From Pseudomonas sp. P8_241 (GTDB lineage Bacteria > Pseudomonadota > Gammaproteobacteria > Pseudomonadales > Pseudomonadaceae), in the NCBI RefSeq assembly GCF_034008315.1, contig NZ_CP125377.1, positions 3,484,001 to 3,548,000 on the forward strand: DNA of 64,000 nucleotides. Direction: 5' to 3'. Below the pieces are notes generated by a model. That model was not told where the DNA came from and searched no databases. It saw only the letters and a program-made list of their open reading frames with translations. Below are positions 1 to 64,000 of this stretch, one piece after another. The position numbers and the translations under genes were made by a program. Positions within the stretch are counted from its first letter, which is position 1; every line of letters starts with the position of its first letter.

Positions 1-344
1 CGCCGCTCGGTGATCGGGGCGTGACGCTTTCTGGCGGTCAGCGCCAACGCTTGAGTCTGGCCCGTGCGCTGCTCGGCGAGCCGGACATCCTGTGCCTGGA
101 CGATGCCACCAGCGCGCTGGATGCGATCAGCGAGCGTCAGGTATTGAACAACATTCGCCAGCTGCGCCGTGATCAGGGGCGTGCCACCACCTTGCTGGTG
201 ATCTCCAGCAAGCTGTCGACCATCCTCCTGGCGGACCGCGTGCTGATGCTCCAGGACGGTCGGATCGCCGCCAGCGGTACCCATGCTGAACTCTTGAAAA
301 CCCATCCGGACTACCGCGACCTGCTAGGGATCGACCATGGCTAA
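1..344 (+). CDS. ABC exporter half-transporter, C-terminal part (cut by window start)
   Basis: The reading frame is open from the first bases, so this is the 3' end of a longer gene; the GTG at 21 is an internal Val codon. Visible are the end of an ATP-binding domain: a canonical LSGGQ signature, a Walker B reading LCLDD-ATSALD, and a switch region SSKLSTI. The catalytic Glu after Walker B is Asp, and the H-loop His is missing. The next gene has the opposite pattern (good Walker B and H-loop, altered signature). This is the known arrangement of heterodimeric ABC exporters with one degenerate and one consensus ATP site. The stop overlaps the next start by 8 nt, so the two are translationally coupled. 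Substrate unknown, probably a drug or lipid-like molecule. Confidence 0.9.
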   Translation, partial: PLGDRGVTLSGGQRQRLSLARALLGEPDILCLDDATSALDAISERQVLNNIRQLRRDQGRATTLLVISSKLSTILLADRVLMLQDGRIAASGTHAELLKTHPDYRDLLGIDHG

Positions 345-2205
345 CCCAATCGCCGGCAAAGCCTTGAGCGATATCGAAATTGAAGAAATGCTGGCCAAAA
401 AAGCCCTCGACCGCAGCATGTTCGGTCGACTGTTGCCGCTGCTCAAACCGATTCGCCGACATATTGCCGGGGTCATCGGCATTGAATTGCTGCTGGTATT
501 CACGGTGTTCCTGCGCCCCTGGTTTGTCCGTGAATTGCTCGATCGTGGGCTGATTCAACAGAACGATCACTGGTTGCTCGATGAGCGCCTTGTGCTGTGG
601 CTCGGACTGGGACTGGCGGTCAGCTGGCTCGGGCGTTTCCTGCTCGCTGGGGTCTCGCAGTTCATCGCCGGCAGTGCGGCGATCCGGGTGTTGAATGACT
701 TGCGAGTACGGGTATTCGCGCATGTACAGAGCCTGAGCGTCAGCTATTTCGACCGCACCAAGGCCGGGCGAATCATTTCCCGTGTCGACCGTGATGTCGA
801 TGCCCTTGAACCGTTGTTGATCCAGGGGCCACCCGAGTTGCTTGGCGCCTTGCTGCGCTGCGCACTGGCCTCGGTGATGCTGTGGCGAATCGACCCGCGG
901 TTTTTTCTCAGTCTCGCCGCTACGGTGCCAGTGTTGGTGCTGGCGACCTGGAGTTTCAAACGCATTTCCCAGCGCAACTGGGCCAGGGTCGCGGAGAACC
1001 GCAGCCGTTTCACCGCGCATCTGGTGGAAAGCGTGAGCGGCGCGCGCATGTTGCAACAGTGTGCGCAGCAAGCCCCGAACCTGCGGCGCTACCGCGGCCT
1101 GCTGGATGACTTCAATCGGGCGCTGATCCACGGCAGCCTGCGATCCGGCTGGTTCGCACCCTTTACCGCCCTGCTCAGCTCGGCCGGGATGGCCGTGTTG
1201 TTACTGGTAGGCGCTTATGGCATGGCACAGGCGGATGTGACCGTTGGCCAGATCGCGGAGAGTCTGTTTTATGTGTTCCTGTTCCTCGGGCCACTGCAGG
1301 AACTGTCGGACCTGTTCGAGCGCTACGCCACGGGTTCGGCCTCGGCGCAGAGGATCTTTTTGTTGCTCGATACGCCTGCGCAGATCAACGACGACGCCAC
1401 ACCGCAAACCGTGGGCAAAGCCCGGGGCGAAGTGAGTTTCGAGCGAGCGCGTTTCAGCTACGATGCCAATAGCCCCTCGCCGGTGATCAACGACCTTGAC
1501 CTGCACATCCCTGCCGGTGAGGTAATGGCGATTGTCGGCCCTTCGGGTCACGGCAAGAGCACGCTGGTGCAGCTGCTGACGCGCTTCTACGAGGTTCAGT
1601 CGGGTGCGGTCAGACTCGATGGCATTGATGTTCGTAACCTGGCCCAGCATGAACTGAGGCGTAATGTCGGCGTGGTGCTGCAAGACAATGTGTTGTTCAG
1701 CGGCAGCATCCTGGACAACCTGCGTCTGGCATCTCCCCACGCCGACGACGCGAGCCTGATTGCAGCAGCCCGGGAGCTGGGCGCGGACGAAGTGCTGGAG
1801 CGCCTGCCGCACCAATACCAGACCGAAGTCGGTCCTTTGGGCGGGCATCTGAGTCATGGCCAACGGCAGTTGGTCTGCCTGGTACGTGCCTACCTCGCAG
1901 ACCCGGCGGTGCTGGTGCTGGACGAGGCGACCTCAGCTGTCGACATCCATACCGAGCGCCGAATTCAGCGAGCGTTTCGCCGACTCTGCGAAGGCCGCAC
2001 CGCCATCATCATCGCCCATCGCCTGGCAACCATTCGCGATGCCGACCGCATCGCGGTCATCCGTCATGGTCGCGTAGTGGAACAAGGCCCCCACAGCCAG
2101 TTGATCGATAAGGGTGGCGCATATGCGGCGTTGTACCAGACGTACCTGCGCAGCGCCGAAGCCGGTTCGTCCATTGACGAGATCGTCGCCACCGCATCGG
2201 CGTGA
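337..2205 (+). CDS. ABC exporter half-transporter (membrane domain plus ATPase)
   Basis: 622 aa, the usual length for a full half-exporter. An N-terminal region with about six membrane segments (roughly residues 40-330) is followed by an ATP-binding domain (about 365-600). Walker A is GPSGHGKST, Walker B is LVLDEATSAVD with the catalytic Glu, and the H-loop is IAHRLATI. The signature is LSHGQ instead of LSGGQ. It complements the preceding protein, whose signature is canonical but whose Walker B Glu and H-loop His are lost, so the two should form a heterodimer with a single fully competent ATP site, as in the TM287/288 or MdlAB type. It acts in the inner membrane; substrate not predictable. 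Confidence 0.93.
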   Translation: MANPIAGKALSDIEIEEMLAKKALDRSMFGRLLPLLKPIRRHIAGVIGIELLLVFTVFLRPWFVRELLDRGLIQQNDHWLLDERLVLWLGLGLAVSWLGRFLLAGVSQFIAGSAAIRVLNDLRVRVFAHVQSLSVSYFDRTKAGRIISRVDRDVDALEPLLIQGPPELLGALLRCALASVMLWRIDPRFFLSLAATVPVLVLATWSFKRISQRNWARVAENRSRFTAHLVESVSGARMLQQCAQQAPNLRRYRGLLDDFNRALIHGSLRSGWFAPFTALLSSAGMAVLLLVGAYGMAQADVTVGQIAESLFYVFLFLGPLQELSDLFERYATGSASAQRIFLLLDTPAQINDDATPQTVGKARGEVSFERARFSYDANSPSPVINDLDLHIPAGEVMAIVGPSGHGKSTLVQLLTRFYEVQSGAVRLDGIDVRNLAQHELRRNVGVVLQDNVLFSGSILDNLRLASPHADDASLIAAARELGADEVLERLPHQYQTEVGPLGGHLSHGQRQLVCLVRAYLADPAVLVLDEATSAVDIHTERRIQRAFRRLCEGRTAIIIAHRLATIRDADRIAVIRHGRVVEQGPHSQLIDKGGAYAALYQTYLRSAEAGSSIDEIVATASA

Positions 2206-2211
2206 ATGCGA

Positions 2212-2290
2212 CCGCCATCGCCAGCAAGCCGGCTCCTACAAACTCGGGTTCACACGCGGACCTGTAGGCGCTGGCTTGCCAGCGATGGCG
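2212..2290. repeat. REPIN (inverted REP pair)
   Basis: Two arms of the Pseudomonas REP type, ccatcgccagcaagccggct and its near inverse (gctggcttgccagcgatgg), face each other about 25 bp apart. A further single arm lies at 2320-2346. Such elements are mobilised by RAYT transposases; none is encoded in this window. Confidence 0.8.
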
Positions 2291-2491
2291 CGCTCAAAGT
2301 CGCGCAAAATCCACCGGCCTGATCGCCAGCAAGCCTGCGCCTACAGATGCACGTGCAATGAACACTCCTTGTTGCACCCTGAACACCCATTGCTGGCCGG
2401 CTGTTGCTACAGCAGCACCCTCGCCTGCCACCCCTCCCCGTTTGCCCGCCAATCCCCCGGCCCTGCTGGTCAGAACCCGGCTTATCGACCA

Positions 2492-2507
2492 TGGCATGTC
2501 CGTTGCA
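2492..2507 (+). promoter_or_regulatory. Sigma-54 (RpoN) promoter for the monooxygenase-desulfinase unit
   Basis: TGGCATGTCCGTTGCA matches TGGCAC-N5-TTGCA with one mismatch (T for C at the sixth base) and has correct -24 GG to -12 GC spacing. Transcription would start near 2518, about 55 bp before the ATG at 2572. Two further sites of the same kind precede the other transcription units of this locus, which supports a shared sigma-54 control. Confidence 0.65.
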
Positions 2508-2571
2508 ATCATCCCCTCAAGACGTCCTCGCACCTGCGCGACGCAACGCGTAATTGAATCAGGAGCATCCC

Positions 2572-3732
2572 ATGAGCACTGAGTTTTTCTGGCGCCTGCC
2601 GCTGGGCACCGATGGTCCGCAACTGACCACCGACAAACATAACCGCGGAAATCCGCACTATCGTCCAGGCAATATCGCACCCGGGCGTCTGCCCAATGGT
2701 GAACCGGATGACTTCACCTACATCGACTACATTGCCCAAGTCGCAAAAGCCGCCGAACTGGCAGGTTTCGAAGGCGCCTTGCTGCCCACCGGCCCGGAGC
2801 CGTGGATTGCCGCAGCGGCCCTCGCACGGGAAACCCGCCGGATCAAATTTTTGATCGCATTCCAAGCGACCTGGACACTTCCGGCCTACGCCGCGCAACA
2901 AGCGGCGATCCTTCAAAACCTCAGTCGCGGTCGCCTGGAGTGGAACATCATCACCGGTGGCAACCCGGCCAGTCAGCGGGCCAACGGTGACTTCCTGGAA
3001 CATGACCTGCGTTACAAGCGCACCGGCGAATTTCTCGACATTATCCAGGGCCTTTGGCAGAACGAGCGTTTCTCCTATGACGGCGATATTTATCAACTGG
3101 AGAACGGCGCGTTACCCCACGGCCTGCAGAACGAGCGCAAACCCGGCGTGTACTTTTCCGGTTTTTCCGATGCGGCCCTGGATGTTGCAGCCAAACACGC
3201 AGACGTTTACCTGAACTGGGCCGAGCCCATCGACAAGCTCAAGCCGCACATCGAACGGGTGCGCGAACTGGCAGACAAGCAGGGCCGCAGCGTGCGCTTC
3301 GGTCTGCGGGTCGATTTGTTCGCCCGGGAAACCGAAGAGTTGGCGTGGAAAGATCTGCGTCGTCAGTTCGACAAGCTCGAAGGCAAGAGCAGCGTGGTCG
3401 CCAAGGGCTTCACCAGTGGCTCCGATTCGGTCGGTGGCGCGCGCCAGACCGCCTACCACCAGCACATCGACCGCTTCGACGACCTGATCATCGGCCCGAA
3501 CCTCTGGGCCGGCTTCGCCAAGGCAAAGCCGGGGCCGACCGTGGGTCTGGTGGGCAGTCACGAGAACATCGCCGAACGCCTGGTGGAATACCGCGACGCC
3601 GGTTTCTCGACCTTCATCCTCGCCGGTAACCCACACCTGGAAGAAGCCCTGCGTATCGGTCAGGAAGTCCTGCCACTGGTGCACCAACGTCCAGCCACCC
3701 AGGCGACCTCTCATTTGAAAGCCAGCGCCTGA
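2572..3732 (+). CDS. LLM-class flavin-dependent monooxygenase, SsuD-like
   Basis: 386 aa, start chosen at the ATG preceded by AGGAG; an upstream ATG in frame (2554) lacks a good ribosome site. The sequence follows the FMNH2-dependent alkanesulfonate monooxygenase SsuD along its length: an FFWRLPLG start, LPTGPEPW in the SsuD IPTG region, RFGLRVDLFARET, NLWAGF, and AGNPHLEEALRIG near the end. The SsuD residue Cys54 is not present and the His of the RxH motif is Asp, so the substrate probably differs from alkanesulfonates. The family uses reduced FMN from a separate flavin reductase, which is not encoded nearby. It is followed 20 bp later by two DszB-like genes, suggesting that it makes the sulfinate or related C-S compound they act on. 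Confidence 0.85.
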   Translation: MSTEFFWRLPLGTDGPQLTTDKHNRGNPHYRPGNIAPGRLPNGEPDDFTYIDYIAQVAKAAELAGFEGALLPTGPEPWIAAAALARETRRIKFLIAFQATWTLPAYAAQQAAILQNLSRGRLEWNIITGGNPASQRANGDFLEHDLRYKRTGEFLDIIQGLWQNERFSYDGDIYQLENGALPHGLQNERKPGVYFSGFSDAALDVAAKHADVYLNWAEPIDKLKPHIERVRELADKQGRSVRFGLRVDLFARETEELAWKDLRRQFDKLEGKSSVVAKGFTSGSDSVGGARQTAYHQHIDRFDDLIIGPNLWAGFAKAKPGPTVGLVGSHENIAERLVEYRDAGFSTFILAGNPHLEEALRIGQEVLPLVHQRPATQATSHLKASA

Positions 3733-3752
3733 ACGCTGCGGGAGAATTTTTG

Positions 3753-4805
3753 ATGACTCAACCCCTCGACACCCTCTGGTACACCCGTTGCCCGGTCCCC
3801 ACCGGACTGGGCATCGCCGTGCAAAAAGGCTGGCTGCAAGACACCGTTGGCGCACTGGGCACGCAAGTACAGTCATTGCGCGAGTCCGCCGACAAGGCTG
3901 TGCGCGAGTCGCATTTCGATCACACTCTGCGCAACTCGGTACGCCATGGCGGCAATATCCCGGCGATCTGGGCCAGGGCCCAAGGCCGGGAGACACGCGT
4001 CATCGGGCTGTCGTGGGCCGATGAAGTGCAACTGATCCTGACCCTTCCAGACAGCGGTATCAAAACCGTCAAGGACCTGAAGGGACGCCGTTTCGGCCTG
4101 CCCGACTGGGCTGGTGCGCAGATCGATTTTACCCGCGCCCAGGCCCTGCGCGGTCTGGAAAACGCCCTGATACTCGAAGGCCTGCAAGTCGGCGATGTGC
4201 AGCTGGTGAACTACCGCTACGAGGGCACGTTCAGCGATCCTCAGGTCAGTACTGTCAACGGCACGCCGGTCAGTACGCAGCGGGTCGAAGGGCGCAATCT
4301 GGAACTGGTGGGCCTGCTGCGTGGTGAAGTCGATGCGATTTTCCTCAAAGGCGCCAGCGCCGCCCGCCAGGCCCATGAGTTTGGCCTGCACACGGTCATC
4401 GACACCGGCTCGCACCCCGAGCCGCTGATTCGCAGCAACAACGGCACGCCTCGCACACTGGCGGTGGACCTGAACCTGCTGGACAACCACTTCGAGGTCG
4501 CCACCGGCATTCTCGATTCTGTACGACGCGCCGAATTTTGGGCGCACACCCATCCCCAAGACGCGCACCGCTACCTGGCCCGCGAAACCAACAGCAGCGA
4601 GTACTGGGTCAGCGCCGCTTATGGCAACGACGCCCACCTGCGCCTGAACACCGAACTGGACGAGCAGGCCATTGGCGCCCTGCAGGACTTCACCCACTTT
4701 CTGCATCGCTGGCGTTTCATCCCGAAAAGTTTCGACGTGCGCGATTGGATCGATCGACGACCGCTGGACGCGTTGCTGCAATCGCCCACCGCGCTGGCCG
4801 GGTAA
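3753..4805 (+). CDS. DszB-like desulfinase (periplasmic-binding-protein fold, cytoplasmic)
   Basis: 350 aa starting at the ATG at 3753 with GGAGAA upstream; a TTG two codons' distance earlier is less likely. There is no signal peptide, although automatic annotation would probably say ABC substrate-binding protein. It aligns with 2'-hydroxybiphenyl-2-sulfinate desulfinase DszB: YTRCPVP against YSNCPVP, then HF ten residues before R-x-GG (H54, R64, G66-G67 against H60, R70, G72-G73), then TRVIGL and the KGRRFGL segment. DszB uses Cys27, His60 and Arg70; the equivalents here, Cys13, His54 and Arg64, are all present with the same His-Arg spacing. Expected reaction: an organic sulfinate gives sulfite plus the desulfonated compound. 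Substrate unknown. Function inferred from motif comparison made from memory. Confidence 0.75.
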   Translation: MTQPLDTLWYTRCPVPTGLGIAVQKGWLQDTVGALGTQVQSLRESADKAVRESHFDHTLRNSVRHGGNIPAIWARAQGRETRVIGLSWADEVQLILTLPDSGIKTVKDLKGRRFGLPDWAGAQIDFTRAQALRGLENALILEGLQVGDVQLVNYRYEGTFSDPQVSTVNGTPVSTQRVEGRNLELVGLLRGEVDAIFLKGASAARQAHEFGLHTVIDTGSHPEPLIRSNNGTPRTLAVDLNLLDNHFEVATGILDSVRRAEFWAHTHPQDAHRYLARETNSSEYWVSAAYGNDAHLRLNTELDEQAIGALQDFTHFLHRWRFIPKSFDVRDWIDRRPLDALLQSPTALAG

Positions 4806-4841
4806 CCCGCCAGGTTTCATGGACTCGAACTGAAGGCCAAC

Positions 4842-5900
4842 ATGAGCAAACCACTCGATACGCTTTGGTACACCCATAGCCCTGTTCCCACGGGGCTTGG
4901 CATCGCCGTGCAGTCCGGTCGACTGGCCGAAGCCTTTCTGCCGTTCGGCACCAACATCCAATCCCTGCGCGAGTCCAGCGAGCGGGAGGTACGCGAAGCC
5001 CATTACGACCATCACCTGAAAAACTCGGTGCGTCATGGCGGCAATATCCCGGCCATCTGGGCCTATGCCAGCGGCGTACAAACCCGGGTACTGGGGCTGT
5101 CCTGGAGCGACGAGGTGCAGTTGATCCTGACCACCGAGGAAAGCGGCATCAAGAGCATTCGCGACCTGAAAAACCGTCGTTTCGGCCTGCCGAAATGGGC
5201 CAACGTGCAGATTGACTTCACCCGTGCCCAAGCCCTGCGCGGCCTGGAAAACGCCCTGAAGCTCGAAGGCCTGACAGTGGCCGACGTCGAGTTGGTGGAC
5301 TACCCCTATGGCGGGACCTACAGCGACGATCAGAAGCAGCATGTCTATGGTTCGGAAGTCAGCCTGGAAGTCACCCGCATCAGCAAGCGCAACAATGAGC
5401 TGATCGGCTTGCTGCGCGGTGACATCGACGCGATTTTTCTCAAGGGCGCGCATGCGGTGCACCTGGCCCATGAGTTCGGCTTGCAGGTGGTGGTCGATAC
5501 CGGCTCCCATCCGGACCCGCTGATTCGCTCGAACAACGGCACGCCCCGAACCCTGACCGTGGACACCCATTTGCTGCACGAGCACTTCGACGCCAGCGTG
5601 AAAATCGTCGATACCGTGCTGCGCACCGAGCAATGGGCCTGGGCCAATCCGGATGAAACCCGGCGTTTTCTGGCCCGTGAACTGAACACCAGTGAGTATT
5701 GGGTAGCCGCCGCCTACGGTGAAGACGCCCATCGGCGCTTGCGCACCACGCTCGATACCCGCTCGATCGAAGCGTTGCAGGATTTCACCGATTTCCTGCA
5801 TCGCTGGGATTTCATCCCGCGACGATTCGATGTGCGCGACTGGATCGATTTCAGCGTGCTTGAAAATGTCATTGGCTCCACTTCCCGCCTGGCGGTTTGA
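4842..5900 (+). CDS. DszB-like paralogue with Ser in place of the catalytic Cys
   Basis: 352 aa, ATG at 4842. It is very similar to the preceding protein over its whole length, with shared RHGGNIPAIWA, QIDFTRAQALRGLENAL, GSHPxPLIRSNNGTPRTL and WIPR/FIPR-FDVRDWID regions, so the two arose by tandem duplication. It has no signal peptide. His54 and Arg64 are kept, but position 13 is Ser (codon AGC at 4878-4880) where the first copy has Cys, giving YTHSPVP. In DszB a Cys27-to-Ser change abolishes activity as far as I recall. This copy may be a regulatory or heterodimer partner, a cytoplasmic carrier of the sulfur compound, or an enzyme with different chemistry. It is followed by a REPIN, suggesting the transcript ends there. 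Confidence 0.72.
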   Translation: MSKPLDTLWYTHSPVPTGLGIAVQSGRLAEAFLPFGTNIQSLRESSEREVREAHYDHHLKNSVRHGGNIPAIWAYASGVQTRVLGLSWSDEVQLILTTEESGIKSIRDLKNRRFGLPKWANVQIDFTRAQALRGLENALKLEGLTVADVELVDYPYGGTYSDDQKQHVYGSEVSLEVTRISKRNNELIGLLRGDIDAIFLKGAHAVHLAHEFGLQVVVDTGSHPDPLIRSNNGTPRTLTVDTHLLHEHFDASVKIVDTVLRTEQWAWANPDETRRFLARELNTSEYWVAAAYGEDAHRRLRTTLDTRSIEALQDFTDFLHRWDFIPRRFDVRDWIDFSVLENVIGSTSRLAV

Positions 5901-5920
5901 GTGCCTCATCGCCTGTAATA

Positions 5921-5993
5921 CCGCCATCGCCGGCAAGCCGGCTCCTACAAGGTTTGCGCACGACCTGTAGGAGCTGGCTTGCTGGCGATGGCG
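5921..5993. repeat. REPIN
   Basis: Inverted pair of REP arms: ccgccatcgccggcaagccg at the left and gctggcttgctggcgatggc at the right, with CTCCTACA/TGTAGGAG inner parts. It lies immediately after the second desulfinase-like gene and probably stabilises or ends that transcript. Confidence 0.8.
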
Positions 5994-6220
5994 TCCGCAA
6001 GGCCAATGAATTGCTGGCCAGGCAACACTCTTCCCCCCGACGCCTGCTGCTCCAGCAACACCCACCAAACAACTTTGTGCTGAATACCTGACAGGCTCTT
6101 TAACTCGCATGCAGCCTAACTAAAAAAACGCTGGAAAAACCCCACAAACACAACTTTCAATAACAACATAACCATTTAAATACAGGCACTTAACAAAACT
6201 AAAGCGCTCGCAAAACCTCT

Positions 6221-6237
6221 TGGCACGATCTCTGCTC
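6221..6237 (+). promoter_or_regulatory. Sigma-54 promoter for the first TonB receptor
   Basis: TGGCACGATCTCTGCTC fits TGGCAC-N5-TTGC with one mismatch in the -12 block (C for the first T) and exact GG-to-GC spacing. The predicted start near 6247 leaves a leader of about 28 nt before the ATG at 6275. Confidence 0.6.
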
Positions 6238-6274
6238 TACCCCCACTAGTGAAACTTTTTTGGGGGAGACTTAA

Positions 6275-8545
6275 ATGCATAAACTTAATCCAATCACCAA
6301 GAGTATCTGGCTAACCTTGTTGCTGGCCGGGGGCGGCGTCAGCGAGGGATTGCTGGCAGCAGAAGCCACAGAAGCCGATAGCAGCAAAACCGCCACGGAG
6401 CCTTCACTCAAGACCGTGACCGTGACCGCTCAACACCGGGAAGAAACCCTGCAAGAGATTCCGGTCGCGGTGTCGGCGATACAGGGCAACAGCCTCGTCG
6501 TCGATGGTGTGCGCAACATGGGTGACATCACCACGTTCGTGCCCAACACCTCGGCAAAAAACCCGGACGGCGATGGCCGGCCGCGTTGGTACATCCGTGG
6601 TCTCGGCACCGGGGACACCGGCGCGGCAACGGTTTTTCCGGTGGGAATCTACGCCGATGACGTCTACTTGAACGCACCTATCGCCGGCGGCGGGCCGTTG
6701 TTCGACCTGGAGCGCATCGAAATCCTGCGAGGGCCGCAAGGCACGCTGTACGGCAAGAACACCACCGCAGGCGCGGTGAATGTCATCTCCAAAAAACCAA
6801 CCTTCGACACCGATGGTTTCGGCACGATCGGGTTTGGCACCAAAAACGAACGCATCGTCAGTGGCGCTCTGGGGGGAGCGCTGGTGGATGAGAAACTCGC
6901 GGCGCGGATCGCGCTGTATTCCGAAGAGCGTGACGGCTTTCAGGACAACCTGGTGGACGACAACACCTACGGCGACGTCAACAAGAAAGCCGTGCGCCTG
7001 CAGTTTCTGGCTCAGGTCAATGATGATCTTGAGGCATTGCTGAAGGTTCACAGTCGCGAATACAAAGGCGACGGCAGCAACGGCTCACTCACCGTCGGGC
7101 GCTACTACAACGTGGGTTATGAACGTCCCAGCGGGCGCGATATCGATATCAATGTCAATGAAGACTCCAAGCTCAATCACGACGGCACTTCGCTGACCCT
7201 GAACTGGCATCTGGGTGACTACACCCTGACCTCCATCAGTGCCTATGACTACATTCGCGGGCAATCCACCAGCGACGCCGACTACACGCCTTATGAGGTC
7301 AACGGCGCAGCGATTGCCGACAACAAATATTCGCAGTATTCCCAGGAACTGCGTCTGGCCTCGCCGCAGCAGGAAACCTTGCGCTGGTTGTTGGGAGCGC
7401 ACTACTTCCACGAAGATCTCGACAGCTCCGCACAGCGCATCATCACACCCGGCCCCACGCCTAACGGCACCGGCTCGAACCAGATCGGCGGCGCCACCGA
7501 CTTTCGTGACTTGAGCTACGACCACGCCACGGACAGTTACGCGCTGTTCGGCAACCTGACCTATGACTTCACCGATAAGTTCTCCGTGACCAGCGGCCTG
7601 CGCTGGACCCAGGAAAAGAAAGACATCGACCTCGACCTGACCCAACTGACCCGCATCACCGCCAACGGTCCATTGGTGCCCCTGGCCGGTGTCGGCACCA
7701 ATGGCAACCGTCAGGAAGACAAGACCTGGGAAGCCTGGACCTATGACCTGACGCCGGAATACCGGATCAACGACAACCTGCGAGTGTTTTTCCGCTATGC
7801 CCACGGCTTCCGTTCCGGCGGATTCAACACCGGCCTGTCCACCAGCCTTTCGCAGCTGACCACGGTGGACCCGGAACAACTCGACGCCTACGAAATCGGC
7901 CTCAAGTCCGAGTGGTTCGACCATCGCCTGACGGCCAACGCCAATATCTTCTATTACGACTATTCGGACATCCAGGTGAACCTGCTGACGGTCAACAACG
8001 GGGTGCTCACCACGGCGTTGACCAACGGCGCCAAGGGTACGGTCAAGGGCGCCGAGCTGGAACTCGAAGCCCAACCGACTGACTTCCTGCATCTGCGTGC
8101 CGCGGTTTCGTTCCTCGACACCGAGTACACCGACTTCAAGAACACCAACCCCAACACCGGCGTCGTCACGGGTGATTACAGTGGCAACAGCTTCGTGCGT
8201 TCGCCGCGCAACGTGGTGGCGCTGGGTGCCGATTACACGTTCCCGCTGGAAATCGGTGGCAAGTTGGTCGCCGGTGGCGATGTCAGCTATCGCGACAAGG
8301 AATACTTCCTCGCCGACCGCCAGAGCAGCGCCGACAAGACCCTCAGCCAACCGCACTACACCCTGGCGAACACTCGCCTGACCTGGTTCAGCCCGGATGA
8401 AAAGCTCAGCGTCACTGGTTTTGTGAACAACGTCACCGACCGTCGCTACCAGGTTCACGGCCGTCCGAACGGCACGCTGGGCCAATACGTCATTACCTAC
8501 GGCGACCCACGCACCGTTGGCCTGAGCGTGACCAGCCGCTTCTGA
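6275..8545 (+). CDS. TonB-dependent outer-membrane receptor
   Basis: 756 aa. A signal peptide (about residues 1-30, ending at LLAAEA) leads to a TonB-box-like segment TVTVTAQ and a plug domain (about 50-170) with the usual IEILRGPQGTLYGKNTTAGAVNV motif, then a 22-strand barrel that ends in Phe (VTSRF). Upstream lies a sigma-54 promoter, and the gene sits between the desulfinase-like pair and an SsuBC-like importer. It therefore probably brings a bulky sulfur compound or its ester across the outer membrane, rather than a siderophore. The substrate cannot be read from the sequence. Confidence 0.9.
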   Translation: MHKLNPITKSIWLTLLLAGGGVSEGLLAAEATEADSSKTATEPSLKTVTVTAQHREETLQEIPVAVSAIQGNSLVVDGVRNMGDITTFVPNTSAKNPDGDGRPRWYIRGLGTGDTGAATVFPVGIYADDVYLNAPIAGGGPLFDLERIEILRGPQGTLYGKNTTAGAVNVISKKPTFDTDGFGTIGFGTKNERIVSGALGGALVDEKLAARIALYSEERDGFQDNLVDDNTYGDVNKKAVRLQFLAQVNDDLEALLKVHSREYKGDGSNGSLTVGRYYNVGYERPSGRDIDINVNEDSKLNHDGTSLTLNWHLGDYTLTSISAYDYIRGQSTSDADYTPYEVNGAAIADNKYSQYSQELRLASPQQETLRWLLGAHYFHEDLDSSAQRIITPGPTPNGTGSNQIGGATDFRDLSYDHATDSYALFGNLTYDFTDKFSVTSGLRWTQEKKDIDLDLTQLTRITANGPLVPLAGVGTNGNRQEDKTWEAWTYDLTPEYRINDNLRVFFRYAHGFRSGGFNTGLSTSLSQLTTVDPEQLDAYEIGLKSEWFDHRLTANANIFYYDYSDIQVNLLTVNNGVLTTALTNGAKGTVKGAELELEAQPTDFLHLRAAVSFLDTEYTDFKNTNPNTGVVTGDYSGNSFVRSPRNVVALGADYTFPLEIGGKLVAGGDVSYRDKEYFLADRQSSADKTLSQPHYTLANTRLTWFSPDEKLSVTGFVNNVTDRRYQVHGRPNGTLGQYVITYGDPRTVGLSVTSRF

Positions 8546-8568
8546 CCCTTGCAGGAGGCACATAACCC

Positions 8569-8655
8569 CCTGTAGGAGCCGGCTTGCTGGCGATGAGGCC
8601 CGCAAGCCTTGCATCGCCCTGAAGGCCGCCATCGCCAGCAAGCCGGCTCCTACAG
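8569..8655. repeat. REPIN, left copy
   Basis: tgtaggagccggcttgctgg and its inverse (ccagcaagccggctcctaca) form the arms. The loop, gatgaggcccgcaagccttg and onward, is nearly identical to that of the REPIN at 8837-8922, so the two copies are recent duplicates of one element. Confidence 0.8.
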
Positions 8656-8662
8656 AAAACCT

Positions 8663-8835
8663 CGATTTCCGGGCCACCGGTTTCCCAGTAATACCCACCG
8701 ATTTCCGGGCCACCGGTTTCCATGCAATACCCAACGATTTCCGGGCCGCCGGTATCCACGCAACACCCATCGATTTCCGGTCTGCCGGTATCCATTCAAA
8801 CAATCGATTTCCGGTCCTCCGGAACCACACAAAAC
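8663..8835. repeat. 36-bp tandem repeat, five units
   Basis: Units begin with CGATTTCCGG at 8663, 8699, 8735, 8771 and 8804, so the period is 36, 36, 36 and then 33 bp. Each unit carries two CCGG cores (for example CCGGGCCACCGG) and an AATACCCA-type tail. Because the period is a multiple of three, the minus strand stays open and encodes a 12-residue repeat, but no gene signals accompany it. The units are adjacent without unique spacers, so this is not CRISPR. Confidence 0.85.
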
Positions 8836-8836
8836 C

Positions 8837-8922
8837 CTGTAGGAGCCAGCTTGCTGGCGATGAGGCCCGCAAGTCTTGTATCGCTTTGAAGGCCGCCATT
8901 GCCGGCAAGCCGGCGCCTACAG
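8837..8922. repeat. REPIN, right copy
   Basis: Second near-identical copy of the REPIN at 8569-8655. It ends 19 bp before the start codon of the next receptor gene, so its hairpin would lie in the leader of that mRNA. Confidence 0.8.
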
Positions 8923-8941
8923 CATGGAAGGAATTTAACCC

Positions 8942-11404
8942 ATGTTCCATCACACCCCGTTGGCCGGCGCTATTGCGCTGGTCATTGGCAGCCTTGCCCT
9001 GCCTGTCGTTGCTGCCCCTACCCAACCCGGTGCAACCGGCGATCACCTGGACACCGTGGTCGTGCTCGGCACCCGTCGAAGCGATGTCACGGCACTGGAA
9101 AGCGCCGCGCCGATTGACGTGCTGTCTGGCGAGCAACTGGAACAGACCGGCGCCAGTGACCTGTCCGGCGCCCTCACCGCGCTGTCACCCTCGTTCACCT
9201 ATCCGCAATCACCCCAAGGTGCCTTCGCCGGGTCCATCGCCCAAGGCGCATCGCTACGCGGCCTGGCCTCTGATCAGGTGCTGGTGCTGGTCAACGGCAA
9301 GCGCCGCCATACCAGCGCCAACGTCACCCGGCAAAGCCTGGTCAATGGCCGTGGTGCGGCGGCCGTCGATTTGAGCCTGATTCCCCTGAGCTCGATCCAG
9401 CGCGTGGAAATCCTTCGCGACGGCGCCGCAGCGCAATACGGCTCAGACGCCATTGCCGGCGTGATCAACATCGTGCTCAAGGAAAAGGACGAGGGAGGCA
9501 ATCTCGGATACCGCTTCGGCGGCTATGACAAAGGTGATGGCATCCAGCGCAAACTCAGCGGCTGGAAAGGCTTCACCCTGCCCAACGACGGCTTCCTGAC
9601 CATGAGTTTCGACGCCGGCAATCAGGACCCGGCCAGCGACACCAACCCGGACAACCGGATTTTTTACCCGGGCTCTACCAGCATCAACACCCCCCGTGAA
9701 CAGAACAATCGCTATCGCACCTGGCGTTGGGGCTCGGGCAATGTATCGGACCAATACAACGTTGCCGTAAACAGCGAGGTCGGCATTGGCGAAGGTCTGA
9801 CCGCCTACGGCTTTGCCACGTACGCCCACAAAAATACCGATGCGGAAGGCTTTTTCGATCCGCCTACGACGTTGCGCAACAATTACAGCAGCACCGCGTT
9901 GCAGCGATTCCCGGACGGACGCCTGCCCATTACCCGCTATTCGCTGGAAGACTATGCATTGACCGGGGGGCTGCGCTACGAAGACGAACAACTGGGTAAA
10001 TTCGACTTCGCCGTGAACCATGGCGACAACACCCTGGATTCCACCGACCACCATGCGATCAACCCGAGCTGGGGCGCCAACAGCCCGGAAAACATCTACA
10101 CCGGCAAACGTGAGGCTGACCAGACCAACGCAACGCTGGACTGGGTGCGGGATTTCCCCACCGACCTGTTGTTCAAGCCGCTGACACTCTCCGCTGGCCT
10201 GGCCTGGCGCCAGGAGAACTACGAGCTGAGCGAAGGAGAAGCCGCCGGATGGCAGAACGGTCCGTTCTTCAATAGCGTCGACCCGATTACGCAGCGGCGC
10301 ATCCCGGGTTACTACTCGGGCATTACCCAAGTCGATGCGGCCACACTGGACCGCAACGTATTGGGAGCCTATGTCGATGTCGAAGGGCAGATCACCGAGA
10401 AATTCCAGGCCGGTGTTGCGGTGCGCACCGAGCACTACTCGGACTTCGGCGACACCACCAACGGCAAACTGTCCTTGCGTTATGACTTCACTGCGCAGAT
10501 CGCTGCCCGAGCTACCGCCAGCACTGGCTATCGCGCGCCGTCACTGGTGCAGAGCGGCTTGTCGTCATTCAGCGTGCAGGTGGTGGAGCAACCGCCAGGC
10601 AGCGGCAATTTTGTCGAAGTGCAGCAACGCACCCTGCGCGCAGACAGCCCGGAAGCCGCGTTGCTGGGCGGCACATCGCTGAAACCGGAGGAGTCGACCA
10701 GTTATTCTCTGGGTCTGGTCTGGCGCCCGCTGGCCAATGCATCGGTGACGCTGGACGCCTACCGCATCGATATCGATAACCGCATCACCCTCTCCGACCA
10801 ATTGCCCGCGTCGGTGGTCTCGCCGATTTTCGCTGGCACGCCGTACGCGAATATTCAAAGTGCGGCCTTCTACAGCAACGTCGCCGATACCCGCACCGAC
10901 GGTGTCGAGCTGGCGAGCAACTATCAGTTGGACCTGCAGCAATGGGGACAACTGAACCTGAACGCCGGCGTGAGCCAGAACAACACCAAAATCACCGCCC
11001 TGCGTGACGTCGGCAATATCAAGGGTTCGCAGATAATCGGTCGAACCACCCAAGGTTTGATCGAAGACGGCACCCCCGAAACCAAGCTGATCTTGAGTGC
11101 CAACTGGCTGTATGACGATTGGGGCATCACCGTGGCTCAACGTCGGTATGGCGAATGGAAAAGCCTCAACGCCGCCAACCCCACCCTGGACCAGACGTAC
11201 AGTCCGCAATGGGTGACCGACCTGGACCTGTCCTACACCTTCAACAAAACCCTGAAGGTTTCGCTGGGTGCGATCAACCTGTTCGATACCCACCCGGACA
11301 AGGCTGACGGCACGCAGTTGTACGGTGTACCGAAATACTCGATCACCAGCCCTGAAGGCGCCCAGGGAGCGTTCTACTACACCAGTGTCAGTTACGAATT
11401 CTGA
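8942..11404 (+). CDS. TonB-dependent outer-membrane receptor (second)
   Basis: 820 aa. A signal peptide (about residues 1-24, LPVVAAP) is followed by a plug domain with TVVVLGTRRSDV, a QVLVLVNGKRRHTS segment and VEILRDGAAAQYGSDAIAGVIN, then a long beta-barrel that ends in SYEF. The sequence belongs to a different subgroup from the first receptor and is not a tandem copy. Together with the neighbouring ABC importer and flavin monooxygenase, it points to uptake of an organosulfur compound. The ribosome site GGAAGGA precedes the start. Confidence 0.9.
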   Translation: MFHHTPLAGAIALVIGSLALPVVAAPTQPGATGDHLDTVVVLGTRRSDVTALESAAPIDVLSGEQLEQTGASDLSGALTALSPSFTYPQSPQGAFAGSIAQGASLRGLASDQVLVLVNGKRRHTSANVTRQSLVNGRGAAAVDLSLIPLSSIQRVEILRDGAAAQYGSDAIAGVINIVLKEKDEGGNLGYRFGGYDKGDGIQRKLSGWKGFTLPNDGFLTMSFDAGNQDPASDTNPDNRIFYPGSTSINTPREQNNRYRTWRWGSGNVSDQYNVAVNSEVGIGEGLTAYGFATYAHKNTDAEGFFDPPTTLRNNYSSTALQRFPDGRLPITRYSLEDYALTGGLRYEDEQLGKFDFAVNHGDNTLDSTDHHAINPSWGANSPENIYTGKREADQTNATLDWVRDFPTDLLFKPLTLSAGLAWRQENYELSEGEAAGWQNGPFFNSVDPITQRRIPGYYSGITQVDAATLDRNVLGAYVDVEGQITEKFQAGVAVRTEHYSDFGDTTNGKLSLRYDFTAQIAARATASTGYRAPSLVQSGLSSFSVQVVEQPPGSGNFVEVQQRTLRADSPEAALLGGTSLKPEESTSYSLGLVWRPLANASVTLDAYRIDIDNRITLSDQLPASVVSPIFAGTPYANIQSAAFYSNVADTRTDGVELASNYQLDLQQWGQLNLNAGVSQNNTKITALRDVGNIKGSQIIGRTTQGLIEDGTPETKLILSANWLYDDWGITVAQRRYGEWKSLNAANPTLDQTYSPQWVTDLDLSYTFNKTLKVSLGAINLFDTHPDKADGTQLYGVPKYSITSPEGAQGAFYYTSVSYEF

Positions 11405-11464
11405 CGGGGCTGCTGTTCTGGTGTTGCTGGAGCAGCAACCAGTGTTGATGAAGCACCATTGCCT

Positions 11465-11551
11465 TTGTAGGAGCCGGCTTGCTGGCGATGGCGGACAGCA
11501 CGATTTGTGGTGTTTGCACCGCAGCTATCGCCAGCAAGCCGGCTCCTACAG
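11465..11551. repeat. REPIN with an additional partial REP arm
   Basis: Arms tgtaggagccggcttgctgg and ccagcaagccggctcctaca are separated by about 45 bp; a third partial arm (tcgccagcaagccgg) follows at 11561-11575. Confidence 0.8.
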
Positions 11552-11609
11552 GGGGTGTTATCGCCAGCAAGCCGGATCCGGGAGGGGGCGGTGCATGCAT
11601 CGTCGCGGC

Positions 11610-11625
11610 TGGCACAGCTCTTGCG
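11610..11625 (+). promoter_or_regulatory. Sigma-54 promoter for the ABC importer operon
   Basis: TGGCACAGCTCTTGCG is a perfect match to TGGCAC-N5-TTGC. Transcription should begin near 11636, about 26 nt before the ATG at 11662. This also settles the permease start, because an in-frame start at 11479 would lie upstream of the promoter. Confidence 0.75.
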
Positions 11626-11661
11626 ATACCCCCTCGGTACTTAGCCGAAATAAGACCTGCC

Positions 11662-12423
11662 ATGCGCCCCCAACGACTGTTGTATACCCTGACCTGGCTT
11701 ATCTCTCCTGCTGCCCTGCTGTTGCTCTGGGCGTTGGTAGCGGAGGCCGGAATTTTCCCGCGTAACCTGCTGGTCCCACCCGCACAAGTATGGCGAACCT
11801 TCGGGGAGCTGTCGGCCAGCGGCGAGTTGCAAGAGCACCTGCTCAACAGCCTGTCGCGCCTGGGGCTGGGATTCACTGTCGGCTCGTTGTCAGGCCTGGC
11901 GTTCGGGATCCTCATGGCCTTGTCGAAAAATGTCGAGAACTACTGCTCGCCGCTATTTCATACGCTGCGCCAGATCCCCAGCATCGCGTTGATCCCGATG
12001 TTCGTGCTGCTGTTCGGTATCGATGAAACCTTCAAGATCATCATCGTCGCCAAAACCGCCTTCTTCCCGGTGGCACTGGCCGCCAGCGAAGGCGTCAAAG
12101 CCATTCCGCGCAGCTACTTCGAAGTGGCTGACGTGTATCGGCTGCGCTGGCCGACCTTCGTCCGCGAGATCGCCCTGCCTGCTGCCACGCCCCCGATCAT
12201 CACCGGATTTCGCATCAGCCTGACCCGGGCCTGGGTGGTGCTGGTCGCCACCGAGTTGCTGGCTGCCGACAGCGGCCTGGGTCAGATGATTGAAATGAGC
12301 CGGCAAATGTTGCGCATTGATGTGGTGATGGTCGGCGTGGTCGTCACGGGCGTGATCGGCTTTGTACTCGACTTTGGTTTTCGCCAACTGGAACAGCGGA
12401 TGTTTCGCTGGCAGACCCGCTAG
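11662..12423 (+). CDS. ABC transporter permease, SsuC/TauC type (first)
   Basis: 253 aa from the ATG at 11662, chosen because a sigma-54 promoter lies between this codon and the earlier in-frame start. Six membrane segments are expected. The cytoplasmic EAA loop is visible as EVADVYRLRWPTFVREIALPAA, and the family end FGFRQLEQRMFRW follows. It is the membrane channel of a sulfonate/taurine/nitrate-type importer. The next gene, 9 bp downstream, encodes a second, clearly different permease of the same length, so the channel is probably a heterodimer; most SsuBC and TauBC systems use one permease gene. Confidence 0.88.
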   Translation: MRPQRLLYTLTWLISPAALLLLWALVAEAGIFPRNLLVPPAQVWRTFGELSASGELQEHLLNSLSRLGLGFTVGSLSGLAFGILMALSKNVENYCSPLFHTLRQIPSIALIPMFVLLFGIDETFKIIIVAKTAFFPVALAASEGVKAIPRSYFEVADVYRLRWPTFVREIALPAATPPIITGFRISLTRAWVVLVATELLAADSGLGQMIEMSRQMLRIDVVMVGVVVTGVIGFVLDFGFRQLEQRMFRWQTR

Positions 12424-12432
12424 GAGCCGCTG

Positions 12433-13194
12433 ATGTCTCGACTATTTGCAAAATCCCGCGGCTTGTTGCTGCCGCTATTGTTGATCGGCGGCTGGGAGTA
12501 CCTGTCACGCCAGGGCGCCGCCGGGGCTTACGCCTTTGTGCCGTTGTCAGCTATTGGTTCGGCCTTGGTGGAACTGCTGGCCAATGGCGAACTTTTGGTG
12601 AATTTGCTGGCCAGCCTGGCCCGCACCTGCGCCGGCCTGGCCCTGGGCATCCTTTTCGGTGTGCTGCTGGGGGTGCTGATGGCGCTTTCAGCCGTGGCCA
12701 ACCGCTTGATCGGGCCGTTGTTCCATTCCATTCGCCAGGTCCCGATGCTGGGCTGGATTCCCCTGATCGCCATGTGGTTCGGCAACGGAGAATTCTCCAA
12801 GGTGCTGATCGTCAGCCTCGCCGCGTTTTATCCGATGGTCCTCAATACCTGGCAGGGCTTCAGCCACGTCGAACAGCGCTATCGGGAGGTTGGGCAGGTG
12901 CTGGTCCTGAGCCCTTGGCAACGGTTTCGCCATGTACTGCTGCCGGCGGCGCTACCGAGCATCGCCACCGGGGTGTTGCACGCACTGGCATTTGCCTGGG
13001 TCACCGCCATCGGTAGCGAACTGTTTCTCTCCTCAGGCGCCGGCCTCGGCAACCTGATGATGAACGCCGAAGCCGGCTCACGCATGGAGGTCATTGTCCT
13101 CAGCGTGCTGTGCATCGGCCTCTGTGGCTACCTGATGACGCTGCTCTTCACCCTTCTTAGCCGCCATTTGCTGCGCTGGCGCAACACTCGTTGA
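12433..13194 (+). CDS. ABC transporter permease, SsuC/TauC type (second)
   Basis: 253 aa. Six predicted membrane segments with the EAA loop REVGQVLVLSPWQRFRHVLLPAA near residue 150. It is related to, but well diverged from, the preceding permease, and the two probably form one channel. The next gene begins 11 bp downstream. No periplasmic binding protein with a signal peptide is encoded between 2206 and 14000, so the binding component either lies elsewhere or is dispensable. Confidence 0.88.
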   Translation: MSRLFAKSRGLLLPLLLIGGWEYLSRQGAAGAYAFVPLSAIGSALVELLANGELLVNLLASLARTCAGLALGILFGVLLGVLMALSAVANRLIGPLFHSIRQVPMLGWIPLIAMWFGNGEFSKVLIVSLAAFYPMVLNTWQGFSHVEQRYREVGQVLVLSPWQRFRHVLLPAALPSIATGVLHALAFAWVTAIGSELFLSSGAGLGNLMMNAEAGSRMEVIVLSVLCIGLCGYLMTLLFTLLSRHLLRWRNTR

Positions 13195-13205
13195 AAGGCC
13201 ACTCC

Positions 13206-14000
13206 ATGAACGCAATTGCCCAAACTACTCTGCTACACAGCACGCCCTTGCAGTCGGGTGCGCTGCATATTCGCGGTCTGAGCAAGACTTTTCGGATCGA
13301 AGGACAACCGCTGCCGGTACTGAAAAATATCAATCTCGACGTTCGTCCCGGCGAGTTCGTCAGCATCGTCGGTGCCAGCGGCTGCGGCAAATCAACCCTG
13401 TTGCGGCTGATCGTCGGGTTGGAAGCCGATTATGAAGGGGACATCTCGCTGGACGGCAAAAGCGTCGTCGGCACCAGCCTGGAGCGCGGGATCGTGTTTC
13501 AGGACCATCGGTTGTTTCCGTGGATGACCCTGAGCCAGAACATCGCCCTGGCCTTGAAGAACCACCCGCTGTCTGCAGCGGAAAAAGACCGGTGGGTGGC
13601 CGAGCACATTGCTCTGGTGAACCTCGATGGCTTTGAAAACGCCTACCCGCATCAGCTGTCTGGTGGCATGGCACAACGAGCAGCCATCGCTCGCGCATTG
13701 ATCAATAAACCAAAAGTGTTGTTGCTCGACGAGCCTCTGGGCGCTCTGGATGCGCTGACGCGGATCCGCCTGCAACACGAGTTGCAGCGCATCTGGGTAC
13801 AGCAGCGCTGCACGGTGATCATGGTTACTCACGACATTGAAGAGGCGCTGTACCTGGGGGACCGGGTGATCGTCATGGACGCCCATCCGGGACGGATCAA
13901 ACACGAGATCAAAGTCGACCTGCCCCACCCCCGGGAGCGTACTTCGACCGTGTTGCAAGGTTACAAGGAACAGCTGCTGGAGGAACTGGTTGGGCATTGA
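13206..14000 (+). CDS. ABC transporter ATP-binding protein, SsuB type
   Basis: 264 aa, start at ATG 13206 with AAAGG upstream; a TTG at 13191 overlaps the previous stop and is less likely. Walker A GASGCGKST, a Q-loop (VFQDHRLFPW), signature LSGGMAQR, Walker [13 protein letters not shown] and H-loop VTHDIEEAL are all intact. It energises the two preceding permeases, and the three genes form one operon from the sigma-54 promoter at 11610. Confidence 0.9.
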   Translation: MNAIAQTTLLHSTPLQSGALHIRGLSKTFRIEGQPLPVLKNINLDVRPGEFVSIVGASGCGKSTLLRLIVGLEADYEGDISLDGKSVVGTSLERGIVFQDHRLFPWMTLSQNIALALKNHPLSAAEKDRWVAEHIALVNLDGFENAYPHQLSGGMAQRAAIARALINKPKVLLLDEPLGALDALTRIRLQHELQRIWVQQRCTVIMVTHDIEEALYLGDRVIVMDAHPGRIKHEIKVDLPHPRERTSTVLQGYKEQLLEELVGH

Positions 14001-14136
14001 ACCGTGACGCAATCCGTCGGGAACGCCGGCAGCCCGTACGTCAATGCAAGTTCCAAGGGCGGTTACAAGGGGTATAACTATCAGAACAAAGTCGGGCCAC
14101 ACAGAATAGGCCCTCTAAAGACAGCGCCCGGGCCAG

Positions 14137-14168
14137 GCGCCTAAGGCCCGGATCGGCGCCTTAGGCGC
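14137..14168 (+). promoter_or_regulatory. Hairpin directly before the transglycosylase ribosome site
   Basis: GCGCCTAAGG (14137-14146) and CCTTAGGCGC (14159-14168) pair perfectly, with a 12-nt loop whose outermost pair also matches. The ribosome site GGAG starts at 14169, the very next base. There is no U-run, so this is better seen as a leader hairpin acting on translation or mRNA stability than as a terminator. Confidence 0.5.
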
Positions 14169-14179
14169 GGAGCGATGTG

Positions 14180-14986
14180 ATGAGATCCAGAGCATGGCGA
14201 TGGGCTCGCAAGAGCCTTCCTGGCTGCATCGAGCTGGCCTTGCTGGTCGCTCCATTGTGCGCCAGCGCCATGTTCAAGTGCCAAGCCACGGACGGAGCCA
14301 TCAGCTACACCAGCCAAGCCGTCGCCAGCGCCCGCTGCACTCGCCAGAATGACACGGCGGGCGCCGGTGTCGGTGCCAAGACAATGGCCCTGCCACGGTT
14401 GGTGCGGGACGACGACGCAGGTGCGGTGCGGATTAGGGTGTTCACCTTCGTCCACAAAGGTGTTCGTCAATATGTGAGCCGCCGCCCCGTCGGGATTTCC
14501 GCACGGGTCGATGTCCTTGAGCTCTATGTCATCAAGGGTTGCTATCTGTGCAGGGCGCCGAAGGATTTCAAGGTCACCTCACTGCGCCTGGACACCCGCT
14601 CCTATCGACAGGAGATCGAAGCCGCTTCGGGTCATTACGGTGTCGACCGGGCGCTGGTCCGCGCAGTGATACATGCCGAATCGGCGTTTCGCCCCAACGC
14701 CATTTCCGAAGCCGGCGCTCAGGGGTTGATGCAGTTGATGCCCGCCACCGCCGAGCGCTTTGACGTGGACGATCCGTTCGACGCACGACAGAACATTCGT
14801 GGCGGCGTGCGCTACCTGGCCTGGCTGCTCAAGCGCTTCAACGGCAACCAGATGCTGGCGTTGGCAGGTTACAACGCCGGAGAAGCGTCCGTGGTCGAGT
14901 ACAACGGGGTACCTCCCTATGCCGAGACGCAATCCTACGTCACCCTCGTGCAGTCCTTGACCGAACGCTATCGCAACCATCGCTAG
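14180..14986 (+). CDS. Lytic transglycosylase (SLT domain)
   Basis: 268 aa, ATG at 14180 with GGAG seven bases upstream. A signal peptide (to about residue 30) precedes a short N-terminal module resembling DUF4124 (MFKCQATDGAISYTS). The C-terminal half is an SLT domain: the catalytic Glu in VRAVIHAESAF, then GAQGLMQLMPATA, LALAGYNAGE and PPYAETQSYV. The family cleaves peptidoglycan glycan strands in the periplasm to 1,6-anhydromuramyl products. It is not obviously linked to the sulfur genes upstream or the vanillate genes downstream. Confidence 0.9.
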   Translation: MRSRAWRWARKSLPGCIELALLVAPLCASAMFKCQATDGAISYTSQAVASARCTRQNDTAGAGVGAKTMALPRLVRDDDAGAVRIRVFTFVHKGVRQYVSRRPVGISARVDVLELYVIKGCYLCRAPKDFKVTSLRLDTRSYRQEIEAASGHYGVDRALVRAVIHAESAFRPNAISEAGAQGLMQLMPATAERFDVDDPFDARQNIRGGVRYLAWLLKRFNGNQMLALAGYNAGEASVVEYNGVPPYAETQSYVTLVQSLTERYRNHR

Positions 14987-15403
14987 TACCGCAGGGCGCA
15001 TAACCTGGAATAGGTAATACGCCATTCGGGGAATGGCCCAGCAGTGTGCTGTACGGGAACAGACGCCTATGGAGGACTTTAATGGATCCTTAATGTGAAG
15101 ACCATTTTCTTTGACCGATAATCGAACGGTTTAAGTTATAGCCTAACTCATTGTTTTTAATTATATTTATTGTTTTCTTAGATAAAAATCTAAAAAAACA
15201 CTCATAACAACACTTTTCAATGGATCCATAAATTGATTGACTGGCGCCGCACGGTGTCAGGTGTTGCGCCTGCCCGCTCATAAAAACAACAAGGGTGTCG
15301 TGATGAGTGACTTTTCAATCGGGCTCAAGCCTTGGCTTGTACCCACCTTCGTGTGCCTTGCTCGTTTTACCTGTACTCATCCTCGTTTCGAGGGGCAACA
15401 GCC
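14987..15403. other. Intergenic region: vanK leader with VanR-type operators
   Basis: The 417 bp include a small hairpin after the transglycosylase (GCCATTC/GAATGGC, 15021-15037), a strongly AT-rich block (15100-15235) and two GGATCC-centred palindromes (15081-15091 and 15219-15230) matching those before vanA. The ribosome site AGGGG lies at 15391. A small minus-strand ORF (15090-15281) lies in the AT-rich block and looks spurious. Confidence 0.65.
15081..15230. promoter_or_regulatory. Two VanR-type operators upstream of the vanK-like gene
   Basis: AATGGATCCTT at 15081-15091 and AATGGATCCATA at 15219-15230 are palindromes centred on GGATCC and 138 bp apart. The same motif occurs twice before vanA. 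The operator of the Caulobacter vanillate repressor VanR, as I recall, is ATTGGATCCAAT, which is closely similar. The AT-rich DNA between the sites should hold the promoter. Confidence 0.65.
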
Positions 15404-16738
15404 ATGACCGTCGATCTCAAGAGCGTGGTCGATGAGCGTTCCATGGCGCCGTTCCAGTGGCTGGCCGTGGGTATCTGCATTGTCCTGAACATGATCGATG
15501 GTTTCGACGTGCTGGTGATGGCCTTCACGGCCTCTTCGGTGTCTGCCGAATGGGGTCTCAATGGCGCACAGATCGGGCTGTTGTTAAGTTCCGGGCTGTT
15601 TGGCATGGCGGCAGGCTCTCTGTTTATTGCACCGTGGGCGGATCGCTTTGGTCGTCGCCCCTTGATCCTGTTTTGCCTGCTGCTTTCAGGGGCCGGCATG
15701 CTGTTGTCGGCACTGAGCCAGACGCCACTGCAACTGGCGCTACTACGCGGGGTGACCGGCCTGGGTATTGGCGGGATCCTGGCCAGCAGCAACGTAATTG
15801 CCAGTGAATACGCCAACAAACGCTGGCGTGGGCTGGCGGTGAGCCTGCAGTCCACCGGTTATGCCTTGGGCGCGACCCTCGGCGGTCTGTTGTCGGTGTG
15901 GTTGCTGACGCACTTTGGCTGGCGCTCGGTATTCGTCTTCGGTGGCGCTGTGACCCTGGCGGTGATCCCGCTGGTGCTGATGTACCTGCCCGAATCACTG
16001 GATTTCCTGATCGCCCGCCGCCCCGACAACGCCCTGGCACGCATCAATCGCCTGGCCGCCCGCCTCGGTCAGCCGGCACTGCGCGAACTGCCCGCCGCCC
16101 CCGCGGCGCCGACTTCAGGCCGCGGGCGCCTGGCGCAATTGCTCTCACCGGCTTCACGGCGCACGACCTTGTTGATCTGGCTGCTGTTCTTCCTGGTGAT
16201 GTTCGGCTTCTACTTCGTCATGAGCTGGACGCCGAAGCTGTTGGTAGCAGCAGGGTTGTCGGCCCAGCAAGGGATCAGCGGTGGTGTGTTGCTGAGCGTC
16301 GGCGGCATTTTCGGCGCGGCGCTGATTGGCGCCATGGCTTCGCGCTGGCGTCTGACCCGAGTGCTGTCGTTGTTCATGCTGATTACCGCAGGCTTGCTGG
16401 TCCTGTTCGTTGACTCGGCTTCATCGGTATCAATGGCACTCGGCCTGGGCCTATTGATCGGGCTGTTTTCCAACGGCTGCGTGGCTGGTTTGTACGCACT
16501 GTCGCCGATCGTCTATGACGCCTCCGTACGAGCAACTGGGGTCGGCTGGGGCATCGGTATCGGACGGATCGGTGCGATTCTTTCGCCGACCGTAGCCGGC
16601 CTGCTGCTCGATAGCGGCTGGCAGCCACTGCACCTGTATGGGGTGTTTGCCGTGGTTTTCGTGATCGCCGCCGCCGTGCTGCTGTTACTGAGGCCTGGCG
16701 CCCAACAGCAGCCAGAAGTGCGACTCAGCCAGGCCTGA
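15404..16738 (+). CDS. vanK: MFS aromatic acid transporter, VanK-like
   Basis: 444 aa, ATG at 15404 with AGGGG upstream; an in-frame extension to 15332 has no ribosome site. Twelve membrane segments with the MFS motif ADRFGRRPLI after segment 2 and MIDGFDVLVMAF in segment 1, typical of the aromatic acid:H+ symporter (AAHS) family that includes PcaK, BenK and VanK. The gene is followed by an OprD porin and lies in the same block as the vanillate demethylase, with matching operators, so vanillate import is the likely role. Specificity is inferred from context. Confidence 0.82.
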   Translation: MTVDLKSVVDERSMAPFQWLAVGICIVLNMIDGFDVLVMAFTASSVSAEWGLNGAQIGLLLSSGLFGMAAGSLFIAPWADRFGRRPLILFCLLLSGAGMLLSALSQTPLQLALLRGVTGLGIGGILASSNVIASEYANKRWRGLAVSLQSTGYALGATLGGLLSVWLLTHFGWRSVFVFGGAVTLAVIPLVLMYLPESLDFLIARRPDNALARINRLAARLGQPALRELPAAPAAPTSGRGRLAQLLSPASRRTTLLIWLLFFLVMFGFYFVMSWTPKLLVAAGLSAQQGISGGVLLSVGGIFGAALIGAMASRWRLTRVLSLFMLITAGLLVLFVDSASSVSMALGLGLLIGLFSNGCVAGLYALSPIVYDASVRATGVGWGIGIGRIGAILSPTVAGLLLDSGWQPLHLYGVFAVVFVIAAAVLLLLRPGAQQQPEVRLSQA

Positions 16739-16750
16739 GCAATGCAACAA

Positions 16751-16775
16751 AGCAGCGAGGTCCATCCTCGCTGCT
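16751..16775 (+). promoter_or_regulatory. Intercistronic hairpin between vanK and the porin
   Basis: AGCAGCGAGG and CCTCGCTGCT pair perfectly around a 5-nt loop. No U-run follows, so it probably acts as a processing or mRNA-stability element rather than a full terminator. Confidence 0.5.
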
Positions 16776-16803
16776 GACTACATCCCCAAGGAATACAATA
16801 ATA

Positions 16804-18054
16804 ATGACTCGCTTCCCCCTCCCTCCCCGGGCCCTGCTCGGCGGTGCAATTCTTATCGCCGTCTTCCCTTCAGCGCATGCTGAGAACGGTGGTTTTTTCG
16901 ACGATTCCAAGACCAGCCTGGTCCTGCGAAATTACTATTTCAATCGTGACTTCAATGACCCGGGCGCCAGCAAGAGCAAGATAGAGGAATGGGCCCAGGG
17001 CGCTATTCTCAAGTTCAATTCCGGCTATACCCCTGGCGTGCTCGGCTTTGGCCTGGACGGTATAGCGATGCTTGGCGTCAAGCTCGACAGTGGCCCGCAA
17101 CGCAGCGGTTCGGAGCTGCTGCCGGTGCACGACGACGGTCGCTCCGCCGACGACTACGGGCGCGTTGGAGTGGCCGCGAAAATGCGCCTTTCTGCTACAG
17201 AACTGATGCTCGGCGAGCTCATGCCGGACATACCGTTGCTGCGCTACGATGACGGCCGCCTGCTGCCACAGACCTTTCAGGGCGCCATGCTGGTGTCCCG
17301 CGAGTTCCCGGGGCTGAACCTGCAGGCAGGTCAATACACTGACGTGAGCCTGCGCAATTCCTCAGACATGCAAGACCTCTCCGCCTGGGCGGCGCCCACC
17401 GTCACGTCCGACGGCTTCAACTATATGGGTGCCGAGTACCGCTTCAACGAACAACAAACCCTGGTCGGCGCCTGGCACTCGCAACTTGAAGACATCTACC
17501 AGCAAAGCTACCTGAACCTGCTGCACAAACAGCAGTTCGCTGACTGGACCCTTGGCGCCAACCTGGGTTACTTCATCGACAAGGAAGACGGCAGCGCGCG
17601 TATCGGTAATGTACAAAGCCACACCGCCTACGGGTTGTTCTCGGCCAAACTGGGAGGCCATACCTTGTATCTGGGCCTGCAGAAGGTCAGCGGCGATACC
17701 GGCTGGATGTCGGTGTATGGCAGTAGCGGGCGAACCCTGGGCAACGACATGTTCAACGGTAATTTCAGCAACGCCGACGAACGCTCCTGGCAGGCTCGTT
17801 ATGACTACGACTTCGCTGCCGCCGGCATCCCCGGTTTGCTGCTGATGACGCGCTACGGTCACGGCGAAAACGCTACCACCAAGGCGGGCAGCGATGGCAA
17901 GGAGTGGGAGCGCGACACCGAAGTCAGCTACACCCTGCAAAGTGGCCCGCTGAAGAACCTCAGCGTGCGCCTCAACAACGCCACCAACCGTCGCAGCTTC
18001 AACAGTGACTTCGATCAGACCCGCCTCATCATCAACTACCCCCTGTCACTCTGA
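16804..18054 (+). CDS. OprD-family outer-membrane porin
   Basis: 416 aa, with a signal peptide (about residues 1-26, ending AHA) and the OprD start ENGGFFDDSKTSLVLRNYYFNRDF. The rest is an 18-strand beta-barrel of the specific-porin type, with family segments such as GILKFNSGYTP-like and SGYTPGVLGFGLDGIAMLGV. OpdK of P. aeruginosa, a related porin, carries vanillate, which fits this location between vanK and vanRBA. It acts as the outer-membrane entry for the aromatic acid. Confidence 0.87.
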   Translation: MTRFPLPPRALLGGAILIAVFPSAHAENGGFFDDSKTSLVLRNYYFNRDFNDPGASKSKIEEWAQGAILKFNSGYTPGVLGFGLDGIAMLGVKLDSGPQRSGSELLPVHDDGRSADDYGRVGVAAKMRLSATELMLGELMPDIPLLRYDDGRLLPQTFQGAMLVSREFPGLNLQAGQYTDVSLRNSSDMQDLSAWAAPTVTSDGFNYMGAEYRFNEQQTLVGAWHSQLEDIYQQSYLNLLHKQQFADWTLGANLGYFIDKEDGSARIGNVQSHTAYGLFSAKLGGHTLYLGLQKVSGDTGWMSVYGSSGRTLGNDMFNGNFSNADERSWQARYDYDFAAAGIPGLLLMTRYGHGENATTKAGSDGKEWERDTEVSYTLQSGPLKNLSVRLNNATNRRSFNSDFDQTRLIINYPLSL

Positions 18055-18063
18055 TCTTCCCTC

Positions 18064-18084
18064 CAGGGGCGCCAGTCGCCCCTG
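18064..18084 (+). terminator. Possible terminator after the porin
   Basis: CAGGGGCG and CGCCCCTG form an 8-bp GC-rich stem with a 5-nt loop just after the porin stop. The following sequence is pyrimidine-rich (cagctctccccttcctt) but not a clean U-run. Confidence 0.45.
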
Positions 18085-18140
18085 CAGCTCTCCCCTTCCT
18101 TGCGTTACTATGGCGAATCACCTCTCTGGAAGTCGCCTGC

Positions 18141-18857
18141 ATGAGTAAACCCGGTCAAATGGTGCTGGTTGCACTGCGCAAAATGATTGCCTCGGGCGAG
18201 TTGGCGGCCGGCGAACGGCTGATGGAAATCCCGACAGCCGAACGCTTCGGCGTCTCGCGCATGCCGGTACGCATGGCATTCGTTACCCTTGAGCAGGAAG
18301 GCTTGCTGGTGCGCCATGGCGGACGGGGTTATCAGGTGCGCTCGGTAAGCGCCGACGATATCGCCGGCGCCGTGGAGGTGCGCGGGGTGCTGGAGGGGCT
18401 GGCGGCACGGCAGAGCGCCGAGCGGGGACTGAGCGCGCATGCGCAGACAGCGCTGCACGAATGCCTGGTACAAGGCGATACACTGTTCGACAAAGGCTAC
18501 GTGACGGAAGAAGACCTGGAGGTGTTCCATGACCTCAACATGCGCTTTCATCAGGTGATTGTCGAAAGCAGCGCCAACCCGGCCATCGCCGAAGCCCTGG
18601 CGCGCAACGACCATCGCCCCTTCGCTTCAGTCTCAGCGCTGGCGATCGATCGCCAGGACATGGTGCGCGAGTACCGGCGCTTCAACTTCGCCCACATGCA
18701 ACATCACTCGGTCTTCGACGCGCTGGTCAACCGCCAGGGCGCCCGCGCCGAAGCCATCATGCGCGAACACGCCAATGCGACCCTGCGTTACGCCGAGGTG
18801 TTCGGCGCGACCGGCAGCAGTAGCGTGCAGATGAAAGTGATCGCGCGCGGCGAATAA
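18141..18857 (+). CDS. vanR: GntR-family (FCD) regulator, VanR-like
   Basis: 238 aa. An N-terminal winged helix (about residues 5-70, with ERFGVSRMPVRMAFVTLEQEGLL) and a C-terminal FCD ligand domain (about 80-220) with EVRGVLEGLAAR and FHDLNMRFH. It lies convergent to vanB and beside vanAB and the vanK-like gene, as vanillate repressors do. The GGATCC-centred palindromes before vanA and vanK are its probable operators, released by vanillate. Confidence 0.8.
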   Translation: MSKPGQMVLVALRKMIASGELAAGERLMEIPTAERFGVSRMPVRMAFVTLEQEGLLVRHGGRGYQVRSVSADDIAGAVEVRGVLEGLAARQSAERGLSAHAQTALHECLVQGDTLFDKGYVTEEDLEVFHDLNMRFHQVIVESSANPAIAEALARNDHRPFASVSALAIDRQDMVREYRRFNFAHMQHHSVFDALVNRQGARAEAIMREHANATLRYAEVFGATGSSSVQMKVIARGE

Positions 18858-18865
18858 GCGTTGGT

Positions 18866-19816
18866 TCAGATATCCAGCACCAAGAGTGCCGATTTGGCCC
18901 GCGAACAGCAGGGCGTGAACTGATCATTGGCGGCTTGCTCCTCGTCGGTGAGAAACAGGTCGCGGTGATCAGGCACTCCTTCCAGCACGCGGGTCAGGCA
19001 GGTTCCGCAAACACCCTGCTCACAGGAAATGGCGATCTCGACCCCGTGGCTTTCCAGCACCTGGACCACCGTCTTGTCGGCCGGAATGTCGAACACCTGA
19101 CCGCTACTGCCAAGCTTCACCTGGAACGACCCATCGCTACTCGTATCCACCGGCGCTGCAGCGAAGTATTCACGATGCAACTGCCCATCGCTCCAACCTT
19201 GGGCCTTGGCACTATCGAGCACAAACTGCATAAACCCCGAAGGGCCACAGACATACAGGTGCAAGTCCGGCCCCGGATTGGACAACACCTTAGCGGCATC
19301 CAGACGCGAATCGGCGTCTTCATCGAAATGCAGGTGCACGCGATCAGAAAAGGAAGAACCTTTGAGTCGCTCGACAAAAGCCGCACGGTCAATGGCACGC
19401 ACACAGTAATGCAGTTCGAAATCGGCACCGCTGTCAGCCAGTTGCTCGGCCATGCAGAGAATCGGGGTGATGCCGATACCGCCGGCAAACAACAGGCTGC
19501 GCCGGGCATCCCCCGCCAAAGGGAAGAGGTTGCGCGGCTCGCTGATGTGCAGGCGATCGCCATTGTTGATCTGCTCATGCATGCACTGCGACCCTCCGCG
19601 AGAGGCGGCGTCCTTGAGCACGCCGATCTGGTAGCGATTGCGCTCCCGGGGGTGATTGCACAGTGAGTACTGACGGACCAGTCCGCCGGGCAAGTGCACG
19701 TCAATGTGGGCCCCGGCAGTGAAGGCGGGCAATGTGCCCCCTTGGGCACAGGTCAATTCGTAGCTGCAAATATCCAACGCTTCGTTGTTGCGGGATGTCA
19801 CGACGACTTCAATCAT
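18866..19816 (-). CDS. vanB: Vanillate O-demethylase reductase subunit
   Basis: 316 aa, the usual size of the phthalate dioxygenase reductase family. An N-terminal flavin domain with RQYSLCNHPRERNRYQIGV, an NAD-binding middle (FAGGIGITPILCMAEQL), and a C-terminal plant-type [2Fe-2S] domain with C-x4-C-x2-C (CEQGVCGTC) and a later Cys pair (FTPCCSRA). It passes electrons from NADH to the Rieske oxygenase VanA. It is transcribed after vanA with an 87-bp gap. Confidence 0.92.
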   Translation of the reverse strand: MIEVVVTSRNNEALDICSYELTCAQGGTLPAFTAGAHIDVHLPGGLVRQYSLCNHPRERNRYQIGVLKDAASRGGSQCMHEQINNGDRLHISEPRNLFPLAGDARRSLLFAGGIGITPILCMAEQLADSGADFELHYCVRAIDRAAFVERLKGSSFSDRVHLHFDEDADSRLDAAKVLSNPGPDLHLYVCGPSGFMQFVLDSAKAQGWSDGQLHREYFAAAPVDTSSDGSFQVKLGSSGQVFDIPADKTVVQVLESHGVEIAISCEQGVCGTCLTRVLEGVPDHRDLFLTDEEQAANDQFTPCCSRAKSALLVLDI

Positions 19817-19903
19817 GTCGCACCTTCAAGACCGGCCACCGCAGTGGCCGCGAACAATGGGAATGGGAGTGGACCGGGGTACGTTCGAGGGCGCTCGCCG
19901 TCG

Positions 19904-20962
19904 CTACTTGACCGAGGTAATCAGCTCGACCGCCGGAGACCGCTCACGGGCGATGATGCGCTCCAGCACTCGCCTGGACTGCACGCCACCGGCATCGATG
20001 TTGAGCTTGAGCAAGTTGCGCTGAGGATTGGCCAGCAGGTTTTTCTGCTGCTGCTCAAGCATGTTCAGGTCTTCGCTGAAGATCTTGCCCTGGCCCTCGC
20101 GAATGCTGGCGGTCAGTGCCTCGTCTTGCGGATTGAAGTTGCGTGCCATACCCCAGAAGTACCAGATCGAGGTGTCGGTTTCCGGAGTAATGAAGTCGAC
20201 CACGATGCTCGCGGCCTTGTGCTGCGGCTGCGCGTTGTAACCGCCCTTGCCCGCGTGGGCCACGCCCACTTCGATCAATACGTGACTGGGCGGGCTGAAG
20301 CGGCAGATCTGCCAACGGTCCACCGGCACGTCATCGGCCAGATTGTTACCCCGCAGGGCCATGCGCCAGAACGGCGGCGCCATGATGTTTTCCATGTGCC
20401 GCGCGGTGACCACTTCGTCACCCTCAACGGTGGTGACCGGTGGCGCTTCATCGATCTCTTTCTGGCCGATGCTCGAGGCGTGCACGTAGGTTTCGTGGGT
20501 GAGATCCATCAGGTTATCGATCATCAGGCGATAGTCGCAGCCGATGTGGAACAGTCCACCACCGTAGGCCCACTCATCGCTCACAGCCCATTCCAGATGA
20601 TGGATCAGGGTTGGGTCAGCCTTGTCCTGTTCCCCAGGCCAGACCCAGATAAAACCGTAACGCTCTTCAACCGCGTAGGTCTTGTTGCACGGAAAACCCC
20701 GTACGCGCTGACCTGGCATTTCGACGGTTTTGCCATCACAGCCCATCACCAGGCCGTGGTAGCCACAGACCAGGTTGCCGTTCTCGACATACCCAAGCGA
20801 TAGGGGGGCGCCGCGGTGTGGGCAAAAATCCTCGACGGCGGCAACGCGCCCTTCATGGCCTCGATAGAAAACGATTTTCTCACCGCATATTTGCCGCCCA
20901 AGGGGCTTGTCAGCGATCTCGTCCGGGGTGCAGGCGACATACCAGGTGTTCTTCGGATACAT
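19904..20962 (-). CDS. vanA: Vanillate O-demethylase oxygenase subunit
   Basis: 352 aa. The Rieske [2Fe-2S] ligands are Cys47, His49, Cys66 and His69 in CPHRG and CGYHG. The mononuclear iron region contains DNLMDLTHETYVH. With VanB it demethylates vanillate to protocatechuate and formaldehyde in the cytoplasm. Two GGATCC-centred palindromes lie just upstream (20990-21064), placing it under the VanR-like regulator. Confidence 0.93.
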   Translation of the reverse strand: MYPKNTWYVACTPDEIADKPLGRQICGEKIVFYRGHEGRVAAVEDFCPHRGAPLSLGYVENGNLVCGYHGLVMGCDGKTVEMPGQRVRGFPCNKTYAVEERYGFIWVWPGEQDKADPTLIHHLEWAVSDEWAYGGGLFHIGCDYRLMIDNLMDLTHETYVHASSIGQKEIDEAPPVTTVEGDEVVTARHMENIMAPPFWRMALRGNNLADDVPVDRWQICRFSPPSHVLIEVGVAHAGKGGYNAQPQHKAASIVVDFITPETDTSIWYFWGMARNFNPQDEALTASIREGQGKIFSEDLNMLEQQQKNLLANPQRNLLKLNIDAGGVQSRRVLERIIARERSPAVELITSVK

Positions 20963-21429
20963 GGGGGATCTCCAAGTCAGGCTTGTTTTTATGGATCCAT
21001 TTGAGCGGACATTACCGGGTCAAGTCAAGCTAATCGTAGATGACAGACTATCAATGGATCCATTAATGCAGGCTCAGCCATATCCAACCTTGCGAGTACC
21101 ACGCCTGAGTGAAGTCGTTTCCAGGACCGACGCGGCCTTATTTAAACAACGCTCAAAGAACCGAGAGGATTGACGCTGGCCACTTGGTGACTGACTGGTT
21201 TTCACCGAGAACACAATGTATTGATGTGTCGATATCAGACACGGAGGTGGCGTGATCAGGTAACTGAATCAGCGGAGAAGCCGGGTAAGGTGGCGCATCT
21301 TTTCATCGAGATACCCCCATCGAAATGATGGGTTTGACAAGAACTGCAGCGGTTGAAGAATGCGGTAACAACGATGATCGGTTGCCCCTGTCAATCCGCT
21401 TAAATGTCGACCAGCAGAGAAAAAAACCA
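20963..21429. other. Divergent intergenic region between vanA and the amino-acid permease
   Basis: The 467 bp contain the two VanR-type operators (20990-21064). The rest, about 21070-21429, precedes the amino-acid permease and shows no promoter I can assign with confidence. An in-frame upstream extension of the permease (from 21325) and short ORFs here lack coding support. Confidence 0.6.
20990..21064. promoter_or_regulatory. vanA operator: Two VanR-type operators upstream of vanA
   Basis: TATGGATCCATT at 20990-21001 and AATGGATCCATT at 21053-21064, 63 bp apart or about six helical turns. The second is a perfect 12-bp palindrome. They bracket the region where the minus-strand vanA promoter must lie, a layout that suits repression by looping or by promoter occlusion. 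Confidence 0.7.
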
Positions 21430-22830
21430 ATGATTAGCCCGAACTCCAGGGATTCGAGTGGCCAATTGGCGCAGGGCTTCAAGCCTCGTCACGTAACAAT
21501 GCTGTCAATCGCCGGTATTATCGGCGCCGGTTTGTTCGTTGGCTCAGGGCATGCCATTGCTGCGGCGGGTCCAGCGGTCCTCCTGGCCTATCTATTCTCA
21601 GGCTTGCTCGTCGTTCTGGTCATGCGCATGCTCGGTGAAATGGCGGTAGCCAATCCGGACACGGGCTCGTTCTCCACCTATGCCGACCAGGCCATAGGAC
21701 GCTGGGCCGGTTTTACCATCGGTTGGCTCTATTGGTGGTTCTGGGTCCTGGTGATTCCTATCGAAGCGCTCGCGGCGGGCCATGTGCTCAATCAATGGTT
21801 TCCCCAGATCGATGCCTGGCTGTTCGCCCTGGTGTCGATCATTGCGTTGGTGGTCACCAATCTGTTCAGTGTCTCCAAGTACGGCGAATTCGAATTCTGG
21901 TTCGCCATGGCCAAGGTCGTTGCGATCATAGCTTTCATCGGCGTGGGTTTTGCCGTACTGATGGGCTGGGTTCCCGACCGGGAAGTCAGCGGACTGAGCG
22001 GCCTGATGGCTGAGCACGGTGGCTTTGCTCCCAACGGCCTGTCAGCGGTAGTCGGCGCCTTCATCACCATCATGTTCAGCTTCATCGGTACGGAAGCGGT
22101 CACCATCGCGGCGGCCGAATCCAATAATCCCGCCCAGAACATTGCAAAGGCAACGCGCTCGGTGATCTGGCGCATCGGGGTGTTTTACCTGCTGTCGATT
22201 TTCGTGGTCATCTCCGTGGTGCCCTGGAATGATCCGTTGCTGGCCTCGGTAGGCTCTTATCAGCGGGCCCTGGAAATCATGAACATTGCTCATGCCAAGT
22301 TCATGGTCGACGTAGTCGTTCTGATTGCCGTGGCCAGTTGCATGAACTCCTCGATCTACATTGCCTCGCGCATGTTGTTTTCACTGGGCCGACGTGGCGA
22401 TGCGCCGAAGGGGCTGAAGGTGACCTCCTCGGAAGGGGTACCACGGGCGGCCGTCATCGCCAGCACGGTGCTGGGCGCGGCGATCACCGTGTGGAGCTAC
22501 TTCATGCCCGCCGGGCTGTTTGAGTTCCTGCTGGCCAGCTCCGGCGCGATTGCCTTGCTGGTGTACCTGGCCATTGCGGTTTCGCAGCTGCGCATGCGCC
22601 GGATATTACGTCGGCAGAACGTCGAGCTGACCTTTCGCATGTGGCTGTTTCCATGGCTGACATGGCTGGTGATCGTGTTCATTTGCGCAGCGCTGGCGGT
22701 CATGATGATCACCCCGGAACACCGTACGGAAGTGAGCACGACCATTGGATTGGCGCTGGCGATTTCCTTTATTGGTCTTGTGACGTCGCGTCACCCTGCC
22801 CAGGCGGCGAGGGTTACGTCAGTGGGATAA
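21430..22830 (+). CDS. Amino-acid permease, GabP-like APC family
   Basis: 466 aa from the ATG at 21430, the same length as E. coli GabP; the longer frame from 21325 adds 35 residues without membrane or family character. It begins with LAQGFKPRHVTMLSIAGIIGAGLFVGSG, the characteristic first segment of the amino-acid transporter family, and has about 12 membrane segments. A GABA or related amino-acid substrate is likely. A class V aminotransferase gene follows 155 bp downstream, suggesting uptake then deamination. Confidence 0.85.
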   Translation: MISPNSRDSSGQLAQGFKPRHVTMLSIAGIIGAGLFVGSGHAIAAAGPAVLLAYLFSGLLVVLVMRMLGEMAVANPDTGSFSTYADQAIGRWAGFTIGWLYWWFWVLVIPIEALAAGHVLNQWFPQIDAWLFALVSIIALVVTNLFSVSKYGEFEFWFAMAKVVAIIAFIGVGFAVLMGWVPDREVSGLSGLMAEHGGFAPNGLSAVVGAFITIMFSFIGTEAVTIAAAESNNPAQNIAKATRSVIWRIGVFYLLSIFVVISVVPWNDPLLASVGSYQRALEIMNIAHAKFMVDVVVLIAVASCMNSSIYIASRMLFSLGRRGDAPKGLKVTSSEGVPRAAVIASTVLGAAITVWSYFMPAGLFEFLLASSGAIALLVYLAIAVSQLRMRRILRRQNVELTFRMWLFPWLTWLVIVFICAALAVMMITPEHRTEVSTTIGLALAISFIGLVTSRHPAQAARVTSVG

Positions 22831-22985
22831 AAACCAGGGAGGTATTTGCGTCGAACCTGAAACTCCCCCACAGGTGATGCCCGCCACTCGACAGAAGTCG
22901 CAATTCAATCCCGAGCAATCTTGTCATTTGCCAAGGCTTAGGGCAGGGTCGATACCACTGACATCTCTGCCAAAGGAGTCACTCC

Positions 22986-24119
22986 ATGTCAAAGCTATAT
23001 CCCGGTATCGATCCTGAGGGGCTGGTCGAGTACTCAGTGGTCTACACCGACCGCTCGCTCAACCACATGTCGCAGTCATTCCAAGCCGTGATGAGGAACA
23101 TTTCCACAACCCTGAAACAGGTCTACAACGCCCAGGCTGTCGCGGTGGTCCCGGGCAGCGGCACATTTGGCATGGAGGCGGTGGCACGACAGTTTGCCAC
23201 CGACCAGCAATGTCTGGTGATACGCAACGGCTGGTTCAGTTATCGCTGGAGCCAGATCCTGGAGATGGGCAATATCCCGGCGGCCACTACGGTGCTCAAA
23301 GCCCGACCGGTCGACACGGGTCGACAAGCTGCCTACGCCCCACCGCCTCTGGACGACGTGCTGGCAGCCATTGAGGCTTCGAGGCCGCAGATTGTCTTCG
23401 CCCCCCACGTTGAAACCTCATCAGGGATCATCCTGCCCGACGACTACCTGCGGGCCGTCGGCGACGCCGTGCATGCGGTAGGTGGCCTGTTCGTACTGGA
23501 CTGCATCGCCTCAGGCACGCTTTGGGTTGATATGCAAAAATGCGCAGTCGACCTGCTGATCAGCGCACCGCAGAAAGGCTGGAGCGCCTCCCCTTGCTGC
23601 GCCCTGGTGATGTTCAGTTCTTTGGCCCTCGAGCGCATCGAGCAGACGCAGAGCAGCAGCTTCGCCTGCGACCTGAAAAAGTGGCTTCAGATCATGCAGG
23701 CCTACGAACAGGGCGGACACGCCTACCATGCGACCATGCCCAGCGATTCCCTCGCGCGGTTCAACGAAGTGATGAAAGAGACGCAAGCCTACGGTTTCGA
23801 CAGGGTCCGCGGTGAACAACAGGCCCTGGGCGATCGGGTGCGCGCAATGTTGACCGGCAAAGGCATTAAAAGCGTGGCCGCAGCCGGCTTTCAGGCCCCT
23901 GGCGTAGTGGTGAGCTACACCGATGATGCCGACATCAAGAGCGGCAAGAAATTTGCCAACCACGGCCTGCAGATCGCCGCCGGAGTGCCGTTGCAATGCG
24001 ACGAGCCGGCCGACTTCCAGACGTTCCGCATCGGTCTGTTCGGGCTCGAAAAGCTGCACAATATCGAGCGCACGGTCAGCACCCTAGAGCAGGCGCTCGA
24101 CGAAGTGATGGTTAACTAA
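22986..24119 (+). CDS. Class V aminotransferase, alanine-glyoxylate aminotransferase type
   Basis: 377 aa. PLP enzyme of fold type I; the Schiff-base Lys is Lys197 in SAPQKGWSASP, and VVPGSGTFGMEA supplies the phosphate-binding loop. It belongs to the group of alanine-glyoxylate, serine-pyruvate and related aminotransferases. The upstream permease suggests that it acts on an imported amino acid or amine. Exact substrate unknown. Confidence 0.82.
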   Translation: MSKLYPGIDPEGLVEYSVVYTDRSLNHMSQSFQAVMRNISTTLKQVYNAQAVAVVPGSGTFGMEAVARQFATDQQCLVIRNGWFSYRWSQILEMGNIPAATTVLKARPVDTGRQAAYAPPPLDDVLAAIEASRPQIVFAPHVETSSGIILPDDYLRAVGDAVHAVGGLFVLDCIASGTLWVDMQKCAVDLLISAPQKGWSASPCCALVMFSSLALERIEQTQSSSFACDLKKWLQIMQAYEQGGHAYHATMPSDSLARFNEVMKETQAYGFDRVRGEQQALGDRVRAMLTGKGIKSVAAAGFQAPGVVVSYTDDADIKSGKKFANHGLQIAAGVPLQCDEPADFQTFRIGLFGLEKLHNIERTVSTLEQALDEVMVN

Positions 24120-24260
24120 GCCCTCAGCGTGCCCGCAGCACAGACCGAACCGGTGAATACTCGGAAGGTATCTTGCCCGGGCACTGCCGACCCTAGCCGC
24201 ATTCAAGAAGGAATTCCCAAATACGGCTTGCACGGGCGGATGATCGGCGGCGGTAGGCCG

Positions 24261-24635
24261 CTAGTTGCCCCGCCCTCCTCCAAACGACCACTCATCGCTG
24301 GCCGTCGTGGTGATAACCACCATGACATCCTCTGCGCTCAGTCCCGTCGCCCGTCCCAACCTCTCGACCAGATCGCGGTAAAAAAGCTGTTTCGTCTCAA
24401 CACTTCGAGGGCGACCAGCGGTAATCGCGATCAGCACAAAGTCATGGCTACGCGGCCCACCCAGATAGTGGGGATCAAATATCAGCTCGCCGACCGCATG
24501 CTGGTCAAAGGCCTGGAAACGATCTGTCTTCGGCACTTCGAAGCTCTCGACCAAGGCGTCGTGCAGTCCCTCGGACAATGCCTGTAGATACTCGGGCGAC
24601 TTCCCCCGGTGCAGTGAAATGCGTGCAAATGGCAT
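24261..24635 (-). CDS. Tautomerase-superfamily protein, malonate semialdehyde decarboxylase-like
   Basis: 124 aa starting at ATG 24635 so that Pro follows the initiator Met; AGGAG lies nine bases upstream. It lines up with malonate semialdehyde decarboxylase (MSAD): Pro1, Asp37 in TDRFQ against NDRYQ, a paired Arg in GRPRS against SRPRS (Arg74/Arg76 here through one extra residue), and DEWSFGGGRG against ADWSFGRGRA near the end. All four residue types used by MSAD are present. Its partner is the CMD gene 6 bp upstream in the same operon. The physiological substrate is unknown. Confidence 0.8.
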   Translation of the reverse strand: MPFARISLHRGKSPEYLQALSEGLHDALVESFEVPKTDRFQAFDQHAVGELIFDPHYLGGPRSHDFVLIAITAGRPRSVETKQLFYRDLVERLGRATGLSAEDVMVVITTTASDEWSFGGGRGN

Positions 24636-24641
24636 CAACGA

Positions 24642-24977
24642 TTACTCCTGACAATTTGAAGGGCAAGCCTGTAGCTCACTGAGCAGATTCAGCGCCGAGG
24701 CGGCTGTCGGCCAACCTGAGTAAAACGCCAGATGGGTAATGACTTCAGCCAGTTCATCGACACACAAACCGTTATCCAGTGCGCGTTTCAAATGAAAGGG
24801 CAGTTGCTCCAGACGGTACATCGCCACCAGCGCGGCCACCGTTGCCAGACTGCGTTCTCGGGGCTTCAATTGAGTCCGGGTCCACATGTCGCCAAACAAT
24901 ATGTTGTCGGTGAGTTCGGCAAACTTCTGCGGGTAGTTGCTGAGGTTTTCTCGCCCCGTGACCGTCGATGCACTCAT
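24642..24977 (-). CDS. Carboxymuconolactone decarboxylase family protein
   Basis: 111 aa from the ATG at 24977, preceded by AGAGGG; a longer frame to 25064 would overlap the regulatory gap. The region DMWTRTQLKPRERSLATVAALVAM followed by ELAEVITHLAFYSGWPTAASAL is typical of the CMD/AhpD-like family. The catalytic Cys pair of AhpD is absent. It is divergent from a LysR gene 108 bp away and just upstream of the tautomerase gene. Confidence 0.85.
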   Translation of the reverse strand: MSASTVTGRENLSNYPQKFAELTDNILFGDMWTRTQLKPRERSLATVAALVAMYRLEQLPFHLKRALDNGLCVDELAEVITHLAFYSGWPTAASALNLLSELQACPSNCQE

Positions 24978-25085
24978 GTTGTTTTTCCCTCTGATATCCA
25001 AATGACTGAGGAAAACTAACAAGTCGCAACCATTCCGAATATCAGATTTAATAGCATCAATCATCCTGATTTAGTGGACTATTGA

Positions 25086-25973
25086 ATGCGCCGCCCTACC
25101 TTCGATCTTGACGTACTGCGCACCTTCGTCACCGGCGTGGACTACAACAGTTTTGCCAAAGCAGCGGATCGGCTCGGTCGGTCGACGTCTGCCGTGAGCG
25201 CTCAATTGAAGAAGCTCGAGGAGCAGGTCGGTACGCCGGTACTGGCCAAATCCGGTCGCGGGCTGGTCTTGACCCCCATGGGGGAAACACTGCTCAGCCA
25301 TGCCCGCCGGTTGCTGGAACTGAACGACGGCATTTTCCAGACGCTGCACGAAAACCAGACCGCCGGGACCCTACGCCTCGGGCTACAGGAGGACTTCGGG
25401 GAACATTTCCTTAGCGATATTCTGCGACGCTTCGTCCAGACTTATCCAAGAGTGAATCTCGAAGTCCGAATCGCCCGTAACGCCGAACTGCTTGCTCTGG
25501 TCGAAAGTGCAGATCTGGACCTGGCGCTGACCTGGGACACCGGGCACATGTCACCCTATGCCACGCGCTTGGGCGAAACCCGGATGCACTGGATCGGGGC
25601 CCGCGATACGCCATTGTTGACTGCCCTTGATGACTCACCGCTGCCATTGATCATGTTCGACGCGCCTTGCGTATTGCGCAGCGTCGCCACCCAGGCGCTG
25701 GATGCCGCGCAGATACCCTGGCGAATTGCCCTGACCAGCCCCAGCGTCGCTGGTCTCTGGGCGGCCGTCGCCGCCGGATTGGGCCTGACGCTGCGCCCCC
25801 GAATCGGACTGCCGAGCCATCTCACCGTCGTTTCTGGCCTGCCACCCGTGCCAAGCCTTGGCTATATGCTGCACAGCGCAGGCGACGAGCAGACACCTGC
25901 CACCCGAGTTTTGGCTGGATTGATCAAAACGAGCCTGGAAGAACAGGCATTGCGTTTCACGATGACGAAATAA
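25086..25973 (+). CDS. LysR-family transcriptional regulator
   Basis: 295 aa. The N-terminal helix-turn-helix lies at about residues 5-65 (FAKAADRLGRSTSAVSAQLKKLEEQVG), followed by a LysR substrate domain. It is divergent from the CMD-tautomerase operon and probably controls it. The effector is unknown. Confidence 0.9.
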   Translation: MRRPTFDLDVLRTFVTGVDYNSFAKAADRLGRSTSAVSAQLKKLEEQVGTPVLAKSGRGLVLTPMGETLLSHARRLLELNDGIFQTLHENQTAGTLRLGLQEDFGEHFLSDILRRFVQTYPRVNLEVRIARNAELLALVESADLDLALTWDTGHMSPYATRLGETRMHWIGARDTPLLTALDDSPLPLIMFDAPCVLRSVATQALDAAQIPWRIALTSPSVAGLWAAVAAGLGLTLRPRIGLPSHLTVVSGLPPVPSLGYMLHSAGDEQTPATRVLAGLIKTSLEEQALRFTMTK

Positions 25974-26387
25974 TCGAAGGTGCCCGGGACGTTCCTGGAG
26001 GGTGCAAACACCTACAAGATGCGCCTTGCGCCAAACGCGCCAGCGGCGCTGTTTGCCCTCTCCGGTGCAGATGCCCACTTTTGCCTGGCGCCTGGACGAT
26101 CAAGAAGTCGCGGCGGTGGTGAGCTTCATTCGCAGGAGCCAAGGTAACCAACGCAACGCGGTTACCGCCAAAGATTATCGAAACTGCGTACCAGCGATAT
26201 CAAACACACTTCTGTGATGACCTCGGGCAGGTGGCAAAACATTCAATATGCGCGGGAGGTCTGCCAGTAAAGATATCGGACAGGCCTCCCGACTCATGGC
26301 GCAAAGTGAGCCAACTGCACTCACCCGCCGGCATCGCAGCCAGACAATCTCTTGCTACAGGCCGATTGCGTATGAATCCCCAGCGAT
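25974..26387. other. Intergenic region holding a gene remnant
   Basis: The 414 bp between the LysR gene and the end of the SDR gene contain the tail of a cytochrome c-like coding sequence (26071-26217, listed separately). The rest (about 26220-26387) shows no feature I can support. Confidence 0.55.
26071..26217 (+). pseudogene. Remnant of a cytochrome c subunit C-terminus
   Basis: The frame reads MPTFAWRLDDQEVAAVVSFIRRS followed by QGNQRNAVTAKD and a stop. This matches the usual end of the cytochrome c subunits of membrane alcohol or gluconate dehydrogenases (MPAF-x-W-xLsDeqVAavvsFvRssWGN-x-a-x-aV). No haem motif CxxCH is found upstream in any frame, so only the last 35 or so residues of the gene remain. 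Confidence 0.5.
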
Positions 26388-27155
26388 TCAGGCCACCGCG
26401 CCACGCTCAATCGCAAAGTTGTTCCAGGCTTGGGTTACCGGCATCACTTCCAGGCTGTTGATGTTGATATGCGCCGGCTGGTTCATCAGCCAAAAGATAG
26501 TCTCGGCGATGTCCGCAGGTTGCAGCGGCTGGGCGTTGGCGTACACGGCGTTGTACTTCTGGGTGTCGCCGGCAAATCGCACTAGCGAGAATTCGCTTTC
26601 GCACAAGCCTGGTTCCAGGTTGGTGACCCGCACCCCGGTACCTTGCAGGTCGCAACGCAGGTTCAACGAAAACTGCCGCACGAAGGCCTTGGTGGCGCCG
26701 TACACGTGGCTACCGGGGTACGGCCAGTTTCCGGCAATGGAACCGAGGTTAACGATGCTTGCCCCGGTGCCGTGAGCGATCAGACGCGGCAGCAGCAGTC
26801 GGGTGCTGTAAAGCAATCCCTTGATGTTGGTGTCGACCATGGTTTCCCAGTCATCCAGCGAGCAGGCCTGGGCCGCTTCGGTACCCAGCGCCAGGCCCGC
26901 GTTGTTGATCAGCCCGCGCAGGGTCTTGAAGTGCTCCGGCAATTGGTCGATCGCCGTTTCCATGGCATCGCGCTCGCGCACGTCCAGGACCAAAGGCCAT
27001 ACATCGCTCTGCCTGCCCAATTCGTTGGCCAGGCGCAGCAAGCGTTCTTCGCGGCGGCCGGTGAGCACCATCGACCAGCCGGCCCGGGCGAAGCGTCGCG
27101 CACAGGCTTCGCCGAAACCGGAGGTGGCGCCGGTGATAAACACAGTAGGTTGCAT
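26388..27155 (-). CDS. isfD: SDR oxidoreductase, probable sulfoacetaldehyde reductase
   Basis: 255 aa from ATG 27155, with GGAG seven bases upstream. Short-chain dehydrogenase of the YdfG type: cofactor motif TGATSGFG (residues 8-15), Arg residues after the second strand (TGRREERL) indicating NADPH, NNAG at 84-87, and the catalytic Ser139, Tyr152 and Lys156. It lies beside a TauE-type exporter, a taurine-type transaminase and tauABC. The same set is described in Chromohalobacter salexigens and Klebsiella, where IsfD reduces sulfoacetaldehyde to isethionate. Function is inferred from context plus family. Confidence 0.72.
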   Translation of the reverse strand: MQPTVFITGATSGFGEACARRFARAGWSMVLTGRREERLLRLANELGRQSDVWPLVLDVRERDAMETAIDQLPEHFKTLRGLINNAGLALGTEAAQACSLDDWETMVDTNIKGLLYSTRLLLPRLIAHGTGASIVNLGSIAGNWPYPGSHVYGATKAFVRQFSLNLRCDLQGTGVRVTNLEPGLCESEFSLVRFAGDTQKYNAVYANAQPLQPADIAETIFWLMNQPAHININSLEVMPVTQAWNNFAIERGAVA

Positions 27156-27171
27156 GATCAATCTCCAGATG

Positions 27172-27909
27172 TCAGGACCATGACCGGCCCAGCAGGCCCA
27201 AGCCTGCCAACGCCAGCAATAGCCATTGGGTGAGTCGTGCCGCGTGGTCGGCGCGAATGTGCAGGAACAACCTCTGCCCTATCCACAGCCCGGACAACAG
27301 TGGCAAGAGTAGTGTCAGGGCCTGCTGTGGGACCTTCGGCCCGATGGAATGGGCCAACGCCAGCCCGGCCAGGGCCGCCAGGTCCACGGCGAAAAAGAAC
27401 ATGATCAGAGTGGCCCGCAGCGGCCGGGCACGCAGCCCGCTGTGGCTGAGCCAGGCGACCACCAGAGGCCCGCCGATGGAAAACGCGGCGATCAATGCCC
27501 CGCTGCCGCCGCCCACCAGCCATGCCCCCCAAGGTCCACGGCCAATGGGTAACGTCACCCGCGTCAACCCGAGCAATGCCAGCGTCGCCACCAGCATGTA
27601 CACGCCAAGGCTCAACCATTCGCTGTCGATCCCGGTCAGCAGCCAGATGCCGCAGGGTACGCCGACCGCCGCCGCGACCAGAACCCGACGCAACAGCGGG
27701 TAATCGGCCTCGGCCCATGCATCGCGCAACAACATCAGGCTCGACGCCACCTCCAGGCACAACACCAGGGGTACGGCATCGCGCAGGGATCCGAGCATCG
27801 CCAGTCCGACGACCGCGATGGCCGCGAAGCCAAATCCTGTGAGACCACGTACAACGGCGGCTACCAGCACGCACAAGGCACTCAAGGTCCAATTCAATTC
27901 CGGGCTCAC
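27172..27909 (-). CDS. isfE: TauE/SafE-family membrane exporter, probable isethionate exporter
   Basis: 245 aa from a GTG at 27909 with AGGAG six bases upstream; a longer frame to 27957 has no ribosome site and would overlap the operator boxes. Seven to eight membrane segments with the family repeats VVRGLTGFGFAAIAVVGLAM and FSIGGPLVVAWLSHSG. The family exports sulfonates or sulfite. It lies 16 bp upstream of the SDR in the same operon, so export of isethionate is the probable role. Confidence 0.75.
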   Translation of the reverse strand: MSPELNWTLSALCVLVAAVVRGLTGFGFAAIAVVGLAMLGSLRDAVPLVLCLEVASSLMLLRDAWAEADYPLLRRVLVAAAVGVPCGIWLLTGIDSEWLSLGVYMLVATLALLGLTRVTLPIGRGPWGAWLVGGGSGALIAAFSIGGPLVVAWLSHSGLRARPLRATLIMFFFAVDLAALAGLALAHSIGPKVPQQALTLLLPLLSGLWIGQRLFLHIRADHAARLTQWLLLALAGLGLLGRSWS

Positions 27910-27960
27910 GGCGTGCTCCTTTGACAATGACGCCACTCTAGTCAGGCATCGGTGCACGCT

Positions 27961-28035
27961 TTAGAGCCAGATGGGCTTTTCAATGGGTCCAGTATTGGCC
28001 GTTCTGGCTCCATCGAAATGCCCAACTGGATCTAA
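27961..28035. promoter_or_regulatory. TauR-type operator boxes between the exporter and the transaminase
   Basis: On the plus strand CTGGCTCCAT (28004-28013) and CTGGATCTAA (28026-28035) are direct repeats 22 bp apart, facing the transaminase. On the minus strand CTGGCTCTAA (27970-27961) and CTGGACCCAT (27992-27983) are also 22 bp apart, facing the exporter operon. TauR of Rhodobacter binds direct repeats of CTGGACYTAA type, as I recall. The same pair with the same spacing lies before tauA. Confidence 0.72.
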
Positions 28036-28105
28036 GCACGCCGCGACCGCATGGCTAGGCTGCGGGGTATCCGGCCGATCTGTGCCCACCCTCAGGAGTA
28101 ACCCC

Positions 28106-29416
28106 ATGGCAACGAACCTGAACCATCAATGGATGCCCTTCACCGACAACCGGGAGTTTCAACGTGCCCCACAACTGTTCGTGCGTGCCGAGGGTGTGCG
28201 CTACTGGACATCTGAAGGTCGGGAGCTGCTCGACGGCAGCTCGGGGCTGTTCTGCTGTGCGGCCGGGCATGGCCGCACCGAAATCGCCGAGGCGGTGTGC
28301 AAGCAACTGCTGACCCTGGATTTCACCCCGCATTTCCAGCGCGCTTCGCCGTTGTCTTTCGAGCTTGCCGAACGCCTTTGCCACCTCCTGCCGGCGGGCT
28401 TGAACAAGCTGTTCTTCACCAACTCCGGTTCCGAGTCGGTGGACAGCGCAATGAAGATCGCCCTGGCTTACCACCGGGCCAACGGCCAGGCTCAGCGCAC
28501 CCGTTTCGTGTCGCGTGAATGGGCCTACCATGGGGTCAATTTCGGCGGTGTGGCCCTGTCGGGCATGATGCGCAATCGCCAGGCCTTCGCCGCCGGCGGT
28601 CTGCCCCACGTCAGTCACATGCGCCACACCTGGCAGGAAGACCAGCGCTATCAATTGGGCGAGCCCGCCCAGGGCGGGGACCTGGCCAGCGACCTTGAGC
28701 GCATCATCGCTACCCATGGCGCCGACAGCATTGCGGCGTGCTTTGTCGAGCCCATCGCCGGATCCATCGGTGTCTATGTACCGCCAGCCGGCTACCTGCA
28801 GCGCCTGCGCGACATCTGCGACCGCCACGGAATCCTGCTGGTATTCGACGAAGTGATCACCGGTTTCGGTCGGACGGGAGAGGCGTTTGCCGCGCAAAGC
28901 TTCGCGGTCAAGCCGGACATTATTACCATGGCCAAGGCCTTGACCAACGGCGCGATTCCCATGGGCGCGGTGGCCGTCGACGAAGCGATCTACGACGCCG
29001 TGGTCGGTGCCAGCCAAGGCCAGGGGCCAGAGCTGTTCCATGGCTATACCTACTCCGGTCACCCGGCAGCGTGCGCCGCCGCTCTGGCATCGTTGGACAT
29101 TTACCGTGATGAGGACCTGTTCGGACGCGGTCAACAGTTGGCGCCCTACTTCATGGAGTCACTGGGCGGACTGCGCGGACTGCCCCAGGTCAGTGACTTG
29201 CGCGGCTACGGCCTGCTCAGCGGCATCCAACTGACCCCAGGGAGCTCGCCCGGGGCCAAGGGCGCGCAGGTACAGCGGGCGCTGTACGACGCCGGCCTGC
29301 ACGTGAAAACGACAGGCGACGCGATCATCTTCGCCCCGGCGCTGGTGGCCAGCCGCAGCGACGTGGACGCGATGTTCGAGGTGCTCAAGAGCACCCTGGC
29401 CGAGGAAAGCCTTTAG
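28106..29416 (+). CDS. tpa: Class III aminotransferase, probable taurine:pyruvate aminotransferase
   Basis: 436 aa from ATG 28106, with AGGAG upstream. Close in design to omega-amino acid:pyruvate aminotransferases: HQWMPFTDNREFQRAP start, FFTNSGSESVDSAMK, LVFDEVITGFGRTG with Asp248, and the PLP Lys277 in ITMAKALTNGAIPMGAV. In this context (tauABC, TauR, SDR, TauE) it should convert taurine and pyruvate to sulfoacetaldehyde and alanine, supplying nitrogen. A beta-alanine or other omega-amino acid substrate cannot be excluded. It is convergent with the regulator gene, the ends overlapping by 4 bp. Confidence 0.78.
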   Translation: MATNLNHQWMPFTDNREFQRAPQLFVRAEGVRYWTSEGRELLDGSSGLFCCAAGHGRTEIAEAVCKQLLTLDFTPHFQRASPLSFELAERLCHLLPAGLNKLFFTNSGSESVDSAMKIALAYHRANGQAQRTRFVSREWAYHGVNFGGVALSGMMRNRQAFAAGGLPHVSHMRHTWQEDQRYQLGEPAQGGDLASDLERIIATHGADSIAACFVEPIAGSIGVYVPPAGYLQRLRDICDRHGILLVFDEVITGFGRTGEAFAAQSFAVKPDIITMAKALTNGAIPMGAVAVDEAIYDAVVGASQGQGPELFHGYTYSGHPAACAAALASLDIYRDEDLFGRGQQLAPYFMESLGGLRGLPQVSDLRGYGLLSGIQLTPGSSPGAKGAQVQRALYDAGLHVKTTGDAIIFAPALVASRSDVDAMFEVLKSTLAEESL

Positions 29417-30906
29417 GCCGGTTCGGCCTGGCGCAACTCGCGCCAGGCCTTGCCCAGTGCCTCGATGCCCGGCTCGATCAACGCCGTGGCGATCGCACCG
29501 AAGCCCAGCCGGAAGTAACATCCCGTGCGTCCCTCTCCGAGAAAATGAATATCCCCCGGCTCGATCAACACGCCGAGCCGGGCTACCCGACGTTGCAAGG
29601 CCCAGGCATCCACCATCGGCGGGCCGCTGACCCAGATCGATGAACCGCCCGCCATGCCACTGGCGTGGCACTCTGGCAAATGCTCGGCCAAGGCCCGGCT
29701 GATCACCCGCCATTTTCGCGCCAGCCGATCACGCTGGCGCCGGGCATGGGCATCGTAATGCCCCATGGCCAGGAACAGCGCCAGAATGCGCTGGTTGTTC
29801 GACGGCGGATGGCGGTACATGTACCGGCGCAAAGCGCGCAACTCATGGATCAGCTCGGCATCGGCGGCAACGAAGCCCAGCCGCACGCCCGGCAACAGGG
29901 TCTTGGTCAGGCTGCCCAGGTAAATCACCCGGCCACTGTCGTCGTAGCTCTTGAGCGCCGGGTGGTTGCTGCCGAGGAAGTTCTGCTCGCTTTCATAGTC
30001 GTCCTCGATAATCAGAAAGTCATTCTCGCGGGCACTGGCCAACAGCTCCAGGCGCCGGTACATCGGCATGGTCACCCCAGTCGGCGATTGGTGGCTGGGC
30101 GTGCAGAAGAGCATTTCGCACCCCTGCAATTGCTCGTCCACCACCAGTCCCTGCCGGTCAATGCGCAGGGGACGCAGCGTGCATCCGATCAGGCTGAAAA
30201 TGTTCCGCGCATCGACATACCCGGGCTCTTCCAGGCCCATTTCGAGGCCAGGGCGACCCAACAGGCGCGCGATCATATAGAGCGAGTTCTGCGTGCCGAC
30301 GGTTACCAGTACCTGTTCCGGTCGCGCCTGAATACCGCGTTTTGGCAACACCCGCTGGATGATCTGTTCCACCAGCAAGGGATCGTCGAGCATCACCTGG
30401 TCGTCGACCCAACTGCGCATGTGCGCGCCACTGGCGGCGATCCGCGCGCAATCGCGCCAGCGCGCGGCGGTCTGCTCGTCATCCTCTATCTGCCCGTAAA
30501 TAAACGGGTAGCGGTACTCGCGCCAGTTGCGTGGCTTGACGATGGCGCGCATCTGCGCCGAACCGGTCTGCAGCCGATGTTCCCAGTCCGGGGCATGATC
30601 AGGCCGCTCGAAGAGTGCCGGGGATTTCGGTCGCAGGCTGACGTTGAGTTGCTGGCGCAGAAATTTTTCATTGATGAAATAGCCACGCCGGTCCGAGGGG
30701 GTGAGGTAGCCGTCTTGCACCAATTGTTCGTAGACCAGTACCACGGTGTTGCGCGATACCTTGAGCAACTGGCACAGCTTACGCGATGAGGGCATGGCGT
30801 CACTGGGCGGCAGCGCGCCATCGAGGATGGCGTTGAGCAGGCTCTCGCGCAGTTGCTCCTGCAAGCCGCGACCGGCTTCGAACGGACGAAAATAACGCTC
30901 CAACAT
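29413..30906 (-). CDS. tauR: MocR-family regulator, TauR-like
   Basis: 497 aa. A GntR-type winged helix at about residues 10-75 (SSRKLCQLLKVSRNTVVLVYEQLVQDGYL) is fused to a type I aminotransferase fold (about 115-490), with a PLP Lys in YLGSLTKTLLPGVRLGF. TauR of Rhodobacter, also MocR type, activates tpa and taurine uptake genes. The paired CTGG-type boxes before tauA, tpa and the exporter operon are the likely targets. Confidence 0.83.
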   Translation of the reverse strand: MLERYFRPFEAGRGLQEQLRESLLNAILDGALPPSDAMPSSRKLCQLLKVSRNTVVLVYEQLVQDGYLTPSDRRGYFINEKFLRQQLNVSLRPKSPALFERPDHAPDWEHRLQTGSAQMRAIVKPRNWREYRYPFIYGQIEDDEQTAARWRDCARIAASGAHMRSWVDDQVMLDDPLLVEQIIQRVLPKRGIQARPEQVLVTVGTQNSLYMIARLLGRPGLEMGLEEPGYVDARNIFSLIGCTLRPLRIDRQGLVVDEQLQGCEMLFCTPSHQSPTGVTMPMYRRLELLASARENDFLIIEDDYESEQNFLGSNHPALKSYDDSGRVIYLGSLTKTLLPGVRLGFVAADAELIHELRALRRYMYRHPPSNNQRILALFLAMGHYDAHARRQRDRLARKWRVISRALAEHLPECHASGMAGGSSIWVSGPPMVDAWALQRRVARLGVLIEPGDIHFLGEGRTGCYFRLGFGAIATALIEPGIEALGKAWRELRQAEPA

Positions 30907-30988
30907 AGTTCCTGCTCCCTTGATGACGCACCTCGATGGCGCACCTGTCGTGCTGCACGCCCTACCCCCAAAGGTCTGGCGGGATAGC

Positions 30989-31020
30989 TGGCACCAAAGC
31001 CCGGCGCATCTGGATCTAAA
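30989..31020 (+). promoter_or_regulatory. TauR-type operator boxes before tauA
   Basis: CTGGCACCAA (30989-30998) and CTGGATCTAA (31011-31020) are direct repeats 22 bp apart. The second is identical to the box at 28026-28035. They lie about 70-100 bp before the tauA start and about 83 bp from the divergent regulator gene. Confidence 0.7.
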
Positions 31021-31089
31021 GCAAGCAACGGGCCGGCACTAAGATCGAGTTGTGCGAAAAACAATGCCTTCCACCTTAGGAGCCACACC

Positions 31090-32106
31090 ATGCTCAAGCC
31101 CCTGCACCAATGGATTCGACACTCACTGCTGTTACCCGCCGCCGCGCTGACCCTGGGCCTTGCAACTGTTGCCCAGGCACAGACGGTGACTATCGGCGTG
31201 CAAAGCATGTTCGCGCCGTGGAAGAACGCCATCGCCGAGAAGCAATTCGAGAAGGCCACTGGCTGGGACATCCAATGGCGCAACTTCGACAGCGGTGGCG
31301 ATGTGATGCTGGCTATGGCCTCCGGTGACGTGCAGATCGGCGTGGCCGGCAGCAGCCCGATTGCCGCCGCCGTAAGCCGTGGCGTGGACGCCCAGTTGTT
31401 CTGGATTCTGGACAACATCAATGACGCCGAAGCCCTGGTAGTGCGCAATGGCAGCGGCATCGTCGCGCCCCAAGACCTGGCGGGTAAAACCCTGGCCGTG
31501 CCTTTTGTGTCCACCACGCACTTTCATGCCTTGTTTGCCCTGGAACAGTTCGGCCTGAGCGGCAAGGTCAAGGTCATCAACCTGCAGCCTTCGGACATCC
31601 CGGCCGCGTGGGAGCGCGGCGACATCGACGCGGCGTTCATCTGGGACCCGGCATTGGGTCGCCTCAAGCAAAGCGGGCAGGTGTTGCTGACCTCCGGGCA
31701 GTTGACCCAATGGGGCAAGGCCACCTTCGACGGCATCGTGGTCGACCGCAAGTTCGCCGCCGAGCACGGCGCCGGCATGCTTGCCCTGACCAAGGTGTTG
31801 CAGGCCAGCACCGCCGACTACGTGAAGGCGCCTGGCAGTTGGACCGCCGACTCGCCGCAAGTGATCAACGTGGCGCGCCAGTCCGGTGCCAAGCCTGACG
31901 AAGTGCCTCCCGTGCTGGCCCTTTACCAGTTTCCTCTGGCCACCGAACAGGCCGGTGCCAACTGGCTGGGGGCGGGCAAGGACGGTGGCGCGGCCAAGGC
32001 GCTGGCGGCCACTGCCGCCTTCCTCAAAGAACAGAAAAAAATCCCCTCGCTGCTGCCCGACTACAGCGTCGCGATCAACCCGGGCTTCGTCCAGGCCACC
32101 GAGTAA
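31090..32106 (+). CDS. tauA: Taurine ABC transporter, periplasmic binding protein
   Basis: 338 aa. A signal peptide (about residues 1-31, ending TVAQAQ) precedes the TauA-type protein: [41 protein letters not shown] and [22 protein letters not shown]. It captures taurine or a similar sulfonate in the periplasm. It is the first gene of tauABC, preceded by TauR-type boxes. Confidence 0.88.
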
Positions 32107-32152
32107 CCCCAGCAACGGGCGGCGCGAGTCACCCCACCAAGAGGAAAAAGCC

Positions 32153-32992
32153 ATGGGCCTGAGCCTGAAAATCCACGACGTGTCGGTACACTACCCCGGT
32201 CAGCAGAAAGGCCTGCGGGTAACGGCCCTGGCCGGGGTCAACCTGGACATCGCCAGCGGCGATTTCGTCGTCGCCCTGGGGGCGTCGGGCTGCGGCAAGA
32301 CCACCCTGCTCAACCTGATGGCCGGCTTCATCCAGCCCAGCAGTGGTTTGATCACCCTGGGTGATTTCCACGGCCAGGTGCCGCAACAGACCTCGGCGGT
32401 GGCACAACTGCGCGACCAGGTCACCGGGCCAGGGTCCGAACGCGGCGTAGTTTTCCAGAAGCATGCGTTACTGCCCTGGTTGAATGTGCTCGACAACGTC
32501 GCCTTCGGCCTGAAACTTCGCGGCGTGGCCAGGGCGGAGCGCGAGGAGCGCGCACGGTACTTCCTGGAGCTCACGGGGCTGGCGGATTTCGCCGGCCACG
32601 CGGTGTATCAGCTGTCCGGCGGTATGCAACAACGGGTAGGAATCGCCCGGGCGCTGACCAATGATCCGCAGATGCTGTTGCTTGACGAGCCGCTCGGAGC
32701 ACTGGATGCACTGACCCGCGAACGCTTGCAGGAACTGATCCTGCAGATCTGGATACGCACCGAAAAAATGATGTTTTTTATCACCCATGACGTCGAAGAA
32801 GCCCTGTTCATGGCCACCCGGCTGATCATCATGTCGCCACGTCCAGGCCGCATCACTCACGAGTTCCCGATCGACTTCGGCCGCCGTTTTCTCGCCGGCC
32901 AGGACGCCCGAACGGTGAAATCCAGTGCCGAATTCATTGCCCTGCGCGAGCAGGTGTTGAGCATTATCCACGGTGACGAGGAGGCCGCATGA
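32153..32992 (+). CDS. tauB: Taurine ABC transporter, ATP-binding protein
   Basis: 279 aa from ATG 32153 with AGGAAA upstream; the frame is open further 5' but overlaps tauA. Walker [11 protein letters not shown]-loop [10 protein letters not shown], signature LSGGMQQR, Walker [12 protein letters not shown] and H-loop ITHDVEEAL are complete. It overlaps tauC by 4 nt. Confidence 0.9.
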
Positions 32993-33858
32993 GCCTGATG
33001 GACGAAAAACAACGCAACGCCGTGCTGCGCACCCTCAATGAACTGCGACGTGCCGCGCCCGCCCGACCGGGCGAACAGTATGGTGCACCGGGCAATGGTT
33101 CGAGCCTGGTCTTGAGCCTGGTCACCGTGGCACTGGCGTTTGCCACCTGGTACATCGCAACCAACGCCGGTTGGATCAAACCGCTGTTCCTGCCATCGCC
33201 CGAGGCCGTCTGGGCACAATTTCTGGACGTGGCCCGCGACGGGTTCGCCGACGCGACCTTGCTCAACCACATCGGCTGGAGTGCCCTGCGTGTCTTCGGG
33301 GCGTTTGTCCTGGCAGTGCTCACGGCGATCCCGGTGGGGATCATGATGGGTGTCAATCGCGTGGCCCGCGGGATTTTCGACCCGCTGGTGGAGTTCTACC
33401 GGCCACTACCGCCGCTGGCGTATTTGCCATTGGTGGTGATCTGGATGGGCATCGGTGAGGGCTCCAAGGTGCTGCTGATCTACCTGGCGATGTTCGCCCC
33501 GCTGGCCCTCAGCGCACGCGCCGGGGTCAAGTCGGTGGCCATCGAACAGATTCATGCCGCCTACTCCATGGGCGCCAGTCGTGCCCAGGTGCTGCGTCAC
33601 GTGATCATGCCAGCGGCGCTGCCGGAGGTACTGACCGGCATGCGCATCGCAATTGGCTTCGGCTGGACCACCCTGGTGGCCGCCGAGATGGTTGCGGCCA
33701 CAGCTGGTCTGGGCTTCATGGTGTTGACCGCTTCAAAATTCATGGCCACCGACGTGGTGATCATGGGTATCTTGGTCATCGGCGTCATGGCCTTGCTGTT
33801 CGACCTGGGCATGCGTTGGCTGGAACGGCGCCTGGTACCTTGGAAAGGCAAGGCCTGA
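32989..33858 (+). CDS. tauC: Taurine ABC transporter, permease
   Basis: 289 aa with about six membrane segments after a cytoplasmic N-terminal extension of about 35 residues. The EAA loop is [21 protein letters not shown]. Start ATG overlaps the tauB stop (ATGA), so translation is coupled. Confidence 0.9.
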
Positions 33859-33862
33859 GCAT

Positions 33863-33880
33863 GCCTGCGGTTTCGCAGGC
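33863..33880 (+). terminator. Hairpin after tauC
   Basis: GCCTGCG and CGCAGGC pair around a 4-nt loop just after the tauC stop. No U-run follows, so its action as a terminator is uncertain. Confidence 0.4.
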
Positions 33881-33925
33881 AACGCCCGGTAGTTGTTCGG
33901 GCATCGGCTGCCCCCGGCGTGATGG

Positions 33926-34132
33926 GCAGAAAACGGGCGATTCTGTTGAAAAAGTCGGTCATTTAAAGCGGCCTGATCATTAACCGGTAAACATTCCTTT
34001 TTGACACGCTGCTGTGTGAAATGTGCGTCTGGAAAATAGCTGCTGAAAGTAAAGATTTCGATCCGGGACGCGTAGTTTTCAGCTGCGGAAACCATGGCCG
34101 ACTTTTTCAACAGAATCGGTCGACTTCTGCCG
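33926..34132. mobile_element. MITE-like inverted-repeat element
   Basis: A perfect 20-bp inverted repeat, GATTCTGTTGAAAAAGTCGG (33939-33958) and its complement (34098-34117), flanks about 140 bp. Beyond each arm, seven bases away, GGCAGAA occurs again in mirrored position, so the imperfect arms are about 35 bp. There is no transposase gene inside. It looks like a non-autonomous element; a related sequence family occurs near 58626-58693. Confidence 0.55.
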
Positions 34133-34415
34133 GTCACGACAGGCAGAAACCGGCCAGGAGCAGTCATTCGAGATATGTCCTCTAAGCAGACGCCCCCTAC
34201 CTGCTCATCCACTGAGCCCACTTCAAACGAGGCGTATGCCCGAACAGAATTCCGCCGTCCAATTTACGCCGCGGGCCTGCCAGATTGGAAATGCTACGAA
34301 TCACAATGTTCAACCCCTGTGTATGCGTGTGCCTCACAACATCGCAAGGCATGCAAAGGGGCGCACATTAATGCATTGATTCAGGGTTACGACCCACCCC
34401 ACTGGAGGGGGTGCG

Positions 34416-37097
34416 TCATCCGCGCTTGCGCGCAACGATAATGGCTTCGTAACGACTCGACACCCCGAGTTTGATGAACATGTTCTTCAGGTTCCATTTG
34501 ACGGTCTGCACGCTGATGTTGAGTGCCAGTGCGATGTGTTTGTTGGACATGGACTGTTCCAGCAGCGTGAGAATCTCCTGCTCGCGCTTGGTCAGCGGCT
34601 CTGTGTCATCGTAAGACCCCGTTAACGGTGCCGTAGACTTGTCACTGATTGGTAAAGTGATTTGCTTCATGCCGATCAGCAGTTGCTGCTGATACTGCAC
34701 AAGCGTCTCCACTGACTGACAGTCCAGCCTGGCCAGCAAGTCACGTAATGCTTCGCTTTCGTCAAGAAACGTCCGTACCAAGCCCAATCGGTAACCTGAA
34801 GCGAGCGCTGTTGTTAGACTGTCGCGGGATGCCTCATCATTCCCGAGCCTATCCAATGCTATTGCTTTGAGAAGATCAGCTTTGACCAACAGCGTCCCCC
34901 TGTTGAGCAAGGTCGCGACTTCATGAACTTCCTCGATCGCCAGCAGTGCTGCCTCCGGTTCCTGCCTGGCCAGCGCCAGGCGAGCCCGTGACAAACTAGC
35001 CGCGGCGGTAATTGCGCTTTGGCATGATTTGGAACGTTGTGGCTGTAAAACTAGGTCATCGAGGGATGCCTGCAACGATTCTCCATGTCGCCAGTCACCG
35101 GCTTTCAGCACCAGGTTGACCTGCTCGGCAAGCATGACGGCAACGCCATGGTTCAACCCCAGCGCGCGGAAATGGCTTTCTTTTTTTGCGACATAGTCGA
35201 GCGCACTCCTTACGCCTTCCTGCAGGAACTGCAGCCGTGCATAAGTACGGGCGGCGCAGTACATGTATTCAGGCGCAGAAAAATGCAGCATGTCCAGGCG
35301 GTTGGCGAGGGTTTCTCGGGCGTCGTCGATGCGGTCAAGTTCGTACCACAACTCAGCCAGAATCGCCGCCGTACTGGTCGCACTTATCGAACGACGCCCA
35401 TGATGGGTTTCCGCGTCTGCAAGGACGCTCGAACAGATGCGTTCGGCTTCCAGCACGTTGCCTTCGTACAGCGCGACGACACCCAGGGTGCTGCGGTTGA
35501 CCAGCGCCACCTCGCTTGTGTTGCTGAGCATGAGGTGGTCAGCCAAGGCGTTGAATCGGCTTCGCGCCTGAGCATACTGTCCGATGGTGGCAAGCGCGGC
35601 CACGGTCAGCCCCCAGCGGAAGTACTCGAAAAAAGCATGCCCCAATGGCGCGTCGCCAATCTCGTTCAGATAGACCAGGCCGCTTTCCACGTCCTCGTCC
35701 ATCTCTGCGATCAACGCCTGCAGCAATTTGATTTGCAACGCCTGGGTTGGTGTCGGGTGGCTCGACGTCAGGATGTCTTTCCAATGCCTGGCCGTGTCCA
35801 GATGGCCGACCATCACCGCACTCCAGGCCCCCATCAGCATCAATCGCGGATGTTGGGCGAGAAGCTCTGTCGGCACGCGCTCGATCCAGCGCATGAAGAC
35901 GCCAAGATGACTGAGATTGGCCAGAGTAGGAATGGCCCGTTCAAGGATCTCCACTACCGTCTGAAAATCACCGCTGAGCACCGCGTGTCGAACAGCTTCG
36001 GTAAAGAGCTCCTCATTGGCGAACCATTGAGCAGCACGCAGGTGCAGCCCACTGACGTCGATCCCGCCCTGCTCCAGGCGCTGGTTGAGGAACTCAGCGA
36101 ACATTGGATGCAGCCGATACCACTCAAAACGATCTTCCATGTCCACCGGCAGCAAAAACAGGTTTCGTGCTTCAATGGATGCAATCAGCTGCGGGGCATG
36201 CTCGTTTTCCGTGACATAGGCGGCCAAGGGAGAACTGAAACGACGCAAAACCGATATTTTCTGCATGAACTGGAACAACTCATCGGGTAGATCGCCAATG
36301 ACGTCCTCGGAAAGGTACGCACCAAGACTCGCGCTGTTGAGCAACTGCCTGCCGGGTTTCGGCGACTTACCAGGCTTGGCCTTCATCGAGATCGACACCA
36401 GTTGCAGGCCGATCGGCCATCCGTTGGTCAAGTCGTGAATCGAATGTGCGGCGTCTAGATCGATATTGGCATCCAGATGATTCTTGAGAAAACTGAAGGA
36501 CTCGCGAAAGGCGAACGACAGTTCAGTGCCGTCAATCTCGCAAAGCTCGCCCATTGCCCGCAGGCGACCGAGCAATAGCGGCGTCGCCACCCGTGATGCC
36601 AAGACAATGTGCAAATTCCCTGGGGCCGCGTCGACCAGCGCCTGTATCAGCGCCAAGATCGCGGGATCGGTGATGTGGTGAAAATCGTCGATCATCAGGT
36701 ATTGCTCGGCCCCATCCCGGTCGAGCGTATTGACCAGGGCTGCGCACATCGCCTGCTGCCAACCAGTCTTACCCGCGTCGCTTATCAGCCACAGGTCGTC
36801 CTCCAGAACCAGTCCGATTTTTTGCAGGGTACCGATCAACCCAGCGCAGAACGTCGTCCTCGATGCATCCTCGGAAATCAGCGAAAGCCAAGCAACGCGC
36901 GCCCCCTCCTTGACCAATTCCATTCGCCATTGCGCCATCAACGTGGTCTTTCCAAACCCGGCGCTGCCGGTGATGACCATTAGTTTTTTATGGCGCGCAT
37001 CGTTCAGACGCGCCATCAGTTCCTCACGCAATACAGCTTGGCTGGAGAGGCGCGGCGGAGCGAATTTGGTGCTGACAAGCAGGGTGTTGGGTTTCAT
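34416..37097 (-). CDS. LuxR-family regulator, MalT-like (LAL type)
   Basis: 893 aa from the ATG at 37097, where the family start TLLVSTKFAPPRLSSQAVLREEL begins; a frame to 37166 adds 23 unlike residues, and neither start has a strong ribosome site. A P-loop ATPase domain with Walker A GSAGFGKTT (about 40-330), a long helical repeat middle, and a C-terminal LuxR helix-turn-helix LTKREQEILTLLEQSMSNKHIA. MalT-type proteins are large ligand- and ATP-dependent activators. It is divergent from an acyl-CoA dehydrogenase-like gene and next to the degradation cluster, which it probably activates. Confidence 0.85.
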   Translation of the reverse strand: MKPNTLLVSTKFAPPRLSSQAVLREELMARLNDARHKKLMVITGSAGFGKTTLMAQWRMELVKEGARVAWLSLISEDASRTTFCAGLIGTLQKIGLVLEDDLWLISDAGKTGWQQAMCAALVNTLDRDGAEQYLMIDDFHHITDPAILALIQALVDAAPGNLHIVLASRVATPLLLGRLRAMGELCEIDGTELSFAFRESFSFLKNHLDANIDLDAAHSIHDLTNGWPIGLQLVSISMKAKPGKSPKPGRQLLNSASLGAYLSEDVIGDLPDELFQFMQKISVLRRFSSPLAAYVTENEHAPQLIASIEARNLFLLPVDMEDRFEWYRLHPMFAEFLNQRLEQGGIDVSGLHLRAAQWFANEELFTEAVRHAVLSGDFQTVVEILERAIPTLANLSHLGVFMRWIERVPTELLAQHPRLMLMGAWSAVMVGHLDTARHWKDILTSSHPTPTQALQIKLLQALIAEMDEDVESGLVYLNEIGDAPLGHAFFEYFRWGLTVAALATIGQYAQARSRFNALADHLMLSNTSEVALVNRSTLGVVALYEGNVLEAERICSSVLADAETHHGRRSISATSTAAILAELWYELDRIDDARETLANRLDMLHFSAPEYMYCAARTYARLQFLQEGVRSALDYVAKKESHFRALGLNHGVAVMLAEQVNLVLKAGDWRHGESLQASLDDLVLQPQRSKSCQSAITAAASLSRARLALARQEPEAALLAIEEVHEVATLLNRGTLLVKADLLKAIALDRLGNDEASRDSLTTALASGYRLGLVRTFLDESEALRDLLARLDCQSVETLVQYQQQLLIGMKQITLPISDKSTAPLTGSYDDTEPLTKREQEILTLLEQSMSNKHIALALNISVQTVKWNLKNMFIKLGVSSRYEAIIVARKRG

Positions 37098-37192
37098 CAG
37101 GCAAAACTCGAGCGAGGGCGATGAAGGTGACACCACTCCAGCGGGGTGGGCGAAAATCATCGGCAATGCATTAACTTGGAAGCATTCGGACT

Positions 37193-38311
37193 ATGAGTGA
37201 ACTTGAGATGGTATGTCCACCGATGACAGATGCCCAAAGACTTTCAATCGACAGCATGCGCACCTTTGTGCAGCGTGAAATTGCACCCGTCGCCAGTCTA
37301 TTGCGCCACGCCGCAGCACCGCGCGATCAGCTGCTGGAACTCACTCAGGCGGTCGCCGAGTTCGGCTTGCCTGGCATGGTGGTGACCAGGTCCCTCGGAG
37401 GTCACGGCGTCGACTGGGTGACCCAGGGCAGACTGTTCGAAGAGTTGGCAGCAGGCAGTGTCGAACTTGCCTGTCAGGTATTGCTCAATACGCTCGCAAC
37501 GACGCTGGTGATGCAGCATCCGGCGCTGGCTGAGCGCTATCTCCCCGAGTTGATCGCTGGCCGCAGACTTGTCGGAATCACCCGGAACGGCCCGACCAGT
37601 GCACTGCACGGTCGACGCAAAGGCGACGAGTGGCTCATTGACGGCAGATGCGACAACATCAGCGCAAGCCTGCAGACCGACTTGCTCATTTGTGCGGTTC
37701 GCGAACACTCGAAGGCTTCCTCATGGATATTGCTGGATCGCTCGGAAGACCGCTTCGAGATCCGTCATTACCACGATGTTGAAGGTGAGAAGCACATATG
37801 CCTGCAGATCACTCAGGCCCGACTCCCGACACAGCGCTGGCTCGGCGATGCAGCCCCTGCCTCGCTGATGACACGCCATGTGCTGGATACATTCAAATTG
37901 CATGAAGCGGTGATCCAATTGGCCCGTGGTCAGGCGTTGCTCGATGCATCGATGTCCCGGGCCAGGCACAACACGCAGTTCGGTCGCCCGATTGCCGCCC
38001 AGCACCTCGTGGCCATGCAGTTCGCCGAACTCGCCACCCAACTGGATGCTGCCCGGCTGATGTGCGGGTTGGGTTTTGCGCAACTCGATGCCGGTCGCCT
38101 GGATGGCAATATCGCCAGCCGCGCACGGTTGTTGACGGCCGAGATCGCGCAACGTATCGAACGGCGTATCAGCCGGATCGACAGCAGCAACGTCCCTCAG
38201 AACAACAACCCGAATTGGCCACACAACGGCGGACCGCTGGCTCTTCTCAGCGAGAGTATCGCCGAGGATGCGCAACGAATCGCCGTAGGCCTGATCGGCG
38301 AGTTACCCTGA
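37193..38311 (+). CDS. Acyl-CoA dehydrogenase-family protein, atypical
   Basis: 372 aa. The middle contains acyl-CoA dehydrogenase elements (GLPGMVVTRSLGGHGVDW, LARGQALLDASMSRARHNTQFGRPIAAQHLVAMQFAELATQ), but the C-terminal segment with the usual GGxGYxxEYP and substrate Glu motifs is missing, being replaced by NVPQNNNPNWPHNGGP. It may be a non-catalytic partner subunit or a redesigned enzyme. It is divergent from the LuxR-type regulator gene. Confidence 0.7.
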   Translation: MSELEMVCPPMTDAQRLSIDSMRTFVQREIAPVASLLRHAAAPRDQLLELTQAVAEFGLPGMVVTRSLGGHGVDWVTQGRLFEELAAGSVELACQVLLNTLATTLVMQHPALAERYLPELIAGRRLVGITRNGPTSALHGRRKGDEWLIDGRCDNISASLQTDLLICAVREHSKASSWILLDRSEDRFEIRHYHDVEGEKHICLQITQARLPTQRWLGDAAPASLMTRHVLDTFKLHEAVIQLARGQALLDASMSRARHNTQFGRPIAAQHLVAMQFAELATQLDAARLMCGLGFAQLDAGRLDGNIASRARLLTAEIAQRIERRISRIDSSNVPQNNNPNWPHNGGPLALLSESIAEDAQRIAVGLIGELP

Positions 38312-38373
38312 CTCTGAATATGCCAACGCGCGGCCAGGCCTGCACCTGAACCGCGCGGTTCCATCAGGGTTCC

Positions 38374-39846
38374 TCAGTCGAGTTTTTCGATGTCACTCAA
38401 CACCCAACTGCGGTCGACCATCGCCTGTTGCGGTCCATAGATCCGGAACATGGTGAAGAACGGCTGGCCAGCCTGAGTGCTGATCCAGTTGGCTTCATGC
38501 CCGGTCGGCGGTTTCGGCCCGAAGTACAGATCGACGCTGCCATCAGGGTTCTTCTTCATCTGCTGGTTGTAGGAGTCAAGCCCGACTACCCTCGCCTCGC
38601 GGATGAACCCGGCAGTACGCGCGTCGTACACATCGAGCGCCCAGAAATCCCGTGCCGGCGCGTTGGCCGGGATGGTCAAGCGGTAGCTCTGGCTGCCATC
38701 AAGGGGCTCGCCTTTGCCGGTTTCGTAGCTTTTCATGTACACCTGTGGCCCCGGCGGCACGATGGGGCCGAACATGGCAAACCAGGCAAAAGCCCGCTCG
38801 TCCAGATAGACACCCTGCCCCGGCTCGATGAACGTCAGTTTGGTGCCAATCGCCTGTTTTGGCCCGGCCAGTGAGCGCCATTTGCGTCGCCCTTCCCAAA
38901 CCTCGATACCCGATCGGGCGTAGCCGTCCATCATGTAGGCGTGTGCTTCACCGATGGCCGCGTCGAGTAGTTTCTGACGCTGGGCGTCTGCCTTGAAGTC
39001 CAGACCTTTACCAATGCCCAGCGCATTCAATTGCCCCATCATGCTCAGGTCGCGATCCTGCACCGGTTCTTCACTGACCATCCGCGCCAATGAGTCGTAG
39101 AAACTGGCGTCATAGCGGGCGATGGCTTCAAAGACTTTGTCGGCCACGTCTATGTAGCGGTTGGAGGCCGGTGTCTGCGCCTGCTCAAGTGGGTAAACTT
39201 TCAAGGTTTTCAGGTAGTCGACGCCATTCGCCAAGTCCTGAGTGCTGGTGGTTTGGGTGATGACCCTCAACAAGGTGTAGTTGTTGTAGGTGTTGCTTTG
39301 GATGGGGATGAAACCGGCCGGCACTTCACCCTTATAGCCCGGCGGCAACATCAGGTAGCGCCCACCTTTGCCCTGATCCTGCCCGCGGCTGCCGACATTG
39401 AGCAACGGGATGGTCCAGGCATCGAGCACTGCGCCATAGAGACCTGCCGTAGTGGTTGCCGGAATATCCAGAACAACAGGGCCATCCTTCAGATTGACGA
39501 AAGTCATGACGTAAATGGTGGAATGATTGGGGGTGGTGGTCTGGTTCTTCCAATCCGACGGACGCGACCAGTACATGACGTCGTTATAGCGTGCGCCGGC
39601 ATCGCGAAAATAGGCCTGGCGCATGGCATCGAAGTTCACCAACGGCATGCCCCAGACCGCCGCTTCAACTGCACGGCGTTCAATCATGCGGGTGTGTAGG
39701 ACTTCAGGGGTCAACAGTGTCTGGGTCTGGCTGAATGACGGCAGCGGAGCGCCGGTCAGTCCCAACCCCAACCCAAGGCTGATCAAGCAGGCTGCAAGCA
39801 AGGTCTTGCGGCCACGCGACCCGACATTTGTGCAGTGAGATTGCAT
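38374..39846 (-). CDS. DUF1254/DUF1214 protein, exported
   Basis: 490 aa. A signal peptide (about residues 1-38) precedes a DUF1254 region (about 55-190, with WGMPLVNFDAMRQAYF and DWKNQTTTPNHSTIYVM) and a C-terminal DUF1214 region (about 370-475, with PPGPQVYMKSYE-like and FWALDVYDARTAGF). Function unknown; related proteins recur beside degradation gene clusters for hydrophobic compounds. It is last in the minus-strand operon. A second member of the family ends the plus-strand operon (56363-57721). Confidence 0.85.
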   Translation of the reverse strand: MQSHCTNVGSRGRKTLLAACLISLGLGLGLTGAPLPSFSQTQTLLTPEVLHTRMIERRAVEAAVWGMPLVNFDAMRQAYFRDAGARYNDVMYWSRPSDWKNQTTTPNHSTIYVMTFVNLKDGPVVLDIPATTTAGLYGAVLDAWTIPLLNVGSRGQDQGKGGRYLMLPPGYKGEVPAGFIPIQSNTYNNYTLLRVITQTTSTQDLANGVDYLKTLKVYPLEQAQTPASNRYIDVADKVFEAIARYDASFYDSLARMVSEEPVQDRDLSMMGQLNALGIGKGLDFKADAQRQKLLDAAIGEAHAYMMDGYARSGIEVWEGRRKWRSLAGPKQAIGTKLTFIEPGQGVYLDERAFAWFAMFGPIVPPGPQVYMKSYETGKGEPLDGSQSYRLTIPANAPARDFWALDVYDARTAGFIREARVVGLDSYNQQMKKNPDGSVDLYFGPKPPTGHEANWISTQAGQPFFTMFRIYGPQQAMVDRSWVLSDIEKLD

Positions 39847-39899
39847 AGTTTCTGGGTCCTCAACTTACTGTTTTTATTGTTTGCCGTGCCACGGATGAA

Positions 39900-41468
39900 T
39901 CAGGCCACACCGCGCTTGCGGCCCTCCCAGAACGGCGCTCGCAGGTCGGTCTTGAGCACCTTGCCCACGCTGGAAACCGGCAAACTGTCGCGGAACTCGA
40001 CACTACGTGGGCACTTGTAGCCGGCGATGCGTTCGCGGCAGTGACTGACCACTTGCTCGTCAGTGACTATCGCGCCGGGTTTGCGGATGATCACCGCGTG
40101 CACCGTTTCGCCCCACTTGTCGCAGGGGATGCCGATCACCGCGACCTGGGCCACGGCCGGGTGGCTGGCGATGGCGGTCTCCACTTCAGCGGAATAGATG
40201 TTTTCGCCGCCGCTGACGATCATGTCCTTTAGGCGGTCGCACACATGGACGAATCCATCGTCATCCATGTAGCCGCCGTCACCGGTGTGCATCCAGCCAT
40301 TGCGCAATACTTCAGCGGTGGCTTCAGGTTTGTTCCAGTAACCGAGCATGACGTTCGCCCCGCGTACGGCTATCTCCCCGACGGTGCCACGCGGCACTTC
40401 CAGGTCTTCGGTATCGACGACGCGCACTTCCACGCACGCCGCCGGCTGCCCGGCCGAGTGCATTTTGCCGCTTTGGTGGTGTTCTGCGCTGTGATACTCG
40501 GGTAACAGCAAGGTGGCGATGGGCGCCAGTTCTGTCATGCCGTAACCCTGGCGGAATCCGGCGCTGGGGAACGTATCACGGGCACGATCCAGCAAAACTG
40601 GTGTGATGGGTGATGCGCCGTAGCCCAGGGTTTGCAGTGACGACAGGTCAAGGCCGGCGGTGTCAGGATTGTTGGTCCGCCAGTCCAGCAGCATCTGGAT
40701 CATGGTCGGTGCCAGAAGGATTTCGCTGACTCGCTCGGTGGCAATGGTTTCCAGCACGGTCTGTGGCAGGAAAGAAGGCAGGACGATGTGGGTACCGCCG
40801 CTGATGAACAGTGCGGTCATGGCCGCAAAGTCAGCCAGATGGAACATCGGCATCGTATGCAGGAAACGTTCGTGTGGACGGCAGGAGCCAGACATAACGA
40901 TGGCCATCGATGAAACGCAGACGTTCGTGTGGCTGAGCATCACACCTTTCGGAAAACCGGTGGTGCCACCGGTATAAAAGATACCCAGCAGCTCATCGCC
41001 GCCGCGACGTGCGTCCTCGACTGGCGCGTACTCGGCAATCAACGCTTCGTAATTAAGCATGCCGGACGGTGTTTCACCGTCACCCGCATAGATCACCACC
41101 CGTAGGGTTTTTGCTGTTTCGATGATCTTGCTCGCATGGGCCAGAAAGTTGTCGTCGACGATCAGCACCGTCGTACCCGAATCGTCAAGCGAGTAGATGA
41201 TTTCCGTCACACTCCAACGGGTATTGACCGGGTTGAGCACCGCATCGGCCCAAGGCACTGCCTGGTAGTACTCGATGTAGCGCAGGGAGTTGAGCGACAG
41301 CATCGCCACGCGATCACCGCGTGTGACGCTCAGGCCCTTTAACGCACCGGCGAGGCGTGCAACGCGATCGCCAAATTCGGCGTAGGTGATGCCGCGACCC
41401 TGATAGCGAATGGCAGTAGCGTTCGGGCAGCGTTGCAGGTGACGGTGCAAACCTTGGGTGATGTACAT
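39900..41468 (-). CDS. Acyl-CoA ligase (AMP-forming)
   Basis: 522 aa. ANL-superfamily features are clear: the P-loop YTGGTTGFPKGV, the A5-type YGMTE, TGDGGYMDDDGFVHVCDRLKDMIVSGGENIYSAEVE, and the C-terminal Lys region (SSVGKVLKTDL). It activates a carboxylic acid to its CoA thioester as the entry to the pathway. Substrate unknown. It lies in the minus-strand operon with the dehydrogenase, MaoC and thiolase genes. Confidence 0.9.
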   Translation of the reverse strand: MYITQGLHRHLQRCPNATAIRYQGRGITYAEFGDRVARLAGALKGLSVTRGDRVAMLSLNSLRYIEYYQAVPWADAVLNPVNTRWSVTEIIYSLDDSGTTVLIVDDNFLAHASKIIETAKTLRVVIYAGDGETPSGMLNYEALIAEYAPVEDARRGGDELLGIFYTGGTTGFPKGVMLSHTNVCVSSMAIVMSGSCRPHERFLHTMPMFHLADFAAMTALFISGGTHIVLPSFLPQTVLETIATERVSEILLAPTMIQMLLDWRTNNPDTAGLDLSSLQTLGYGASPITPVLLDRARDTFPSAGFRQGYGMTELAPIATLLLPEYHSAEHHQSGKMHSAGQPAACVEVRVVDTEDLEVPRGTVGEIAVRGANVMLGYWNKPEATAEVLRNGWMHTGDGGYMDDDGFVHVCDRLKDMIVSGGENIYSAEVETAIASHPAVAQVAVIGIPCDKWGETVHAVIIRKPGAIVTDEQVVSHCRERIAGYKCPRSVEFRDSLPVSSVGKVLKTDLRAPFWEGRKRGVA

Positions 41469-41508
41469 CGGGAACTCCCATTCTTATTGTTCTGGGGCTA
41501 TGGCCTTG

Positions 41509-42102
41509 TTAGAGGCCATCGGTAATCAGGCGTACCCGTTCTAGCGCAGTATCGGGCCAGCGCTTGCGCACCTCTTCCCTGTCGGGGTGATGGGCGTGGC
41601 AAGTGCCGAGGAACCAGGGCTTCGGTACGACATAACCCGGCTCGCGGGCCGCACGCTCACGTTCGGCTTCGCGCAGCAGATCCACGGTGCTTTGGTACAA
41701 CGTGGTCGCCATCGGGCCAAGCAATTCGGTCAGGTGGGTACAGCCTTGAACTCCGCCCACGCGCTGGATCATCTGCTTCTTGAAGCCAGGACCTACCTTC
41801 AGACCGATCAGGCTTTTGTAAGCGGAAACGATTTCCGGGCAAAACGGTGTCGGGAAGTCGTCCATGACCGCCTCGACGTTGCGAATGTTGAACTGCAGAT
41901 CCGCGGTGATGACAATTCGCATCCGGTGCACGGGCGCACCGGCAGTGATGACTTTGTAGAAGGCATCATGGTCGTGATGTTTGCTGTCCAGCAGCGTGCC
42001 TTCCAGATCGATCAGACCATCGCTACGCAGGTATCCGGTACAGATCACCTGTCGTGTATGCAGCGGCTGGCGTTCTTTTTCGCCCGATACAGGTTGCTTC
42101 AT
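41509..42102 (-). CDS. DUF2889 protein
   Basis: 197 aa from the ATG at 42102; the longer frame from 42210 overlaps the acyl-CoA dehydrogenase gene. Features: RQVICTGYLRSDGLIDLEGTLLDSK, HDAFYKVITAGAPVHRMRIVITAD and GFKKQMIQRVGGVQGCTHLTELLGPMA. Matches what I recall of the DUF2889 family. Function unknown. Its place inside the operon suggests a role in the pathway. Confidence 0.75.
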   Translation of the reverse strand: MKQPVSGEKERQPLHTRQVICTGYLRSDGLIDLEGTLLDSKHHDHDAFYKVITAGAPVHRMRIVITADLQFNIRNVEAVMDDFPTPFCPEIVSAYKSLIGLKVGPGFKKQMIQRVGGVQGCTHLTELLGPMATTLYQSTVDLLREAERERAAREPGYVVPKPWFLGTCHAHHPDREEVRKRWPDTALERVRLITDGL

Positions 42103-42139
42103 TGCACTTATCTCGACGCCGGGGACATGAACTCGGGAC

Positions 42140-43285
42140 TCAGAGCGAACGACCGACCAGCTCGCGCTGGATTTCGTTGGCGCCACCGTAAATACGTGCA
42201 ACGCGCGCATCAGCCCACATCCGGGCGATCGGGTATTCGTTCATGTAGCCGTAGCCACCGAAGAACTGCAGGCAGGTATCGAGCACTTCGCTCTGGCGTT
42301 CTGTCAGCCAGAACTTGCCCATCGAGGCCAGCGTCGAGTCGAGTTTGCCCGCGACCCATTGCGCGATGATGTGATCGCAGAACGTGCGCGAAGCGAATAC
42401 GGTGGCCTTGACGTCAGCGAGGCTGAAACGGGTGTTCTGGAAATCCAGTACCGGCTTGCCGAACACCTGGCGCTCTTTGGTGTACTCAAGGGTTAGCTTG
42501 AGGGCGCGTTCCATGGTGGCGGCGGCGCCAATGGCGATCTGCGCCCGTTCGAACGGCAGTTGCTTCATCAGCGTGTACAGGCCTTTGCCTTCGACACCGC
42601 CAAGCAGGCAGTCGGCCGGGACTTCGACATCGTCGAAGAACATTTCGGAAGTATCCGACGATAGCAGCCCGATCTTGTCCAGGCACTTGCCGCGACGGAA
42701 GCCCGGCAGCTTGGTGTCAACCAGGAAAATCGAAATACCCTTGGAGCCGGCGGACATGTCGGTCTTGGCGACCACGGCCACCATGTCGCTGGTCTGGCCG
42801 TTGGTGATGAACGTCTTGGCGCCATTGATCACATACTTGTCGCCTTGCTTGACTGCGCGGGTACGGACAGCCTGCAAATCGGAACCGGTGCCCGGCTCGG
42901 TCATGGCGACGGAGCAGATCACTTCACCCGAGGCAATCTTCGGCAGCCAGTGCTGCTTTTGCGTCTCAGTGCCGTCATCGAGGATGTAGTGACCGACGAT
43001 GTGGTTGATTCCAACGCCCATGCCGGATACACCGGCATAGAACAGTTCACTGACCACCACTGCCAGGTGCGCCGGTGTGCCGCCCGAACCGCCATACTCC
43101 ACGTCGATATCGGGCAGGATCATGCCCATTTCGCCCGTCGCCAGCCATGAAGCGCGGTCGGCCTGGTGCTGCTCACGCCACTTCTCTTCCATGGGTGCCA
43201 ATTGGGTGGTGACAAAACGGCGAACACTGTCGGCAAATGGCGCGACGTCTTCGTCGAGCCAAGGGGAACGGTAGCTATCCAGCAT
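42140..43285 (-). CDS. Acyl-CoA dehydrogenase
   Basis: 381 aa from ATG 43285; upstream in-frame codons overlap the SDR intergenic sequence. Full family layout: FAD-binding middle with AMTEPGTGSDLQAVRTRA and the ITNG segment, and the C-terminal FFGGYGYMNEYPIARMWADARVARIYGGANEIQRELVGRSL split as usual. It oxidises an acyl-CoA to the 2,3-enoyl-CoA with FAD. Cytoplasmic; electrons go to ETF. Likely one of the first pathway steps after CoA ligation. Confidence 0.9.
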   Translation of the reverse strand: MLDSYRSPWLDEDVAPFADSVRRFVTTQLAPMEEKWREQHQADRASWLATGEMGMILPDIDVEYGGSGGTPAHLAVVVSELFYAGVSGMGVGINHIVGHYILDDGTETQKQHWLPKIASGEVICSVAMTEPGTGSDLQAVRTRAVKQGDKYVINGAKTFITNGQTSDMVAVVAKTDMSAGSKGISIFLVDTKLPGFRRGKCLDKIGLLSSDTSEMFFDDVEVPADCLLGGVEGKGLYTLMKQLPFERAQIAIGAAATMERALKLTLEYTKERQVFGKPVLDFQNTRFSLADVKATVFASRTFCDHIIAQWVAGKLDSTLASMGKFWLTERQSEVLDTCLQFFGGYGYMNEYPIARMWADARVARIYGGANEIQRELVGRSL

Positions 43286-43371
43286 GGCGAATACCTCAAA
43301 ATTCTTATTGTTGTCATGACCCGAACGCTCCGCGGTGAATGGCGAGGCGCCGGGATTTTCACGATCAGTGT

Positions 43372-44202
43372 TTAAACAGCACCGTGACCGCCACCGCAGA
43401 CCAGGGTCTGGCCGGACACGTAGTTGGCTTCCGGCAGGCACAGCATCACCACCGAACCTGCGGCTTCTTCCGGCGTGCCCGGACGGCCCAGCGGGATCAT
43501 CTGGCTGGCGCCGTCAACCATGGCCTGCTGTACACCGACCTTGATCTCGCGGCCCTCGATGTTGACGGTCTTGCTTTCGTTGCCGGCCAGTGCCTGAGTC
43601 AGACGCGTATCGATGAAGCCGAACGCTACGGCGTTGACGCACACCTTCATGCGGCCCCACTCGCGGGCCAGCGTCTTGGTCATGCCGAGGATGCCCGCCT
43701 TGGCCGAGGAGTAGTTAGCCTGACCAGCGTTGCCACCGGCAGCAACGGAAGAAATGTTGACCACCTTGCGGAAAACCTCCCGACCTTCGGCGACTTCTTT
43801 CTTGGCCTGAGCGCTGATGACCGGCTGGGCGGCGCGCAGGATGCGGAAAGGTGCGGTCAGGTGGCAGTCGAGAATCGCGTACCACTGCTCATCGGTCATC
43901 TTCTGGATCACATTGTCCCAGGTGTAGCCGGCGTTGTTAACGATGATGTCGATGCCGCCAAAACTTTGAACGGCGGTCTGCACAAAGCGCTCAGCGAAAT
44001 CGGCGGCAGTGACACTGCCGACACAGGCCACGGCTTCGCCGCCGGCGGCGCGGATCTCAGCGACCACTTCTTCGGCGGGCGCGGCGTCCAGGTCATTGAC
44101 CACGATTTTGGCGCCATAGGCGGCCAGTTGCAGGGCGACACTGCGACCAATCCCACGACCGGAACCGGTGATCAGAGCGACTTTGCCTTCGAGCTTTTTC
44201 AT
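43372..44202 (-). CDS. SDR oxidoreductase (3-hydroxyacyl-CoA dehydrogenase type)
   Basis: 276 aa. TGSGRGIG cofactor motif near residue 13, NNAG, catalytic Ser in NISSVAAGG and Tyr-x3-Lys in YSSAKAG, and a closing GG near the end. Resembles 3-oxoacyl reductases and D-3-hydroxyacyl-CoA dehydrogenases. Located between the MaoC hydratase and an acyl-CoA dehydrogenase, it probably oxidises the 3-hydroxyacyl-CoA made by the hydratase. Confidence 0.85.
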   Translation of the reverse strand: MKKLEGKVALITGSGRGIGRSVALQLAAYGAKIVVNDLDAAPAEEVVAEIRAAGGEAVACVGSVTAADFAERFVQTAVQSFGGIDIIVNNAGYTWDNVIQKMTDEQWYAILDCHLTAPFRILRAAQPVISAQAKKEVAEGREVFRKVVNISSVAAGGNAGQANYSSAKAGILGMTKTLAREWGRMKVCVNAVAFGFIDTRLTQALAGNESKTVNIEGREIKVGVQQAMVDGASQMIPLGRPGTPEEAAGSVVMLCLPEANYVSGQTLVCGGGHGAV

Positions 44203-44234
44203 TATTGTTTTCCAAGGATAGGGAGTTGGAGGAT

Positions 44235-44651
44235 TCAGACCAGCGCTACGACGGCTTCGCCGACAAGCTTGTCCTCGCCATATTGGTTGGCGCAGTGGAT
44301 CGCCAGGCGCACACGCTTCTCGCCATTTTCTTCAAATTTTTCGGTGATTTTGCCTGTGCAAGTCGGCGTGTGGCCGAGCTGGGTGATGCCGGTAAAACGC
44401 ATCGACAACGAACGCACCTGTTGCTGCGGTACCCACTGGGTCAGCAGGCGTCCCAAGTAGGCGGCGGACAACATGCCGTGGGCAAATACGTCGGGCATGC
44501 GCGCCTTGCGGGCGAAGTCGATGTCGATATGGATCGGGTTGTGGTCACCCGAAGCGCCGCAGTAGAGGGCCAGGGTGGTGCGGTTGATGGCTGGCAGGTT
44601 CAACGCCGGCAGTTCATCACCTTCGTGGATATCGCTGTATTGAATATTCAT
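44235..44651 (-). CDS. MaoC-like (R)-enoyl-CoA hydratase subunit
   Basis: 138 aa from ATG 44651, with GAGGA upstream. The hydratase-2 motif is present: YCGASGDHNPIHIDIDFA and MPDVFAHGML, giving the Asp and His used by R-specific enoyl-CoA hydratases. It lies 11 bp after a FAS1-like hydratase gene, so the two are likely halves of a heterodimeric hydratase, as in mycobacterial HadAB or ChsH-type enzymes. Confidence 0.87.
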   Translation of the reverse strand: MNIQYSDIHEGDELPALNLPAINRTTLALYCGASGDHNPIHIDIDFARKARMPDVFAHGMLSAAYLGRLLTQWVPQQQVRSLSMRFTGITQLGHTPTCTGKITEKFEENGEKRVRLAIHCANQYGEDKLVGEAVVALV

Positions 44652-44662
44652 GGGTATGTTCC

Positions 44663-45100
44663 TCAACGTTGAACGAGGGTGCCGCGGACATCGGCGATGT
44701 GGATGCCGTCCTGATTGGTCACGCGGGTTTCGTTGACCACGAACTGCAAGGCGCCACCCTTCTTTTCGTAGACATCGACTACGCGGGAATCGAAAGTCAG
44801 CGTGTCACCGGCAACGGCGCTGGCGTGGTACACGAACGATTGCTCGGCGTGCAGGATGCGCCCCAGGTCAAAGCCGTAGATGTCCAACATTTCCACCAGG
44901 TCGCGCCCCTCGCCTTGCAGGCACAGGAGGAACGTTGGTGGTACCGGCAGGGATTTATAGCCAGCGGCCTGAGCCGCAGCTTCGTCGGTGTATACCGGGT
45001 CGGTTTCACCAATCGCCTTTGCGAAGAAACGCAGGCGGCCTTTTTCCACTTCGGCGCTGGTGACGCCGAGCGAGCGGCCGATCAGACTCTTGTCTGCCAT
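44663..45100 (-). CDS. FAS1-like dehydratase/MaoC N-terminal domain protein
   Basis: 145 aa. Family features are RFFAKAIGETDPVYTDEAAAQAAGY, PVPPTFL and RILHAEQSFVYH. The catalytic Asp-His motif of hydratase 2 is absent, which fits a structural or substrate-binding partner of the adjacent MaoC subunit. Transcribed just before it. Confidence 0.85.
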   Translation of the reverse strand: MADKSLIGRSLGVTSAEVEKGRLRFFAKAIGETDPVYTDEAAAQAAGYKSLPVPPTFLLCLQGEGRDLVEMLDIYGFDLGRILHAEQSFVYHASAVAGDTLTFDSRVVDVYEKKGGALQFVVNETRVTNQDGIHIADVRGTLVQR

Positions 45101-45158
45101 TTCACTACTCTCCTATCAGGGTTCTCAGACCCGCGCCCTTGGAGGCGGGTCCAATGGA

Positions 45159-46346
45159 TCAGCCGCGGCCGTAGAGCGTCACGACGCAAGCGCCGCCCAG
45201 TCCGAGGTTGTGCTGCAACGCATGACGCACACCCTGTACCTGACGGTCCTGAGCCGTGCCGCGCAATTGATGGGTCAGTTCGTAGCACTGCGCCAGCCCA
45301 GTGGCGCCCAGCGGGTGCCCCTTGGAAAGCAGCCCGCCCGACGGGTTGGTGACGACTTGGCCGCCATAGGTGTTGTCGCCGTCGAGCACAAATCGCTCGG
45401 CGCCACCGACCGGACAAAGACCCAGCGATTCATAGGTCAGCAGTTCGTTGTGGGCGAAGCAGTCGTGCATTTCGGCGACGCGGATGTCCTGCGGTCCTAC
45501 ACCAGCCTTCTCATACACTTCATGAGCGGCGCGCTGAGCCATGTCGAAACCGACCATTTGGATCATCGATGGCGGCTCGTAGGCGATTGGCATGTCCGTG
45601 GTCATCGACTGGGCGAGGATCACCACGTCTGTGCGCAAGCCGTGTTTGCGGGCGAAAGCCTCGGTGCAGATGATTGCCGCCGCGGCACCACAGGTTGGCG
45701 GGCAAGCCATCAGGCGGGTCATCACGCCGGGCCATACGACCTGATCGTTCATCACGTCTTCGGTAGTCACGACCTTGCGGAACAGCGCCAGCGGGTTGTT
45801 GGCCGCGTGACGGCTGGCCTTGGCGCGGATGGCCGCGAAGGTGCTCATTTGCGTGCCGTATTTGTGCATGTGCTCACGACCGGCGCCACCGAACATCTTC
45901 AGCGCCATGGGTACGCCTTCGGCATCGGCGGTCAGCAGGTCCGCCACTGCCGAGCTTTTGCCCATGGCGGCCGGGCGATCTTCCCACTGGTTTTTCAGCG
46001 CGCCGGGTTGCATTTGCTCGAAGCCCAGCGCCAGGGCACATTCCACCGCACCGCTTTCTACGGCCTGGCGTGCCAGGTACAGCGCGCTGGAGCCGGTCGA
46101 GCAGTTGTTGTTGACGTTGACTACCGGGATACCGGTCATCCCCACTTCATAGAGGGCCGACTGACCAGAGGTGGAATCGCCGTAGACGTACCCGACATAG
46201 GCCTGCTGCACCAGCCGGTAATCCAGCCCAGAATCCTTGAGGGCCAGGCAGGTCGCCTCGGCGCCCATTTCGATGTAGGAGCCGCTGGCACCTGGTTTCA
46301 GAAACGGAATCATACCTACGCCGGCTACATACACTTTCTGCGACAT
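45159..46346 (-). CDS. Thiolase-family protein (SCP2-thiolase/lipid-transfer type)
   Basis: 395 aa from ATG 46346, with GGAG upstream. NNNCSTGSSALYLARQAV carries the nucleophilic Cys, HDCFAHNELLTYE the His, and NPSGGLLSKGHPLGATG the C-terminal motif. The subgroup includes SCP2 thiolases and propanoyl-CoA acetyltransferases that cleave branched 3-oxoacyl-CoAs. It is first in the minus-strand operon and probably performs chain cleavage. Confidence 0.87.
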   Translation of the reverse strand: MSQKVYVAGVGMIPFLKPGASGSYIEMGAEATCLALKDSGLDYRLVQQAYVGYVYGDSTSGQSALYEVGMTGIPVVNVNNNCSTGSSALYLARQAVESGAVECALALGFEQMQPGALKNQWEDRPAAMGKSSAVADLLTADAEGVPMALKMFGGAGREHMHKYGTQMSTFAAIRAKASRHAANNPLALFRKVVTTEDVMNDQVVWPGVMTRLMACPPTCGAAAAIICTEAFARKHGLRTDVVILAQSMTTDMPIAYEPPSMIQMVGFDMAQRAAHEVYEKAGVGPQDIRVAEMHDCFAHNELLTYESLGLCPVGGAERFVLDGDNTYGGQVVTNPSGGLLSKGHPLGATGLAQCYELTHQLRGTAQDRQVQGVRHALQHNLGLGGACVVTLYGRG

Positions 46347-46626
46347 CGTCTTCTCCATTGTGTGGTTGTGCCTCGTGACACCAGGTTCACGAGATCAAGC
46401 GACGGCTGGGCCGGCTCACACTTTCAAGATACGTAGCGTGCTTGCGATACGACCCGCCCTCGAAGAGTGGGTGGGGTGGGTGGGTTCCTCGCCACTGGTT
46501 CGGTGTCGCGCCTGACTGACGGCGTTTTACCCCCTCCCTGCCCGCCACTCTTCGAGAGTGGGTCCGATCATTCGCCACTGCCTTAGCTTCTCTGGCCATG
46601 CACGGAAAACGCACAGAGGAGTTTCC
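46347..46626. promoter_or_regulatory. Divergent control region of the degradation cluster
   Basis: The 280 bp between the two divergent operons are rich in runs of G/C: gagtgggtggggtgggtggg at 46465-46484, CCACTCTTCG at 46545-46554, and gagagtgggt at 46555-46564. CGAAGAGTGG (46461-46470) and CCACTCTTCG (46545-46554) form an inverted repeat 84 bp apart. The heptamer GAGTGGG/CCCACTC recurs before the DUF1302 gene. MalT-type activators are known to bind G-rich boxes, so these are candidate sites for the LuxR-type protein. Confidence 0.5.
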
Positions 46627-47382
46627 ATGACGGTTCTACAAGGCAAAGTTGCGATCGTGACCGGCGCAGCGTCCGGCATCGGGCGGGCCACTGCCCTGCT
46701 CTTCGCGCGTCAGGGCGCCAAAGTGGTCGTGGCGGACATGAATGAATCCGCGGGCCTGGAGGTGGTGCGGTTGATTGAGCAGGAAGGCGCGCAAGCGTTC
46801 TTTCAAATGCTCGATGTACGCAGTGAGGAAAATTGTGCGGCGCTGGTCGATTCGACGTTGCAGCGATATGGCCAACTCGACATCGCCCTCAACAACGCCG
46901 GCGTCTTTGCCGCACCGACCTTGACTGAGGATCAGGGCCTGGCGCTCTGGCAACGCATGCTCGATGTCAATCTGACGGGCGTCTTCAACTGCATGGTTCA
47001 CGAGCTGCGCGCGATGAAATCCCGCGGCGGTTCCATCATCAATACCGCCTCGGTCGCCGGTATCAGTGGCACTTATGGGGCTGCGGCGTATTGCGCCTCC
47101 AAGCATGGCGTGATCGGCCTGACCCGCAGCGCAGCTCTGGAATACGGCAAGTACGGCGTGCGCATCAACGCCCTGTGCCCCGGATTGATCGAGACGCCCA
47201 TGACCGCCGGCCCGGACAGCGGTTTCAACGAAAAAATGATCAGCGCGGGCGTTAAAGGCTCGGCCGTACGCCGTCAGGGCACACCTGAGGAAATGGCCGA
47301 GATGGCGCTTTGGCTGGCCTCGGATCGGTCGTCCTACGCCACCGGTGGGCATTTCGTGGTCGACGGCGGTGTATCGGCTTGA
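46627..47382 (+). CDS. SDR oxidoreductase, first of a tandem pair
   Basis: 251 aa from ATG 46627, with GAGGAG upstream. TGAASGIG motif, NNAG, NTASVAGISG with the catalytic Ser, YCASKHG with Tyr and Lys, and the closing FVVDGG. Very similar to the next gene throughout, including LDVNLTGVFNCMVHELRAMK, RSAALEYGKYGVRINALCPG and WLASDRSSYATGGHFVVDGG. Both fit alcohol or hydroxyacyl-CoA oxidation in the pathway. Confidence 0.88.
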   Translation: MTVLQGKVAIVTGAASGIGRATALLFARQGAKVVVADMNESAGLEVVRLIEQEGAQAFFQMLDVRSEENCAALVDSTLQRYGQLDIALNNAGVFAAPTLTEDQGLALWQRMLDVNLTGVFNCMVHELRAMKSRGGSIINTASVAGISGTYGAAAYCASKHGVIGLTRSAALEYGKYGVRINALCPGLIETPMTAGPDSGFNEKMISAGVKGSAVRRQGTPEEMAEMALWLASDRSSYATGGHFVVDGGVSA

Positions 47383-47462
47383 GCCGTGAAGCCAGTCAGT
47401 TGGCTCCCGCAAGGACTTTTGGCTGCCCCCCATTTTTGACACATGTAATGGAAGTCATTGAT

Positions 47463-48218
47463 ATGAAGCTTCTGCAAAACAAGGTGGCCATCGTCACCGG
47501 TGGTTCATCCGGTATCGGCCGTGCGACAGCCCTGTTGTTCGCCCGCGAGGGTGCCCGGGTGGTCGTGGCGGACATGAACGACGCGGCAGGACAAGCCGTG
47601 GTCGACGAAATTCGCCAATCCGATGGTGATGCCTTCTTCCAGCGGGTCGACGTGCGCCGCGAGGAAGATTGCGCGGCGCTGGTCGAGGTAACGCTGGGCC
47701 AATACGGCCAGCTCGACATCGCCTTCAACAATGCCGGCATCAGCGGTTCCACCGGGCTGATCGAAAACCAAAGCCTGGAGCACTGGCGCAACGTGCTGGA
47801 TGTGAACCTGACCGGGGTTTTCAACTGCATGGTGCATGAACTGCGCGCCATGAAAGCGCGCGGCGGTTCGATCATCAACACCGCCTCGATCATGGGTCTG
47901 CAAGGCACCGCTGGCGCATCCGCCTACTCGGCGTCCAAGCATGGCGTGATCGGCCTGACCCGCAGTGCCGCGCTGGAATATGGCAAGTACGGCGTGCGAA
48001 TCAACGCGCTGTGCCCGGGTTTCGTAGAGACACCGATGATCGTCGGAGTCGGCAGCGAATTCGATCCCGATACGCTGGCGACGATGCTCAAGACCATTCC
48101 CCAACGCCGGCTGGGCGAGCCGTCCGAACAAGCACAAATGGTGCTCTGGTTGGCCTCGGACCGATCTTCATATGCCACCGGCGGACACTTCGTAGTGGAC
48201 GGCGGTTACACGGCTTAA
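47463..48218 (+). CDS. SDR oxidoreductase, second of a tandem pair
   Basis: 251 aa from ATG 47463, with GGAAG eight bases upstream. TGGSSGIG motif, catalytic NTASIMGLQG and YSASKHG. The close likeness to the preceding gene marks a tandem duplication; differences concentrate in the loop after the catalytic Ser and the substrate-binding stretch near residue 190, consistent with different substrates or stereochemistry. Confidence 0.88.
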   Translation: MKLLQNKVAIVTGGSSGIGRATALLFAREGARVVVADMNDAAGQAVVDEIRQSDGDAFFQRVDVRREEDCAALVEVTLGQYGQLDIAFNNAGISGSTGLIENQSLEHWRNVLDVNLTGVFNCMVHELRAMKARGGSIINTASIMGLQGTAGASAYSASKHGVIGLTRSAALEYGKYGVRINALCPGFVETPMIVGVGSEFDPDTLATMLKTIPQRRLGEPSEQAQMVLWLASDRSSYATGGHFVVDGGYTA

Positions 48219-48252
48219 ACCTGACAGTTGCACATTTTTTAGTGGAGCCTCT

Positions 48253-49041
48253 ATGAACTACGAACAGTACAACTTCATCACCTTCGAAAAAGACAACGGC
48301 GTGTTGACCGTACGTTTGAATCGCCCTGAAGCTTTCAACGCGGTGAACGGTGCACTGCACGAAGAGCTTTCCCGGGTATTCGCCGACATCGCCGCCGACC
48401 GCAGCGTGCATGCCCTGGTCCTGACGGGTGAAGGTCGCGGTTTTTGCGGTGGCGGCGACCTCGCCTGGATGCGTGACATCGATCAGCAAGGCATCGATCA
48501 GCTGTTCCGTGAAGCACGCAAGATCATTATCGACATGCTTGAACTGCCACAGCCGATCATCGCGGCGGTCAATGGTCACGCGGCCGGTCTTGGAGCAACC
48601 CTGGCGTTGTTCTGCGACATGATTTTCGTCGCCGAGTCAGCGAAAATTTCCGACCCTCATGTACGCGTAGGCATTGCTGCCGGTGATGGCGGTGGTGCTA
48701 TTTGGCCCCTGCTGGTCGGCCCTGCCCGCGCCAAACAATACCTGTTTACCGGCGACACGCTCAGCGCTACCGAAGCCGAGCGCATCGGCCTAGTCAATCA
48801 GGTCGTAGCCAATGGCGAAGTGTTGACCAGCGCCACCGCGATGGCCCGACGCATGGCTGACGGTCCGCGCCTGGCGATCCAGGCCAGCAAGGCCGTCGTC
48901 AACAAGATCCTGCGCGACACCGTCAACCTGGTCCTCGATACCTCGCTAGCCCTCGAGAAGGAAAACTTCTTCAGTGCCGACCACAAGGAGGCGATCAAGG
49001 CCTTCGAAGAGAAGCGCTCCCCGGTCTACCGCGGCGCCTGA
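48253..49041 (+). CDS. Enoyl-CoA hydratase/isomerase family protein
   Basis: 262 aa. The crotonase oxyanion segments GEGRGFCGGGDLAWMRD and AAVNGHAAGLGATLALFCDM and the KISDPHVRVGIAAGDGGG region are present. It hydrates or isomerises an enoyl-CoA intermediate. The hydratase Glu pair is partly replaced, so isomerase or another crotonase reaction is possible. Confidence 0.87.
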   Translation: MNYEQYNFITFEKDNGVLTVRLNRPEAFNAVNGALHEELSRVFADIAADRSVHALVLTGEGRGFCGGGDLAWMRDIDQQGIDQLFREARKIIIDMLELPQPIIAAVNGHAAGLGATLALFCDMIFVAESAKISDPHVRVGIAAGDGGGAIWPLLVGPARAKQYLFTGDTLSATEAERIGLVNQVVANGEVLTSATAMARRMADGPRLAIQASKAVVNKILRDTVNLVLDTSLALEKENFFSADHKEAIKAFEEKRSPVYRGA

Positions 49042-49115
49042 TGCGAGCCGGTGCGCAGGCCTATTCGATCTGCCCCGCGCGCCGCCTACCCTCTCCTCAT
49101 TAGAGAACCCTTTCA

Positions 49116-50312
49116 ATGGACATCCAATACACGCCGGCCGAACTGGCCTTCCGTGAGGAAGTGCGGGCTTTTCTGCATGACAAGCTACCCCCGGAGCTGG
49201 CCGCCAAAGGACGGTTGGGCAAACGCCTGACCAAGCACGATTACGTGAGCTGGATGGCGGCGCTGAACGAACGCGGCTGGTACGCGTCCCTGTGGCCGGC
49301 GGAGCTGGGCGGCACTGGCTGGAGCGAAGTACAGAAGCATATTTTCGAAGACGAGTGCGCCGCGTTCGGTGCGCCGCCGGTACTACCGTTCGGGGTGGTG
49401 ATGGTGGGCCCGGTCATCATCAAGTTCGGCACCGAAGAGCAAAAAGCCCATTACCTGCCCCGCATCCTCGACGGCACCGACTGGTGGTGCCAGGGTTATT
49501 CCGAACCCGGTGCCGGTTCCGACTTGGCCTCGCTGAAGACCCGCGCTGTGCGCGACGGCGATCACTACGTCGTCACTGGTCAGAAAACCTGGACCACCCA
49601 GGCTCAGTTCGCCGACTGGATTTTCTGTCTGGTGCGCACCAATAGCGAAGCCCAGGCGCAACGTGGCATTTCATTCCTGCTGATCGACATGAAAAGTCCG
49701 GGGATCAGCGTGCGGCCGATCATCACCCTCGACGGCGACCATGAAGTCAACGAGGTTTTCTTCGACGACGTGCGCGTGCCAGTGGCCAACCTGGTGGGTG
49801 AGGAAAACCACGGCTGGACCTACGCCAAGTACCTGCTGACCCACGAACGCACCACCGTCGCCGGCATCGGCACCTCGAAAGCGCAGCTACGCCAGCTAAA
49901 GCACATTGCTGGCCGGGAACAGCGTAATCGCCGGCCATTGATCGACGACCCGCTGTTTCGCGCACAAATCGCCGAAGTGGAAATGCAACTGATCGCAGCC
50001 GAAATGAGCACGCTGCGGATGCTCGCCGCCGCCCGTGATGGCGGCGGCATCGGCGCCGCCAGCTCGTTTCTCAAGGTCAAAGGCTCCGAGATTCGCCAGT
50101 CCTTGAGCCACCTGATGCGCAAGGCTGTCGGCCCTTACGCGCTGCCGTTCCTGGATGCGGAACAAGAACAAGTGACTACCGACAATCTGCTCCACACCGA
50201 ATACAGCTCCACGGTGTCGGGTCAGTATTTCAACCTGCGCAAGCTGTCGATTTTCGGTGGTTCCAACGAGATTCAGAAAAACATCGTCTCAAAGATGATT
50301 CTTGAACTGTAA
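49116..50312 (+). CDS. Acyl-CoA dehydrogenase, large subunit type
   Basis: 398 aa. FAD and substrate-region motifs QGYSEPGAGSDLASLKTRAV and WTTQAQFADW are present, and the end is LSIFGGSNEIQKNIVSKMI. Short-chain proteins of this group frequently occur as pairs encoded side by side; the next gene 14 bp downstream encodes a second dehydrogenase of 380 aa. Such pairs form heteromeric enzymes acting on bulky side-chain acyl-CoAs, as in steroid catabolism. Confidence 0.88.
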   Translation: MDIQYTPAELAFREEVRAFLHDKLPPELAAKGRLGKRLTKHDYVSWMAALNERGWYASLWPAELGGTGWSEVQKHIFEDECAAFGAPPVLPFGVVMVGPVIIKFGTEEQKAHYLPRILDGTDWWCQGYSEPGAGSDLASLKTRAVRDGDHYVVTGQKTWTTQAQFADWIFCLVRTNSEAQAQRGISFLLIDMKSPGISVRPIITLDGDHEVNEVFFDDVRVPVANLVGEENHGWTYAKYLLTHERTTVAGIGTSKAQLRQLKHIAGREQRNRRPLIDDPLFRAQIAEVEMQLIAAEMSTLRMLAAARDGGGIGAASSFLKVKGSEIRQSLSHLMRKAVGPYALPFLDAEQEQVTTDNLLHTEYSSTVSGQYFNLRKLSIFGGSNEIQKNIVSKMILEL

Positions 50313-50326
50313 AAGGCCGCCCGATC

Positions 50327-51469
50327 ATGGATTTCAAATTGACTGAAGAGCAGCAGATGCTGCAGGACACCGTGGCGCGTCTGGTTCGCGACCACTACAG
50401 CTTCGAGCAACGCGAGCGTTTTCGTCTCAGCGAAGCCGGATTCAACCCGCTGTTCTGGGCTCAGCTCGGCGAACTCGGCCTGACCGCCGTACCGTTCGCC
50501 GAGCAACTGGGTGGCTTTGGCGGTGATAGCGTGGACACCATGCTGATCATGACCGAACTCGGCCGTGGACTGTGCCTTGAACCCTATATGGATTCGGTGA
50601 TTCTGGCCGGCGGCCTTATTAGCCAACTGGGTAGCCCGGCACAGCAAAACGATCTATTACCACGCATTGCAAGCGGCGAATTGAAGGTCGCCGTGGCAAC
50701 CGAAGAACTGGACAGTCATTACCAACTGAGCTCCGTGCAAACTCGCGCCACGCCAGCCACCGGAGGATGGCGTCTGTCCGGTCGCAAATCGGTGGTCATC
50801 GGCGCTCAGTTTGCTGGCCTGGTTCTGGTGTCCGCCCGCGTTGAGGGTGAGGAGGATGACGAATCCGGCATCGGCCTGTTCGTGATTGACCCTGCCCACG
50901 CGGATGTTCTGCGCCGCGATTATCAAACCATCGACGGTCGCCGGGCCAGCGAACTCTACCTGGATGGCGTATTTGTCAGTGACGCCCAGCAACTGGGCGA
51001 AACCGGCGAGGCCTTCCCGGCGCTGCGTTACCAACAAGGTCGCGCCATCGCGGCACAATGCGCTGAAGCGCTGGGCAGCATGGAAGAGGCCTGCAACCTG
51101 ACCCTGGACTTCCTCAAGACCCGCAAACAGTTTGGTCAGCCCATCGGCAAGTTCCAAGTACTTCAGCACCGCATGGTGGACATGCGCAGTGAACTGGATC
51201 AGGCGGCGTCAATGGTCATTCTTGCCGCTTGCGTGGCCGACGACCCCGACAGCCTTGAACGCAGCCGTGCCCTGGCCGCGGCCAAGTTCATTGTCACCCG
51301 CGCCGCGCGCCACATCTCAGAGCAAGCCATCCAGCTGCACGGAGGGATTGGCATGACCGAGGAATACAACCTCTCTCACCACGCCAAGCGACTGGTGATG
51401 TTCAGCCATCAGTTTGGCGATGATGACTACCACCTCGCGGCGTACAGCCGCCTGATGGATGTCGCATGA
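50327..51469 (+). CDS. Acyl-CoA dehydrogenase, partner subunit type
   Basis: 380 aa. ACAD-family C-terminal elements LDFLKTRKQFGQPIGKFQVLQH and QLHGGIGMTEEYNLSHHAKRL are present, while the middle lacks the usual TEPxxGSD stretch, reading ATEELDSHYQLSSVQTRA. That is the mark of the non-canonical partner in heteromeric acyl-CoA dehydrogenases. It follows the preceding gene by 14 bp. Confidence 0.87.
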   Translation: MDFKLTEEQQMLQDTVARLVRDHYSFEQRERFRLSEAGFNPLFWAQLGELGLTAVPFAEQLGGFGGDSVDTMLIMTELGRGLCLEPYMDSVILAGGLISQLGSPAQQNDLLPRIASGELKVAVATEELDSHYQLSSVQTRATPATGGWRLSGRKSVVIGAQFAGLVLVSARVEGEEDDESGIGLFVIDPAHADVLRRDYQTIDGRRASELYLDGVFVSDAQQLGETGEAFPALRYQQGRAIAAQCAEALGSMEEACNLTLDFLKTRKQFGQPIGKFQVLQHRMVDMRSELDQAASMVILAACVADDPDSLERSRALAAAKFIVTRAARHISEQAIQLHGGIGMTEEYNLSHHAKRLVMFSHQFGDDDYHLAAYSRLMDVA

Positions 51470-51520
51470 GCCCGTACTTTTTTCCCCGGCTGCAACCTGT
51501 GTAACCGTTGAGGTGTTTTC

Positions 51521-52621
51521 ATGCTGCAAGGCATAAAGATTGTGGAAATTTGCGGTATCGGTCCTGGCCCGTTTTCGGCCATGCATTTGGCCGATCTGGG
51601 CGCTGAAGTGATTGCGGTTGAGCGCGATGCCAGTGGCGCGTCGAGGGTCAACGTGCTCAACCGAGGCAAGCGTTCGGTGATCGCCGATCTGAAAAGTGCC
51701 GTGGGTAGGGAGCTGGTCTTGCGCCTGATAGAAGACGCAGACGCGCTGATCGAAGGCATGCGCCCTGGCGTGATGGAACGCCTGGGTCTTGGGCCGCAAG
51801 ATTGCCAGGCCCGTAACCCGAGCCTGGTCTACGGCCGCATGACCGGCTGGGGTCAGTCCGGACCGCTGGCCAAGGTCGCCGGGCACGATAATAACTATGC
51901 GTCGCTGTCCGGCGCGCTGTTTCACAACGGTGCGTCCGAAGCTCCCCCCTCCTCCGCATTCGCCACGTTAGGCGATGTCGGTGGCGGCGCGCTATACCTG
52001 ACCATCGGCTTACTGAGCGGCATTCTCAACGCACGGGCCACCGGCAAAGGGGCGGTGGTCGATGCGGCCATCGTCGACGGTTCGGCACACATGCTCCAGC
52101 TCATGCTTTCGACACGTAACCTGGGCTTTATGGGTGATGAACGCGGCAAGAATATTCATGACAGCTCGCCGTTCTATGCAACCTATCGCTGCGCTGATGG
52201 CGGATTCATTACGCTGGGTTCGATCGAGCCGCAGTTCTATTCACTGCTGCTGGAAAAACTCGGCCTCCAGGCTGACTCGCGCTTTGTCTGGCAATGGGAT
52301 CGCCGGTTCTGGAAAGAACAGCACCAGCATTTCACCGAGCTGTTTTCCAGCAAGACACGCGCACATTGGTGCGAACTGCTGGAAGGTAGCGATGTGTGCT
52401 TTGCCCCGGTATTGGCACCCAGCGAAGCCGCGCTGCATCCGCACAACACCGCTCGTGAAACCTGGTTCGAGCGCGATGGGTTGCTGCAAACCGCCGTCGC
52501 ACCGCGCTTCAATGGCGAGGTGGTACAGCCTGCAAGCGTGCCGAAAACGGGTGAACATACCGAGCAGATCATGGGCATCCTGAACTCACCGGCAAAAGGT
52601 TCCGTCTGGCAGTCTTCTTGA
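51521..52621 (+). CDS. Class III CoA-transferase family, alpha-methylacyl-CoA racemase-like
   Basis: 366 aa. It follows alpha-methylacyl-CoA racemase (AMACR/MCR) rather than CoA transferases: the start VEICGIGPGPFSAMHLADLGAEV, RPGVMERLGLGP, YGRMTGWGQSGPLAKVAGHD, NNYASLSGAL, GDVGGGALYL and VVDAAIVDGSAHML. The racemase pair His122 and Asp152 falls at the same positions as in human AMACR. It epimerises a 2-methylacyl-CoA so that the dehydrogenase accepts it. Its presence points to a methyl-branched substrate. Confidence 0.85.
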   Translation: MLQGIKIVEICGIGPGPFSAMHLADLGAEVIAVERDASGASRVNVLNRGKRSVIADLKSAVGRELVLRLIEDADALIEGMRPGVMERLGLGPQDCQARNPSLVYGRMTGWGQSGPLAKVAGHDNNYASLSGALFHNGASEAPPSSAFATLGDVGGGALYLTIGLLSGILNARATGKGAVVDAAIVDGSAHMLQLMLSTRNLGFMGDERGKNIHDSSPFYATYRCADGGFITLGSIEPQFYSLLLEKLGLQADSRFVWQWDRRFWKEQHQHFTELFSSKTRAHWCELLEGSDVCFAPVLAPSEAALHPHNTARETWFERDGLLQTAVAPRFNGEVVQPASVPKTGEHTEQIMGILNSPAKGSVWQSS

Positions 52622-52660
52622 CGCTCGTACGGCCGATGCCAATCAGATAAAACCCGGAAC

Positions 52661-52752
52661 CTGTGGGAGCGAGCCTGCTCGCGATGAGGACGGCACATTC
52701 AACATCAACGTTGACTGAGCTGAAGCTATCGCGAACAAGCTCGCTCCTACAG
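52661..52752. repeat. REPIN
   Basis: ctgtgggagcgagcctgctc at the left and gaacaagctcgctcctacag at the right form the arms. This is a different REP class from those in the sulfur locus (TGGGAGCGAGC core). Confidence 0.8.
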
Positions 52753-52791
52753 GTTTTTCGTTCGCCTCGAAATTCTTGAGCGAACCACCCC

Positions 52792-52842
52792 CTCCCCACT
52801 CTCCCCACTCTCCCCACTCCTTTTCCCCTCCTCCCGAGTGGG
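52792..52842 (+). promoter_or_regulatory. CTCCCCACT direct repeats and GAGTGGG box
   Basis: Three contiguous copies of CTCCCCACT at 52792, 52801 and 52810, then GAGTGGG at 52836-52842 in the opposite sense. The order and content match the G-rich boxes of MalT-like activators only loosely, but the heptamer is shared with the other control region of the cluster. Confidence 0.45.
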
Positions 52843-52960
52843 CTGCTCAGGCGCGGTGGACCGTAGCATCGGGACGGCACTGAGAACTGACCAGTCAGTC
52901 GGCAATTACCCGCAAGCGGGTTCAGCGCTTACACACTTTTCACCCCACTCGGAGTACCGC

Positions 52961-54868
52961 ATGAGAAAAACAACAATGCGCGGAATTTTTCGGCCGCAAC
53001 TGCTGGCCACGGCTGTTGCTTTGGGCATCAATGCACCGGCTTACGCAGTCAACTTCAGCATTGGGGAGATTCAGGGCAGCTTCGACAGTTCGTTGTCGCT
53101 TGGGTCCAGTTGGTCCGTACGCGCACCAGACCCGGACTTTATCTCCAACTTCAATTCCCAAGGGGTCAGGGGCAACGCATCTGCGCGTACCAGCGATGAC
53201 AACCGCTTGAACTTCAAGAAGGGCGAGACATTCTCGAAGATCTTCAAAGGCGTGCATGACCTGGAACTGAAGTACGGTGACAGCGGCGCTTTCGTGCGCG
53301 GCAAGTATTGGTACGATTTCGAATTGATGGACGAGAGCCGGCCGTTTTACGACATCGATGATAATGGCCGCCAACGTGCGGCGAAGTCGTCCGGAGCGAT
53401 GTTCCTCGACAGTTTCGTCTATCACAACTACACACTCGACGAATTGCAGGGCAACGTGCGCCTGGGCAAGCAGGTGGTGAGCTGGGGCGAAAGTACCTTC
53501 ATCGGTAACTCGATCAACAGCATCAACCCGATCGACGTGGCGGCTCTGCGGCGGCCCGGTGCCGAGGTCAAGGAAGGCTTGATTCCGGTGAACATGTTGT
53601 ATGTCTCGCAAGGCCTGTCCGAGAACGTCACCGCCGAGGCTTTTTACCAGATTGAATGGGCACCCTCGGTCCTGGACAACTGCGGCACCTTCTTCGGTAA
53701 CGATGTTACGCCTGAAGGCTGCAACGACCGCGCAGTGATCGCCGGTCTTGACCTGCCTCCAGGTGTAGCGACCAACACCGGATCTGGTTTGCAGGTGGCG
53801 GGCACTGCAGCACAGGGCGGTGGCGTGGATGATGCTTACGTGACGCGCACCAAGACCAAGGACGCCAAGGACAGCGGCCAGTTTGGCGTGGCCTTGCGCT
53901 GGTTTGCGCCGGACTTGAATGACACCGAGTTCGGTGCCTACTTCCTCAACTATCATGCCCGCAACCCCAATCTGGATTTCACCCGCGCCACCAATATCGC
54001 CAATACCGGTGCTGGTGCGGCCACTGTCCCTGGTGCTATCAACTCAATCCGCACGGCCAGCTACCACGTGGTCTACCCAGAGGACATTCGTCTTTACGGC
54101 CTGAGCTTCTCGACCAACGTCGATGGCACCGCCCTGGCTGGCGAAATCAGCTTCCGCCCGAACATGCCGCTGCAACTCAATGGCGGCGACCTGAACCTGG
54201 CGGCGACGGGCAACAAAAACTCGCCGCTGTTCATCTCTGGCGCATCGCAAAACGTCGCCGGAGCGCCGCTCAAGGGCTATGAGCGGATGCCGGTACTGCA
54301 AACGCAATTGAGTGCCACGCAATTCTTCGACCAGGTGATGGGCGCCAGTCGTCTGACCGTGGTGGGTGAAGTCGGATACAACCGCATCAATGGTCTGGGC
54401 GAGGCGGATGGCACGGATCTGCGATTTGGCCGTAGCACGATTTTCGGTGCGGGCGAACTGGCAACCGGACCTGGCGCGGGCGCCACCGGACCGCAAACTT
54501 GCGCGGGTGCGGCAAGCCAGGTTCCCGGCGCCGCAGCCGGTGTTACCCGGCCGAGTAACCCCCAGCAGGAGTGCAACAGCCACGGCTTCTATACCACCGA
54601 TTCCTGGGGTTATCGCCTGCGCGGCCGTCTGGATTACCCGAACGTGTTCGCCGGCGTGAACCTGGCGCCGAACATCGCCTGGTCCCATGACGTCGAGGGT
54701 AACGGCCCGAACTTCGAGGAAGGCCTCAAAGCCGTCAGCCTGGGTCTGGATGCCGACTACGCCAACCTCTACACCGCCAGTCTCAGCTACACGGATTTCT
54801 TCGGCGGCCATTTCAACACCAACGGCGACCGCGACTACGTTGCGCTCAGCGTCGGCGTGAACTTTTGA
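52961..54868 (+). CDS. DUF1302 protein, probably outer-membrane
   Basis: 635 aa from ATG 52961; the open frame from 52838 has no ribosome site. A signal peptide (to about residue 30, APAYAVNF) and a beta-rich body with repeated aromatic strands and a final Phe (VGVNF). Family features include VRLGKQVVSWGEST and GNSINSINPIDVAALRRPGAEVKEG. Members occur with DUF1329 in clusters for degradation of hydrophobic compounds. A role in substrate passage through the outer membrane is a plausible inference. Confidence 0.82.
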   Translation: MRKTTMRGIFRPQLLATAVALGINAPAYAVNFSIGEIQGSFDSSLSLGSSWSVRAPDPDFISNFNSQGVRGNASARTSDDNRLNFKKGETFSKIFKGVHDLELKYGDSGAFVRGKYWYDFELMDESRPFYDIDDNGRQRAAKSSGAMFLDSFVYHNYTLDELQGNVRLGKQVVSWGESTFIGNSINSINPIDVAALRRPGAEVKEGLIPVNMLYVSQGLSENVTAEAFYQIEWAPSVLDNCGTFFGNDVTPEGCNDRAVIAGLDLPPGVATNTGSGLQVAGTAAQGGGVDDAYVTRTKTKDAKDSGQFGVALRWFAPDLNDTEFGAYFLNYHARNPNLDFTRATNIANTGAGAATVPGAINSIRTASYHVVYPEDIRLYGLSFSTNVDGTALAGEISFRPNMPLQLNGGDLNLAATGNKNSPLFISGASQNVAGAPLKGYERMPVLQTQLSATQFFDQVMGASRLTVVGEVGYNRINGLGEADGTDLRFGRSTIFGAGELATGPGAGATGPQTCAGAASQVPGAAAGVTRPSNPQQECNSHGFYTTDSWGYRLRGRLDYPNVFAGVNLAPNIAWSHDVEGNGPNFEEGLKAVSLGLDADYANLYTASLSYTDFFGGHFNTNGDRDYVALSVGVNF

Positions 54869-54893
54869 CAGCCGACAGGCAGAGGATAAAACA

Positions 54894-56261
54894 ATGAAAA
54901 AAACCACAATTTTGACTGCCGGTGCTTTGGCGCTGACCCTGCTGGCCAGTAGCGTGATGGCAGCCGTTTCGCCACAGGAAGCCGACAAACTGGGCACCAC
55001 CCTGACGCCACTGGGTGGCGAGAAAGCAGGCAATGCCGATGGCAGCATTCCAGCCTGGGCCGGCGGCCTCAAGCCTAGTGCCGCCCCGGTGCAAAACGAC
55101 TTTATCGGCAATCCGTTCGAAGGCGAGAAACCGCAATTCGTCATTACGGCCGCCACCGCCGCTCAGTACAAGGACAAGTTGACGCCGGGCCAGATGGCGA
55201 TGTTTCAGCGCTATCCCGACACGTACAAGATTCCGGTGTACAAGACTCAGCGTACCGCGTCTTCGCCACAGGATGTCTATGCCGCGGTGAAGTCCAGCGC
55301 GCTGAACACCGTCGCCGTGAACGATGGTTATGGCTTGCAGAACTTCGAGAAGTCGCACTACACCGCGTTTCCGATTCCGAAGTCTGGCCTTGAGGTGGTG
55401 TGGAATCACCTGACCCGCTACCGCGGCACCAGTTTCATGCAAAACCTGGTACAGGCGACGCCGCAGGTCAATGGCAGCTACACCCTCGTCAATGTCCAGC
55501 AGAGCGTCGGTTTTCCCTGGCAGATGAAGGATACCGACCCGCAGCAAAGCGCCAACGTGCTGTTTTACGCCAAGCAGGAGGTCACGTCGCCGGCGCGCAT
55601 GGCGGGCAACGTGTTGCTGGTCCATGAGACCATCGATCAGCTCAAAGACCCGCGCATGGCCTGGTCCTACAGTGCCGGTCAACGTCGTGTGCGTCGTGCG
55701 CCGCAGGTGGCGTACGACGGCCCGGGTACCGCCGCCGATGGCCTGCGCGTTGCCGACCAGAACGACATGTACAACGGTGCTCCGGACCGCTATGACTGGA
55801 AACTGATCGGCAAGAAAGAGATGTACGTGCCATACAACAACTACACGTTGTTTTCGCCGAAGGTGAAGTACGAAGACATCATCAAACCCGGGCACATCAA
55901 CCAGGACCTTACCCGCTACGAACTGCACCGGGTCTGGGAAGTCGAAGGCACACTCAAGGCGGGCGAGCGGCATATTTATGCCAAGCGACACATGTACTTC
56001 GACGAGGACACCTGGGCGGTACTGGAAATCGACCACTACGACGGTCGCGGTCAACTGTGGCGGGTCGGGGAAGGTCTTCTGGTCAACGACTATGTCCAGG
56101 GCACCGCGAACTACGCTGCTATTACGGTGTATGACCTGATCGCCGGGCGCTACGTCGTTTCCAACCTGCAGAACGAAAACAAACGCGGGCAGGACTATAG
56201 TTACCGTCCGACCATGACCGACTTCACCCCCGCTGCACTGCGAAACACCGGTATTCGTTAA
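54894..56261 (+). CDS. DUF1329 protein, periplasmic
   Basis: 455 aa with a signal peptide (to about residue 24, SSVMAAV). The family features TPLGGEKAGNADGSIPAWAGGL and GQRRVRRAPQVAYDGPGTAADGLRV are present. DUF1329 resembles LolB/LppX-like folds in related proteins. It is almost always found next to DUF1302, as here (25 bp gap); the pair may move a hydrophobic ligand from the outer to the inner membrane. Confidence 0.82.
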   Translation: MKKTTILTAGALALTLLASSVMAAVSPQEADKLGTTLTPLGGEKAGNADGSIPAWAGGLKPSAAPVQNDFIGNPFEGEKPQFVITAATAAQYKDKLTPGQMAMFQRYPDTYKIPVYKTQRTASSPQDVYAAVKSSALNTVAVNDGYGLQNFEKSHYTAFPIPKSGLEVVWNHLTRYRGTSFMQNLVQATPQVNGSYTLVNVQQSVGFPWQMKDTDPQQSANVLFYAKQEVTSPARMAGNVLLVHETIDQLKDPRMAWSYSAGQRRVRRAPQVAYDGPGTAADGLRVADQNDMYNGAPDRYDWKLIGKKEMYVPYNNYTLFSPKVKYEDIIKPGHINQDLTRYELHRVWEVEGTLKAGERHIYAKRHMYFDEDTWAVLEIDHYDGRGQLWRVGEGLLVNDYVQGTANYAAITVYDLIAGRYVVSNLQNENKRGQDYSYRPTMTDFTPAALRNTGIR

Positions 56262-56277
56262 GCGTCGGTTGTGCTTA

Positions 56278-56316
56278 ATCACGTACTTCATCTGGATGAC
56301 GGATGAAGCACGTGAT
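56278..56316 (+). promoter_or_regulatory. Hairpin between DUF1329 and DUF1254 genes
   Basis: ATCACGTACTTCATC (56278-56292) and GATGAAGCACGTGAT (56302-56316) pair over 15 positions with one mismatch. No U-run follows. It may attenuate or stabilise the transcript between the two genes. Confidence 0.5.
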
Positions 56317-56362
56317 GCAGCTTTCCAAGTGAAAGGCATCTTCATTCGTCAAGGAACCGAAC

Positions 56363-57721
56363 ATGATAATGACAAGACTCGCTCTGGCCATCGGTCTGAG
56401 TCTTTCGCTACTTCTTCCCCTCCCCGCACAATCGGCCAGTAACGACGCGCCAGCAACATCTATCCTTTCAGCCGAACAGGCCCGCGAAGAAAACGCTTAC
56501 ACCCTTGGTGTGCAGGCTTACCTGTGGGGCTTTCCCCTGTATTTTTATGATGTGACGGGGCCGAAAAGTCTTCAGGCCGGCGCCGTGGGCATGAACACCC
56601 TGCGCAAGTACAGCGCATTGAAAACAGCAAAGGACCGCACGGTTGTCACACCCAATAATGTGACGATCGATGCCTACGCGCGCTTTGACGTGTCCAAGGA
56701 ACCGCTGGTTGTGCATGTCCCCGCGCTGACTGAACCACGCTGGTATTTGACCCAGATTGGCAACACCTTCGATGAAGTCACCCGCAACATTGGTGGTATC
56801 AAAGGCGCTCAACCGGGCGACTACTTGATCACCGGTCCGGACTTTCATGGCACGGTGCCTCGTGAAATGACCCAGGTGCCGAGCCGCACCAAGTGGGGGG
56901 TAATTGCGGTACGTATTTTCGCCAACGGTGAGCAGGATGTCGCCGCCGCCATCGAAGCGCAAAAAGGTTTCCAGATCATGCCGTTGTCCGCTTATTTGCA
57001 CGATGGTCTGCAATACAAGCCGAGTACCGCAGACATTCCTGTCTTCAATGGTACGGCCCCGGAAGGCGTGCGTTTTTTTGACCAGCTCGGGCACGCCATG
57101 CAGCAGTTCATGCCGGCGAGTGGCGATCAGGATGAGGCGTTCATGACGCAATTGCGCCTGATTGGCTTGAGCCCAGAAAAGGGGTTTGATTGGCGCTCAC
57201 TCGATGAGGCGACCTTGCGTGGGCTGACCCGTGCTGTTGCGGCCGCCCAGCAGATCGTCGATCAGCGCTGGAAGAATTTGGGCGAAGTCACCAACGGCTG
57301 GCGTTACTTCATGGTCGGTGGCCGAGCTGGTCATGATTACGCGATGCGCGCTGCGCTGGCCAAAAACGTGATTGGTGCACAGCTATCGGAGCAAGTGCTA
57401 TATCCCAACACACAGGTGGACGACCAGGGAAGCGCTCTGGATGGCAAACACAAGTACGTCATGCAATTCGCCAAGGGCCAGCAACCGCCTGCCTCGTTGT
57501 TCTGGAATCTGTCGATGTACGGCGCGGATATGCTGTTTGTCGAAAACTCATTCGGCCGATACAGCATTGGCAGCATGACCGCGGGACTCAAACCGGCCGC
57601 AGACGGTTCGCTGACCCTGCTAATCCAGCAGGAACGCCCGAGCGACACGTCAAACTGGCTACCGGGCCGGGCCGTTCAACCTGACCCTGCGTTTCTACGG
57701 ACCTGGATCATCCGTGCTTGA
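56363..57721 (+). CDS. DUF1254 protein, exported (second)
   Basis: 452 aa with a signal peptide (to about residue 28). DUF1254/DUF1214 layout: AYLWGFPLYFYDVTGPKSL, TVVTPNNVTIDAYARFDVSKEPLVVHVPALTE split across the first domain, and FWNLSMYGADMLFVENSFGRYSIG near the end. Related to, but diverged from, the protein at 38374-39846. Function unknown. Confidence 0.83.
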   Translation: MIMTRLALAIGLSLSLLLPLPAQSASNDAPATSILSAEQAREENAYTLGVQAYLWGFPLYFYDVTGPKSLQAGAVGMNTLRKYSALKTAKDRTVVTPNNVTIDAYARFDVSKEPLVVHVPALTEPRWYLTQIGNTFDEVTRNIGGIKGAQPGDYLITGPDFHGTVPREMTQVPSRTKWGVIAVRIFANGEQDVAAAIEAQKGFQIMPLSAYLHDGLQYKPSTADIPVFNGTAPEGVRFFDQLGHAMQQFMPASGDQDEAFMTQLRLIGLSPEKGFDWRSLDEATLRGLTRAVAAAQQIVDQRWKNLGEVTNGWRYFMVGGRAGHDYAMRAALAKNVIGAQLSEQVLYPNTQVDDQGSALDGKHKYVMQFAKGQQPPASLFWNLSMYGADMLFVENSFGRYSIGSMTAGLKPAADGSLTLLIQQERPSDTSNWLPGRAVQPDPAFLRTWIIRA

Positions 57722-57992
57722 TGGCTCTTATCGCCTCCCTGCGATCAAGCGCGTGGACTGAAAAGAGATACCAACGCTAGCGCACAGTGTCTTGCATGCA
57801 GGTCAAGTGGAGTTGGTGCAATCCGACTCCCTTTATTCCGAACCCATTTTCGTCACTCCCCTCCCTGCGTAACAAAGGGTATGCCTGAGCTGATACGCGC
57901 TGATTCGAATTTATTTTCGCTTTCCGCTTGATAAGTAACACCCATAGCGCAACAGTATTAGTAGGACACCCTAACTGATACAGGCACCCATC

Positions 57993-58610
57993 ATGTTCAT
58001 CCGCGCATACCTCCGAGCATCCACCGAAGAACAAGACGCTAGCCGCGCCCAGGCCTCGCTGGAGCAGTTCGCCAGCGACCATAACAAGGTCATCGCGAGC
58101 GTTTATCTGGAGAATGCCAGCGGCGCCTCCGCAGACCGACCCGAGTTGCTGCGTCTGCTCAAGGATGCGCGCAAGGGGGATGTGCTGCTGGTGGAGTCGA
58201 TAGACCGGCTCTCACGCTTGCCGGTGGAGGACTGGCAGAAGCTCAAGGCCACGATTGATTCCAAGGGCCTGCGCATCGTCGCGCTCGATCTACCGACCAG
58301 TCATCAGGGAATTAAGGACACGAAGGGCGACGAGTTCACCGGGCGGATGCTGGGTGCTATCAACTCGATGTTGGTGGAAATGATGGCCGCCATTGCGCGT
58401 AAGGATTACGAGCAACGCCGCGAGCGCCAGGCCCAGGGTATCGAGAAGGCTAAAGCTGCGGGTAAGTATCAGGGCCGACCGGTCGATGAAGATCTGCACA
58501 AACGCGTTACGGAACTGCTCGGTGCAGGCCTTGGCATCCGCGCAACAGCCAGGCACGCCAACTGCTCAACCACCACAGTCCTCAGGATCAGGGACTTGGC
58601 CAGCGCCTGA
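57993..58610 (+). CDS. Serine recombinase (resolvase/invertase family)
   Basis: 205 aa. The catalytic domain (about 1-145) has the Ser10 nucleophile in YLRASTEEQD, SIDRLSRLPVEDW and an RKDYEQRRERQAQGIE helix; the C-terminal helix-turn-helix is GLGIRATARHANCSTTTVLRIR. It is the size of resolvases such as Tn3 or Hin. No transposase or invertible promoter is visible beside it, so it is an orphan. The following 100 bp hold a repeat related to the element at 33.9 kb. Confidence 0.88.
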   Translation: MFIRAYLRASTEEQDASRAQASLEQFASDHNKVIASVYLENASGASADRPELLRLLKDARKGDVLLVESIDRLSRLPVEDWQKLKATIDSKGLRIVALDLPTSHQGIKDTKGDEFTGRMLGAINSMLVEMMAAIARKDYEQRRERQAQGIEKAKAAGKYQGRPVDEDLHKRVTELLGAGLGIRATARHANCSTTTVLRIRDLASA

Positions 58611-58625
58611 ATGCGAATCCACGGT

Positions 58626-58693
58626 CGATTTCTGCCTGTCGCCCCTATCAGCTATGGGTCGTTCTTTCGCCCCTCGTGACAGACAGAAATCGG
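58626..58693. repeat. Inverted repeat related to the 33.9-kb element family
   Basis: CGATTTCTGCCTGTCGC (58626-58642) and GTGACAGACAGAAATCGG (58676-58693) form imperfect inverted arms. A similar string (gacttctgccggtcacgaca then GGCAGAAACCGGCCA) lies at about 34121-34155, so both belong to one dispersed sequence family. Confidence 0.6.
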
Positions 58694-58719
58694 CCAGTAG
58701 CTGCCTGTCGCGTCCAGCG

Positions 58720-59436
58720 TCAAACCATTTTGGTCGTCAACCAGCCCCCCCAGAACAAGCTGCTGAAGAAGCGCGTAGCGTCCCCGAATCCGGCCTCGTT
58801 CAACAGTTTTTGAACCGCCGCCTCAGAATGTGGCGGATCAGCGCCCTGGAGGATTTTCCCCAGCTTGACGGTCACTTCATCCGGGCTCGCTCCTTGCTGC
58901 CGCCACCGCTGACCCCAAGCCGCCAGCAATAGCGGTTGGCTGGAATAAGCGTAGTGATTTCCCGCGACAATCAGCGGCGCACCCGGCTTCAAATGAGCCC
59001 GAACAGATCGCAGAAGTTGTCGCTTGGCATCATTACCCTCGAGATGATGCAGGACGCCGATCAAGGTGGCTGCGTCGTAGGACTGGTTGGCTTCCAGATC
59101 TTCAACATGTCCAAGATGCATTTGCGTTCTTTCAAGCAAATCGTTCGTTTTCAACTGGTGCTTCGCAGCCGCCAGCATCGGCTCGGATGGATCAACCGCA
59201 GTAAAGCGCCAACTGGGCTCCAAGGTCGCCATTGCAATGATTTCCTGCGCCGTACCACCAGCGCCAACGACCAGTATCTTCGCCGAGCCTGTACTGCTGA
59301 GGCTTGCTGCCAGCATGCAGGCAGCAAGGTCGTGACAGGCGTCATAGCCTGCCAACGCAATACGGCTCTGTCGTCCGTACTCATTGGCTCGTGTGGTATC
59401 AAATTTTTCAGCGGGATTGAGAGGTAATGATTTCAA
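58720..59436 (-). CDS. Class I SAM-dependent methyltransferase
   Basis: 238 aa. SAM motif I ILVVGAGGTAQEI (about residues 53-65), an acidic residue after strand 2 (TAVDPSEPML), and YDAATLIGVLHHL around motif IV. Substrate unknown. It stands alone between the recombinase and the transporter operon. Confidence 0.85.
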   Translation of the reverse strand: MKSLPLNPAEKFDTTRANEYGRQSRIALAGYDACHDLAACMLAASLSSTGSAKILVVGAGGTAQEIIAMATLEPSWRFTAVDPSEPMLAAAKHQLKTNDLLERTQMHLGHVEDLEANQSYDAATLIGVLHHLEGNDAKRQLLRSVRAHLKPGAPLIVAGNHYAYSSQPLLLAAWGQRWRQQGASPDEVTVKLGKILQGADPPHSEAAVQKLLNEAGFGDATRFFSSLFWGGWLTTKMV

Positions 59437-59508
59437 GGCGGTTCTCCATGTCCTTGAATCAAGTTAGGTCATCTATGGAGATAATAAAAATTCATTAATT
59501 TTATGTAC

Positions 59509-59576
59509 TGCATTCCTGCAGGGAATGCATCGGTGGATGCCTCTGCTTGCATTGATCAGTTTCATGCATTAATGCA
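59509..59576. promoter_or_regulatory. TGCATT-type palindromes before the MFS gene
   Basis: TGCATTCCTGCAGGGAATGCA (59509-59529) is a near-perfect palindrome, and TGCATTAATGCA (59565-59576) is a perfect one. A further TGCATT-type half-site follows at 59574-59580. These look like operators for a dimeric regulator controlling the transporter operon or the methyltransferase gene. Confidence 0.45.
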
Positions 59577-59687
59577 TTCCAACAATGCACTTATCATATC
59601 GATCATCCTGCTCCACCATTCTCCCCAATAAGAACCGTGCAGCGCGTCCAGGCGGTGCACGTCATAAAAGCGGTGGAGTACAAGCCA

Positions 59688-60980
59688 ATGACAGCATCAA
59701 TTCCTTCCGGGCGCTCACGCGCCAGTGCGATTTTCCGGGTCACCTCGGGTAATTTCCTTGAGCAGTTCGACTTCTTCCTTTTCGGTTTTTATGCCACGCA
59801 GATTGCCGCCGTGTTCTTCCCGGCCAGTAGTGAATTTGCCTCCCTGATGATGACCTTTGCAGTGTTCGGTGCTGGCTTCCTGATGCGTCCATTGGGCGCG
59901 GTGGTGCTGGGTGCCTATATCGATGATGTAGGTCGGCGCAAAGGCTTGATCGTGACGCTGTCGATCATGGCCAGCGGCACGATCCTGATTGTGTTAGTGC
60001 CAGGTTACGAAACCATCGGACTGTTCGCCCCAGCCATCGTGTTGATCGGTCGCTTGCTGCAAGGCTTCTCGGCCGGTGCGGAAATGGGGGGTGTCTCGGT
60101 GTACCTCTCGGAAATTGCCACCCCCGGCAACAAGGGCTTTTTCACCAGTTGGCAATCGGCCAGCCAACAAGTTGCGATCATCGTTGCAGCAGCGTTGGGC
60201 TACGGACTGAACCAGTGGATGGCGCCTGCGATGATTGCCGATTGGGGCTGGCGAATTCCGTTTTTCGTTGGCTGCATGATCGTCCCGTTCATCTTTTTCC
60301 TGCGTCGCAATCTGGAAGAAACCGAGGAGTTCGCCGCACGCAAGCACCGGCCGAGTATGGGCGATGTGTTCCGTACCCTTGCGCAAAACTGGGTAATCGT
60401 ATTTGCCGGGATGATGATGGTCGCACTGACCACCACCGCGTTCTATTTGATCACCGTGTACGCGCCAACATTCGGTAAAGCCGTGCTGCACCTGAGCACA
60501 TCCGACGCGTTATTAGTGACGCTGTTGGTGGGTGTTTCGAACTTTTTCTGGTTACCCATTGGCGGTGCATTATCTGACCGTATCGGTCGGCGTCCGGTGC
60601 TCATCGCCATGGCACTGCTGACCCTCGCTACCGCGTATCCGGCGCTGACGTACCTGGTGAACGCGCCGAGCTTCGTCAACATGCTGTTGGTCTTACTGTG
60701 GTTGTCGTTCATTTACGGTTTGTACAACGGCGCGATGATTGCGGCGCTCACAGAGATCATGCCGGTCGAAGTCCGTGTCGCCGGTTTCTCGCTGGCGTAC
60801 AGCCTGGCCACAGCAGTGTTTGGCGGTTTCACCCCGGCGATGTCGACCTTCCTGATCCAGTACACCGGCGACAAAGCCGCACCCGGATACTGGATGAGCT
60901 TCGCCGCACTCTGTGCCTTGTGCGCGACGCTGTATCTCTATCGCCGCTCCACTGGCCGCCTGCAACCAGCGATGTCTTGA
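59688..60980 (+). CDS. MFS transporter, citrate/tricarballylate type
   Basis: 430 aa from ATG 59688, with GGAG nine bases upstream. Twelve membrane segments; [22 protein letters not shown] carries the MFS motif, and [19 protein letters not shown] resembles the TcuC/CitA/KgtP sugar- and organic-acid family. It imports a tricarboxylic or other organic acid by proton symport. A periplasmic protein gene follows 24 bp downstream, unusual for an MFS transporter. Confidence 0.82.
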
Positions 60981-61004
60981 ACCTGCAATTTAGAGAAAAT
61001 GACC

Positions 61005-61781
61005 ATGAAAAAATTATTCAATGCTGCCGCCCTAGCCTTGGTGGCCAGCCTCGGCCTGAGCACCGTTGCCCAGGCCGAAGAGATCCGCGTGATGACCTCC
61101 GGCGGTTTCACCGCTGCCTACAAAGTCCTCGGGCCGAAATTCGCCGCGTCCACCGACAACACGCTGTTCACCGCCCTTGGCCCCTCGATGGGCAAGGCGC
61201 CAGAAGCGATCCCCAATCGCCTGGCCCGTGGTGAGAAAGCTGATGTGGTGATCATGGTCGGCTACGCCCTCGATGATTTGATCAAGCAAGGCAAGGTTGA
61301 CCCGGCGTCACGGGTTGAACTGGCCGATTCCCGAATCGGGCTGGTCGTGCGTGAGGGCGCGACGAAGCCGGACATCAGCTCCGTTGACGGACTGAAGCAG
61401 ACCTTGCTCGACGCGAAGTCCATCGCCTATTCCGATAGCGCCAGCGGCGTATACATCGAGGATCAGTTGTTCAAGCGCCTGGGCATTGAGGATCAACTCA
61501 AACCCAAATCGAAGATGATCCCGAAAATCCCCGTGGGTTCGGTGGTTGCCACAGGCGACTACCAACTGGGATTCCAGCAGGTCAGCGAATTGCTGCCCGT
61601 GCCCGGCGTAAGTTTTGTGGCGAAGATCCCAGAGTCGGTGCAATCGGTAACGCGCTTCGCTGCCGGCATTCCCGTGGGCGCGCAACACCCGGCTGAAGCC
61701 AAGGCGTTGCTGGAGTACCTGGCGTCCTCGGCCGCTCAACCGGATGTGAAGGCAACCGGGCTGGATTCGGTCAGTCGCTGA
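61005..61781 (+). CDS. Periplasmic substrate-binding protein, ModA-like
   Basis: 258 aa from ATG 61005 (an ATG two codons earlier is also possible). Signal peptide to about residue 24 (VAQAEE), then the ModA-like fold: IRVMTSGGFTAAYKVLGPKF, KADVVIMVGYALDDLI and VGSVVATGDYQLGFQQVSEL. The extracellular molybdate/organic-anion binding family often pairs with ABC transporters; here it is cotranscribed with an MFS gene. Its stop overlaps the LysR gene end by 11 bp. Confidence 0.82.
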   Translation: MKKLFNAAALALVASLGLSTVAQAEEIRVMTSGGFTAAYKVLGPKFAASTDNTLFTALGPSMGKAPEAIPNRLARGEKADVVIMVGYALDDLIKQGKVDPASRVELADSRIGLVVREGATKPDISSVDGLKQTLLDAKSIAYSDSASGVYIEDQLFKRLGIEDQLKPKSKMIPKIPVGSVVATGDYQLGFQQVSELLPVPGVSFVAKIPESVQSVTRFAAGIPVGAQHPAEAKALLEYLASSAAQPDVKATGLDSVSR

Positions 61782-62676
61782 CCTGAACTTTCATTTCCAC
61801 CACCAGCCGTTCCAGTTCCAACGCAGCCGGGGTCAACGTGCGACCCCGGCGCTTGATCAGGCCGACACTGCGCATCACCTGCGGGTCGGTCAGCGGCACC
61901 CGCGTAAGAATCGGGTGATCCGTTGCCGGCATCGCCATCAGCGGCACTGCCGCTACCCCCAACCCCGCTTCCACCAAGCCGATCATCGTCGTCACATGCC
62001 GGGTTTCACAGATGCTCTGCCGTTGCGGCACGATTCCGGTCAGCGCCTGATCCAGCAAAAAGCGATTGCCCGAGGTCTTGTCCAGCGAGATGTAATCCTG
62101 CTGATAGAACTCTTCCCAGGTCAGGCTGGTTCGCCCCGACAACGGATGATCGCGCCGACAGGCCAGTACATAACCTTCCTGCACCAATGGCTCGAACTCC
62201 ACTTCAGTCTCCAGCGTACCCATGAAGCTCAGACCGAAATCTGCTTCGCCATTGACGACGGCGCTGAGTACGTCGTGGGCGCTAGAGTCGAGCACTTTGA
62301 CTTTGATCTTCGGGAACTGCCGGTGGTAATGCGCGATCACGCGCGGCATGAAGTAATACGCTGCCGAGGGCACGCAGGCCACCGTGACATGGCCGAGCCG
62401 GGTCGAGGCGACTTCGCTGATGCCCAGCAGCGCCACGTCCAGATCGTCCAGCAAGCGCTCGACGCTGGGTATGAAACCGCGCCCGGCCTGAGTCAAGCTG
62501 ACCTTGCGTGTAGTGCGTTCGAACAATCGTACCCCGAGGGCGTCTTCAAGTTTTTCGATGCGCCGGCTCAGCGCAGGCTGAGATATACGCACGGTGTCGG
62601 CGGCTTTGCGAAAACTGCCCTGCTCGACCACGGCGCGAAAAGCTTGCAGGTCGTTGAGGTCGAAGTTGATGGCCAT
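61771..62676 (-). CDS. LysR-family transcriptional regulator
   Basis: 301 aa from ATG 62676; a GTG three codons upstream is less likely. Helix-turn-helix at about residues 5-65 (FRKAADTVRISQPALSRRIEKLEDALG) followed by a substrate domain. Convergent with the transporter operon, it probably regulates it or a divergent gene. Confidence 0.9.
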   Translation of the reverse strand: MAINFDLNDLQAFRAVVEQGSFRKAADTVRISQPALSRRIEKLEDALGVRLFERTTRKVSLTQAGRGFIPSVERLLDDLDVALLGISEVASTRLGHVTVACVPSAAYYFMPRVIAHYHRQFPKIKVKVLDSSAHDVLSAVVNGEADFGLSFMGTLETEVEFEPLVQEGYVLACRRDHPLSGRTSLTWEEFYQQDYISLDKTSGNRFLLDQALTGIVPQRQSICETRHVTTMIGLVEAGLGVAAVPLMAMPATDHPILTRVPLTDPQVMRSVGLIKRRGRTLTPAALELERLVVEMKVQVSD

Positions 62677-63106
62677 GGTGCGCACTCGGAATCAGACAGA
62701 TTGATCAGCTTATCCTATGAATCTACAAAATTATTCCACAATGCAGGTTCCGGTGAGGTTGGAGACAGTGTGCGAAATGGGCTGGCAACGATCAGCAAGA
62801 ACCAAGAAATTCATCTTTGACCATCCTCGGAGCGGTTTCATAAAACGGTGATTTTATGAAACCGCCCAGGCTGCGCGCGGGTTTGTGGGGAGGTACTGAG
62901 CTTAAGCACGTTTACTGCTCCATTGCTCCCCGAATCCCGATACCGAAGCTGGGTATTTGCAGCGAAAACCAAAGTCGGTGGTGTTTTCAGCGGCGGTGGC
63001 TTTTTCGCGCTTCGACGATTCCAAACGTTCGGTACGTGAAAATACGAAGTGCGGCCAACCCCTTTGATCCTGCGTGGTCATTCTGCTTTGCCCGACAAAA
63101 ACCAAC
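62677..63106. other. Intergenic region with a hairpin
   Basis: The 430 bp between the LysR and IclR genes contain a 13-bp perfect stem at 62833-62864. A frame of 84 codons at 62856-63110 shows no family character and starts inside the hairpin, so I do not call it. Nothing else is recognisable. Confidence 0.55.
62833..62864. promoter_or_regulatory. Perfect 13-bp inverted repeat
   Basis: CGGTTTCATAAAA (62833-62845) and TTTTATGAAACCG (62852-62864) with a 6-bp centre CGGTGA. It could be an operator or a bidirectional terminator; it lacks a flanking U-run. It lies roughly midway between the LysR start and the IclR gene end. Confidence 0.5.
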
Positions 63107-63910
63107 CTAAGCCCTAGTTGACGCCGGACGGGTCAAGATTGAATCGGTGCCCTCGTTCCGGGTTCCCGCAGCGAGCCCGGCGAGTCGCTGTGCAATCTCG
63201 ATCGCCTGCCGCTGGGCGAGCGCCGCGCAGCCATCGACATTGATCAATGCAAGCCGTTCCACGTCGAAAACCAGGGCGATGGACCCCACCAGGCCTACAG
63301 GTGGCATCAGGATGGGAACGGCCAAGCCCATGGCTCCGGCCTCCAGTTCTTGCTCTGAGAGGTAGTACCCCCGCTTCCGTACACCGGCGAAGTGGGCCTT
63401 CTGCGCAGACCAGTCGGTACCCAGCCGTTGCAGGTCGGGGTCGTCCATATGCCTTTCACAGATCTTGCGCAGGCGCGCCGGCGGCAGGAAGGCGAGCATG
63501 ACTTGCGACGGCGCGCCGCGAAACATTGGCATCGGATGTCCCCGCGCGAAGGCCTCACCCGCTGGGTAGCGGCCGACCTGCTGGTACACATTAACAACTT
63601 CGTCGTTGTACATGCGGCAAAGGAAGCTGGTGAATCCGGTTTCCTCGGAAAGGCATTGCAGGGGTTCGCGTGCCGCTTTGAGCAGCGGGTCCGACTGACG
63701 AATCCGGTAGTCCAGCATGATGATCCGCGCTCCGAGCGAGTAGTGGCCGGAGTAATTGGCCAGGAAGCCGGCCGTAGACAACTCGCGCAGGTAACGGAAA
63801 ACCGTGGGGCGAGACAGTTGAAGACGCGCAGCGACCATCTCTGCTGTCAGCAGGGTATCGCTCTCGGAAAAGAGATCCAGCACGTCGGTCATTCGGGCGA
63901 ATTTGCTCAT
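63107..63910 (-). CDS. IclR-family transcriptional regulator
   Basis: 267 aa from ATG 63910 (a TTG one codon earlier is possible). Winged helix at about residues 5-60 (LTAEMVAARLQLSRPTVFRYLRELSTAGFL) and a GAF-like effector domain with VGSIALVFDVERLA near the end. Its targets should lie beyond the window edge, where a divergent promoter region begins at 63911. Confidence 0.9.
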   Translation of the reverse strand: MSKFARMTDVLDLFSESDTLLTAEMVAARLQLSRPTVFRYLRELSTAGFLANYSGHYSLGARIIMLDYRIRQSDPLLKAAREPLQCLSEETGFTSFLCRMYNDEVVNVYQQVGRYPAGEAFARGHPMPMFRGAPSQVMLAFLPPARLRKICERHMDDPDLQRLGTDWSAQKAHFAGVRKRGYYLSEQELEAGAMGLAVPILMPPVGLVGSIALVFDVERLALINVDGCAALAQRQAIEIAQRLAGLAAGTRNEGTDSILTRPASTRA

Positions 63911-64000
63911 CAAGCGGGGACTCCAGGGTGATTGCCGTTGGTCGTGTGTAAAATCTCAATATTTGACACTTTGCATTAGTTTCCTCATATTCTCCAAAAC

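Follow-up and report, generated by a model that had tools for sequence, protein, structure and literature searches.

Two tandem genes in a sulfur-starvation gene cluster of a soil Pseudomonas probably serve to liberate sulfur from organic sulfinates rather than to build a transporter, as judged from homology, residue conservation and gene context. The first gene encodes a protein (P1) that we regard with good confidence as a DszB-type, Cys-dependent enzyme, and which is, somewhat less firmly, predicted to be a cytosolic DszB-type sulfinate desulfinase. The second encodes a paralogue (P2) with serine at the position of the catalytic cysteine, and is probably not the same kind of enzyme as P1. 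Both lie in a stretch of 64,000 nucleotides (the window; C1:3484001-3548000 of a 6.39-Mb single-contig genome) with the following features.

337..2205, + strand: heterodimeric ABC exporter, second half (a neighbour in 28 of 55 P1+P2 loci)
2491..2507, + strand: sigma54-like -24/-12 element before the operon (ATGGCATGTCCGTTGCA), two mismatches, ending 64 bases before LLM2
2572..3732, + strand: LLM2, SsuD-like two-component flavin monooxygenase, 0 Cys and 0 Met beyond the start
3753..4805, + strand (ATG at 3753, stop ending at 4805): P1, DszB-like, 350 aa, with Cys13, His54 and Arg64
3789..3791, + strand: Cys13 codon (TGC), the sole cysteine in P1
3912..3914, + strand: His54 codon of P1 (HMMER and hhalign alignment to DszB)
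3942..3944, + strand: Arg64 codon of P1 (HMMER and hhalign alignment to DszB)
4842..5900, + strand (ATG at 4842, stop ending at 5900): P2, P1 paralogue, 352 aa, with Ser13, His54 and Arg64, 0 Cys and 0 Met beyond the start
4878..4880, + strand: Ser13 codon (AGC) of P2, where the catalytic cysteine would be
6220..6236, + strand: sigma54-like element before TonB receptor 1, ending 38 bases before the gene
6275..8545, + strand: TonB-dependent receptor 1, 756 aa, 0 Cys and 1 Met beyond the start
8942..11404, + strand: TonB-dependent receptor 2, 820 aa, 0 Cys and 1 Met beyond the start
11609-11625: sigma54-like element before permease 1, ending 39 bases before the gene
11665..12423, + strand: ABC permease 1, SsuC/TauC-like
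12433..13194, + strand: ABC permease 2, SsuC-like
13206..14000, + strand: ABC importer ATPase

The first half of the exporter ends at 344 and starts upstream of the window. Gaps of only 20 bases (LLM2 to P1) and 36 bases (P1 to P2) make LLM2, P1 and P2 look like one operon, and P1 is indeed preceded by an SsuD-like flavin monooxygenase, as the initial annotation had it. That annotation also described both proteins as lacking a signal peptide, and we likewise found none at either N-terminus (judged by eye). The nearest in-frame stop lies 41 codons upstream of P1, a stretch that mostly overlaps the end of the LLM2 gene, and 12 codons upstream of P2, which leaves little space for an upstream signal sequence. 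Among named relatives, the closest P1 proteins are from Pseudomonas (e.g. 96% identity in P. laurylsulfativorans).

Active-site residues and composition of P1

The HMM comparison and fold search against DszB and SsuA, proposed earlier, placed DszB nearest to both P1 and P2 by sequence, profile and predicted fold, with SsuA behind; against TIGR01728 (SsuA), the two proteins scored 72.3 and 84.4 bits, below the cutoff of 163.5. P1 carries the motif set C13-P-V-P, H54, R64 and G66-G67, in which C13 corresponds to DszB Cys27, H54 to His60 and R64 to Arg70 (HMMER and hhalign agree), while Gly67 is aligned with Gly73, such that equivalents of all four DszB residues are present. In DszB, Cys27 is used and the sulfinate is held by His60 and Arg70 (PMC12168087; this and the other PMC sources cited here were drawn on in excerpt). 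The full DszB spacing had been claimed for P1: the residues and the ten positions from His to Arg are the same in both proteins, but Cys to His spans 41 positions in P1 and 33 in DszB.

We aligned 58 family rows with 30 DszB rows and 13 rows of secreted binding proteins. The His54 column holds His in 52/58 family and 30/30 DszB rows and the Arg64 column holds Arg in 58/58 and 30/30, whereas neither residue was found at these columns in the binding proteins (0/13 for each), which argues that the DszB-like set is not due to chance. The Cys column of the 13 binding proteins contains one Cys and one Ser, in a stretch that is poorly aligned. In a tree of 197 proteins (matches from the loci at E 1e-30 plus 8 of 200 listed database proteins), six DszB-family rows branch separately from P1; the key Arg is present throughout, the Cys position is occupied by Cys in 131 proteins and by Ser in 66, and His is exchanged in seven deep paralogues. 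Column 13 is a gap in 3 of the 120 P1 relatives listed, and the Cys27 column among 80 DszB relatives includes one Gly and five gaps. Moreover, Glu91, Lys199, Arg227 and Arg234 are invariant in the P1/P2 family and different in 30/30 DszB rows; given these columns and an identity of about 24-25% between P1 and DszB, the substrate of P1 is probably not that of DszB.

Amino acid composition also singles out Cys13. In the window genome, LLM2, P2 and LLM1 (encoded upstream in the same island, see below) are free of Cys and, apart from the start, of Met, and P1 has no Met beyond the start and Cys13 as its sole Cys; eight hand-picked genes further along the window contain 2.4 to 4.8% Cys plus Met. 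Cys13 is present in 66/66 proteins of the P1 clade, 57 of which have no other Cys in the part aligned; this Cys is found in 50/50 proteins of the P3 type (a third DszB-like type) and is the sole one in 45, and 48/66 P2 proteins are Cys-free. Since other cysteines were shed while Cys13 was kept, it is probably needed. The island's membrane and ATPase components do not share this composition, with Cys plus Met at 3.2% in permease 1, 4.4% in permease 2, 2.3% in the ATPase, 1.5 and 1.8% in the exporter halves and 1.1% in the P3 of the window genome. Some binding proteins encoded elsewhere in the genome (L085, L086, L092) are as sulfur-poor as P1.

P1 could instead use its Cys, within the DszB fold, on a substrate other than a sulfinate, such as a sulfonate or sulfone or one of decarboxylation type. 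The fold is shared with MqnD, Thi5 and 4,5-dihydroxyphthalate decarboxylase, the invariant columns are unlike those of DszB, and LLM2 is SsuD-like. We nevertheless consider this unlikely, as the Cys/His/Arg/Gly set is DszB's, the composition is sulfur-poor and the gene context is of a sulfur type.

The serine paralogue P2

P2 has SPVP in place of CPVP and hence no catalytic cysteine, a substitution absent from the initial annotation. Column 13 is Ser in 66/66 proteins of the P2 clade and Cys in 66/66 of the P1 clade, and the 66 Ser proteins form a single clade (support 0.97), that of the P2 orthologues, for which a single loss of the Cys is the simplest account. The description of the pair as tandem desulfinases is therefore unsupported. 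Only five columns are fixed differently (≥95%) between the 66 P1-clade and 66 P2-clade proteins, namely Arg12His, Cys13Ser, Trp27Arg, Ser53Ala and Glu192Asp, of which Cys13Ser is true by definition because the P2 set (here and in the composition counts) was picked by Ser at column 13. Three of the five are the catalytic Cys itself and neighbours of Cys13 and His54. His54, Arg64, Glu91, Lys199, Arg227 and Arg234 are common to both clades, and P2 therefore probably still binds a ligand. Over the 55 paired loci, mean pairwise identity was 0.827 for P2 and 0.781 for P1 (P2 being more alike in 1183/1485 locus pairs), implying that P2 is under stronger constraint.

We next considered where P1, P2 and P3 occur. 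A P1-based pattern search (best 80 of 84 matches) yielded 76 loci, comprising 55 with P1 and P2, 10 with P2 only, 10 with P1 only and one (L080) with more distant relatives; as the search was built on P1, P2-only loci are under-counted. All P2-only loci are from Pseudomonas and none of the P1-only loci is. Within Pseudomonas loci, P2 is thus the more strictly kept (10 P2-only, 0 P1-only), an observation that runs against a simple reading of P1 as the enzyme. Within a 298-genome sample of the same family, in which P1 and P2 were told apart by identity alone, 33 contain the pair and every P1 genome also has P2. A further genome (G255) combines P2 with a P3-type protein but has no P1, two (G250, G211) have only relatives at 41-42% identity, and one (G275) has a 62% fragment covering residues 228-341 only, perhaps left over from P2.

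All nine searchable genomes with P2-only loci (L073 left out) have a P3-type relative but lack P1, and the P3 proteins readable in five of these loci all have the Cys, His and Arg. The G275 fragment aside, every P2 genome seen also has a relative of the Cys-bearing type (P1 or P3). The window genome itself encodes a P3 with Cys, His and Arg, upstream of the window.

On these features, P2 most likely binds the ligand of P1 or one akin to it but performs no thiol chemistry, functioning as a carrier, a holding partner or a sensor. A second possibility, compatible with P1 as a desulfinase, is that P2 is an enzyme using Ser13 for Cys, giving two desulfinases. The Ser in 66/66 of the clade, the better conservation of P2 (0.827 vs 0.781) and the 10 loci without P1 favour such activity, yet it seems improbable to us: the C27S variant of DszB gave a substrate-bound crystal structure (2de3, by its title), which suggests little turnover by C27S, and a P3-type relative accompanies P2 in 9/9 searchable P2-only genomes, of Cys type in the five loci read. 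Returning to P2 as a ligand-binding protein, we tentatively propose that it may be nature's equivalent of the C27S trap used in crystallography, keeping the sulfinate intact in the cytosol and passing it from LLM2 to P1 or P3 as the Cys-type desulfinase. Such a hand-over would account for the Ser protein never being the one lost in the Pseudomonas loci examined here.

Monooxygenases, island genes and sigma54-like elements

LLM2 is nearest to MsuD and SsuD (39% identity to MsuD) and scored 296.6 bits against TIGR03565 (SsuD), under the cutoff of 518.2; the genome's own SsuD, encoded elsewhere, scored 632.6 bits and has the full sulfonate motif. The sulfonate site of MsuD and SsuD consists of W195, R225, R296 and A/S299, and sulfite was not measurable with MsuD W195A, R225A or R296A (PMC8234197). 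At these four positions LLM2 has W, R, K and P, retaining two of the four residues and lacking the full motif; its close orthologues have W, R, K, P (61/63) or W, R, R, P (2/63). LLM2 therefore shares family and fold with SsuD and MsuD but has KPGP in place of the RGGA/S loop in 61/63 close orthologues, and the SsuD-like partner of the initial annotation stands as to family but not as to the published sulfonate-binding loop. In 19/19 LLM1 orthologues these positions read F, R, G, A. None of 15 more distant LLM2-like rows has all four residues (W, R, R in seven), and one of two distant LLM1-like rows has the full motif.

Because the sulfonate loop is altered, a plain alkanesulfonate is a less likely substrate of LLM2, and a plain alkanesulfonate pathway via LLM2 was set aside as less likely, though the Trp and first Arg are kept. 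The altered loop leaves room for a sulfone, which LLM2 may convert to a sulfinate. SsuD-type enzymes free sulfite directly from sulfonates and need no desulfinase. The likeness of LLM2 to SsuD, with two of four sulfonate-contact residues kept, accordingly counts against a desulfinase reading of the pair.

LLM2 is missing from the flanks of three P1+P2 loci (L039, L044 and L048; L045 is cut by its contig). In a Sphingomonas locus (L057), the gene directly before P1 encodes an NtaA/DszA-type monooxygenase (532.7 bits to TIGR03860, above cutoff) that matches DszA in the PDB at 1.4e-85, behind YtnJ/MoxC at about 1e-91. By eye, L060 resembles L057 in the gene before P1. The three loci without LLM2, the absence of an SfnG above the family cutoff in the genome, and the 2.3 to 4.4% Cys plus Met of the permeases and ATPase were also counted against our best reading.

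The surrounding island spans ~37 kb including the window genes (C1:3460588-3498000) and extends upstream of the window (L081, L116), where genes were named by eye except for those scored by profile. Upstream genes encode P3, a class II aldolase/AraD-like protein, LLM1, an SfnB/DszC-like protein (392.7 bits to SfnB, cutoff 430.9; 200 bits to DszC, cutoff 850), the heterodimeric ABC exporter, an oligopeptide-type importer, two further SsuD-like monooxygenases, a TonB receptor, a secreted SsuA-like protein and a sigma54-type activator. The activator, presumably SfnR, resembles by eye those of L072 and L060, which match general sigma54 activator models below cutoff. Within flanks of up to 10 kb around the 55 P1+P2 loci, some of them cut by contig ends or the 10-kb limit, LLM2 was present in 51 and the AraD-like gene and a TonB receptor in 44 each, followed by the permeases plus ATPase (43), P3 (34) and the exporter (28). 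Of the 4S (dsz) set, DszB-like and SfnB/DszC-like genes are present, and the monooxygenase partner is SsuD-like here and NtaA/DszA-type in L057.

The secreted SsuA-like protein (98.6 bits to SsuA_fam) is encoded ~24 kb from P1 and P2. Such a protein occurs in 23/76 related loci and adjoins the permease genes in L056, L057 and L070, where the importer thus has its own binding protein; the flanks (up to 10 kb) of the remaining 53/76 contained none. P1 and P2 can hardly, then, stand in place of binding proteins, as was first suggested. It is quite unlikely that they lack catalytic activity and serve instead as leaderless binding proteins of an SsuBC-type importer or as sensors in the cytosol: although 53/76 loci are without an SsuA-like protein in the flanks and the one in the island is at best a putative partner of this importer, P1 and P2 have no signal peptide, score under the SsuA_fam cutoff (163.5 bits), coexist with a separate secreted protein in their own island and 23/76 loci, have a His and Arg found in 0/13 secreted binding proteins, and (P1) retain an invariant Cys in otherwise nearly Cys-free proteins.

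Conservation of the sigma54-like elements was assessed among orthologues with ≥60% identity and ≥300 upstream bases. An element lies upstream of LLM2 in 61/63 orthologues, P3 in 32/36, receptor 1 in 31/36 and the SfnB-like gene in 24/35, and of permease 1 in 12/46, P1 in 10/63 and receptor 2 in 3/31; none was found upstream of P2 (0/67), the ATPase (0/51), permease 2 (0/46), the AraD-like gene (0/31), LLM1 (0/20) or ExpA (0/34). The match upstream of ExpB (31/41) is a coding-sequence match, with the own-genome copy (window 57-73) inside ExpA. Opposite-strand controls matched at P3 (28/36) and SfnB (24/35), which have a divergent region in common, and at LLM2 (13/63), and at no others. Matches among orthologues are not independent events, as the sequences are related, and the raw number of sites is not above chance (12 vs 8.55 expected in the window, 4 vs 2.12 in L081, 2 vs 2.60 in L116). 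Position and conservation, rather than site number, suggest sigma54 regulation of the operon. Gene context, sigma54-like element and sulfur-poor composition all agree with the earlier placing of P1 in a sulfur-scavenging operon.

Proposed pathway and relation to known systems

From DszB homology, residue conservation, composition, gene order, the sigma54-like element and the Cys/Ser split, we infer a reaction, step order, substrate and role for P2 as follows. An oxidised organosulfur compound would enter via the TonB receptors and the ABC importer, and LLM2 would cut one C-S bond, leaving a sulfinate. Arg64 and His54 of P1 would bind the sulfinate, Cys13 would be used, and sulfite would be released for assimilation. 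P2, a paralogue with the binding site kept and the cysteine lost, would act beside a Cys-type paralogue.

DszB (EC 3.13.1.3; PDB 2de2, 2de3) resembles P1 in fold, nearly full-length homology, the Cys/His/Arg/Gly set and sulfur-poor composition (DszB itself has a single Cys and lacks Met; PMC8557817). P1 differs in its separate clade, other invariant columns, an SsuD-like rather than DszA-like partner in Pseudomonas, and the adjoining Ser paralogue. A DszB-like gene beside an SsuD-type monooxygenase outside dsz, as the initial annotation envisaged, has a precedent in bdsABC of Gordonia terrae C-6, which encodes a desulfinase, an alkanesulfonate-monooxygenase-type enzyme and an FMNH2-dependent monooxygenase; E. 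coli extracts with bdsABC convert benzothiophene to o-hydroxystyrene (PMC3868597). Compared by description, bdsABC likewise joins its desulfinase gene to such monooxygenase genes in an operon, with sulfonate-type ABC genes nearby, but its host is actinobacterial and the excerpt mentions no Ser paralogue (PMC3868597). Rhodococcus IGTS8_peg4802 appears as SsuA/DszB in a table of dibenzothiophene-culture proteins; likened by this listing alone, it is DszB-like, chromosomal and numbered near SsuA, SsuB and SsuD, as in the P1 setting, but a Ser paralogue is unmentioned in the excerpt (PMC8557817). The pathway idea thus has precedent in bdsABC and the IGTS8 SsuA/DszB protein.

SsuA and other sulfonate-binding proteins share with P1 and P2 the periplasmic-binding-protein fold and the TIGR01728 match (below cutoff for P1 and P2), but are secreted and without the His and Arg (0/13). 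The island is like the Pseudomonas sfn genes (SfnB, SfnG, SfnR) in its SfnB-like gene, sigma54-type activator and sigma54-like elements, but unlike the dimethyl sulfone route through SfnG, MsuC and MsuD, which in the excerpt includes no desulfinase (PMC8234197). Use of dibenzothiophene involving sfnB is described without a DszB analogue (PMC11852219, excerpt).

Among the 120 of 2014 database matches listed, many are named ABC transporter substrate-binding protein, as had been expected, although 2'-hydroxybiphenyl-2-sulfinate desulfinase is the name already used in several JGI entries and a few from NCBI. Titles and abstract starts of the open-licence papers that our searches listed contained no Pseudomonas P1/P2 pair or natural Cys-to-Ser DszB paralogue. 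PA2599/PA2600, which we took as possible P. aeruginosa counterparts, led to no useful paper there, and the candidate was dropped. The excerpts of PMC13352529, PMC12892942, PMC7661421 and PMC10256816 contained nothing on these proteins. As far as this search reaches, the novel points are the strict pairing of Cys with Ser, the set of genes and the way in which a sulfur-poor composition singles out Cys13.

If the desulfinase reading is true, DszB-type chemistry, mainly known from actinobacterial fuel desulfurisation, would be part of natural sulfur scavenging in soil pseudomonads, and the transporter label of these proteins would be corrected. The natural Cys/Ser pair would then offer a direct test of the thiol's role, and substrate hand-over by a pseudoenzyme, if true of P2, would be a new element of bacterial sulfur scavenging.

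Content of the sulfur island

The upstream loci L116 and L081 (C1:3457000-3488000 of the same genome), joined with window positions 1-14000, hold a sulfur island of approximately 37 kb that encodes four SsuD-like monooxygenases, three DszB-like proteins and an SfnB/DszC-like enzyme. Its transport genes and regulator, assigned partly by eye, are three TonB receptors, two importers and one pair of exporter halves, plus a sigma54-type activator. A secreted SsuA-family binding protein further along the window (31090-32106) possibly belongs to an additional sulfonate system.

Neighbouring genes and intergenic elements

Features in and around the P1/P2 operon, which encodes the tandem DszB-like proteins:
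L081:4805-5536, minus strand: class II aldolase/AraD-like protein
Window 337-2205 and L081:8303-10345: heterodimeric ABC exporter halves, near the operon
Window 2219-2240, 5928-5990, 8572-8860 and 11467-11560: REP-like GTAGGAGC elements

Of the 55 loci having both P1 and P2, 44 carry a relative of the AraD-like protein nearby, as do 8 of the 10 P1-only loci. A heterodimeric ABC exporter lies close to the operon in 28/55 loci with both genes, and could pump the desulfurised carbon skeleton out of the cell. The REP-like elements occupy the gaps separating the cluster's transcription units; elsewhere in the window, GTAGGAGC occurs only twice (at 46275 and 52743).

Paralogues in sphingomonads

Sphingomonad paralogues of the P3 type (P3 being the third DszB-like protein) with Asp at the His position:
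L057:4354-5427
L060:4190-5344
L061:4139-5395
L063:3771-4862

The Asp-type paralogues adjoin His-bearing copies. These Asp/His pairs represent a further split inside the P1/P2/P3 DszB-like family.
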